In this document: positions 1-62,000 of the stretch, piece by piece
Numbering within the stretch: position 1 is the first letter of the stretch
Layout of the letters: every line of letters starts with the position of its first letter
DNA from: Tubiluchus corallicola
Taxonomy: Eukaryota; Priapulida; Priapulimorpha; Priapulimorphida; Tubiluchidae
Assembly: GCA_030141605.1 (NCBI GenBank)
Contig: JAQGDQ010000322.1
Span: 32,501-94,500 of the forward strand
Length of the DNA stretch: 62,000 bases
Direction of reading: 5' to 3'
The notes under the pieces: model-generated
What the model was told of the DNA's origin: nothing
What the model saw: the letters and a program-made list of their open reading frames with translations, nothing else
The model's database searches: none
Made by a program: the position numbers and the translations under genes

Positions 1-1255
1 CGGTTACGCTCGGCTCTACTCGGCTCGCCGCGCATGCGTTCATCACATGCTTGGCGGTTGGTCGAGTACCGAAATTCTGGTCGAGAATGGAGACAATTTC
101 AACTCGAATTTTCTGGTCGAAAACCGATTTATACGAGTACTGAGACGTTCGAAAACCGAGGTATAACTGTACATAAGTTTTTGAAATAGATAAGCGCCAT
201 GCTGAGTAACATAACTTCGTATGGAAAATTTTTTGGGACATAGTTTAACATTCTCTTTTCTTCCCCGTGTACTATTTCATTTTAATTGTACTTTTATATT
301 ACTTGTATATATAAATGTAATCTAAACTATATTAGTATAACTTTCATTAATGTGATAGTATATTTTACAGATCATAGTCTGTTTGAAGTCCGTTTATAAT
401 GCCCTGCAAATAGAAGGTCTCCGTATCGTATATATGTAAACATTGTATATGTATATGTAAAAATGTTTAGTTTTACATTTTAAATAAAGAATTATAATAA
501 TAATAATAACAGTAATATATTTCCCTCAATCTTAAACTGTAGATCTAAACAATCTACTCTGTAAAATATTGAAAGGAAACATACTATTTTTTTAGAAATG
601 AGCGCAGCGGTAAATTTGAAATCTAAATTTTTATCTTAAACTTACCTACTTTTAGTACAGCACGCTGAATTAGAAAAGCTAATGGAATTTTTTTGCCGAA
701 AATTATGTTTGTTTGTGACGTCATCAATAGTTGCATTAATGACGACTTTAATCTATGATTTAGCTATGAGAAACGCTTTTCCAGCATTATTCATATTAAA
801 ATGTATACTTTTTATCGGACTCGAAAATGGGCTGATATACGAAAAATCATCCTTTCTTCCATAACAATGATCCAGGCATAATCTAGGTCATTATCCTATG
901 GTATACAGCACTGTTAGGTCTATTACAAGATGCCACACAGAAGAACAAAACTTCTAGAATAACATTCTATCAAGGTTCTTCACTTCTGGAGAAATGTAAA
1001 ACCTGTTACCGCACTGCCTCTTTTATAGCAGCAGATTATTGCCCAGTTGATTTTATTATTGCAGTTACTTTCCATTCCAGCACACGTTCCACAATAATAA
1101 GTGCAGCTGTATAGACGGCTTGAACAATAAAACATGCAGACGATTTAAAAGCGAAAGTTTGACTTTGACCTTCCAATTAGAGTAAATGACAATTTAATGT
1201 GATGAAATGCATTTGCTGTGTTGCGTATAATAGGTACCAGAATTTTTTAATTCAT
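1..1255. other. Gene-free stretch with repeat fragments
   Basis: No credible exon. 192-268 is a partial copy of the dispersed repeat seen at 27180-27260 and 33740-33810. Around 480-515 is a LINE/SINE-like 3' tail (AAATAAAG followed by (TAA)n). Positions 1-180 resemble a decayed terminal repeat of a pogo-like element. The rest shows nothing identifiable. Confidence 0.5.
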
Positions 1256-1480
1256 GCTTTGTAACGGTGGCAAGTTTAGTAACTTTGTAAGTCGTCAAGT
1301 AACTCGCTGGTGTATTTAATTAGAGCCAGAAAGTTTGCAGACAGTAACTCGCAAAGCAGTTCACATAAGCTTTGTAACGGTGGCGAGTTTAGTAACTTTG
1401 TAACTCGTCATGTAACTCGCTGGCGTATTTAATTAGAGTCAGAAGTTTGCATACAGTGACTCGCAAAGCAGTTATTCACA
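1256..1480. repeat. 113-bp direct duplication
   Basis: Two tandem copies starting at 1256 and 1369, each opening GCTTTGTAACGGTGG, diverged by a few percent. The segment that follows ends in GTGTGAACGCGGCC, which resembles the end of a DNA transposon, but no matching left end was found. Confidence 0.7.
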
Positions 1481-1915
1481 CTGCGAGTTTGCTGTCAGAG
1501 TTACAGACAACTCACGACAGAAAGCTTGCTAGTGTGAACGCGGCCATAAGAGTTTGTAGAACAGAACAACACTCACTGATTCGTTATCCTTCTGCTTTTC
1601 TTAACGAAAACCCGTAAAAACAGTGTACGTCTGCCTTTATTCTCCCGCCGGTGTCAACTTATCAGAGCCAAACAGGAAAAAATAATCAATAATATGCCTT
1701 AAATTAACACGATCAGCATTGAAAGCAAATGTGTGAACAACTAATCAAAATTAGAGCTGATTTTAAAATGGAAGAAAAGCTATTATAAAGTACTGTTTGT
1801 CCCAAAAAAAAACTTCCCACACAAACTTATATTACTTAGCATTACGTTAACCTGTTTACTAATTAGAGAAGAAAATTCTTAATAATTAAAAATATTCGCG
1901 CCACCTGGTAAAACG

Positions 1916-3116
1916 GCACTGCATCGCCATCCCAGTGTGCACCACTGATTCACCAACAGCACTGCATCACCATCCCAGTGTGCACCACTGATTCCCCAAC
2001 AGCACTGTATCACCATCCCAGTGAGAACCACTGATTCACCAACAGCACTGCATCACCATCCCAGTATGCACCACTGATTCACCAACAGCACTGCATCGCC
2101 ATCCCAGTGTGCACCACTGATTCACCAACAGCACTGTATCACCAACCCAGTGAGAACCACTGATTCACCAACAGCACTGCATCATCATCCCAGTGTGCAC
2201 CACTGATTCACCAACAGCACTACATCACCATCCCAGTGTGCACCACTGATTCACCAACAGCACTACATCACCATCCCAGTGAGAACCACTGATTCACCAA
2301 CAGCACTACATCACCATCCCAGTGTGCACCACTGATTTACCATCAGCACTGCATCACCATCCCAGTGTGCACCACTGATTCACCAACAGCACAGCATCGC
2401 CATCCCAGTGTGCACCACTGATTCACCAACAGCACTGTATCACCAACCCAGTGAGAACCACTGATTCACCAACAGCACTGCATCATCATCCCAGTGTGCA
2501 CCACTGATTCACCAACAGCACTACATCACCATCCCAGTGTGCACCACTGATTCACCAACAGCACTACATCACCATCCCAGTGAGAACCACTGATTCACCA
2601 ACAGCACTACATCACCATCCCAGTGTGCACCACTGATTTACCATCAGCACTGCATCACCATCCCAGTGTGCACCACTGATTCACCAACAGCACTACATCA
2701 CCATCCCAGTGAGAACCACTGATTCACCAACAGCACTACATCACCATCCGAGTATGCACCACTGATTCACCAACAGCACTACATCGCCATCCCAGTGTGC
2801 ACCACTGATTCACCAACAGCACTGCATCACCATCCCAGTGAGCACCACTGATTCACCAACAGCACTACATCGCCATCCCAGTGTGCACCACTGATTCACC
2901 AACAGCACTGCATCGCCATCCCAGTGTGCACCACTGATTCACCAACAGCACTGCATCACCATCCCAGTATGCACCACTGATTCACCAACAGCACTGCATC
3001 GCCATCCCAGTGTGCACCACTGATTCACCAACAGCACTGTATCACCATCCCAGTGAGAACCACTGATTCACCAACAGCACTGCATCACCATCCCAGTATG
3101 CACCACTGATTCACCA
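1916..3116. repeat. 43-bp minisatellite, about 28 copies
   Basis: Unit contains GCACTGCATCACCATCCCAG followed by TGTGCACCACTGATTCACCA and ACA. Variants (CATCGCC, TGAGAACC, TACATC) recur in blocks, showing amplification of multi-unit segments. The same unit forms a second array at 9072-9377. Confidence 0.95.
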
Positions 3117-3448
3117 AAAAAACACGTTATTGATCTTACTGACAATGTTAAGTGATTTAAACTTGTGCTAATTTGTGAAGAGTGCGCTATTCACACAGCG
3201 CCATTTTCGTTTATTTAGTTTAAGCACCGAATTAAAAGCGTCGAAATTAATAGTACAAAAAATTGTAATTGAAAAAACTTGTCGTTTGAATGTTTCCTAG
3301 CGTTCACGCGACTAAAACATCTTTTTCGAAAGTTCATATCTGCTAAATGATTCCGTACCATGCTGTTAAGCACTGTTCTAACAATTTTTATGCTTGAGTA
3401 ACTTGGTTGTTACACTTTACTCAGCTACTCAACTTGTTTAAAATGTAC
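3117..3448. other. No feature seen
   Basis: Unique AT-rich sequence between two tandem arrays; no exon or repeat recognised. Confidence 0.5.
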
Positions 3449-3935
3449 ATTTCTCAAAACGACAGTGTAAATTAATCTGTGTGAAGTTGCATTATGTTAC
3501 GTTGTACTACGTTATGTCATGTTATATACATTTCTCAAAACGACAGTGTAAATTAAACTGCGTGAAGTTGCATTGTGTTACGTTGTACTACATTACGTCA
3601 TATTATATGCATTTCTCAAAATGACAGCGTAAATTAAACTGTGTGACGTTGCATTGTGTTACGTTGTACTACGTTACATCATGTTATATATATTTCCCAA
3701 AACGACAGTGTACATTAAACAATGTCAAGTTGCATTATGTTACGTTGCACTACGTTACGTCATATTATATGCATTTCTCAAAATGACAGCGTAAATTAAA
3801 CTGTGGGACGTTGCATTATGTTACGTTGTACTACGTTACGTCATGTTATATATATTTCTCAAAACGACATTGCACATTATGCTGCGTGACGTTGCATTAT
3901 GCTACGTTGCACTACGTTACGTCACGGTACGTTAT
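3449..3935. repeat. 81-bp tandem repeat, six copies
   Basis: Units start ATTTCTCAAAACGACAG at 3449, 3530, 3611, 3692, 3773 and 3854, exactly 81 bp apart. Each includes several ACGTT/TACGTCA motifs (CRE-like TGACGT/TACGTCA). Confidence 0.95.
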
Positions 3936-3989
3936 GTGCGTGTGTAACGAACAAGTTATAACGATGTCGTGAACTTATTATAGAAATAC

Positions 3990-4850
3990 ATCAAAATGGA
4001 GTTCATTGCCGAGAAGTTTTGAACAAACTGTTCATTGTCGGGGCATCTAAAACAAAGAAATTTACCAAACATCTCGAAATACAATTCAGTAGTTAATAAT
4101 CAAAAGATATATGATATAAAAGTGACAGTTTTGTTACTACTAACATGTTTGTTTGTTTGTTTGTTTGTTTGTGGAGTGTTACATAGTTTCATACCAATCA
4201 AGATATGTAATCTGTAAGGTAAATTTTCAAAACTTTCTATATAATAGTATCATATTATATCTCTTTTAGCTGTTAACTACTGAATTGTATTATGATGTTG
4301 TTTCTAATTTTCTTGTTTTAGGTGCCTTGATAATGAACAGTTTTCTCTCATAGCCTCACTACAGTCACATCCCTCACTAATTATTATCACTACATGCAGT
4401 GCAACACAAATGTTAGAAAATTTTCTATTAAATACAATGGCCCTTACATATGGAATTCAATTGCTCCCGCTATTAAAAATGCCAACTCGCTTTCCATATT
4501 TAAAAAAATATAAATTAAACTTACTTGAAACATATAACTGATCACTCAATTATGATTTGTTGTTTTTCATTTTCAAAAACTTCCCCTCTAGTATAATAAT
4601 ATTTTTATTACTTCCCACCCGTATTTATATTTGTATATATTGTAATGTTGCATCTGTATATGTTGTAATTTTTTTCGTAACTAATTCTAGTGGCCTACCA
4701 TAAGCTAGCTTCTTAGGTCTCTAGCGCAGTATTCATGAATTGTATCATATTTTTGTATGAATAAAACCTGATTATCGTGCAGATGTAATGTATATGTATA
4801 TGTTTATTGCGAAATAAATCTATTAAAATCTAAATCTAATCTAAATCATT
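3990..4850 (+). mobile_element. Decayed non-LTR retrotransposon 3' region
   Basis: 4390-4512 reads YMQCNTNVRKFSIKYNGPYI then WNSIAPAIKNANSLSIFKKI, the typical C-terminus of LINE reverse-transcriptase proteins (YNGxxIWNSLP...SLxxFKKxLK). A 3' UTR follows, ending near 4800-4850 in AAATAAATCTATTAAAATC and related hexamers. 3990-4220 is a segment shared with 30620-30850. Confidence 0.65.
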
Positions 4851-5054
4851 AATAAATTGCTTTTTGATGACGTAGTTACATTCATTTGCCAAATATGGAT
4901 AATTCTATTATAGAAACGTCATAATGAATTCCCATATTCGGGCTTGATTTTATTTTCACTGGAAATAATAATAATTGTGTTTTGAACCTACGTGTGTATG
5001 AGGCATACAGAGATATGCTACATATTTAAATACATTAACAACATTAGCAAACCA

Positions 5055-5400
5055 TTCCAGAATAACAGATTTATCTTTTTTTCCAAATCCTATCGTTAAT
5101 TCCAGAACAAGCAATCCAAAACAAATTAGGACAAATACCCACTATGGAACGAACTCTGTAATCAAACAAGCAATTCTACTTTGGAATTCTCTACCATTAC
5201 AGGTTAAACAAATCAAGTCCCTATCAGCATTTAAAACAAAATTAAAATCACTAATATTAACCAGATATGAAATACCATCACACCAGTACGACAACATACA
5301 CACTAATTCAGAATTCATATACCCACGGCCATATTAATTAAATCATAATTTTTTTCATTTTTGTGCATAGTTGTAAATATGTTTGATTTTATTCGTCGTT
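5055..5400 (+). mobile_element. LINE 3' fragment, RT C-terminal coding, near-identical to 12010-12360
   Basis: Encodes the LINE C-terminal motif AILLWNSLPLQVKQIKSLSA followed by FKTKLKSL. It differs from the copy at 12043-12310 by only a handful of substitutions, so the family moved recently. The coding part is followed by an inverted 3' UTR segment. Confidence 0.8.
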
Positions 5401-5555
5401 ACTTATATAGATATATATAATATATATATCTTATTTGCCATTAAAATACATTGATAATCACTGATAAAAACTTTACAGAGATGATCAATCAGTGTTAGTT
5501 AATAAAAACTTACACTGCTAAAGGCAAATGCGTCAGTGCATATATATATATATGC
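5400..5555 (-). mobile_element. Inverted LINE 3' UTR segment
   Basis: 5428-5550 is the reverse complement of the 3' UTR of the sister copy (about 12400-12500), preceded by a TA-rich tract. So the 3' UTR lies opposite to the adjacent coding fragment. Confidence 0.75.
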
Positions 5556-5924
5556 CATTATTTGAAACACAAAAGCTTCAAAACACCTTTTTGTTTTATA
5601 CCGATTGGTAGCAGCTGGTCCAACTATTCGGTAAACCACAAAATGTATTGAATTAAACTACATAGTTCATGTAGCTATTACCAATTCAAACGTACATTTT
5701 TTTGTGAAAAATATTAAAAGTCAACCTACCTTTATGACGCACTTATTGCAATCAAACTTTCCTGCAATTTTTCTTCCTGTAAAAAATCTCTTACTGGAAA
5801 ACACCGGGAAATTGGAAATTAATGGAACTCGGCTAAAAGTTGCGCTAATTGCTACATCATTTAACGTCATATTACCCCCAGGATCTGCTATGCTTTCTTG
5901 ACTAGCAGGCGACTTGTATCCGAC

Positions 5925-5955
5925 TGCGCATGCGCGAGATGTCCGGAAGCCAGTG
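5925..5955. promoter_or_regulatory. NRF1-type palindrome next to an ETS-type site
   Basis: TGCGCATGCGCG matches the NRF1 consensus (YGCGCAYGCGCR) and TCCGGAAG, 8 bp on, matches an ETS core. The pair is typical of housekeeping promoters, but no coding exon was recognised nearby. Motif-based inference. Confidence 0.3.
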
Positions 5956-6239
5956 AATTATTGTTGCTTTTAGTTTACAACAGCCTCCGTCAGAGGCACC
6001 TGTGCATCTTATAACGTTCGGCATTTGCATTCTTGCTATAAATAGCCGTTCATTGAATTTGCTGAATAATATAACCCGAGCAAGCCGATCGTCATAAAAA
6101 TATTTAATCATGCGGTGTAGAATAAAAAACGAGTTTAGGATTGAATCAAAGCTTTTATTAGTCCTAAATGAATGCGCAGATGTTCTGCTTTTATAACACT
6201 AGATGGCTTCATTTTTTACACTGGATGGCTTCATTTCTT

Positions 6240-7478
<1,239 letters not shown>

Positions 7479-7757
7479 AATGCAATGCAATGCAATGCAA
7501 TGCAATGCAATGCAATGCAATGCAATGCAATGCAATGCAATGCAATGCAATGCAATGCAATGCAATGCAATGCAATGCAATGCAATGCAATGCAATGCAA
7601 TGCAATGCAATGCAATGCAATACAATACAATACAATACAATACAATACAATACAATACAATACAATACAATACAATACAATACAATACAATACAATACAA
7701 TACAATACAATACAATACAATACAATACAATACAATACAATACAATACAATACAATA
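7479..7757. repeat. (TGCAA)n switching to (TACAA)n pentanucleotide tract
   Basis: About 28 uninterrupted TGCAA units to 7620, then about 27 uninterrupted TACAA units, with a clean border. The two halves differ by one G-to-A change per unit. Confidence 0.97.
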
Positions 7758-7759
7758 TA

Positions 7760-8228
7760 ATATAATATATACAATATAATACTGTTCATAAACGGCCGAA
7801 AACAATAAAAATATGTACGAGTCAATCAATACTTTTTGCGGTTTAGCGGTAGCGTGACTTAAGTAGCCTGTGTAGAGACGCGGGGCTGAGCCGATGAACC
7901 GCCCAGAAAACGAGCCCAGTCTATAAAGCTCCTCAGAGGACAAACTGAACTGTTCACTTCCGCTAGTGATGTACTAGCTTCCGCTCTTGTAAAAAACCAC
8001 CGGAAATGCGTTATTTTATCTTCGCATTTTTTTGCTGATTTACCGGAAAGCGAAACACGAATCAATAATAACACAATAGGAAACCCAGACGAATCACATA
8101 AGACATCTCACGTAATAAAGTACTGTGGTTCAACAGCCGTCAATAATTAATGTAAACTAATTTTCCAACTATAATTTAGAGTTCAAACCATTAATAAATT
8201 TAAAAGTAGACATTACTTAAAGGAAGAC
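7760..8228. other. No feature seen
   Basis: Mixed unique sequence; no supported exon. Open frames are short and lack splice or family support. Confidence 0.4.
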
Positions 8229-8800
8229 AGGATGGTTTTCCATATACTACCCCGCTTTCACGTACGGTTAAAAGTATACATTTTAACACAATTTATTCTG
8301 CAAAAGCATTTCTGATAATTAAATAATAGATTAAAAACTTAATCAACGGTGTTCGAGGACAACTATTGATGACATCACAAACTAACATAATTTTCAACAG
8401 CAAAAATATTCCATGAGCGTGTTGCACGTGTTTGTGAGCGAGAAAATTGAAGTACAGTGTTACTGTAAGATATTGAGTGTGTTGTACTAAAACTAGGCAA
8501 GCTTTAAGATAAAATTCAAATTTCAAATTTTGTTGTGGTCACGTATGAGTTGACGAACGTGTGTAGTTCGTTACAAGCTAACACATGTGAACTGAGAGGT
8601 ACGGCACCTTTTTTGTGCGATGCGTTTCCGAAATGCGGCGCTGGTACCCGTCTAACTAACGAATAGCGAAGTGCATGTAACAGCGAAGAACTAGTGACAC
8701 GAACGCGAAATTGTGTTTGTGTGGTAATAAGTCTTTCACGTAAATCATATATTGTTTTGGCCTACAGTTTAAGATTGCGTCAGGTTTTCCTTCAATTATA
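8229..8800. repeat. Dispersed repeat, copy 1 (partner 48705-49285)
   Basis: Shares collinear blocks such as AGCATTTCTGAT, TTTTCAACAGCA, AAATATTCCA and GTGTTTGTGTGGTAATAA with 48705-49285 in the same orientation over about 560 bp. No coding potential seen; class unknown. Confidence 0.75.
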
Positions 8801-8837
8801 TTACTTGCACTATCCATAACAGGCATAATTAAAAGCA

Positions 8838-8900
8838 GGAGAAGAAGAAGAAGAAGAAGAAGAAGAAGAAGAAGAAGAAGAAGAAGAAGAAGAAGAAGAC
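8838..8900. repeat. (GAA)n microsatellite
   Basis: About 20 AGAAGA-phase triplets. Located at the end of the dispersed repeat. Confidence 0.95.
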
Positions 8901-9071
8901 TTTGTAGACTCAACATTCATATAAATATATCACGCATTAAAAATTTCACAACTTAAAACGGAAGAAAAGGGAATATTAAAGTACAAATCCAAAAATTATC
9001 ACAAAGTTATACAATAACCTGAAAAAGAAAATTCTCTATCATTTGAAATGTTCTCGGCTACTGGCATAACG

Positions 9072-9377
9072 TTACTGCATCACCATCCCAGTGTGCACCA
9101 CTGATTCACCAACAGCACTGCATCACCATCCCAGTGTGCACCACTGATTCACCAACAGTACTGCATCACCATCCCAGTGTGCACCACTGATTCACCAACA
9201 GTACTGCATCACCATCCCAGTGTGCACCACTGATTCACCAACAGTACTGCATCACCATCCCAGTGAGCACCACTGATTCACCAACAGCACTACATCATCC
9301 CAGTGTGCACCACTGATTCACCAACAGCACTACATCACCATCCCAGTGTGCACCACTGATTCACCAACACCAACAGC
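9072..9377. repeat. 43-bp minisatellite, second array, about 7 copies
   Basis: Same unit as 1916-3116, same strand. Copies carry the GTACTGCATC variant not common in the first array, so it has homogenised independently. Confidence 0.95.
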
Positions 9378-10501
9378 ACTGGAAAATTTCAATGTGATTT
9401 TTTAAGCTTTATCTATAAAGAGTCGGGTTTCCTTGTACTTTAAAGGTTTAACTCATAATTATACACTGCATCAACAAGCCTGGCGTAAGAAATGATTAAA
9501 TGCCAATCTAGTCCATAAACGTTAATAAAAATTGGCTATTGTGCAAACTACGTAAAAGAAGTTAAATTGTTGGTTTTTTCAAACTCGGTAACATTCCATT
9601 AATCCACTGCAGACATAATTATTGAATTATTGAAGCACTGTAACATTTCTTTATGAACAAAAAACAAGAGAAAATGTCTGAATTAAAATCTTTGTTGCTA
9701 ATATTCAACAAGGCCAGATACGCAAGACGAGGCCTCAAGAATAAATTAACTCTGCATTTTGCATGGATTCAAGAAAAACTGCCCTCACTAAGCAACGATT
9801 ATGTTCTATTTGATAGTTTTTGTAGGTTTCTACTCCTCACATAATAGATATTCATGCAAAATTATATACGAAAGACATTTGATTACCCTAGACAAATTAA
9901 AAATCGATTTTTGATAAAAAGAATTGAAAAAAGCTTTCAGTAACTGCAGTGTTTACACTGTAACAATGTACAGTATCACTTGTGTGAAATCGGCTAATGC
10001 AGAAAATTTCAACTATTCAGACACAACACTCTGATAAACTGTGGCTCCAAGTTTACTATATTTTTAAAGAGAAATTTCTGTTAAAAGCATGAATTTGTCC
10101 TTGGCTGATTGGTTAGTTTTCCTGGAATAGCAGCAGAAAACGCACAGTTTGGACCAAGCAGACGATCAATAAATTAGTGTGTACGATCATGCAAGTGTAC
10201 ACCAGACTAGGCTACTCGATAGGCTAAACTGGAGTGCCGGAAAAGGGCGTATCTTTCTCAATTTTATCTAATTAAATCATTTATAAAAGCTTAAACAAAT
10301 AGCAAGATTAGATAACCAAGATTCTCCTAAATAGAACAGTACCTAATTTGTAATCACTTAGTTATGTCTGTGATCATACAGTACCTAATTTGTAATCATT
10401 TAGTTATGTCTGTGCTCATACAGTAGCAGAAAAGTCATAGTTCTTATAAGGCGTATTTTGAGTGGTACAGTCCTGAAAAATCTCCGTCTATGGAATTTTA
10501 C
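9378..10501. other. Gene-free, one short duplication
   Basis: Only a 42-bp tandem duplication near 10338-10423 (ACAGTACCTAATTTGTAATC) stands out. No supported exon. Confidence 0.5.
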
Positions 10502-10924
10502 CTGCAAAAGACTTCGTGTCCTGATCCTCAGTACGTGTAGTTATTTCACACGCGGACAGCAACAGACGTCTCAGGTTTCTTATATCGTGAAACTTAAGTT
10601 TCAATGTGTTTTTGTAAGCATGATATGTTGACGTTACTGCTAATGCTTTTGCGAGCTCCTGTGTTGACTTAACCGAAACGATGATGAAGGAGGGGCTCCC
10701 TGATGAACGAATGCCTCGAAACAGCTTCATTCCTAAACAAGCTTTGTCTCAACTAAGGTAACTATGGCTTCTCAAATCCCGTTTTCTCGATAACCTGGTT
10801 TTAGTATGTAAAAATGTTTGCTGTTCTGCAGTAAAGTCTGAGATCAGATGATTTTTTACTAAAGGGAGTTGAACTTGTAACAAGAGCTCGTTGATGCTTG
10901 GTAAAGATTGATTGTTTACAGAGT
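10502..10924 (-). pseudogene. Unidentified spliceable exon-like frame interrupted by one TGA
   Basis: Between a good acceptor (TTATTTTCAG at 10925) and a consensus donor (TTTGCAG|GTAAAA at 10501) one frame of 2 nt + 140 codons + 1 nt is open except for a single TGA at 10751-10749. It reads NNQSLPSINELLLQVQLPLV...RKRDLRSHSYLS, stop, DKACLGMKLFRGIRSSGSPS...AKALAVTSTYHAYKNTL...FHDIRNLRRLLLSACEITT. Composition looks protein-like on both sides of the stop. No family recognised. It may be a decayed exon, an exon with a recent nonsense change, or chance; flanking exons were not found. Confidence 0.4.
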
Positions 10925-12008
10925 CTGAAAATAAACAACATGATTCGAGCTGTGAATGCGTCATACAAGCAGACAGTCTAAAGAAGTTCGTGGACTGTAA
11001 AACTGTAGTTATTTTATGTATTTTAATGATTACGGTTGTATTTTGGGAGCGATTGCTTTGCCAACACATTTATACATTTTCACAGGCGCAAACTGTTTAA
11101 TACAGGTCTCGTGAGAGACTACTACTTCATGATGCCCAAAGTCAAAAAATTTATGTTTGAGTAGCTTTATTACGCTTTATCTGCAAGAAAAATCATAATA
11201 AAATATAACAAACTAATTTGAGCCAAAAAAGAAACAAGGAAATTAAAAATAAAGTGAGACTGAATAAACTTACATCATGGCTCTACTACTCTTGATAAAT
11301 AAATGGTTGAACTGAGACAAAACAACAACAAGAACTTTCTTAGCCAAGAACAGACTGCAAACTAGCCAGGTAAACTAGCTCTGTCAGTAGAACATGACAG
11401 AAAGAAGCCAAGTCAAGACGTACATACATGAATGCAGTTAAAAAGGACAGTATGGGGGGGGGTTACAGAATGAGAGAACACTGAAGTAATAATATAACCT
11501 AAAATCCTTCATAGGTCTCGTTGCTGAACCTGCAAATTTCAAGGAAGTTACAGGGATTATACGACCTTGGCTCCAACGCTAGTCTTGCAACCGTTGATAT
11601 TTGCAAAAATGACAATCTTGACAACGATCACGTGGTAAAATTCGATTTAGTAATACCAGAATTTTCGATGTTTCGATTTTCGATGCTATAATGTTAGAAC
11701 AACGAACCAAGCTTCTCGCGCATGCGTAGAAACGCAGGCTGAAAATACTGCTGTTGATAAACCGATCGTACAATATCGAATGAAGTTGCAGTTTTCAGTG
11801 AACCAATTTTCTGGTAGAGAATTCCACAGATAAGAAGACCGAAGGAAAAAATTGGATACATAAACAGCCGTTCTACATCTATAAATGCGCAGGGTAAGAC
11901 GCGCCGGTGATTCAGCTAGAAGAGACCATTAATTTATAACGGGGGGGGCGCAGGCAGCGCACTACTAAATTTGTCACTAAAAACAACGATCGACTACATT
12001 GTATAATT
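10925..12008. other. No feature seen apart from G-runs
   Basis: Contains two poly-G runs (near 11455 and 11941) and otherwise unremarkable sequence. If the frame at 10502-10924 is an exon, part of this would be its upstream intron. Confidence 0.4.
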
Positions 12009-12009
12009 A

Positions 12010-12503
12010 ATGATATTTGATAAGTGTTTTGATACCTTTTTTCCAAATCCTATCGTTAATTCCAGAACAAACAATCTAAAACAAATTAGGACAAATACCC
12101 ACTATGGAACGAACTCTGTAATCAAACAAGCAATTCTACTTTGGAATTCTCTACCATTGCAGGTTAAACAAATCAAGTCCCTATCAGCATTTAAAACAAA
12201 ATTAAAATCACTAATATTAACCAGATATGAAATACCATCACACCAGTACGACAACATACACACTAATTCAGAATTTATATATCCACGGCCATATTAATTA
12301 AATCATATTTTTTTTCATTTTTGTGCATAGTTGTAAATATGTTTGATTTTATTTGTCGTTGCTTTCCATTACTGCACAGTAGTTTAGATTGCACTGACGT
12401 ATTTGCCTTTAGCAGTGTAAGTTTTTATTAACTAACACTGATTGATCATCTCTGTAAAGTTTTTATCAGTGATTATCAATGTATTTTAATGGCAAATAAA
12501 GAT

Positions 12504-12556
<53 letters not shown>

Positions 12557-12560
12557 TGCA
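12010..12560 (+). mobile_element. LINE 3' end with intact 3' UTR and (TA)n tail
   Basis: RT C-terminal coding (NSRTNNLKQIRTNTHYGTNS, AILLWNSLPLQVKQIKSLSA) is followed by a 3' UTR ending GGCAAATAAAGATTATTA and a (TA)n tract to about 12556. It is the best-preserved 3' end of the family in the window and the reference for the inverted piece at 5428-5550. Confidence 0.85.
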
Positions 12561-12699
12561 TGAGTGACTGTACGAAACCTTTACAGGAAAATGTACAAGA
12601 ACTTTTGCTTACACGGCTGCAACTAACCTGCAAAAGCATAACCTACCAAACGTACTTGATGTTATCCAAACATCTGCGTTTAATTCCTGAAATACTTCA

Positions 12700-13053
12700 T
12701 ATTTGACATGTATTTATTGGTGTCAAAAATACATACAATACAAGAAAACAAACAAGACATACATACAATTTCAATTTTGAAATATAGTGACACTACAGAC
12801 AAACAAAACAGTTATTGGTAAAACAAATATTATTAAATGTTTCTGTTCGTCATATTAGTTATTTAAATGAAAAGTTTAATGATTAGTATTTAAAATAAAT
12901 TGTCATTCATCAGGCCTAATTTTCAATGATATGATCATTATATAGTATATTGTTCATCGTGTCTTAAAAACGCTTTTTGAACAAAAATAATGAACATGAG
13001 CGGACTGATGATCGAGCCTTGTGGAACGCCAAAAGTTTATACACACACACACA

Positions 13054-13135
<82 letters not shown>

Positions 13136-13560
13136 GCGTCATTTTCAATGATTTTGATCATCATGTCTTAGTTAAAAACGCTTTTCCAACATAATTAATA
13201 AAAAACTTAATTACTTCTAAATCATTACTTCTCACCAAGAATATAAATTTATCAGCATCGCATATAGGGAAAAATTCTGGTTTAATTACATTGATGTGAT
13301 TACATGATTTTTCTCTAAGATCATTGTAATATGGGCATTTTATAACAAAGTGTAATTCGTCTTTGATTTCATTTCTTAAACAGGACGAGCATATACGATT
13401 CTCAACTGGGACTCTTCCAGGTTTAACGTACCTCCCTCTTTCAATACACAAACTATGAGAGCTGATTCTCAGTTTTGTAAATTTTGTTATAGCAAATTTG
13501 GAATAACCAGAAAGTAAATAGTTTTCCAGTTGATGAAGTTTTTTGAAGGTTCGATACATC
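12700..13560 (-). mobile_element. Non-LTR retrotransposon 3' fragment with RT-associated zinc-binding domain
   Basis: 13161-13559 reads LRISSHSLCIERGRYVKPGR then VPVENRICSSC and DELHFVIKCPYYNDLR, the CxxC...HF..KCP domain found C-terminal to many invertebrate LINE reverse transcriptases. The 3' UTR seems to extend to about 12700 (ACACCAATAAATACA on the minus strand), interrupted by a CA/CACG tract. Confidence 0.75.
13041..13132. repeat. Compound (CA)n(CACG)n(CA)n microsatellite
   Basis: CA repeats flank about ten CACG tetramers. It lies inside the 3' region of the minus-strand LINE fragment. Confidence 0.95.
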
Positions 13561-14217
13561 TGTAGTTTGTTTTGTCGATCAGGTTTGTTGTCATTATGGA
13601 TTTCTTCTTTCTTATTAACTTCTTGCTTTATTTCTTTGCCGAAGTTCTTTGTCTTTTATTTCGCCTCGCTATTTCAGAAACAAAGAAGAGTTAAAGAAAC
13701 CCCTTCAACAAATAGTTTGGTGCAAAGTAACTGTCAGTCAAAACTCATCGTGTGAACAGAGTTCGGTGTTTTGAATGTCATTCTTTTGAAGGGCCTTGTT
13801 GACTAGGCATTAGATGAGCAAGAGATTGCTGAGTTCACCCCAAATCACAGCCAACCACAGTACGATTTTACAATCTGTCAGGTGGGTGAAGCCAGTCAAT
13901 GTTAGGGACCAAATGTGTCATAATGGTTAATTCACAAACTCTTCATACAGTTTCACACTGCAAAATTTCACAGTAATTGACATCTATTGCGGATGTTTAA
14001 GCGAGAGAATTCAATCACTAATCTTGGAGCTGGTGTAATTTACTGAATGCGGAATTGGAATACGTTCTCAGGACAATTTCGGCTGAGCTACAAAGAGGCT
14101 GCAACGATTTCGCGCATTTCAAAAGAATCCCAACGCGTGGTAATCATCCATGCTGGCAAAGGAGATGGTAATTTATTCCTTTTAGTCTGACACTTTCCAG
14201 CGCGTAATCCATAGCTA
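13561..14217. other. No feature seen
   Basis: The left part may be upstream LINE sequence; the remainder carries no recognised exon or repeat. Confidence 0.4.
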
Positions 14218-17152
14218 CATGGAGAGTCAGAGATTAGGCGCTTGCACCCATGAGAGGGTCAGAGATTAGGCGATTGCACCCATGAGAGGGTCAGAGATTA
14301 GGCGCTTGCACCCATGAGAGGGTCAGAGATTAGGCGCTTGCACCCACGAGAGGGTCAGAGATTAGGCGCTTACACCCATGTGAGGGTCAGAGATTAAGCG
14401 CTTGCACCCATGAGAGGGTCAAAGATTAGGCGCTTACACCCATGAGAGGGTCAGAGATTAAGCGCTTACACCCATGTGAGGGTCAAAGATTAGGCGCTTA
14501 CACCCATGAGAGGGTCAGAGATTAAGCGCTTACACCCATGTGAGGGTCAAAGATTAGGCGCTTACACCCATGAGAGGGTCAGAGATTAAGCGTTTACACC
14601 CGTGAGAGGGTCAGAGATTAAGCCTTGCACCCATGAGAGGGTCAGAGATTAAGCGTTTACACCCGTGTGAGGGTCAAAGATTAGGCGCTTACACCCATGA
14701 GAGGGTCAGAGATTAAGCGTTTACACCCATGAGAGGGTCAGAGATTAAGCGCTTACACCCATGAGAGGGTCAGAGATTAAGCCTTGCACCCATGAGAGGG
14801 TCAGAGATTAAGCGCTTACACCCGTGAGAGGGTCAGAGATTAGGCGCTTACACCCATGAGAGGGTCAGAGATTAAGCGTTTACACCCATGAGAGGGTCAG
14901 AGATTAAGCGTTTACACCCACGAGAGGGTCAGAGATTAAGCCTTGCACCCATGAGAGGGTCAGAGATTAAGCGCTTACACCCACGTGAGGGTCAAAGATT
15001 AGGCGCTTACACCCATGAGAGGGTCAGAGATTAAGCGTTTACACCCGTGAGAGGGTCAGAGATTAAGCGCTTACACCCATGAGAGGGTCAGAGATTAAGC
15101 CTTGCACCCACGAGAGGGTCAGAGATTAAGCGTTTACACCCATGAGAGGGTCAGAGATTAAGCCTTGCACCCGTGAGAGGGTCAGAGATTAAGCGCTTAC
15201 ACCCACGAGAGGGTCAGAGATTAAGCCTTACACCCACGAGAGGATCAGAGATTAAGCCTTACACCCACGAGAGGGTCAGAGATTAAGCGCTTGCACCCAT
15301 GAGAGGGTCAAAGATTAGGCGCTTACACCCATGAGAGGGTCAGAGATTAAGCCTTGCACCCACGAGAGGGTCAGAGATTAAGCCTTGCACCCATGAGAGG
15401 GTCAGAGATTAAGCGCTTACACCCATGAGAGGGTCAGAGATTAAGCGCTTACACCCACGAGAGGGTCAGAGATTAAGCCTTGCACCCATGAGAGGGTCAG
15501 AGATTAAGCCTTGCACCCATGAGAGGGTCAGAGATTAAGCCTTACACCCACGAGAGGGTCAGAGATTAAGCCTTACACCCACGAGAGGGTCAGAGATTAA
15601 ACGCTTACACCCATGAGAGGGTCAGAGATTAAGCCTTACACCCATGAGAGGGTCAGAGATTAAACGCTTACACCCATGAGAGGGTCAGAGATTAAGCCTT
15701 ACACCCATGAGAGGGTCAGAGATTAAGCCTTGCACCCATGAGAGGGTCAGAGATTAAGCCTTGCACCCATGAGAGGGTCAGAGATTAAGCCTTGCACCCA
15801 TGAGAGGGTCAGAGATTAAGCCTTGCACCCATGAGAGGGTCAGAGATTAAGCCTTGCACCCACGAGAGGGTCAGAGATTAAGCGCTTACACCCGTGAGAG
15901 GGTCAGAGATTAAGCCTTGCACCCATGAGAGGGTCAGAGATTAAGCCTTACACCCACGAGAGGGTCAGAGATTAAGCCTTACACCCACGAGAGGGTCAGA
16001 GATTAAGCGCTTACACCCACGAGAGGGTCAGAGATTAAGCGCTTGCACCCATGAGAGGGTCAGAGATTAAGCCTTACACCCATGAGAGGGTCAGAGATTA
16101 AACGCTTACACCCATGAGAGGGTCAGAGATTAAGCCTTACACCCATGAGAGGATCAGAGATTAAGCGCTTACACCCATGAGAGGGTCAGAGATTAAGCGT
16201 TTACACCCATGAGAGGGTCAGAGATTAAGCGCTTACACCCATGAGAGGGTCAGAGATTAAGCGCTTACACCCATGTGAGGGTCAAAGATTAAGCGCTTAC
16301 ACCCATGAGAGGGTCAGAGATTAAGCGCTTGCACCCATGAGAGGGTCGGAGATTAGGCGCTTGCACCCGTGAGAGGGTCAGAGATTAAGCGCTTACACCC
16401 ATGAGAGGGTCAGAGATTAAGCGCTTACACCCATGAGAGGGTCAGAGATTAAGCGCTTACACCCATGAGAGGGTCAGAGATTAAGCCTTGCACCCATGAG
16501 AGGGTCAGAGATTAAGCGCTTACACCCATGAGAGGGTCAGAGATTAAGCGCTTGCACCCATGAGAGGGTCAGAGATTAAGCCTTACACCCATGAGAGGGT
16601 CAGAGATTAAACGCTTACACCCATGAGAGGGTCAGAGATTAAGCCTTACACCCATGAGAGGATCAGAGATTAAGCGCTTACACCCATGAGAGGGTCAGAG
16701 ATTAAGCGTTTACACCCATGAGAGGGTCAGAGATTAAGCGCTTACACCCACGAGAGGGTCAGAGATTAAGCGTTTACACCCACGAGAGGGTCAGAGATTA
16801 AGCGTTTACACCCACGAGAGGGTCAGAGATTAAGCGCTTGCACCCATGAGAGGGTCAGAGATTAAGCGCTTACACCCATGAGAGGGTCAGAGATTAAGCG
16901 TTTACACCCACGAGAGGATCAGAGATTAAGCGCTTACACCCACGAGAGGATCAGAGATTAAGCGCTTACACCCACGAGAGGGTCAAAGATTAGGCGCTTA
17001 CACCCACGAGAGGATCAGAGATTAAGCGTTTACACCCACGAGAGGGTCAGAGATTAAGCGCTTGCACCCATGAGAGGGTCAGAGATTAAGCCTTACACCC
17101 ATGAGAGGGTCAGAGATTAAACGCTTACACCCATGTGAGGATCAGAGATTAA
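14218..17152. repeat. 31/32-bp minisatellite, about 90 copies (2.9 kb)
   Basis: Units read GAGAGGGTCAGAGATTAAGC then GCTTACACCCAT (32 bp) or CTTGCACCCAT (31 bp). Variants ATGAG/ACGAG/GTGAG/ATGTG and AAGC/AGGC interleave in recurring blocks. It is the largest array here. No spacers, so not CRISPR-like. Confidence 0.97.
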
Positions 17153-17540
17153 ATAATAAATAAACGGCAAATGAATAAGCAAATCAATGAACAAATGAAT
17201 GAATGGGTGAATAGATAAACAGATAAATAAAAAAATGAATACGCTAATAGATCAATCAATAAATGAATCAATGAACAAACGGCTGTATAAATGAATTAAT
17301 TAATAAATAAAAAAGACGAGTAAATAATAACTGAATGAATAAGTAAACGAACGAATGAATGAATAAATGAAGAAATGAAAGAACGAATGCACTAACAGAA
17401 TAACCAATAAATGAATGAATGAATAAGTAAACGAATGAACGAATGAATAAACGAAGAAATGAAAGAACGAATGCACTAACAGAATAACCAATGAATGAAT
17501 GAATGAATAAGTAAACGAATGAACGAATGAATGCAATTTA
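17153..17540. repeat. Degenerate AATGAATA-type tract with an internal ~85-bp duplication
   Basis: Tetranucleotide-like AATG/AATA/AACG sequence abutting the 31/32-bp array. A block including GAATGCACTAACAGAATAAC is repeated at about 17385 and 17470. Confidence 0.85.
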
Positions 17541-17972
17541 AACGTACTAATCAAGACAGGATTGTTCTAATTTACTACATCAAGTTCATCATCAGTACCA
17601 GACAATTAAATGCATAAAAATGAACACTTTTTCACAGACAAACAAAATTCAATCAGTTTATTAACTATTCACATTTAGAATAATTGACTATAATCAATCC
17701 AATTAATTAATAATACTATTATTGGTTAAGTAACTAACAACACTATAAATTACTAAAAGTTCTTCCACTGTAAGCAAGCCAGCAGAAATGATCAGCATTC
17801 AATAATTAGGTGCTTGAAATATTTTTCTCATTAACAAATAAGTTATTTACACACAGAACAATTATGAATTATAACACAGAGAGACTGAAACATCCATTAC
17901 TGTAATTACCTTGTTCGTTACTAGTATTATTCATTAATAAAATGAAATTCTACGCATGTTTGCAGCAGTAGA
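17541..17972. other. No feature seen
   Basis: AT-rich unique sequence, no exon or repeat recognised. Confidence 0.5.
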
Positions 17973-18240
17973 GCTCATGCAGACTGTCAAGACTCAACAT
18001 TATTTGCTGTCATGCAACAATGTGAACAAATTGAATATGACACACGTAATGACACATTTAAGGCTCATGCAGACTGTCAAGACTCAACATTATTTGCTGT
18101 CATGCAACAATGTGAACAAATTGAATATGACACACGTAATGACACATTTAGGGCTCATGCAGACTGTCAAGACTCAACATTATTTGCTGTCATGCAACAA
18201 TGTGAACAAATTGAATATGACACACGTAATGACACATTTT
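17973..18240. repeat. 90-bp tandem repeat, three copies
   Basis: Copies begin GCTCATGCAGACTGTCAAGA at 17973, 18063 and 18153 and are nearly identical. As 90 is a multiple of three, two overlapping plus-strand frames stay open across it; no homology, signal or splice support makes either a gene. Confidence 0.95.
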
Positions 18241-18905
18241 ACAGACGAATTCACGCGGAGTTTATCAAACTCAAGCGAAACAAACTTTATAAATAGATTC
18301 AACCATAAGCACAACATTCACAAAGCTGCTCATTGGAAGCAAGTCACTGTGCAAATGACCTTTGAAACTCACTTTTGGCAAAAGCGATGCCACGATGACC
18401 CACGTGGAGACCACATATAAGGTACCATAGTTACTTAAACTAATATAAAGACAAATGAGGAAAACTGACCATTAATTTCTAACAATCGATACATTTTTGA
18501 CACGAATAACTTTTTTTCCATACAGGTCAGCATTGGTAAGAAATCAAAACACAGAATAAGAAGTACAAAAGTTATACAAGTAATGTTCACCTGTACAACA
18601 CCTGTTTAGAATCTACAGTACCTGAACTGCACATTTCTAAAATACAATGATAAATATGCAACTATTCTGATATGTTAATTTTACAATTTTATAGAAAGAC
18701 AATTAGATTCACAACGTTTAAAAAACTTACACCTACAAAAATACATCGTGATTTCATAATAAAAGAACTAAATGAAAAATACACGTGAAAATAGTTACTT
18801 AAACTATCATTAATTAATAATGACTGTTATTGCCATAATTTTTAAAAGCCATTGCAATTTATATTGCCCAATTTTATGGGTAACGAGTTAGGGAAAGGAG
18901 ACACT
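18241..18905. other. No feature seen
   Basis: No supported exon. The open frame from the 90-bp repeat runs on to 18420 without recognisable motif. Confidence 0.4.
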
Positions 18906-18980
18906 GAAAAACTGTGGACTAGTTGGGATTTGAACCCAAGACCTTGGCTTCTACTAATGTGGTACCCATGCTCTACCACA
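18906..18980 (-). pseudogene. tRNA-like sequence (tRNA pseudogene or SINE head)
   Basis: On the minus strand it has an A-box-like TGGTAGAGCATGG, a perfect five-pair T-arm (TTGGG TTCAAAT CCCAA) with B-box GGTTCAAATCC, and a T-run after the 3' end as for Pol III termination. The 5' acceptor strand does not pair with CTAGTCC and no clean anticodon stem is seen, so it is unlikely to be a working tRNA. Confidence 0.6.
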
Positions 18981-19882
18981 AATTTTCAGAAAACGAACTC
19001 TTATTGTTTGTTTAGGGTCAAAATTACAAATTACAAATCTTCATGTACAAAACCAGCAAGTATCAGCAAGTTGCGTAAAATACGAAAATTAGTGTGGACA
19101 TTAACCACTGCGTTTGGACCTGGTGCAAGTTCTGTGTAGTGCTTGGTCGAATCTGCAAACCAGCAGTCGGAAGGTAATACCTTCTAACCACGTCAAGACG
19201 CTAAGTTTATTATAGCGACTTTCGATCAACTTTCAAGCTTCAGTAACCTCAATATTAAAGTTTAACAAAGGTTAGGAAATGTTAACACAACACAAACAGT
19301 TTAGACAATCTTCTTAAAGCTAAGTAGTTTTTGACTGAATAACAAACTTGGGAAACTGATTAACTATTAAAGATTCATGCTCTTGCTTTATAGACACACG
19401 AAAGCTTTTCATAATCACAGGAAACGACAATAAACTCAAGACAAACAAGCCGATATTAGCATTAATAATACATGGATATGTCATTTCCCGGAAATATTGC
19501 CTGATGCAGATTTTATGTCATTGAATTCTACAGGTTTTTATTGAGCACAAAAGACAGAGAGACGCCAGAATAAAAAAATTATGACGTACAGGTGAAGAAA
19601 TTGTAAACGGGAGAAGAACTTACAGAATACATTTTGCAATCGCTATCGAATCAGCAGCCTGTTCTACTGAACCTTGTTAATGCATATCAGATCTCAAGTG
19701 TGAGACGTTTCAACTCTAGCGGCGTTTGCAAGAATCTCGTGATTTTAAATGATTTCTCATAGTTTCACAGTAATTACAAATTACCAACTAGCGCTCTGAA
19801 ATAGACGTCTTTGCGTATTATCAAACAGAATACATTACTTATATAGAAATAATTTACTCCACTCTACATTGTATGACCACTA
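18981..19882. other. No feature seen
   Basis: Unique sequence; no exon, RNA or repeat recognised. Confidence 0.5.
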
Positions 19883-20340
19883 CAGTCATTTGCAAAAGTT
19901 TAAGACCAAGCTCGAGTTTTCGGGATTTTCATCATACTGTACCTGAATGGCCTGGAAACGGCCCGGACCTCAATCCGATAGAGAATCTCTGGGAGATACT
20001 GAAGGATAAGGTGGCAGACAGGCAGCCATCAAGTGCTGAAGACTTGCGAAGAGTTATCAAGGACGTTTGGGTTAAAGAAATTACTTCCGAGTACTGCCAA
20101 AACCTAATTTCCAGTATGCCTCTTAGAATGAAGGCAGTGATTGACAACTTCGGCAGCCATACAAAGTACTAAAATGTTCAAGGACTGTGACTATTTTTGG
20201 ATAAAAACATACAAACTATGCTGTAGTATATTTTTCTAGAAGAATAAATGAATAGTTTTTAGATGGAACCGTGTTAAACGATGGTTTTTGACAATTTTCA
20301 GGAAAAAATCGCTTTGGTCTTAAACTTTTGCAATTGATTG
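19883..20340 (+). mobile_element. Internally deleted Tc1/mariner element, 458 bp
   Basis: Flanked by TA on both sides, with inverted ends sharing TTGCAAAAGTTTAAGACCA. The inside keeps the C-terminal end of a Tc1-type transposase: WPGNGPDLNPIENLWEILKD, then KVADRQPSSAEDLRRVIKDV, stop at 20170-20172. DLNPIENLW includes the last catalytic D/E region of the DDE domain; the rest of the enzyme is missing. It sits just downstream of the TMEM106 stop. Confidence 0.92.
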
Positions 20341-20534
20341 TACAACAACACTAACTGCCAATAAAGTAACCTCTATGGTGTCCGTGGTAATCCGTACGCG
20401 ACAACTAAGTCTACACCATAAGAGCAGTACCTAACTTAAATAAACTGCATGTTACATGAATACATATTATCACAGGAAGAAAGCACTCATCGACGTCATG
20501 ACTCAGATCCACTTTGTCTGACGAGAGGAACTCA

Positions 20535-20724
20535 TCATGTCATTCGGATCACATCATTCCACTCATCGGTTTCCGCAAGAATTGGGACTTCTGTTGACGG
20601 TGCTGTAGTTGTCGTTGCTGTCGTTGTCGTAGTTGTAGTCGCTGTTGGCGAACAGTTTACATATTGAAATGTTGTTAAGCTTACTTGTTCTACATGGTTT
20701 AAGTAAGTTGTGTCTACTGTGGTC
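20535..20724 (-). CDS. TMEM106: TMEM106 exon 6 (stop codon, Thr-rich tail)
   Basis: 190-bp final exon after acceptor TTTTCTAG. It encodes TTVDTTYLNHVEQVSLTTFQ then YVNC, aligned to human [22 protein letters not shown]. Beyond the Cys come 38 residues, opening SPTATTTTTTTATTTTAPST and ending at TGA 20537-20535; the human protein has about 21 there. The Thr run comes from a degenerate (GTT/GTC)n-like tract on the plus strand and may be O-glycosylated. Confidence 0.9.
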
Positions 20725-23700
20725 CTAGAAAATGAAAAAAATACAACATCAAAACCATGATCTTCATTAGTAAAATTTGCACAACTAATGCAAAAATGTC
20801 CAAGAATACCGTAAAATCATGACAGTTTTTATATAGCATTGGTAAAGTTCACGCCAGTATTTACTCTTCCCAAAGGTACAGTGTTTTACCCACATTCAGA
20901 CGTGTATCCCCCCCCCCACTCTTCAACGACAGCCTAAGGCCCGTGTCACACAGAGAAAGGCGTAAGAAACAATTCGTAATCCACAATCCGTAAGCCATCT
21001 TCCATCTTCCGTAAGACTCATGTCATAATCCGCGGTATGCGTGTTACTCCGTGTTTCTTTTGGCTGGAGACACGAAATTACTGCTTTAATACAGACTGTA
21101 GTTGAACAGTTAATATAATTTTACTCATTACAGCATAGCAGGTTGTCAATCGCATGCATTGTACAATATGACTGAATGGTAAATCCTGCCTGTTGCATGT
21201 AATGTAATACAGCAGTTGTAAATCAGTGTTGTGGGTTAAAATACTTTTTGATGTTTATTTTATGCCCGTGTTTTTGAATTCTTCTGATATAAATGAATTT
21301 TGTATCGCAAAAAGAGCAATTACACTAATTTTCACATTAGTAATAAAGCAAAAACACCTTATGACAAATGAAATTAATGACCAAACTCATTTCGCGATAA
21401 GAAACGCTCAAAATGGCTTGCAAGGAGCGTACCGTGGATTATGGAAAACACCCTACGGTAGGCAGCAAATGGTAAATGGATCATCTGTATGACAGGGCCC
21501 ATTGATAAGTGTAATAAGGTGCCTCTTTCTCCGCCCAGCTTCTTACGCCTTACGGAATGTATCCAGCTCCGTGTGCCAGGAGCTCTCACAGGACAGAACA
21601 GAGATAAACAATAAAACATTATGTGCCATAATTATGCTTTAAAACAGTTGATTTAGAGAGAGGAACAATAACACCTTATGTGCCATAACTATGCTTTAAA
21701 ACAGTTGATTTAGAGAGAGGAACAATAACACATTATGTGCCATAACTATGCTTTAAAACAGTTGATTTAGAGAGAGGAACAATAACACATTATGTGCCAT
21801 AACTATGCTTTAAAACAGTTGATTTAAAGAGAGGAACAATAACACATGATGTGCCATAACTATGCTCTAAAACAGTTGATTTAGAGAGAGGAACAATAAC
21901 ACATTATGTGCCATAACTATGCTCTAAAACAGTTGATTTAGAGAGAGGAACAATAACACATTATGTGCCATAATTATGCTTTAAAACAGTTGATTTAAAG
22001 ACAGGAACAATAACACATTATGTGCCATAACTATGCTTTAAAACAGTTTATTTAGAGAGAGGAACAATAACACATTATGTGCCATAATTATGCTTTAAAA
22101 CAGTTTATTTAGAGAGAGGAACAATAACACATGTGCCATAACTATTCTTTAAAACAGTTGATTTAGAGAGAAGAACAATAACACATTATGTGCCATAATT
22201 ATGCTTTAAAACAGTTGATTTAAAGAGAGGAACAATAACACATTATGTGACATAACTATGCTGTAAAACAGTTGATTTAAAGAGAGGAACAATAACACAT
22301 TATGTGCCATAACTATGCTTTAAAACAGTTGATTTAGAGAGAGGAACAATAACACATTATGTGCCATAACTATGCTTTAAAACAGTTGATTTAGAGAGAG
22401 GAACAATAACACATTATGTGCCATAACTATGCTTTAAAACAGTTGATTTAGAGAGAGGAACAATAACACATTATGTGCCATAACTATGCTTTAAAACAGT
22501 TTATTTAGAGAGATAAACAATAACACATTATGTGCCATAACTATGCTTTAAAACAGTTTATTTAGAGAGATAAACAATAACACATTATGTGCCATAACTA
22601 TGCTTTAAAACAGTTTATTTAGAGAGATAAACAATAACACATTATGTGCCATAACTATGCTTTAAAACAGTTTATTTAGAGAGATAAACAATAACACATT
22701 ATGTGCCATAACTATGCTTTAAAACAGTTGATTTGGAGAGAGGAACAATAACACATTATGTGCCATAACTATGCTTTAAAAGCAGTTTAGTTGAAGAGAA
22801 GAACACGCGAATCATACATGATGGTACCATATGACTGAAGTAAGTTTATCAGGAGTTTCTTTTTGAAGGGGGCGACAAGTGTCGATTGATTAGTTATCTC
22901 ACATGTTTCATTTATAAAGTGACATGATTTATAAAGTTTCATGTGAAATACGTGAAATCGGAAAAACTGTAATTTCCGCTTACATAATGCAATAATTCTT
23001 TTCACAGTTCCAGCGATTAATGATGATCGTGAAAAGGTCAAAGGTTAAGTGCACCAGACAACACAATTGTGTACACTTGACAATGCCTTGCAGCCAAAGC
23101 TGTTGTAATAGTTACCGTATTAACAGCTAGCTAGAACTTTGCCTAGTTCATTTTTTCTTGTTCCCAAGCAAAATCCTGCTCGTAAATCACTCTACATCAG
23201 GGGTGTGCAAATTGCGGCCCGCCAAGAGAATTTGTGCGGCCCGCGAAGAGATTTGTCAACCTAATGAAAGTGCGGCCCAGGCGATTAATTGAGTGTATCC
23301 AGCTGAAGTCCGTGCCACGATCCCAAAGATAGTGCGGGTAGTTTTTTCTACTAGATCGGATGCCATTAACCCTTACAAGACGGTTGTAGCTTAATGTCAC
23401 TGTACTACACAGACTGTGTGATACACGTTACTAATATGCATTGTATTGAAATTACCACTATCTGTGCTGAAAGTAGAAATATATGGTTTGTAATATAAAT
23501 TTTAGTGACTTCTAAAATAGTTTCTTGAGTGTAGTAGTAATGATGTACGCAGGTCGGATGCAAAAAAATCGTTATTAGGCCTTTCTGTACTTGGCTCCTT
23601 GATCAAACTGCGTGTGGCCCGCAGGAATTGCGGGAAAGTTTAATGTGGCCCGCCTAGTCAGATAATTTGCACACCCCTGCTCTACATACAGACTAATACA

Positions 23701-26700
23701 TAATCAGCTAAAATCCATGTAAAAGAGCAGGATTTACTGAAGTGATGGTGCAAGCAGCTTTGCTTTAACCTTTGACTTACAGCAACGGTGCATGTGCACA
23801 ATGAAACTGTGAAAAGAGTTATTTTTAATGCTTAAAACTTAAAAGAAAAATTGTTGAAAACGAGTTTGTCTTTGCCTGCACAATCTGCATGGCATTTTGC
23901 CTTGACTGTTTGTACATGAATACTGAATGAAGCCAGTGGCTACTGTTAGATATATTAACACCACATATATACGATTAAATATTAGATATATTAGTCTGCT
24001 AAATATATTAACACCAGCCAGAAAAAATGCAATTCTTAATAACTAACATGCAAGTCGTAAAAGACGTATTTTATTTACTGATTTTCTATATAAAGCAAGT
24101 GAGGCTGTGGGTGAAACAATCATGCAGTAAAAAATTCCACAGATAAGAGGTCAGGGGAAAGTATATTTATACCTTTTGTTACCTAACTAAATCATCTAAT
24201 GAAGGCAGCAAAAGGGAGCTTCCAACCAAATTGTCGGCATTTAGGGGGGAATTACAGTTCGGGAATTATGGTCTCGACAGCTTCTGGTGAAGAAAGAAAC
24301 AACTGACCTTGAATGAACATGAAAATACATGGCTGACAACATATCAGACCCAACCAGATTACCAACAAGATTTGTCAATCTATCAAGTGGGTTGAGGTAA
24401 CGAGGCTGAGGCATGAAAATGCATGGTTGACAACATATCAGACTCAACCAGATTAACAATACGATTCGTCAATCTATCAAGTGGGTTGAGGTAACAAGGC
24501 TGAGGCATGAAAATATGTGGCTGACAACATATCAGACTCAACCAGATTAACAATAAGATTCGTCAATCTATCAAGTGGGTTGAGGTAACAAGGTCGAGGC
24601 ACCAGCCCTATTGTGGCTGCAGTATTCCATGCAAGAAAAGACAGTTGAGATCGAGTCCAGCACTGGAGGGACAGATTTGGATCGTCTTGACTACAATACA
24701 GGTAATCTCCTTTTGATAAAGCAAACGATATCTTTGTACGTCTCTGAAAGATACTTTTTCATCTAAGATTGGAACACAAGCACAGGGCAAGCAAACATGG
24801 CAACCCCTTCAAAGCGATACGTTTTCCACATTTTCTAATTGGGAGTTGTTCAGTTTCGTACGGAATCGTATCATTAGCTGGTTTAAAAACCGTGAGATTA
24901 AAAACTGATAATCTGTTAGTCGGTAGCTATTTGAGAAAACGAATTCTTGAAATTTGTGTGTAAATAAACATGGTTAAATTAAAAGTAGTACTTACACAAA
25001 AGCAAAAGCAATGTAATGCATCCATGTGGTGGGACTACTGCAAAATTTCCTACAGAGAAATAATTTCAAATTGGTGCATGCGTTAAGTCTACTAATTAGT
25101 GCAGTTTTTTAATGAGGCAGTTTCAAACCATTGCATCCAAATTAAACAGCAAATAACTGGAAATTTTAACAATTCTGCTAAAAGGAAAAGAGTTACCAAC
25201 AAATGTACTGTACTGTTCATAGCATTCGAAAACAACATTTGAAACTGCCCACGTGTTAGCCAGTCACCCATACAACTACCACACTACCTACAGCAGTTAC
25301 TTACATAAACGTGATGAACACCTCGTTGCCCATCATCTTGCAAAATAAGCTAGAGAATGAAAATAGAAAGACAAAACTTCAGACAAGAGTAGCAACAAAA
25401 CACTACACAAAAAGCGTATCCCATAATCCTGTGCGTGTGCACAAGATCACGCTGTTATTAAGAAAAAAGTGGTTCACCCGAACGGGGACTCCGTTTTTGC
25501 GTATTAACATTAAAGGAAAACCGGACGATTTTGTAGACATTAGTTCAAAATAAAGCATACTCTAAAATACAGAAAACTACAATAGCTTTTTTAAAATCAA
25601 AGCTTAGATTAAATAATAATTACCTTGGATAGTTAAATTTTGTTAAATTTTTAAAGCTATGCACAGCTCAGCTAATCCACTAAGACTGACAATGGCACCT
25701 TTTTATCACATTCACGTGGCCGACAAATAGGCGTTGTACATTGATAAGCATGATCATGACCTGAAGAGATGTCAGTGTGATGTAGAGCCCATTTTCATGA
25801 CATCACATCAGCGTCTTATAGCAACGTTCGCTTACACAAACCTGCTTGACGTGCAAGGAAGATGTCTACCATTGCATAAAATGTGGTTAATTTGTGATGT
25901 AAGTGACAGGCTGTGTTCGGTTGCCGTTAATTAACTTTCCAAGGTAATGTTTCAAATATTAGAAACAACTGCTAATTTTTACACGTAACAAAATGTATAT
26001 TTTGGACAGTAAATGAAAATGAGATCGAGTCTAATCGAACGTCCGGTTTTCCTTTAACTACAAATGATACGGTGAATCAAAATGCCATCAATGTGAAAAA
26101 ACACTTGTTGTGTTGACACCATTTGCAAATTGGTGATGTTAGCGGGCACTTGGGCTAGCAAACAATTACTGTTACATCGTAATTTACACACCACAGGCCC
26201 AACCAAGACAAATAAACAAGCTAAGCATGGCAGTGGCGGAAACCTATTAAATTTAGACAGAAGCGCCTACACATAAATCTTTACGCACCGTGGTATTAAG
26301 AATGGCAACACCGATGCAGGTCAGTTGTATGCAATAAAATATTTTGACATGTCAAACTGCTTTAATCATCTCTTTCGTTATCCTTTAAGTTAAACTATTT
26401 AAAATAGTTCATATTAAAATAAAAATTGCACAGACAGCACAGCTTTTAAATAAGTATTCATAAAAATTCATTTAGAGGAAACAAAAAATGCATAAAAAAA
26501 TGGGTAGAAAGTTAGTGACACTGAAATATTAGTGTGACAGAAAACTAACATTAGTTAATAAACGCAATGAAAACAAAAACAAAAATTACTAATAGATTAC
26601 TGCATAATTAACAAAGTTTAAATATTTGACAGATATGAACTCTGTTGAAGTTCAAAAACTCTTTGCTGGATATTTCAGTAACTGTAGACCTCATGAGTTT

Positions 26701-29575
26701 ACCTCAGAAAACATTTTAAAGTCAATGCATCTATTATATAAGATGAATGGTGAGAGAACCAATGTAAATTTAATATTGTTTCTGTTTCGGTAATTTAAAG
26801 CACAAGAAAACCCTCCACTTACATAAAGCTTAAAAAACTCGTCTTGAAATTTTATACCACTTATTTAACGCCCTTTTGCATACAGCCATAACGCTGTATG
26901 AAACGTAAATTTAAACTCCCGCGATGACCATTAGACACATCCAATTTGGCGAGAAATCATTTGAAAGAAGTTTAGATGACACTGAGTAAACTTTTAAAAA
27001 ATAGTCAGAGCATTCGTAGTGCACACATCGCTAACTAAATAAAATTTTAAATTACTATATCTTGTCAATAAGATTAAAAATACATTTTTGGTTAGTTAAT
27101 GGTGCACCCTGGAGGGTGAGTCATTGACATTTTACCAATTGGTGAAAACATTTTAAATAATTAATAATTTTCTTTTCTAGTTACATAAGTCTTTCCAGCA
27201 GGTAAACGAAATGCTAAGTAATATAACTTTGCATGGAAAGTTTTTTGGGACATAATTTAACATTTCCTTTTCTTCCCCTGGTTTATGATGTGCGTAAGTG
27301 ACGTCATGTAATGGCATTGTCGGACTGTGGGAACTTTAAAATGAAAACAAACAAAAAATCCTTTCAACACGAGTACGATATACGCAAAAAATGTTATAAA
27401 GTAATATAATTTTTAAAGCCGTTTTTTGAAACCTACTTCAGGTACCTCTTTTCTTGTCCTTTAAGTTAAACTATTTGAAACAGTTCACATATTAAAATAA
27501 AAATTGCACAGACAGCACAGCTTTTAAATAACTATTCATAAAATTAATTTACAGGAAACAAAAAAATGCATAAAAAAATGGGTAGTAAGTTAGTGACACT
27601 GAAATATTAGTGTGACAGAAAACTAACATTGGTTAATAAACGCAGTGAAAACAAAAACAAAAATTACTAATAGATTACTGCATAATCAACAAAGTTTAAT
27701 TTAGTTAGTAAATCAATTAATGCAAGTTACTTAAAACATGAGAGAGTTCTCCTGAGAGTTTGCCATCTTTAGTGTAAAAATGATGAATGCTCTTTACGTG
27801 GTGAACGCGTGGCATCCGGAATACATTACGCACACACTTGGCATCCCGAATACGTTACGCACATGCGTGGCATCCGGAATACGCTACGCACACGCGTGGC
27901 ATCCGGAATACGCTACCCACACGCGTGGCATCCGGAATACGTTACGCACACGCGTGGCATCCGGAATACGTTACGCACACGCGTGGCATCCGGAATACGC
28001 TACGCACACGCGTGGCATCCGGAATACGCTACCCACACGCGTGGCATCCGGAATACGTTACGCACACGCGTGGCATCCGGAATACGTTACGCACACGCGT
28101 GGCATCGCACACGCGGAATGGCAGCAGAAAAAAATAACGCATATTGCAGGTCACATAAACTGTTGCATTGAAAACAGTATGAATCAATTTTATCTATTCC
28201 GCATCCGCATAACACATTCCGAGCGCTCCATAAACGCCACTTTATAGTATCACAATGATTATTTGTTTATTTCAGGAGTTTTCACCCTAACAGGCCTCAT
28301 TAACTGAATACACTGTCTATCCAAATGATGAGGCCCGTTAGGGTGAATACACTGTCTATACGGCTGATGAGGCCCGTTAGGGTGAATACACTGTCTATTT
28401 AGCTGACGAGGCCCGTTAGGGTGAATACACTGTCTATCCAGAGATGAGGCCCGTTAGGGTGAATACACTGTCTATCCGGCTGATGAAGCCCGTTAGGGTG
28501 AATACACTGTCTATCCAGATGATGAAGCCCGTTAGGGTGAATACACTGTTTATCCGGCTGATGAGGCCCGTTAGGGTGAATACACTGTCTATCCAGATGA
28601 TGAAGCCCGTTAGGGTGAATACACTGTCTATCCAGATGATGAGTCCCGTTAGGGTGAATACACTGTCTATCCAAATGACGAGGCCCGTTAGGGTGAATAC
28701 ACTGTTTATGCGGCTGATGAGGCCCGTTAGGGTGAATACACTGTCTATCCAAATGATGAGGCCCGTTAGGGTGAATACACTGTTTATGCGGCTGATGAGG
28801 CCCGTTAGGGTGAATACACTGTCTATCCAAATGATGAGGCCCGTTAGGGTGAATACACTGTTTATGCGGCTGATGAGGCCCGTTAGGGTGAATACACTGT
28901 CTATCCAAATGATGAGGCCCGTTAGGGTGAATACACTGTTTATGCGGCTGATGAGGCCCGTTAGGGTGAATACACTGTCTATCCAAATGATGAGGCCCGT
29001 TAGGGTGAATACACTGTTTATGCGGCTGATGAGGCCCGTTAGGGTGAATACACTGTCTATCCAAATGATGAGGCCCGTTAGGGTGAATACACTGTTTATG
29101 CGGCTGATGAGGCCCGTTAGGGTGAATACACTGTCTATCCAAATGATGAGGCCCGTTAGGGTGAATACACTGTTTATGCGGCTGATGAGGCCCGTTAGGG
29201 TGAATACACTGTCTATCCAAATGATGAGGCCCGTTAGGGTGAATACACTGTTTATGCGGCTGATGAGGCCCGTTAGGGTGAATACACTGTTTATGCGGCT
29301 GATGATGCCCGTTAGGGTGAAAGTTCCTGATATAAATATATAATCATTGTAAGACTATGAAGGTCGTTTGACGTTTTTTATGTTACTGCAAAATACTCTT
29401 GATGTATTTTTGTATCTTAAGATAAGAGAGAGTTAAAGAAGAAAAATTAACTGTTAAAAAAATCTGGATTCAAATGCTAGCAGCAAGACCAATTTTTTTC
29501 AACTTTTCAACTTTTTCTATCAAGCCTTGATAAAACACACGGCTAATATGTATATTATACTTTTCAAGTTTTGTT

Positions 29576-29619
<44 letters not shown>

Positions 29620-29625
29620 CTCCCT

Positions 29626-29685
<60 letters not shown>

Positions 29686-32600
29686 GTTCACTCTTTCTCT
29701 CCCTCTCCCCCTCCCTCCTCTCTCTCTCTCTCTGCCCTCCCTCCCCCCTCTCTCTCTCCCTCTCTCTCTCAATATATTGAAAAAGAGAGAGAACAACAAA
29801 TGCAAATATTTGGTATTTACTATAAAAATAATAGATACTCAGAAAGTAGCTACAAAACACTCAAAGATCAAGGATATTTCCTTTATCAACTCACAAACAT
29901 TTTCACCTTGACTTCTGAAATAAAAGGCACAAAGCATGTGGCTTAAAAAGAAAAATGAAGAAGCCAATCTTGGGAACTTTTGCAACCGATATAGCAGAGC
30001 ATACTTACGCTATGTAACCTTGGTCATCTTTGAACGTGATATTCATCGGAATCTTGACCGTCTCTTCGGATCTTAGACCAATCTTGACCGAGTCAGAGAG
30101 CTTCGTTTCACTAATTAATTTCGTATCATACATTGCTACCATCGTTATGTTTTCTGCCACAACTTTTACAAAATTCTTATTTGAAATGTTGAAAGAATTC
30201 TGAAAAATTAAACAAAACATAAAAGACTTAAGACACGAAGGAGAATTTAATGGAAAAATGGCGACACCTTTTAAAGTCCAGGTGAAAAAGGTGAATGTTT
30301 ACACACATCCAATGTATTGATGCTCTACTAAAGTATCTAGAAGGCTAATATGTCATTGTTTTTGGCACACTATTGCTTACGATACGCTGGAGTGACTGGC
30401 GATCGCGTGTAGCAAATGGCAAGAAGAAATATTTCCAATGTATGAGATGCACCAAGTCAACACTCGTTTGAAAATTAAATTCTCCATATTTGGCAAATAA
30501 ATGTAACTATATCATCATGTAACTTATCATGTGACCACAGGCTGAGTTATCATTGGATAATTGTCAATTAAACAATGGTCGCTGGTCACCAGACACTCAA
30601 AAAATAAAAACAATTTCTATTTCAAAATTGAATTCATTGCCGACCGGTTTCGAACAAAACTGTTTATTATCAAGGCATCTAAAACAAAGAAATTTACCAG
30701 AATTTAGAAACATCGAAATACAATTCAGTAATTAATAGCCAAAACACAGATAATACATTATATAGATAATTTAACAATTTACCTTACAGATTACATATCT
30801 TCATTGGTTAGAAACCATGTAACAAACAAACAAACAAACCAACCAATATGTTAGTAGTAACACAACTGCAATATTAGGTAACAAAACAGCAGCTCCTTAA
30901 TATTGACAGTTCTGTTACTAGTAACATATTGGGTCTATATGACCACCGCACGGCCCTCCATAATTAAACAATGGATTAGCATTCTAGATGCTTTAGTACT
31001 GTACATTTAATGACATACAACAATGCAGAAGCGTAGCAAGGCAAGGCAACAGGAGACAATTCCCTCGGGAGCAAGAGTGAGAGGGTGTAAAATTCTTCTA
31101 GAGTTCAATGACTGTTAATTATTCATTACTAATCCGACATTAACAAAACAATTAACAAAAGTTTTCAAACTACAAACAAAATTGTCTAGTCAGAGATCAT
31201 AGTAGCTGATTTAATTACAAGATACAGCCTAGAAAATGGGCTAATGTTGTTACTCAATGGCATGCGTGTGGTTTAGCAGATCAATAATTTTGGAAGAAAC
31301 AGTGACATTCTTCTAAATGCAGATTGTATTATTGTGAAAACTTGCAGTGTTCTGTATCTTTCATAATCTTTACATGTTTTAATGCTGGAGCTGAATGTTT
31401 AATGACTGTCATGTTACAAACAACTAATGTATAGAAAAGAGTTATTCTGCTGCAGTACCGCAAATCAAACACAGGGTGATTCTTAGAAAAAATTCTTTTG
31501 TCTTTATCTCATCGTGTCGAAAAAGGAAAGTCGGGATTAAGGACGCAAAAACGCGCATAATTTGTGGGTTCAGCCACGAAACCAGAGACTAAAACATTAA
31601 AAGGGTAGGGTTGCAGAACTTTTTTGCCCCTGGCTGAACAACGAATAACTATTTTGTATAATGTTAATGTTATGCATTAAGAAAGAATTAATGAATCACC
31701 TCAAGTCGCATGTCTACAATTCCCAGTGTCGTATTTACATAAACGTAGCTAGGATCAATGTGCGGAGAATGACTATGTAGTTGAACCTCACGTGGAATGA
31801 GAAAAAATATGAGTAATCCTGATATAACTGCACAGCACAGAACAGCAAGAGACACCCATAGCATTCTGTAAAGATAATCGCATAGAATGATACAACTGCA
31901 CAGCACAGAACAGCAAGAGACACCCATAGCATTCTGTAAAGATAATCACATAGAATGATACAACTGCACAGCACAGAACAGCAAGAGACACCCATAGCAT
32001 TCTGTTAAGATAACCGCATAGAATGATACAACTGCACAGCGCAGAACAGCAAGAAACACCCATAGCATTCTGTAAAGATAACTGAATGATTATCTTATAA
32101 CCGAATGATAAAAATAACCGCATAGAATGACTATAACCGAATGATAAAAATAACCGCATAGTATGATACAACTGCACAGCACAGAACAGCAAGAGACACC
32201 CATAGCATTCTGTAAAGATAACCACATAGAGTGATACAACTGCACGGCACAGAACAGCAAGAAACACCCATAGCATTCTGTAAAGATAACCGCATAGAAT
32301 GATACAACTGCACAGCACAGAACAGCAAGAGACACCCATAGCATTCTGTAAAGATAACCGCATAGAATGATACAACTGCACAGCACAGAACAGCAAGAGA
32401 CACCCATAGCATTCTGTTAAGATAACCGCATAGAATGATACAACTGCACAGCGCAGAACAGCAAGAAACACCCATAGCATTCTGTAAAGATAACCGCATA
32501 GAGTGATACAACTGCACGGCACAGAACAGCAGGAAACACCCATAGCATTCTGTAAAGATAACCGCATAGAATGATACAACTGCACAGCACAGAACAGCAA

Positions 32601-35197
32601 GAGACACCCATAGCATTCTGTAAAGATAACCGCATAGAATGATACAACTGCACAGCACAGAACAGCAAGAGACACCCATAGCATTCTGTTAAGATAACCG
32701 CATAGAGTGATGCAACTGCACAGCGCAGAACAGCAAGAAACACCCATAGCATTCTGTAAAGATAACCGCATAGAGTGATACAACTGCACGGCACAGAACA
32801 GCAGGAAACACCCATAGCATTCTGTAAAGATAACCGCATAGAATGATACAACTGCACAGCACAGAACAGCAAGAGACACCCATAGCATTCTGTAAAGATA
32901 ACCGCATAGAATGATACAACTGCACAGCACAGAACAGCAAGAGACACCCATAGCATTCTGTTAAGATAACCGCATAGAGTGATACAACTGCACAGCGCAG
33001 AACAGCAAGAAACACCCATAGCATTCTGTAAAGATAACCGCATAGAGTGATACAACTGCACAGCACAGAACAGCAAGAAACAACCATAGCATTCTGTAAA
33101 GATAACCGCATAGAATGATACAACTGCACAACACAGAACAGCAAGAAACACCCATAGCATTCTGTAAAGATAACTGAATGATTATCTTATAACCGAATGA
33201 TAAAAATAACCGCATAGAATGACTATAACCGAATGATAAAAATAACCGCATAGAATGATACAACTGCACAGCACAGAACAGCAAGAGACACCCATAGCAT
33301 TCTGTAAAGATAACCACATAGAGTGATACAACAGCACAGAACAGCAAGAAACACCCATAGCATTCTGTAAAGATAACCGCATAGAATGATACAACTGCAC
33401 AGCACAGAACAGCAAGACACGCATTGCATTCTGTAAAAATAACTGCATAGAATGATACAGCAGCACAGAACAGTTGTAACGCTGTATAAAATGTGTAAAT
33501 TTAAACTCCCATGACCGCTAGGCGCGGTCATTTGAAAGAAGTTTTGATAACATTGAATAAAGTTTGAAAAAAAATAGCATCCGTAGCATATATCTTGCTA
33601 ATTAAGTGAAATTTTAAATTACTGTATCTTGTCAATAAGATTAAAAATACGTTTTTGGCTAGTGAGTGGCGCACCCTAGAGGGTGAGTCAGCAACATTTT
33701 ACCAATTAGCACAAACATTTTAAATGATTAGTCTAGTTACATAAGTGTTTCCAGCAGGTAAGCGAAATGCTAAGTAATATAGATTTGCACGGAAAGTTTT
33801 TTGGGTCATAATTTAACATTCCCTTTTGTTCCCCTGATTTACGTGTTTTAGTGACGTCATGTAATGGCGCCATCGGAAGAATATTGCGGAAGATTTAAAA
33901 TGAAAAGAAACGAAAGTTCCTTTCAACGCGAATACGATATGTGCCTAAAATTGCTGTAAAGTAGTATAATTTTTCAAGGCGATTTTTCTGAAACCTACTT
34001 CAGGTACCCCTTTTCTTGACTTTAACAAAGAAGGTTACACCACACAGGGGTGGAGTAAGTGTCAGACGTAGTGGTTGAAAAATGAAGCCAGTCATTAAAA
34101 TTCGAGTTAGCCTATCAGGCTACATAAAACCCACAAATAGTTACTACAGTTACATCAAAAGCAAACACCCGAGTTTTTAATGCAAAATGAAAATAGCGGC
34201 AGTTTTAAAAAGTTAACTGCCAAGATCAAGCATTCACTTTTGTGTAAATTCTTCACTTTGATATATCTGATAGCAACTGGCTGATGATTAATCACTATAA
34301 CAGTTATCAAGGAGCTTACGTTCTGCGTGGCTTTAACCTGACATCACCGTACGGTATTAGGGCTACCAATTTGGCTTCATCCTCTGCAAAACAATTTATT
34401 AAAAATTATCACTAAAATTTAAATGTACCAACATCTGGCCAAAAAAAATTTTATACCCGGTAACTGATTATAGCTTTGATAATCATTATAATCATGTCGC
34501 CACCAACATATAAACTGAACAGGCTCTGCCATCTAGTGGCCGAATAGTATAACAAATGGGCTGGAGAACAAGGAATACAGCTGTCTGACCAGAACAATTC
34601 TAAAAAGGCTCTACATGTCAAATACGATTTAACACTTTTCAATAAAATCATGGTCAAATGCCATAAATTACAAATTTCAACCACCAGATAGTCTTAATTT
34701 TAGCTCATTTTTAATTAATGGTTAAAATTTGCCCGTTTTTAAAGAGAACATAGTTGGAGCACTAAGACAATTATAATATGAAAAGTGGTTTTACTAGTCT
34801 TTAAGAATGCATAACCCAAAACCTTGTAAAAAAACAAGTACCATTCCTGCGAGTTCACAAGTTGAATAGAGCACTCTAACTGTAACTGAAATATAAATTA
34901 TTATATTAAATTTATCAGATGAGTGTACTAAATCACAAGTTTAAATCATTTATTAATTGAAGCAAGCTAACCTTTTGGAATTCTACCACTGCCTTTACAC
35001 GTGGGACATGGAACATTACCGCGCATTAACTCTTCATAACGATGCTCATCTTCCGAGCTGGTAGCTCCATATGGACTTACTCGTCCGCTATGGTTCATCC
35101 TATTGTCATTATTATCGCCCATAATATTTTCAGTTGATGAACCACCGTTTCCGCGAAAAAATTTACTAAACGGCATGTTAGCAAAATTCTTCAGCAT
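20535..35197 (-). CDS. TMEM106: TMEM106-family type II transmembrane protein, six exons, complete
   Basis: Coding exons in transcript order are 34972-35197, 34320-34383, 31700-31865, 30009-30199, 24996-25037 and 20535-20724. All junctions are GT-AG, phases agree, and the sum is 879 nt (292 residues plus stop). Family hallmarks appear in order: a cytosolic N-terminus with CPTC at residues 64-67 followed by KGSGRIPK, then LVALIPYGD and LKPRRT before one membrane segment (about residues 99-120, ending FFLIP), then a lumenal beta-rich domain with NxS/T sequons (NTT, NIS, two NIT, NCS) and the late motif FQYVNC. Human TMEM106B has 274 residues with the same order; it is known as a lysosomal/late-endosomal protein affecting lysosome size, trafficking and acidification. 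Oddities are a threonine-rich C-terminal tail and loss of one conserved lumenal cysteine. Introns are packed with minisatellites. The A/B/C paralogue cannot be assigned. Confidence 0.92.
21595..22790. repeat. 57-bp minisatellite, about 21 copies
   Basis: Unit ATGCTTTAAAACAGTTGATT, TAGAGAGAGGAACAATAACA, CATTATGTGCCATAACT. A GATAAAC variant fills four consecutive units near 22500-22690, a sign of local amplification. In TMEM106 intron 5. Confidence 0.97.
22985..23830. repeat. Fold-back repeat carrying a hAT insertion
   Basis: Segments 22990-23060 and 23755-23825 are imperfect inverted copies (CTTTTCACAGTT, GGTCAAAGGTTAA). Related sequence recurs at 43800-44105 in inverted orientation to 23041-23175. 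The hAT MITE lies near its centre. Confidence 0.6.
23198..23679. mobile_element. hAT-type MITE, 482 bp, with 8-bp target duplication
   Basis: Inverted ends CAGGGGTGTGCAAATT / AATTTGCACACCCCTG, GGCCCG motifs next to both ends, and a perfect 8-bp target duplication CTCTACAT at 23190-23197 and 23680-23687. All are hallmarks of hAT elements. No transposase inside. Confidence 0.95.
24318..24600. repeat. 94-bp tandem repeat, three copies
   Basis: GACAACATATCAGAC recurs at 24335, 24429 and 24523, 94 bp apart. In TMEM106 intron 5. Confidence 0.95.
24996..25037 (-). CDS. TMEM106: TMEM106 exon 5 (42-bp microexon)
   Basis: Found from required phase and alignment: acceptor TTTTGCAG, donor GTAAGT, one base + 13 codons + two bases, exactly what exons 4 and 6 need. 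It encodes SPTTWMHYIAFAF, collinear with human IKVHNIVLMMQ (MHYI against VHNI). It is isolated in about 9 kb of intron. The lumenal Cys expected just upstream is not present here or in exon 4. Confidence 0.8.
26381..26620. repeat. Direct repeat, copy 1 (partner 27457-27699)
   Basis: About 240 bp from TCCTTTAAGTTAAACTATTT to ACAAAGTTTAA, more than 90% identical to 27457-27699 in the same orientation, 1.08 kb apart. Confidence 0.9.
26882..27456. repeat. Dispersed repeat, copy A (partner 33470-34018)
   Basis: About 550 bp shared with 33470-34018, same orientation: AACGCTGTAT start, TATCTTGTCAATAAGATTAA middle, GAAACCTACTTCAGGTACC end. It lies between the two 240-bp direct repeats. No coding potential seen. 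Confidence 0.9.
27457..27699. repeat. Direct repeat, copy 2
   Basis: Partner of 26381-26620; together they bracket dispersed repeat copy A, so the whole may be one composite element. Confidence 0.9.
27802..28112. repeat. 29-bp CpG-rich minisatellite, about 11 copies
   Basis: Unit CGCGTGGCATCCGGAATACG plus TTACGCACA (or CTACCCACA). It is GC- and CpG-rich in an AT-rich intron; each unit carries ACGCGT and GCGTG. Open frames on it are by-products. Confidence 0.97.
28270..29318. repeat. 39-bp minisatellite with 78-bp higher-order unit, about 26 copies
   Basis: Unit GATGAGGCCCGTTAGGGTGA, ATACACTGTCTATCCAAAT. Over most of its length two subtypes (CTATCCAAAT and TTATGCGGCT endings) alternate strictly. 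The array starts with one inverted unit (28272-28291). Long frames are open on both strands because 39 is a multiple of three. Confidence 0.97.
29575..29772. repeat. (CT)n tract with CCCTCCC interruptions
   Basis: About 195 bp of CT dinucleotide. Read on the TMEM106 strand it is a (GA)n purine run 0.24 kb downstream of exon 4, in intron 4. Confidence 0.97.
30009..30199 (-). CDS. TMEM106: TMEM106 exon 4 (lumenal domain)
   Basis: 191-bp exon after acceptor TTTTTCAG, donor GTAAGT. It begins NSFNISNKNF, matching human NTLNITNNNYY, and continues through AENITM and MNITF, giving three likely N-glycosylation sequons. It ends at GYI plus two bases of an Ala codon, in the position where relatives have a conserved DFC. 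Confidence 0.92.
30200..31699. other. TMEM106 intron 3
   Basis: Contains the retroelement-derived segment at 30620-30950; the rest, about 31000-31690, shows nothing recognisable. Confidence 0.8.
30620..30960. mobile_element. Rearranged copy of the 3990-4220 retroelement segment
   Basis: 30620-30740 matches 4000-4110 in the same orientation (CATCTAAAACAAAGAAATTT). 30775-30850 matches 4150-4225 in the opposite orientation (ACCTTACAGATTACATATCT). The two halves are thus inverted relative to the other copy. Confidence 0.7.
31700..31865 (-). CDS. TMEM106: TMEM106 exon 3 (transmembrane segment), seed of the 68-bp array
   Basis: 166-bp exon after acceptor TTATCTTTACAG, donor GAG|GTGATT. It encodes the single membrane span (MLWVSLAVLCCAV, then ISGLLIFFLIP) and the start of the lumenal domain, with sequon NTT. 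Its first 40 bases (31826-31865) and the adjacent acceptor recur in tandem through 33475, so the true acceptor is the last of about 22 near-identical candidates. It leaves in phase 0. Confidence 0.9.
31866..33475 (-). repeat. 68-bp minisatellite built from the TMEM106 exon 3 splice acceptor
   Basis: About 21 units precede exon 3 in transcript orientation. Each holds the first 40 bases of exon 3 (AATGCTATGGGTGTCTCTTG to GTGCAGTT) followed by a 28-bp piece that starts GTATCATT and ends TTATCTTTACAG. An 80-bp insert (AACTGAATGATTATCTTATA) occurs twice, at 32082 and 33173, so a ~1.09-kb block was itself duplicated. No stop occurs in any minus-strand frame over long stretches. Confidence 0.97.
33470..34018. 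repeat. Dispersed repeat, copy B
   Basis: Partner of 26882-27456, directly oriented; lies in TMEM106 intron 2 immediately behind the 68-bp array. Confidence 0.9.
34320..34383 (-). CDS. TMEM106: TMEM106 exon 2 (LVALIPY / LKPRRT)
   Basis: 64-bp exon between acceptor TTTTGCAG and donor GTAAGC. It reads E-DEAKLVALIPYGDVRLKPRRT across its borders, the juxtamembrane cytosolic stretch of TMEM106 (human LVALIPYSDQRLRPRRT). It enters after one base and leaves after two bases of a codon, matching both neighbours. Confidence 0.9.
34384..34971. other. TMEM106 intron 1
   Basis: 588 bp of AT-rich sequence, no inserted element recognised. Confidence 0.85.
34972..35197 (-). CDS. TMEM106: TMEM106 exon 1 (start codon, CPTC motif)
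   Basis: Starts at ATG 35197-35195 and encodes residues 1-75 plus one base. It is low complexity, rich in Asn/Gly/Ser, until the conserved VPCPTCKGSGRIPK. The donor is AAAG|GTTAGC. A second ATG at codon 8 (MPFSKFF) is an alternative start. The CxxC pair is the cytosolic motif of the family, often proposed to bind metal. Confidence 0.9.
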
Positions 35198-35796
35198 TGC
35201 TTAATGTGCAACACTTTTCCTACTTAACCTTTTATGGATATTTACCATCACCTCATTATTAACCTTTATGCCTATTAATAAAAATTATCAGTATTACAGA
35301 ATTATAACGCTCAACTCCGAACACTACTAAAGAAAATAGCAAATTATTAGTGATAATAAGTCACATGAGCTCCGCCATATTCGTTGTTTAATTTACGCGA
35401 TTTTGTTTCCTGTCGCAAAGTTCCACCCCCAAACACATCGCCGAATCTCTATTACTGTGTACCATTTACCAGAGAATGCAGCATGAATGATACTAACATC
35501 CGCCATTATGCAGGAATGCCTTAATCACTGGTCATTGTCTCACCGGACAGTTGTCACTGGTGGCATAAAAATTATTATAATTTATACAAAATACAGCAAA
35601 ACACACTAAAATTACCAACTTCCAAACATATCGTCAGTGGAATGACTCGTGAAACAACTAATCGCCTGTAACTATGCAGAAGCCTGTTAATGAGTTGCAA
35701 TATGATAATGAATAGCAGTAGAAAGGCGAGTAGGAATGGAATGGAAAGATGGATAGTATCAGAATTATGTTAGAGGTTTTGAGTTTGCCAAGACTT
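35198..35796. other. TMEM106 upstream region
   Basis: 5' UTR/promoter side of TMEM106 with YY1-like motifs; the rest is unremarkable. Confidence 0.5.
35366..35386 (-). promoter_or_regulatory. Possible YY1-type core promoter motif of TMEM106
   Basis: Read on the minus strand the site is CGAATATGGCGGAG, matching the YY1 core (AANATGGCGG), about 175 bp upstream of the TMEM106 start codon and in gene orientation. A second, weaker CCGCCATTATG lies near 35500. YY1 motifs of this orientation commonly sit at or just after the start site of housekeeping genes. No TATA box was noticed. Inference from motif and position only. Confidence 0.4.
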
Positions 35797-36212
35797 GGGA
35801 TGTTATGCGAATAATGGAATCGCTTTGTGTGATAAGTAAGCAAGGTTCAATAGAAGCACGGGCAATTATACTGTGACTGGGGGTGTTATGTGAATAATGG
35901 AATCGCTTTGTCTGATAAGCAAGCAAGGTTCAGTAGAAGCACAAGCAATTATACTGTGACTGGGGGTGTTATGTGAATAATGGGATCACTTTGTGTGATA
36001 AGTAAGCAAGGTTCAATAGAAGCACGGGCAATTATACTGTGACTGGGGGTGTTATGTGAATAATGGAATCACTTTGTGTGATAAGTAAGCAAGGTTCAGT
36101 AGAAGCACAAGTAATTATACTGTGACTGGGGGTGTTATGTGAATAATGGGATCACTTTGTGTGATAAGTAAGCAAGGTTCAGCAGAAGCACGAGTAATTA
36201 TACTGTGATTTT
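35797..36212. repeat. 83-bp tandem repeat, about five copies
   Basis: Period is exactly 83 bp (GGGTGTTATGTGAATAATGG at 35881, 35964, 36047, 36130). Lies about 0.6 kb upstream of the TMEM106 start codon. Confidence 0.95.
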
Positions 36213-38040
36213 TAATGATTGGTGTTCTGTGTTAGTGATGTGGTCAAAGATTGATATCGAGTGGACAGGTTTTTTCAGTATTCATTGTCAAGTGGGTTAT
36301 TTCTCAATTTGTTAAGATAGCCAATTTGCACATTCCAAATAACCGGATTTTTTTTTGGTCTACAAAAAATACCAAATAAATTACTAGATTAAAAAAATAT
36401 TAAAAAATTAAACTATGAAAACAGCCCTTTTATTAGATCAATTTGTATATGCTTATGCGTGAATTTAATATTACATGACAACATAGCCATTCTTTGCCTT
36501 TTAATTCATTGCATTTAATGCGCTTCATTCACTCCATCATTTCATTCTGAAACTAGATGTTTCCACTTTCTTACCTCATCATGCTCCCCCTTTTTATTTA
36601 TTTTTTCTTTCGTGGGCCGTGAAAATCTGACAAACTCTGCTTTCTTGTTATTCCACGATGCATTTACATCGCGGCAAACGTGGGGTAAGGCATCTCTTAT
36701 TTCAGTGATATAGCAAGAAGTAAAATTAAAATTGTGCTACGTTCAGTGTGCTAAGGATGTTGTTATACATGACAAAAACATTTGAAAACGTGTTACGTGA
36801 AATGAATAAAATAGATAGATAGAAATTCATTTTTTACATAGATAATGAATAGGTCTTAAATAAAAACCGCATGTAAACAATGTTTCCATAATGATACATG
36901 TAGTTAGTGAAATTAAGAGTCAATTTAAAATACGTAAATTACACGCTAAAATTACACGTAGCAGAATCATCTGTTAAAATAATGAGAATGAATTACGATT
37001 AAATTTAACTGTTCGAAAATTCTTCAGTTACATCGAACAATATTACACACTAATAATGCCTTATAACTGTTATTGTTATAATGTAGCGGTAGATTTGTTT
37101 ATAATAATAGTAGAAGAATTGGTTATTGCTGGAAATTAATAAATTAAATTTTGTTATATCAGTGATTTGTTAGCAGATCAATTTTTGTTAGCAGCTGCTA
37201 GCACTTGCCTGCAATGCATGCCTGTCCGGTTTTATGCTTGACAAACAAATGGACCGTAGACTTGTAAATAAGTATTTCCTTGTTATTTAGTTTTTACTTT
37301 GGTCAGCTCAGTGGTGACTTTTCCACTAGAGAGTTACAAAATACGAATTTCTGGGTAACTCACCTGTGAAAAGCTTCACAGAACTTAAGTTTGCTGTGTC
37401 GTTCTCGTTCATGCTTAAAACTTTTAAAAGGACAATAATAATTATTATTCTCACAGAGCAATGCTAGACAATAACTAGAAAGAGAGAGGGGAAAAGAATG
37501 GGGAGTAACAGAAAAAGAGAGAGAAGAGTGAGTGACTGAATGAGTGAGGGAGAGAGAGAAAGAGAAAGAAAGTCAGTTTGCAATTGCTAGCTTTCATTCA
37601 AACAAAAATAGCTTTACAAACAGTACTAACTATGATTTAGATGTGTAATAATGGACGAGTTGGCCAATCGGTTATCAGCAAGCTAATTAATTGTCAGGTA
37701 ACTAGTTAACTTGTTTATTTTTGAATAATTAGTCAAACAGTGAGCCGTGTCGGACCTGTCAAGGCAACTCTGAACAAGTAGCCAGTTAGCCAATTCGTAG
37801 ACTAATTCATATAAGAACACGTATTGTGATTCGTTGAGCTTGATGAACCCTTCTGCATATATCTAACGTTTGAAAGATATTCATACTACATAAAAGAACC
37901 TTTTACAACCTAGTTTTTAATTTCGCCGCCAGCTTTAATTTTGTGGAAATCGACTCAAAGAATGCTATGGAAAATAAACTAACTGACAGAACATCTGACT
38001 TGAAGATCTTGCACATTGTCAAGTGCAGGTTTTGGAATTT
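36213..38040. other. Gene-free intergenic stretch
   Basis: AT-rich; a purine-rich GAGA tract near 37480-37570 is the only visible feature. Confidence 0.5.
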
Positions 38041-39205
38041 GATTCTTGCATGTTAAAATTTTTTATATTATATTAGTAGAATATATTATTGCAAGAGATG
38101 ATAATCAGTTTTGGAAAAAGTGCAAGTACATGGGCACTTTTCTAAACACCAAGGATGATATGAAAAGTAGAAATCAGCAATCAATGCATGCTTTTCTTCA
38201 GCACAAGAATGTATTAACTAGCAAGAAATCGAGTCTTAACATTAGACTTCGATTATTTAATGTTTACGTTACCAGCATATTTATGTACAACAGCGAAACT
38301 TGGGTTTAACTATTACACAGGAAAAGCAGATTGACACATTTCATAGACGTCGTCTAGAGTTTTAAAGATAAGATGGCCATAATCAAAAAATTAATGAAGA
38401 TTTGCATACCTGAACGAAAGAAATTTCTTGGAGTTCAAAAGTCAAGATCCGAAGGTTAAGATGGCTAGGATATCTTCTAAGATTGCCAAATCAAGCACCA
38501 GTAAGAATTGACTTAAAGTAAGCCTGAAAACCTTATCCTGTTAGCTGCAGATAGAAGCGGGCGGAATACTCTAATAAATGTTAGTGCCACTATGTCTATA
38601 ATAGATGGAATGAGATTTTGAAGAAGAAGAAGAAAACAGAAGAGTATAGCATAAAAAGGAATGTAGATCTTGCATGGAGAAAGTGCAAATATCTAGTAAC
38701 AGATAAAGATATATGAAGAAAAAAATCTTATCACTAGCTACATATTCCAAATTAAGAGTAAGAGGATCAGTCTAAAAACAAAATGAAGAATCTTTGCTGC
38801 ACTTGCGCAAACTGTGTTTCTGTACAACTGAGAAGCACAAGACAAATCAGAAATTGATACATTTTAAAGAAGAAGCTACATTCTAGGAATAAAATGGCCA
38901 AAGATAATATCAAACGAGGAAATGTATAATAAAGTAAAGGCAGAGGAACGGACAGTTCAAATCACAAGGAGAAGATTAAGATGGATAGGACATGTTATAC
39001 GACTACCATATGACAACCCGTTAAAATTAGCTTTCAAAGAAACACTGCAGAAGACAGCAAGCAGGACAGTTGCTGACTAACATCTTATCAACACACCATT
39101 AGATATAAAAAATACAAAGACATGGGAAGTTGAGTGTGACGGGGCAGCATGGTCTAAAGTGCTAGCAAGGGTCATGTCAGAGAACGTGCGACTCCACAGA
39201 TGATG
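38041..39205 (+). mobile_element. Two decayed LINE reverse-transcriptase C-terminal fragments in tandem
   Basis: 38110-38310 reads FWKKCKYMGTFLNTKDDMKS then SLNIRLRLFNVYVTSIFMYN and SETWV, the KYLGxxLxxxxDIxxR...YNSExW region of non-LTR reverse transcriptases. 38670-39060 repeats this region and ends RRRLRWIGHVIRLPYDNPLK. Both carry frameshifts and stops. Confidence 0.8.
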
Positions 39206-39793
39206 ATAATGATGGTGATGATGCATGTTGGCTCAGCTAGACCTAGTAAATTTTCTTTAATTCAAGCCAGTGTTTTATTTTCTTGGTTATAGACTTTTTT
39301 TTGTTCTTTTTTGTTATCATGAAAATGTTTTTTAGTGATATATTGATAATGGCCATATTTTTTTATTACAATTTATTGTGCAATCATCATAGTATAAACT
39401 AATAGTTACAAGTCTTTTTTGCCTCCAGATTTGTGTTCTTTTGTTTGGATTATTTGTTTAACTTTTTTCCTATTTTTGGTTTTTGTTCATTGACATTTAT
39501 TTATTATTGCTTTGTTTTGTTTTTTGTTTGTTCTTTTTCTTGCACTGCATCACCATTTTGCTATTGAATAAATTGTTTACTTTTATCAAACCTACCATTT
39601 GTACCTGAAAGGAGAGGAGACTAGATGACCCTTTGGTCCCTCCTTGTCTGGTCCATCATCATATATTACTGAACTGATGTTATTACTGTAAATGACACTA
39701 GAGGAAATAAAATGGTCCTTGTTCTATTCTCAACTTATGTGTTCTAGAGTCAATGACATTTCATATGTGGTGCATTCATAGGACTACAAAATA
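39206..39793. other. LANCL upstream region
   Basis: T-rich sequence; likely promoter/5' UTR of LANCL but no core element was recognised. Confidence 0.4.
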
Positions 39794-39871
39794 ATGACCA
39801 GCCGAGAATTTACAAATAATTTTGCAAGTTTCGATGAGAGAACTGTCCTCCTTGATTCAAGTGGAGAACAG
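39794..39871 (+). CDS. LANCL: LANCL exon 1 (start codon)
   Basis: Encodes MTSREFTNNFASFDERTVLL then DSSGEQ, with donor CAG|GTAATT. It leaves in phase 0 and joins exon 2 directly: DSSGEQ-IASAYADQIN aligns without gaps to human DAAGRLTPEFSQRL..., so no intervening exon is needed. Intron 1 is 3.1 kb and holds most transposon insertions of the gene. Confidence 0.8.
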
Positions 39872-42800
39872 GTAATTACCATTGAGAACATGAACGATGC
39901 AAAGTCTGTCTCAAACAACTTGTCTGAGACAGATTTTTGCTTGTTGGACAGTTGGTGGTTCAATAAATTATTTTGTTGCACACATATTTTTATCAATTTT
40001 TTGTGTTTAATTTTCGGTCTCCGATAATTTGAAACAAACTTGTCCTGGTACAATAGGTCAGACCAGATCAGACCAATAAAATGGAACTGTTTTCAATATT
40101 GTTTTGTTAATGCTTAATGAGGTTTTCCATGCCATATATTCCTTCAGATAAAAGTTGCCGTATGGGGGCATATTTTATCTGAGATGGTTATGCATCAGAT
40201 AGTTTGTTACCAACAGATTTTTTATTGTTTGCGACTAGTTTAATAACTCTAGTATCTACTTGCAATGGTAATTTATATACTTAGTAAAGTAAATGTAAAC
40301 TATTATATAATCATTAACATTATTTTGTCCATCAGCTTCCATTAAATCTGACTGGACTGGGGTTCACCAGTGGCAAATCTCCAAATAGGCCAATAGTTTG
40401 TGGCAAGTGCTACACTCTGAGGTCAGCTTCTAGAGCTTCTTACCATGCCTTCTTTGGCTGGTCAACAGATCTTGTCGTCACCACGAGGTCTATCCTGTTC
40501 TGCAGGTCAATAGTACTAATCCTGGCTTCTACCTCAAAGGTTATGACTTGATACCTTCTGACATTCAGTACATCATCTGCATTGTCCAACTTCTGGAGGT
40601 TTGAACGTCGCTTCTGAATCAGTACCCCGGACTTGCAATCATATTCCAAGCAACTCTGCACGCATGTAGCATACACCTTCCCTTTCATGTTCAGAGATGG
40701 TATACCTGACATCCAGATTAGAGAAATTCCTCTAAATTTTCTCCAACTTGCTCAAATCCTTACTGCTACTGCATTATTATTTGGGTAAAAATATGTTTAC
40801 AAGAGCACTCGGTCATTACATACAAAATACCAAAAAACAGATACATGTATAAATACAAGATGGTACGTTACACATTACAAAACATAAAAACAATATTATT
40901 GTTAGCTATATCCTCGAGAAAGTTAAATGTACTGGATCGATCATACATGTCTGTGTGTACTATCATGCATTAGTGATCCTCCGCATCAGGTTGTGGAATC
41001 TGCTATCACTACTTCTTATATTGGAATGTTGGAGCTAATCTGCTACACTTTCTGAGCCTAAGGCCGCGTTTCCACTGCGCCCGCACAGACACAGACTTTT
41101 CTGTAATGACTCACACGGAAAAAATTGAAACAACAGCCCACCTTTGAATACCATTGTTTTTATGTGTCTGTCATTTCCACTGCGTCGGCACAGAAACTCA
41201 CGTATACGCACAGATCCGCACTTTAATTGTTCGACCTTTTTTGTGTGGATGGACAAACTCATTTTTATAATGGAGGACGAACAAACCGTACATGCTGTGG
41301 AGATCACACCTGCTTTGTATGATAAAAGTAATCCCAAATACACAAACTGGGATTTTACAAGACAGCTGTGGGCCGAAGTTGCCTTTCAGCTTAATACTGA
41401 AGGTAGAATATTTGTAATTTTGTTATTACATTAACGTTTCTGTAAATTTAGGCTTGATTTTGTGATGCTATAGAGCATGCATTTTTTAAATTTGTAGTAT
41501 ATACATGCATCTATACTCTCTACTGCCACAATATTTCGACTTTGCCCTGAAAATTGCATTGCTTTGTTGTGCTGTTTCAGGGAGAAAATAATAAGCTTCA
41601 AAACACTGTTAGTTTTATAATAAAAGCCACTTTTTTATTTGAAGTGAATTCAACTAGTGAATAAAACGTGCGGACTGAAAAGTCTGTGTCTGTGCGGACG
41701 CAGTGGAAACGCGGCTTAATGGACACTATTTTCACTGGAAAGTTTTATCCTTGTGTAATATAGTCTCTGCGACAGAAAAGCACTCCTGAACCTGTTCTTC
41801 TCAAGGACCATCTCACTACTACCCTTGACATGTAGTCTAATCCACTAATGCAAATTACAGTTTCCACTTCCTTTCTAGGCGAAAACCAAACTGCATGTTG
41901 TCAATTAAGACATGAAATTCTCTCAAATCAAGAACAGATGCCAGTATCCTCATTCTACCACCATGTCTCTGTGTTCCTCACGGTTTTTTTGTCATTCCAT
42001 ATACAGCTTCAAGTCAAAGCTTCGCCAAGTAACTTCATATTCATGCCAAGAAGGAGTGACTGTAAAAGAGGGACCAGTGAGCTTCAATGTGGACACGTCG
42101 CAAACCTTCCATTGTTGCTTGTGAAGTTGTATGTCAGACCAGACGGTTTAGTCTAGTGGTAACGCATCTGCTTTCCGTCTGAGAGGTCGTGAGTTAGAAC
42201 CTAGCGGCCGGGTAATACCAAAGACTTTAAAAATAGTACCGCTGTTGCCCTGCCTGACGCGTGGTATTTAGGGTAAAAGTGGGGTAATAATAGTCTCTGT
42301 TATGTAGTTGTAGGGTGTTATTAACAGTCGGCGTTAATAGCTCTTTGAGCTAATGTTAATTGTGGACCCAAAAGCCGACTTTAAATAAAGATTATTATTA
42401 TTATTATGTAACATTGGATCACTGGCATGTACAACTGTGACTTTGACATTTAATTATCTATGCAATCATAGGGTATGCATGATGGATACCTGCTTAGACC
42501 TCATTGGGTATTGCATGATGCGCAATCTTGAAAGATTTCATTTTGAAGCAAACTTGACATAAATTTTTCCCTTCATCCATAACCCAATGTTACTTTCTAC
42601 ATCAATAAATTGTGTCAGTAACCTAACCAACTTGCAAATTTTATTAGCTTTAATTACTAGATAATTTTCGGCCGTTAAACCTTAATTGACTCATAAATAA
42701 TTACAGTGTTAAAATTTGTTGAAAAGGTTTTGCTTTATCACCTAATTAAAAATTTTAATAATAATTAAAGAACTTTTCAAATTGGCTAATAATTTTGGCT

Positions 42801-45800
42801 TGTGTGGCGTACAAATCTAAGTAATTTTTTGTGGGCTCCTTGAGTAATCTGAGTAACTACTGCATGGAGTACTTTTTGCTTTTTTACTAAAATGGTACTA
42901 AAATCGACATTTTTTTTGGTAAAAGTTCCATGCTTATCCAATGCTGTGCAAAATAAAATGTCGGCCATATTTGCATTTTCATATAAATTTCTCACATTTC
43001 TCTTTCAGATAGCAAGTGCATATGCAGATCAAATAAATACTCACATTGATGGATTAGTTCAGAAATGGCAACATGGAGTACAGCATGATATAGATAAAAA
43101 TGATACTACACTTTATACAGGAACTTCAGGTGAAGTATTTATAATAACTGATGAACTGAATGCCTGTACACAGCTTAGTACAATCGACCCTCGTTAAACC
43201 GGACCCCGTTAGCCCGGATATCGGATAAGACGGACGTCATCCGTGGTAAAGGAAACTGACCGATTTCCGACCGAGCCGGAGCGCTAAACACAACACGGCC
43301 TACCAACTCACCACGAGCCATTGACGGGCCGAAGCGGCTAGCGGTACCACCCTAAGATTCCCGCTAAAATTCCCATCGAAAGCACTCGCTAATTTCTTTA
43401 TCCTCACAGCTTAGCTATTTTAAAGTAATATACAGTATAGTATATTGTGCACAGTATATAGTGCAATGTATATAGGCCTTATTAAGGTGATTATTCCTGT
43501 ATAATATAGACCATATATAGGCATATCGGACAATCGGCTGAACCGGACCACCCACCCTCCCAATTAGTCCGGTTTAACTGTACATAGAAATGAAAAACTA
43601 AGTTTCATGCAGGTCTAACTTCAACTCTGTTTGCTGTGTCTTTGGATTCTTGGTCAGAAAACCTGCATTTTCTGTATTTACACTTTGCATTCTAGCAAAA
43701 ACATTAACCACTACTGTTACCTGTTAGCCAGAGTATTAGTGAAATACATGTGGTATATGAATGTGGGTTCCACCCCGTCTCAGTACAGTTGCAGCAAATA
43801 TGCCTTTTCCAGTTTTGTGGTCTGCATGCGCAGTTGCTGTAGGTCAAAGGTTAAGTGTACCAGCAGCAGCGCATCTTAATTGCAACAGTCACTTGACACG
43901 TGAGTAAAGCAAAGCCATCTGCCGTATCAGTTCAGCAACGTCAGTTGTTTTACGTGGACTTTAGTAATTATGCTAGTAATTTACTAGTAGGATCTTACTT
44001 GGGAAAAAGAAAAAGTGAACTAGGTAAGGTTCTGGCTAGCTGTTAAAACTATTACTAGTACAATAGCATGGGCTTCCAGGCTTAGTCAAGTGTACACAAG
44101 TGGCACAGTATATTGTAATATTATAAATATGTGGTATAAGCGAAATTAAATCTTGATCTTAATTATGCCCAAAATATGCCAATCTCAGTTTCTCCAAACA
44201 ATTAATTAAAATTGAACAGTTTAACCTTGGTGCTAAATAATGGTGGTGTTTAAACGGTGTTCCTGATTTACAGCTCCGAGATTGCTCATACATCTAAAAG
44301 AGAAAGAATTACTCATTAATCTCCTCCTGCAAAAGTCGTCCATGATACTAACTTCCTTATTTTTGAAGAAAAAATTCAGTTGCCATAGTAATAGAATTAA
44401 GTGGAGGCAAAATGTAAGCGATGCGAAATTTTGTTTGATAAGTTTTCTTGTATCATTTGTGGCCTCGTAGTTAGTGACAGTTTTACTTTGCAATCATCAT
44501 ATTATGAAATTCAATTCACACCATTCGAATCTATGATGCCAAGGAGCTGCTGTAGTATTGCTAAACTAAGGTCTTGGCCTCATAGATTTGAATGGCTTGA
44601 AATCATTTGATATTATCACTCTTGTGAAAGTCATGTATGAGGTTGAACACTTTGTAGAATAAAACACTATACTACATATCTGCACAAAACTGAAAACGTT
44701 TATTAGACTACATACACATATGTAGAATGACTGCTACACTGAACACTGAGGACCAGTGTCCTGCACTGATCACTGAGAGTTAGACAGTAAGTGACATGAG
44801 TATCACAACTAGCATGACCTCTGCACTGCATTGAGAGTGAGACAGAGAGTCACATAAGTAACACGACTGCACTGCACTGAGAGCGTGACAGAGAGTGACT
44901 AGAAGTGAAATCCAGCCAGTATATATAGGTAGAGGTAACTATGCAAACTTGGCTTCACAAAAACCATTACAGTAAAATAGGGAGAGATCCAGTGAGTATG
45001 CATATTCACTGGACCGAACAATTATACTAGGGGTGAGTTTGGCTAGTAAAATGTAAAGTGATTGGTCAATAGATGGCAGCACCTAAATATATACAGTTAC
45101 AATTTCCACAACTCTTACTAAATAGTTTTTCAATGTGATGCAAGGAATGTGTTTGTTCTGGTTTTTACCTTTTCTCCACTATGACCGTTTAGGAATCGCT
45201 CTGACGTTCTGGCACTTGTACAAGAAACGACACGAGGCTCATTACTTAACCAAAGCTGAACAAATTATTGCTGATTCTCTTAAACGAGTGAAAGGTAGGA
45301 TTAAGCTTTCATGTTAGTATTTTCTATAGTCATGCACCTGAACTATGGATAAGCCGCAATTCAAAATGTAGCCACTCCATTTCAACTTTGAAAAAAACTG
45401 TCAGAAAAGAAATATTTCAAAAGTATTGAGAGTAACACAGTTTGATAATGGTAATCACCTGCATTCTTTTTCCACAGTAATCTTAATAAAACGTGACTAT
45501 GCTCAACAGGTTACTGAACACTTTATAATCATGATCACAGTTTTTCTTAGTTCTCCCTCCATTTCATCTTTCATTCACTACTCCCCCCCCACTTTTATGT
45601 ATATATTATCATTATTTCAATTATTAATCACTTCTTTAAGATTTCCACGTACAGTTTGGCCTGTCAAGCTATGCTTTTAGGCTCAAACTGTATGCATCAA
45701 AATTATTCTGTAATGTAATTTGCACGTGTATATGCTGCATAAGAATCTCTTTTGTAATTTCTGGATAATATTGCATTTATATTTATTTCAGTGAAATTAT

Positions 45801-48800
45801 CTGTATTTTATTCTAACTGTTAGATGCAGAGTGGAAATAAATAAACTTATAAACTTAACTCACTTTTTATAGACCATGCAAAGCAAGACTTTGTGTCTTC
45901 ATATAACATCCTTTGGTAAGAGGCACAAAGGAGCGACAATCAAAACCAAAAAATTTATACGACAGTTGAGGGCATTACCTTCATTTGGGGGAGGGAGGGA
46001 CGAATTGCTGCAATAATTTTCTAAAGTTGCCATCTACCCCGCACTCAGCCTGCTCCTTGTTAAGTGATTTTAAATGTAAGTGTGTTAGATGGGAAGTTTC
46101 GCATTAAGTACTGCATGAAATACATGAGGTACTTCAGAGGAGAGCAAGAAGCCTGTCAGAAAGTCTGAAAGAAGTATTATTTATATTATTTTTTACATTT
46201 TACAATTATAATAATTATGCATAAATTAAGTATCTATTGATTTTCAATTCTGTATTTTATCGAAACACTATTAAACCTTGAGTGAGTAAATCAGTGAGTC
46301 AGTCAGTGATGTCTTGTTTATCAGCAGTTTATGGCCATGTCAACTTGCTTAGACACTGATTTTGCTGGAGTTACTTTATTTACTGATACCTGGCAGTGCC
46401 TATATATATATCAGTGGGTAAATCGGTGAGTTGTGTCATATAATCTTACATATACCATATAAGGTCATCTCTTGTTTGTTACACTCAGGTAAGAGAAATG
46501 CTTATTTATGTGGTGATGCTGGTCCTCTTACGGTCGGAGCTCTTATCTATCACGAGACTGGTAACAAATCAAATTGCAAAGACTGCATAGCCAGGTAATT
46601 TTTATTTGCTTTTATAGTAAAAAAATTGTTACTTTGTTCAACTTTAGAGTTGCAAAGTGGATTTCAAAGCAAAGTACCATGTGATTTAGTAGTACTATGT
46701 TTTTTGTGAGTGAGTCAATTTTACTAGCTACTGTTCTTTGCTGGGAGGCTAACCAAGTTGAAGGGTGACCAGTAGTGGTGTAGCTAATGGGCATTCAGTC
46801 CACTATTCCAGATTTTTTGAAAATTGGGGCTTTGTCAACAGTTTTTTAATTCACTTGAGCAGTTGTTGAACGCTCCTTTAATTAGCTGAAACAAATCAAG
46901 TTCTACCATTGTACAATGGACGAGGATAGATTGTCTGGGTTAGTTTTGCTCTCCATTGAAAGGGAGTTGGTTACTCAGGTGGATTATAATAAAGTTACAA
47001 ATTACTTTGTTAATATGAAGCCTAGATGAAAGAGACTGTTATCGTTCGTTCATGATACATTTTTCACAATGATTCATTTTGTTTTCATTTTAAATTTAAT
47101 TAAAATAATTAAGTAACACACGTTTTAACATGCTTTCTGATTTATGATGTTTTTCTAATTTCTTACTCATAATAATAAAAATACACGTTTTTATTATATT
47201 TTGAGATTTAAGAGCTTACTGTAAAAGTTTATTATGTTTTAATTTTAAATACAAAATACAGTAGCATCGCTCAATAGACTCACCTTGGTATAGAAGTGTT
47301 TTGAACCAAATAACCGACTTATTCAATTAGTCGAGGGGTGTAGCATAATACTACTATAGAAGAATGAGTCATGACTCATCACCTTAGTATGCATTGCAAA
47401 GACTTTAAATGAATTTTAGAAACGAATTCATGTCAAAATTCCTATGTGCAAATCTGACTATCACTAAAAATTACAAAAATTCATACAAGATCAGTGCTTC
47501 ATTTTTCACGAAGAAGTTGGTTTATGAAATTCTCATAATGATAAAAACTCTTGCTTTATACTGTACATATTCACTCAAAACACATAGTCACCTAGTGCTT
47601 GAGCTGCAGTTGGCGATGATCTTGTTTCCCCTGTGAAAAGCAGCGGGAACTTCAAAAGCAAACCGCTGGTCAAGTGATTAAATGTTTAACTTCCAGGAAC
47701 AATGAGGTTAATTGCAGCGGACAAGCGGGTGACAGATTCTAAGCAAAACCGCTACGCTAGCCATACATGATAAACTTACTGTACCTGCTTACAAACAAAT
47801 CTGTATCTAACATGACTGTTTCTACGTATGTTATAATGCACAAAATTGAGGTAAAGATGACATAAAAGTAGTGAAAGCTTTTTGGGCACACACAAGTGTC
47901 TTATTTTAAGTACGTGAAGTAAAAGTATTTATGTGGAGTTATTTGACTCAATTGCCGACAGTTTTTTGTACATATTAATAGGAGCGGCCCATACCAGACG
48001 CTTTTGAGTCAATTAGGCAACCGATTCTATTAACCGTGAGAGAACACTAAGCATTACATTTACTGATGATAAACGGGGAGATTTGTTTGTTAATTTCCAA
48101 TTCACAGTAAGACCAAAATTCGTCCAAAAATGGCCGAATACCAAACTATTAAAATTCATTAAAAGTTGTTTGCCTTGTCTTTTTGACATAATTACATTTA
48201 CATTTCATATCATTACATAATTACATAATCTGTTTTTTAGACTACATGCTATGTGTGAAGACGTATGTGACGATCGAGAGATACCAGATGAAGTACTCTA
48301 TGGAAGAGCTGGCTACTTGTGCGCTTTACTGTTGTTAAAAAGACACCTCGGCCATTCCGTTATTGAGCAATCTTCTATTGAAATGGTTTGAATACAACAT
48401 TATTAATACGGAAAATAATTTTCATCGTAGTCGATACATTCGGATGACAATAATTATGGAAAGGATAGGATATATTAGTAAGATGAAGAAACTTAAATAT
48501 CTTCCTCATCCTTGTATATATGGTCATTCATTCATTTCCGTTCTGGGGCTATATTAGTCTGTGCAACATATCCCAGGTTTTGACACGATTCACTGCAATA
48601 TTCTTTCATGTCAAGTGTATTTTGTACAATTTTGTACAATCATTATGTGTATTTTTCATCAAGTAGCGAGAAAGAATGGAGTATGGCATTGTTAAAGCAA
48701 AACAGGATGATGTTTCATATCCTACCGCATTTTGAAGTACGGTGAAATGTATACAGTTTAACACCTATAATAATGTCAAAGCATTTCTGATGGTTAAAAA

Positions 48801-51800
48801 CTTTATTAACGGCAGGCGAGCCCAGCTAGTTTTGATGTCACAAACGAACACAATTTTCAACAGCAGAAATATTCCACGGGCGTGTTGAACGTGTTTGTGA
48901 AAGTGAAAATTGAAGTACTGTGCTGGTGTACAACATTTAGTGTAATATACAAAAGCTTGGCAAATTTTGAGATAAAAATTGAAATTTTAAATTTCCCGCT
49001 GTGCTCACGCATGAGCTCTCGCACGTGTGTAATAAGTCACAAACGAACACCTCTAAACTGAGAGGTATAGCACCTATTTTTCATGCAATGATTTTTCATC
49101 CATCATTTTCTGAAATGCAGGGGCTAATGCGAATGGCAAAATGCATGTAACACTAAAGAACTAGTGGCGGGAACGAGAAATTGTGTTTGTGTGGTAATAA
49201 TTATTTCACATAAGAATTATCTTTTCTTTCAAAGTTTTAAAGAGTAGATTGTTTTGATCTACAGTTTAGGATTGGGTCTGGTTTTGCTTTAAAATGAAGC
49301 CAGAAGGCAAATATTGTGCATCATGTAAGTTGCTACCAACGTATTTTATTCTTTATTTGCAGGTTTTTAAAGCTATTATTGCATCAGGTCAGAAGCTTTC
49401 CAGCAAAACAAAATCTCGGTCACCTTTAAAATACCAGTGGCATGGTAAATATTATCTGGGGGCAGCACACGGCATGTCTGGCATTATGTATGTGCTGATG
49501 CAGGTAAGCTGAATGTGCTGATGTGGATATGCTGAATGTGCTGATGTTGGTAAGCTGAAAGTGCTGATGTGGGTAAGCTGAATGTGCTGATGCGGGTGAG
49601 CTGAATGTGCTGATGCGGGTGAGCTGAATGTGCTGATGCGGGTGAGCTGAATGTGCTGATGCGGGTGAGCTGAATGTGCTGATGCGGGTGAGCTGAATGT
49701 GCTGATGCGGGTGAGCTGAATGTGCTGATGCGGGTGAGCTGAATGTGCTGATGTGGGTAAGCTGAATGCGCTGTTGCGGATCAGCTGAATGCGCTGATGC
49801 GGGTAAGCTGAATGTGCTGATGTGGATAAGCTGAATGTGATGATGTGGGTAAGCTGAGTGTGCTGATGTGGATAGGCTGAATGTGCTGATGTGGTTAAGC
49901 TGAATGTGCTGATGCGGGTAAGCTGAATGTGCTGTTGCGGATCAGCTGAATGCGCTGATGCTGGTAAGCTGAATGTGCTGATGTGGATAAGCTGAATGTG
50001 CTGATGCGGGTAAGCTGAATGTGCTGATGCGGGTAAGCTGAATGCGCTGTTGCGGGTCAGCTGAATGCGCTGATGCGGGTAAGCTGAATGTGCTGATGCA
50101 GGTAAGCTGAAGGTGCTGATATGGGTAACCTGAATCTGCTGATGCAGGTAAGCTGAATGTGCTGATGTTGGTAAGCTGAATGTGCTGACGTGGGTAAACT
50201 GAAATGACACTGAACAGGCAGAGATGTCTTAGTGACACTGAGGTGTAGATCCTCCCTCCACAAGCTAAACAGGCTGAATCAGCACAGTGTACAAAAACCA
50301 CACAGAGTATCGTACTTGGTGGCCACCCATCCATTTACTGACTAGCCTTAGCATGGTTAAACTTAGGTCACTAAGCAACACTGTGTCATCACTCATCTAT
50401 TCTGCTGTAACTGATTGTTATCGTTACTGAAGATAGCTTTTCAGACTACTTTGAAGCGGCAATTCATGTTAAACTGCTTTTTTGCAGCTAGCTGAAGAAT
50501 ACCCCCGCGAGATGAACACATTAGTGAAACCAGCAGTTGACTACCTTGCATGCCTGCGCTTTCCTAGCGGGAACTATCCTAGTTCTATAGAGAGTCAGTC
50601 CGGAGACGTGCTAGTGCACTGGTGTCACGGTGCACCTGGATTCCTCTTCATGTTTGGTGCTGCTTACAAGGTACAGACAGACTGACTGACTGACTGACTA
50701 ACTAACTAAAGGGTTTTTGTTGAATTAAATAATGAAGTTATGTTGTAATCAAGTAAACATAAATACCATCACAGTAATCACGTACATTCACATCTTGGCC
50801 CCTGCTTTTACGGATATCGGAAGAATCGGACAAAATACGGACCGTTAAAAAGTCCTGCATACTGTGGATACGGTCCGTTGTTTCGCAAGCCGACTGCTAG
50901 TTGGCAGGCCGTCACTTTGTTTACATTCAAACAGCGTGTGTTGACACGTGTAGCTTGTACGTCAGCATGTTTAGTGGTTTAATCAGTCTGTGTAAGTGGT
51001 TTAGAGTCAAATGTGTGGAGTTATTTGCGTCAATTGCCGACAGGTTTTATATACTTTTGCATAGGAGCGGTACTAGACGTTTTTAAGACAATTAGGCGAT
51101 TGATTCAACATTACCATGATACAGCAACACAGCAACTACTGTATTGGCTTAGTATCGGTAAATACGGACAATCGGCAAATTCGGACCGACGTCTCGCCGG
51201 TTTTGTCTGGCAAACCGAGATATAAGTGCACTTACAAGCAAACTTATGTGGCTTCTAAGCAATTTCGACTTGGTATACATCAGACGGTGATTTATAATAT
51301 ATTGCTGTTCTGTTAGGTTAAAGACGCAGTTTTAAACACGGTGGATTCTTTGCAGAAATCTGGAATTCTATGATCCTCTAATTGAATTCTACTTATTTAT
51401 AAATAAGGACTGAGATTAATTCAGCTCACCATTTGATTTTTGATTTGCAGGTTTTCAAAGATGAAACATATTTACAAGCGGCGCTCGGCTGCGGTGAAGT
51501 GATCTGGAAGAGAGGATTGTTAAAGAAAGGTTACGGGATTTGTCACGGCGTGTCCGGAAATGCTTATACTTTCTTATATTTGTACAAGCTAACTGGAGAT
51601 CTCAAGCATTTATACAGAGCTATAAAGGTAGTTGTTTTTTTATTGTAAGTAAATATATTGTTTGTTGTTCGTATATATAATTTTTCAACTTTCCAGAGAT
51701 TAAATTTCACTTTCCTTGATTAGTGATCCAGCCTTCTTAAGCTTGTTTTAATGTAAATATGAAACACTCATAAATATGAGAAAATTGGAGAAATTCTTGT

Positions 51801-53670
51801 TACGAATTTGTCACTGAACTGTGTGCCATGTTGAAATTTTCATGCTGTTACTCATCTCGTTGTTGTTGTTGTTGTTGTTGTTGCTGTTGCTGTTGTTGTT
51901 GTTGTTGACATTGCTGCTGAGGAAGTGAATTCTTCCAAAGTCTTAGGAATATGTATTTATTGTCACATTTAAAATGGTCCAATGTTTGTAAGAAAACAAG
52001 ATTGAGTCACTCATCAACGTCAGACAATACACTAGTAACACTACAGCCTGTGAAAATGACAAACTTAGCCTTTAATCAAATATCAAACAACAGTTTTTTA
52101 TGAATAATCAAAAATAAAATGACTGGTCCACCTCTATTGTAGTCTGAGTAGCATAGTTAATAGAATTCGGTAATAATAATATTGTGATCTAGTTATTAAA
52201 CCATGTTCGTTAAGCCATGTTGTGTTCAGCATTCTGCTAAGGTAATACAAGAAATCTTCGTATTTTTGCTGAAACTAGCAGTTAACATCGTAAAGTGGTG
52301 CACACTTTCGTGTTCAGCGTTCTGCTAAGGTAATACAAGAAATCTTAGCATTTTTGCTGAAACTAGCAGTTAACATCGTAAAGTGGTGCACACTTTCGTG
52401 TAAGATTTCTTGCTTGGGAGGTTGTTTGAGATAAGCAAGGTAATTTCGATCGGATTATAAATTGTAGCAGGAATTCGGTTTGAGATACCCAATAATTCGA
52501 GTTATGCCATGTTTGGTGAAGAGCAAAATGAAAGGGAAAATCTATTCCAGGAAATCAATTCCAGGAAATCTGTTCCATATATGCAAGAATTCAAGTTATA
52601 ATGCATCAACTTATACATAGTTTACTGTATTTAAAAGATTCATGCCACCCGGAACTCATTATGTTTCAGAAGATATCGCAGTATGGCTACTAGCACAACC
52701 CACAGTTTAAACAGCTGTCTCCCATCACCTGTCTAATATCAAACTGCAATTAATATTGATAATGCTACTGTTATTGATTTTTATTAATATTATTTAAATG
52801 TTTTTGTATGCAGACACATTTTAATATACGTTCATGTGCATATGTGAGGTAAACATCCGTATGTGTAACTTTGTTTACAGTTTGCTGAATGGTGTTTTGA
52901 TTATGGAAAACACGGATGTCGAATTGCTGATCGACCGTTTTCTTTGTTCGAAGGTAAGCTACTGATTTACCACATTTTCATGTTGGTATTCTGTATTTTT
53001 GTATTAAACTACTAGCAAAGGCCCCGCAAAAAATTTTGCGTATAAATACACTTATCAATAATATGCGAACATCCTACACAGTCCTCACTTATAACGCAAA
53101 GCCAGCAGCAGCAGAAGATTTTACTGAATTAAAGCTATAAGCAGAGTATAATGGATGACATCAGAACAACGGCTTTGCGTCAGCAGTTATCCAAGCAAAA
53201 ATTGCCAAAAATAGAACATCTAATTAACTCGTCGGCACTCCTCTCACTGGATGTGTTCTAAAATATAGGCCACATCATCGTGTAGCCCTGTTCTTCCTCT
53301 TTCTAAAAACATATATATCTCCTTTCGAGAGTCCTACCAGGTGCCGCTAGAACGTTTTTTCTGCAGGCTGTTTGGTCAAAATTTCGAAAAAATCTGGAGT
53401 TGGGTCCAGGAAAACGCCCGTTGCGGGACGCTGTGGCCCTCTCGCAAATTCTAAATACGCCTACTACACCCACCGTTGAACGGGCTATCTATTAATAGCC
53501 AGCATCACCCATGGCCCATTCCCGTTCTCCAGATCTCAGACGTATAACTTTTGCAAAAAGTGGCCGAATTCGAAAAATAAACCCCCAATGGCACGACACT
53601 AGATCGAGACCTTTCGTTTGATGTATAGATCGCCACAAATGGTGCCGTCATCGAAGCTGTAGCCTCGAAT

Positions 53671-53718
<48 letters not shown>

Positions 53719-54033
53719 TATAACATATCAATACGATGTTTTGTTTAAATAATATTACAAAATCAGGGATAACCAAGAGCAAATACTGGGGGTGTTAAGT
53801 TTCTCAAGAAAAGCGTGGAAACGTTGCAACGTGTGTAAGCATTGTCACACGGGTCAGTCTGAAAGCAAAACCTCTCTATAGTCATTTACAATCTCTGATG
53901 GCAATTTACCGACATTTTTATTTCCTCTGCATTAATAATTTGTTTTGCAGGAATGGCTGGTACAATCTACTTCCTAGCTGATATGATAGAACCAAAGAAG
54001 TCTGCTTTTCCCGCATTTGAACTGCAAAAGTAA
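39794..54033 (+). CDS. LANCL: LanC-like protein (LANCL1/2/3 family), ten exons, complete
   Basis: Exons: 39794-39871, 43009-43129, 45193-45294, 46489-46594, 48241-48385, 49363-49503, 50488-50670, 51451-51627, 52881-52953, 53951-54033. They sum to 1209 nt (402 residues plus stop) with GT-AG junctions and consistent phases; human LANCL1 has 399. The protein is an alpha/alpha-barrel relative of bacterial lanthionine cyclase LanC. Zinc ligands are Cys277 (WCHGAPG), Cys323 and His324 (GYGICHG), one residue off human Cys276/Cys322/His323. Other family motifs are LCGDAGPL, LYGRAGYL, YLGAAHGMSGI and FEGMAGTIYFLAD. Known roles of eukaryotic members are glutathione binding and addition of glutathione to dehydroamino-acid residues in damaged proteins. 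The gene is divergent from TMEM106 and convergent with the GMC gene. Paralogue not assigned. Confidence 0.95.
40440..40712 (-). mobile_element. LINE RT C-terminal relic
   Basis: Reads NMKGKVYATCVQSCLEYDCK and LQKLDNADDVLNVRRYQV, recognisable as KGKVYATCVRSALLYGxETW...LxxxDxxMLRxMxGV of LINE proteins, heavily diverged. In LANCL intron 1. Confidence 0.6.
41062..41716 (+). mobile_element. PIF/Harbinger element with Myb/SANT-like (MADF) remnant, 655 bp
   Basis: TAA target duplication on both sides (41059-41061, 41717-41719). Inverted ends of about 45 bp start GGCCGCGTTTCCACTGCG / CGCAGTGGAAACGCGGC. Inside, 41252-41405 reads MDKLIFIMEDEQTVHAVEIT, ALYDKSNPKYTNWDFTRQLW and AEVAFQL, the MADF/Myb-like DNA-binding protein that accompanies Harbinger transposases. 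No transposase is present. In LANCL intron 1. Confidence 0.88.
42142..42407 (+). mobile_element. tRNA-derived SINE
   Basis: Begins with a tRNA-like head (A-box TAGTCTAGTGGTAACGCA, B-box-like GAGTTAGAACC), then a body of about 170 bp with a small hairpin (TAGCTCTTTGAGCTA), and ends AAATAAAGATTATTATTATT. The tail matches the 3' end of the LINE family at 12480. In LANCL intron 1, plus orientation. Confidence 0.8.
43009..43129 (+). CDS. LANCL: LANCL exon 2
   Basis: After acceptor TTTCAG; encodes IASAYADQINTHIDGLVQ and on to LYTGTSG, corresponding to the first helices and the GYTGWAG loop of human LANCL1. Donor TCAG|GTGAAG, phase 1. Confidence 0.92.
43181..43580. mobile_element. pogo/Tigger-like MITE, 400 bp
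   Basis: TA on both flanks; ends CAATCGACCCTCGTTAAACC and GGTTTAACTG share the inverted core GTTAAACCGGAC, the usual terminus of pogo/Tigger-type Tc1/mariner elements. No transposase. It starts 51 bp after LANCL exon 2. Confidence 0.75.
43800..44105. repeat. Dispersed repeat related to 22985-23830
   Basis: Contains GGTCAAAGGTTAAGTG and, inverted relative to 23041-23175, GAACTAGGTAAGGTTCTGGC and AGTCAAGTGTACACAA. In LANCL intron 2. Confidence 0.65.
44106..45192. other. Rest of LANCL intron 2
   Basis: Includes a degenerate ~65-bp repeat near 44730-44905 (CACTGAGAG, GACAGAGAGT). Nothing else recognised. Confidence 0.5.
45193..45294 (+). CDS. LANCL: LANCL exon 3
   Basis: After acceptor CGTTTAG; encodes IALTFWHLYKKR...YLTKAEQIIADSLKRVK, aligned to human GIAVLYLHLYDVFGDPAYL. 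Donor AAAG|GTAGGA, phase 1. Confidence 0.92.
45295..48240. other. LANCL introns 3 and 4
   Basis: Intron 3 (45295-46488) shows no element. Intron 4 (46595-48240) has a segment at 47930-48025 shared with 51010-51110 in intron 7 (GGAGCGG, CAATTAGGC), both looking like decayed pogo-like DNA elements. Confidence 0.5.
46489..46594 (+). CDS. LANCL: LANCL exon 4 (LCGDAGP motif)
   Basis: Encodes GKRNAYLCGDAGPLTVGALI then YHETGNKSNCKDCIAR; LCGDAGP is a strong LanC-family motif. The exon itself begins GTAAGA directly behind the acceptor CTCAG, so the junction also reads as a good donor. Leaves after two bases of an Arg codon. Confidence 0.95.
48241..48385 (+). CDS. LANCL: LANCL exon 5 (LYGRAGYL motif)
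   Basis: After acceptor TTTTTTAG. It encodes RLHAMCEDV...PDEVLYGRAGYLCALLLL and onward to SSIEM, aligned to human NEMLYGRIGYIYALLFV. Donor ATG|GTTTGA is non-optimal. Leaves in phase 0. Confidence 0.93.
48705..49285. repeat. Dispersed repeat, copy 2 (partner 8229-8800)
   Basis: Same orientation and block order as 8229-8800, about 75-80% similar by eye. Fills most of LANCL intron 5, ending about 75 bp before exon 6. Confidence 0.75.
49363..49503 (+). CDS. LANCL: LANCL exon 6 (GAAHG motif), seed of the 23-bp array
   Basis: 141-bp phase-0 exon after acceptor TTTGCAG. It encodes VFKAIIASGQKL...KYQWHGKYYLGAAHGMSGIM and YVLMQ, matching human EYYVGAAHGLAGIYYYLMQ. Its last 14 bases plus donor CAG|GTAAGC form the first unit of a 23-bp tandem array that fills most of intron 6. 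Confidence 0.95.
49490..50205 (+). repeat. 23-bp minisatellite built from the LANCL exon 6 splice donor
   Basis: About 31 units. Unit 1 is the last 14 bases of exon 6 (ATGTGCTGATGCAG) plus GTAAGCTGA; later units read ATGTGCTGATGCGGGTAAGC TGA or ...GGGTGAGC. Nearly every unit retains a GTAAGC or GTGAGC donor-like sequence; two near 50090-50160 keep CAG|GTAAGC intact. The long minus-strand open frame here is a by-product. Confidence 0.97.
50488..50670 (+). CDS. LANCL: LANCL exon 7 (first zinc ligand, WCHGAPG)
   Basis: 183-bp phase-0 exon after acceptor TTTTGCAG. It encodes LVKPAVDYLACLRFPSGNYP and LVHWCHGAPGFLFMFGAAYK; Cys277 is the first zinc ligand. A short GACT microsatellite starts a few bases after the donor (GTACAG). 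Confidence 0.96.
50671..51450. other. LANCL intron 7
   Basis: Starts with a short GACT/AACT tract, then a decayed DNA-element-like region at 50795-51230 (ACGGACAATCGGCAAATTCG). Confidence 0.5.
51451..51627 (+). CDS. LANCL: LANCL exon 8 (Cys-His zinc ligands, GYGICHG)
   Basis: 177-bp phase-0 exon after acceptor GATTTGCAG. It encodes WKRGLLKKGYGICHGVSGNA then YTFLYLYKLTGDLKHLYRAI. Cys323/His324 complete the zinc site, and KKGYG carries the lysine implicated in glutathione contact in LANCL1. Confidence 0.96.
51860..51908. repeat. (TTG)n microsatellite with TGC interruptions
   Basis: About 16 triplets in LANCL intron 8. Confidence 0.95.
51987..52250. repeat. Dispersed repeat, partner of 60205-60460
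   Basis: About 250 bp shared, same orientation: AAGATTGAGTC start, ACACTAGTAACACTACAGCC, ACCTCTATTGTAGTC. One copy lies in LANCL intron 8, the other in a GMC intron. Confidence 0.85.
52226..52402. repeat. ~87-bp tandem duplication
   Basis: Two copies of GTTCAGC(A/G)TTCTGCTAAGG ... GTGGTGCACACTTTCGTG. It begins where the dispersed repeat ends. Confidence 0.9.
52881..52953 (+). CDS. LANCL: LANCL exon 9
   Basis: 73-bp exon after acceptor TTTACAG, encoding FAEWCFDYGKHGCRIADRPF then SLFE, close to human FAEWCLEYGEHGCRTPDTPFSLFEG. Donor AAG|GTAAGC, phase 1. Confidence 0.95.
53010..53720. mobile_element. Unclassified interspersed element ending in (TA)n
   Basis: Opens ACTAGCAAAGGCCCCGCAAA and ends at a (TA)n tract at 53675-53715. 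It looks like an inserted element by its sharp GC-rich start and simple-repeat tail, but class is not recognised. In LANCL intron 9. Confidence 0.35.
53951..54033 (+). CDS. LANCL: LANCL exon 10 (stop codon)
   Basis: After acceptor TTTTGCAG; encodes GMAGTIYFLADMIEPKKSAF then PAFELQK and TAA, matching the human C-terminus GMAGTIYFLADLL...FPAFEL. Confidence 0.95.
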
Positions 54034-54348
54034 GAAGTATTATAATTTAACAAATAATTTAAATTTATAGTACAAGATTAATGTGTGGCATCAGTCTTGA
54101 GGAAGTCGTATCTTTTCAAAGGGCCGTAAACTTCGAAGGTTGCGTACATTAAAACAGTTCCAAGTAGAAGCAGCTCAGATGTTGCACAAAATACATGGTA
54201 TTGAACAGTGGCGCACCGGTCTAGGACAATTAGCATCATTTTCTACTCGAATTCAGAATTCTTCTTTGGACACAAATTTAGCTTTTGGACTCAGTTTTTA
54301 TACATTCATCTGATACATAAGACACATGAACGACGTATGACAAACTCT

Positions 54349-54354
54349 AATAAA
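54349..54354 (+). terminator. Probable LANCL polyadenylation signal AATAAA
   Basis: Canonical AATAAA about 315 bp after the LANCL stop, in gene orientation and before the intergenic microsatellite. Position is reasonable for a 3' UTR; use is inferred. Confidence 0.5.
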
Positions 54355-54436
54355 CTTTGATTCGATTAAAAATGATCTAGATTCAGTTTCTACTGTCCAT
54401 CTTTCTGTTCAGTCTGAAAATGTTTCAGATTTTTTT

Positions 54437-54592
54437 GTATATATATATATATATATATATGCACATGCACACAGACACACACAGACACATATGTACATAT
54501 ATATGTATGTATATGTATGTGTGTGTGTGTGCGATATGTATGTGTGTGTGTGTGCGTGTGTGAGTACGTGTGTCTATATGTATATATATACG

Positions 54593-54633
<41 letters not shown>

Positions 54634-54715
54634 AAGCACACACGCACGCGCGCGCACACACACACACACACACAAGCACACACACGCACGCGCACACACA
54701 CACACTCACACCTGC
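54437..54715. repeat. Compound (TA)n/(GT)n/(CA)n microsatellite between the convergent genes
   Basis: TA, TG and CA dinucleotide runs in sequence, with CACGCACGCGCG interruptions. GT then CA on one strand could form a hairpin. Lies between the LANCL and GMC 3' ends. Confidence 0.95.
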
Positions 54716-54787
54716 AAAAAACCAATTTAACATGAAATCTGTTATCAATTTGCAACCAGACTAATTAACTAAAGTCGTATTCTACTT

Positions 54788-61593
<6,806 letters not shown>

Positions 61594-61596
61594 CTG

Positions 61597-62000
61597 TACA
61601 CGACAATAATGATACGATTATCTTCACAACCCAGTCAAGTTTTAATCGTATAACAACCAGCAATAATGGTACCTTTATCTTCACAACCTGATCAAGTTTC
61701 AATTGTGTAAGAAGCAGCAATAATGACACGTTTATCTTCACAACCCAGTCAAGTTTCAATCGTGGAAGAAGCAGCAATAATGACACGTTTATATTCACAA
61801 CCCTGTCGAGTTTCAATCGTGTAAGAAGCAGCAATAATGACACGTTTATCTTCACAACCCAGTCAAGTTTCAATCGTGGAAGAAGCAGCAATAATGACAT
61901 GTTTATATTCACAACCCAGTCGAGTTTCAATCGTGTAAGAAGCAGCAATAATGACACGTTTATCTTCACAACCCAGTCAAGTTTTAATCGTGGAAGAAGC
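61597..62000 (-). repeat. 57-bp minisatellite abutting a GMC splice acceptor, continues past window
   Basis: About seven units reading, on the gene strand, TTGTGAAGATAAACGTGTCA, TTATTGCTGCTTCTTACACG, ATTGAAACTTGACTGGG. The partial unit next to the exon supplies TTGTGAAGATAATCGTATCA, up to a few bases before the acceptor GTACAG. The right boundary is not in the window. Confidence 0.93.

Follow-up and report, generated by a model that had tools for sequence, protein, structure and literature searches.

Why is the beginning of a coding exon, together with its splice acceptor, repeated 21 times in the intron that precedes it, and what would become of transcripts spliced to the copies? The question is raised by a TMEM106 gene on the minus strand of the 62-kb stretch of DNA analysed here (the window), in which three genes were annotated, the annotation covering everything beyond the first 20 kb.

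The TMEM106 gene and the array at its third exon

A six-exon model of the TMEM106 gene was translated to an uninterrupted protein of 296 amino acids with Pfam matches to TMEM106 (3.6e-21) and TMEM106_N (1e-17); with both the N-terminal and the C-terminal domains present, the protein belongs to the TMEM106 family. The exon model and Pfam place exon 1 at 34972..35197, exon 2 at 34320..34383 (donor from 34319), exon 4 at 30009..30199 and the last exon at 20535..20724, all on the minus strand, and the introns measure about 0.6 to 5 kb. Exon 3 (31700..31865, minus strand, 166 nt) encodes the start of the membrane span and is supported by its open frame, by Pfam and by the junction and helix of a related protein, P0001. 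Between exon 4 and the last exon lie two in-phase alternatives on the same strand, exon 5a (25305..25349, 45 nt, from alignment), whose peptide is present in P0001, and exon 5b (24996..25049, 54 nt, open frame and alignment), which was used in the six-exon model and looks closer to the aligned TMEM106 proteins of other animals; the two are possibly mutually exclusive.

P0001 is the best TMEM106 relative found, with 86% identity over 97% of the query. Because its 293 residues are encoded on a contig of 1205 bp, as against introns of up to several kilobases here, its source is apparently a cDNA. In the alignment the membrane span of P0001 starts directly after the exon 2 residues and is identical there to that of the window, so the relative, judged from this apparent transcript, makes the authentic exon 2–exon 3 junction, and the array very likely derives from an ancestral exon 3. 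More distant proteins were recovered by protein search at 39–43% identity for Branchiostoma and 43% for the clam Mya, and TMEM106 of other animals can be aligned both with the helix of exon 3 and with the residues spanning the junction (RRT|MLWV).

The array forms the 3′ end of TMEM106 intron 2. TRF called it at 31820–33473 with a period of 68 and 24.3 copies; taken together, TRF, splitting into units and the unit matrix delimit a 68-bp minisatellite at 31866..33480 (minus strand) with 21 copied acceptors. When the array was cut at each acceptor, 22 ACAG|AATG sites were obtained, of which one is the authentic acceptor (31866) and the other 21 are copies; this bears out the proposal of an earlier sequence-only reading that the start of exon 3 had been amplified along with its acceptor. 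Units are 68 bp long in 17 of 21 cases, the other four being 66, 63, 140 and 140 bp. In a regular unit 28 nt of intron come after the exon part, which corresponds to the first 40 nt of exon 3, as that reading had stated; the unit bordering exon 3 agrees with it at all of these positions (40/40 nt). The remark of the same reading that a few acceptors read TTAACAG applies to four of the copied sites. Mean identity is 95% among the 17 full units from which the unit matrix was built. With 21 copies, chance origin of the array is no issue.

No further copies of the array were found elsewhere in the window by blastn (E 0.1, outside 31000–34000), no Rfam model matched at the gathering threshold in 20000–36300, and no tRNAs were detected across the 62 kb. 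On its 5′ side the array adjoins the end of an interspersed repeat of ~0.55 kb (33477–34025, minus strand) that occurs again in TMEM106 intron 4 (26889–27464). The same intron holds a 78-bp higher-order array of alternating 39-bp units (28305–29321), which is bounded by an inverted repeat and can be read in long open frames from either strand.

Growth of the array and predicted use of the copied acceptors

Traces of how the array may have arisen are retained at its exon edge. A TATCA word within exon 3 (31820..31824, minus strand, unit position 42–46) recurs 68 bp upstream, within the last unit, and the pair is likely to represent the microhomology at the birth of the duplication. At unit position 41 all 17 full units carry G where exon 3 has A; for this reason the inner units look homogenised and the edge spared. 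Self-similarity of the array is 0.79 at a lag of 1092, equal to that at a lag of 68, and within the lag-1092 block ~370 bp match at 93–100% identity, an odd 140-bp unit included. This pattern is most simply read as growth by unequal exchange, and from the block duplication inside the array we infer copy-number polymorphism.

Copied and authentic acceptors were compared using a rough matrix, by which the copies score 6.2–8.8 bits and the authentic site 7.9 bits, in keeping with the near-equivalent 3′ splice sites described by the sequence-only reading. Since the majority of the copied sites are at least as strong as the authentic one, decoy use may be frequent. The outcome of such use was predicted by joining exon 2 to each copied acceptor and translating everything kept up to the exon 3 donor. 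None of the 21 products stays open past exon 3; each reaches a stop codon in the array or in exon 3 itself, always before the last junction, and the copied acceptors could possibly give rise to unproductive transcripts. The product of the site 204 bp upstream (32070), which had been expected to add 68 residues in frame, also hits an early stop, and 11 stops occur over the three sense frames of an array earlier described as stop-free over most of its sense strand. The variable-length membrane regions envisaged from that description are therefore not predicted, and in-frame membrane extensions are ruled out by the stop analysis for the 21 canonical copies.

When every upstream AG in the array was considered, 47 of 48 ended early, at positions expected to trigger nonsense-mediated decay. 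The sole AG keeping the frame, at 31896, would insert 10 residues; it falls on a GCAG inside the last unit and scores 7.2 bits on the same rough scale, against 7.9 for the authentic acceptor, so that a short 10-residue variant is possible. Mini-exons lying within the array were judged unlikely: one donor-like site reaches 3.3 bits and the rest at most 1.8, although two of the 20 donors annotated in the three genes (1.9 and 2.8 bits, in a range of 1.9–11.4) also fall below 3.3. Exon-part variants were counted in 19 of the 21 units, those 68 or 140 bp long; five variants are nonsynonymous and one synonymous, a small sample. A 390-amino acid frame at 31788–32960, considered as array-encoded protein, had no match at E 0.001 among 7999 candidates scored.

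Boundary repeats at LANCL and GMC oxidoreductase

Tandem repeats across an exon boundary were found in all three annotated genes, at two acceptors and one donor. The plus-strand neighbour of TMEM106 is a LanC-like gene (LANCL; Pfam LANC_like, 2.3e-90) with ten exons and an open frame. Its exon 6 (49363..49503, plus strand), delimited by the open frame and followed by the authentic donor from 49504, runs into a 23-bp array of 31 copies by TRF (49490..50203, plus strand; TRF, gene model and scan), whose unit joins the last 14 nt of exon 6 to the first 9 nt of the intron, donor included. The array holds 30 GT sites of >3 bits, the authentic donor among them, and two copies score equal to it. Of the 29 others, the 20 that exceed 7.5 bits were translated, and every one (20/20) gave the same early stop. 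P0064, a protein of the relative encoded on a 1467-bp contig, joins the authentic exon 6 codons.

The third case is a duplication at the boundary of exon x3 of a GMC oxidoreductase gene (59082..59347, minus strand; TRF period 129, 2 copies; TRF, gene model and scan). Here the acceptor and the first ~40 nt of the exon are present twice, with starts 133 bp apart, the upstream copy at 59255 and the authentic one at 59122; use of the one copied acceptor, which was tested, would end the reading frame. A 57-bp array at 61604–62000 was considered as a fourth boundary repeat and rejected, as it ends ~10 bp short of a GMC acceptor and the junction itself has no copy. Beside the three boundary repeats, TRF reports about ten other multi-copy arrays in the window. 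One 43-bp minisatellite family occupies two separate arrays, at 1912–3117 and 9074–9369.

Whether junctions are targeted was assessed by scanning for nearby copies, a criterion that 5 of 41 junctions satisfied, compared with 20% of 4000 random gene-span positions (~8 expected). The five comprise the three true tandem repeats and two look-alike LANCL acceptors (e6 and e8) 2.1 kb apart, which were set aside as not being a tandem repeat; at the LANCL exon 5 donor, scanned at the correct boundary, no nearby copy was present. Counted by bases, the depletion of junctions is weak (P 0.02 for 3/41 and 0.13 for 5/41). Counted by unit length, with an expectation drawn from hand-picked arrays of period at least 20 in gene spans, three seeds cover a junction against 0.74–0.85 expected (P 0.04–0.055, depending on the arrays counted), and among arrays of at least five copies two do so against 0.25 expected (P 0.026). 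The base-wise and unit-length controls point in opposite ways. We read these counts as minisatellites that start anywhere and persist under selection where the site at the exon edge is left undamaged; some mild preference for junctions may exist.

Explanations and known systems

The array is probably best explained as an intron–exon boundary minisatellite of the mirage type, with tolerated decoys that arose as a by-product of minisatellite growth, an origin that we consider likelier than a working part of the gene. The segment first duplicated in tandem would have begun 28 nt before the exon 3 acceptor and ended ~40 nt inside the exon, probably through slippage between the two TATCA words, which lie 68 bp from each other. 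Unequal exchange would then have multiplied the units and made them uniform, as the block structure suggests. The copies would remain intronic, and splicing would normally use the exon-edge acceptor, as in the apparent transcript of the relative; occasional use of a copied acceptor leads in translation to a premature stop and would expose the mRNA to nonsense-mediated decay. The same process appears to have acted independently at the LANCL donor and the GMC oxidoreductase acceptor, and because of these independent cases the most likely account is a by-product of a minisatellite-rich genome, with selection acting as a filter that preserves the exon-edge site.

The decoys could instead be a working regulator, diverting a copy-number-dependent share of TMEM106 pre-mRNA to decay and so setting protein dose. 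Acceptor copies that score like the authentic site, stops upstream of the last junction from every one of them and a block structure suggestive of copy-number change would all suit such a device, but neutral growth accords with the recurrence of this architecture in unrelated genes and also at a donor, and we regard regulation as unlikely. Far less probable is that the array supplies extra membrane segments in frame. Several long open frames run along its sense strand and the internal AG at 31896 would add its 10 residues, yet against this stand the early stops from all the copied acceptors, the weakness of the donor-like sites, the five in six exon-part variants that alter an amino acid and the unmatched 390-residue frame.

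Tandem arrays are often mis-assembled, which gives some ground for suspecting an assembly artefact; the units nevertheless carry distinguishing variants and include two of 140 bp, and three boundary repeats stand in the window beside the other multi-copy arrays, making an artefact very improbable. That exon 3 was a late recruit from a pre-existing minisatellite, and not the source of the array, would find a precedent in the suggestion, made for mirage repeats in PMC3087553, that they offer a route to new introns. Alignment of the helix and of the RRT|MLWV stretch with TMEM106 of other animals speaks against so recent an origin, which we consider scarcely credible.

In amphioxus, tandem repeats spanning exon–intron boundaries have been named "mirages" (PMC3087553). 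According to that account Adh3 and globin genes have such repeats, which may lie at either boundary, differ in length between haplotypes and leave splicing undisturbed, and troponin C and PGBD5 are added by PMC3902484; the cases named are Adh3, troponin C, the globins BflGb6 and BflGb9, and PGBD5. As far as these texts describe them, mirages share with the present arrays a tandem unit across the intron–exon boundary, 5′ or 3′, and many units carrying splice signals. In TMEM106, LANCL and GMC oxidoreductase alike the unit spans the boundary, and the authentic boundary lies at the array edge (31866, 49504 and 59122, respectively). Concerted evolution that excludes the cluster edge, reported for mirages in the same sources, is likewise seen here in the 95% identity of the inner units, position 41 and the lag-1092 block. 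The layout of the TMEM106 array, the 3′ end of an intron plus the 5′ part of an exon, is that given for BflGb6, where two haplotypes are described with 6 and 3 units, compared with 21 copies in TMEM106 and about 31 in LANCL. Normal splicing was shown by RT-PCR in amphioxus, according to the same text, whereas here it is suggested by an apparent transcript of a relative that may itself lack the arrays; the contigs encoding P0001 and P0064 carry the authentic junctions.

Lancelets are not alone in having boundary repeats as such, because minisatellite-type repeats at exon–intron boundaries are also described in human segmental-duplication genes, where PMC2812944 discusses them as a source of novel introns. 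Those internal tandem repeats resemble the present arrays in type and position; in them, as described there, alternative transcripts keep the repeat in an exon, and units average 30 bp, present 4 times. In the Rogers model of intron gain from AG|GT exon segments, as cited in PMC3087553, a splice-site-bearing segment is likewise duplicated in tandem, but here an old intron was lengthened and no new one made. NAGNAG tandem acceptors (PMC3250501) also involve several acceptors competing at one intron end; here, by contrast, 21 such sites follow one another, mostly at intervals of 68 bp, and do not preserve the frame. No boundary array appears in the accessible part of a worm account of intron motifs and minisatellites (PMC4039745), and a literature search covering titles and the starts of abstracts, with few subscription journals among them, returned no mirage report outside lancelets.

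The kind of repeat is known; novelty seems to lie in the lineage of the host, in the number of copies and in the occurrence of three cases in one window, which suggests lancelet-style boundary minisatellites in another animal lineage. Such a genome would offer a natural test of the choice made by the spliceosome among 22 near-equal acceptors, or within a field of donors, and at arrays of this kind caution is due with gene models and with junctions called from short reads. A broader claim, that boundary minisatellites are systemic in an apparently non-lancelet lineage and that array length tunes the share of productive mRNA from TMEM106, LANCL and other genes, is unlikely; if true, decoy splice sites would stand in many genes, in fields whose length is polymorphic.

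The host probably lies outside the cephalochordates, which sets it apart from the amphioxus cases as a matter of taxonomic record and not of structure. A lancelet origin of the window was disfavoured, as LANCL is no closer to Branchiostoma (53–54% identity) than to other phyla. Its best spiralian matches are Lingula (57%), Tubulanus (56%) and Lamellibrachia (55%), but Lineus (54%) and Owenia (52%) stand no nearer than Branchiostoma, and the second-ranked match by score is a beetle protein of 48% identity. The TMEM106 identities to Branchiostoma and Mya given above are in line with this. A LANCL tree of 30 rows (the window, P0064 and 28 named proteins, using 29 of the 120 proteins listed and leaving out the second-ranked beetle) placed the window among spiralians with weak support (53/92). 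Grouping of LANCL with Branchiostoma was disfavoured at a borderline p-AU of 0.044, in a comparison run after the tree was seen.
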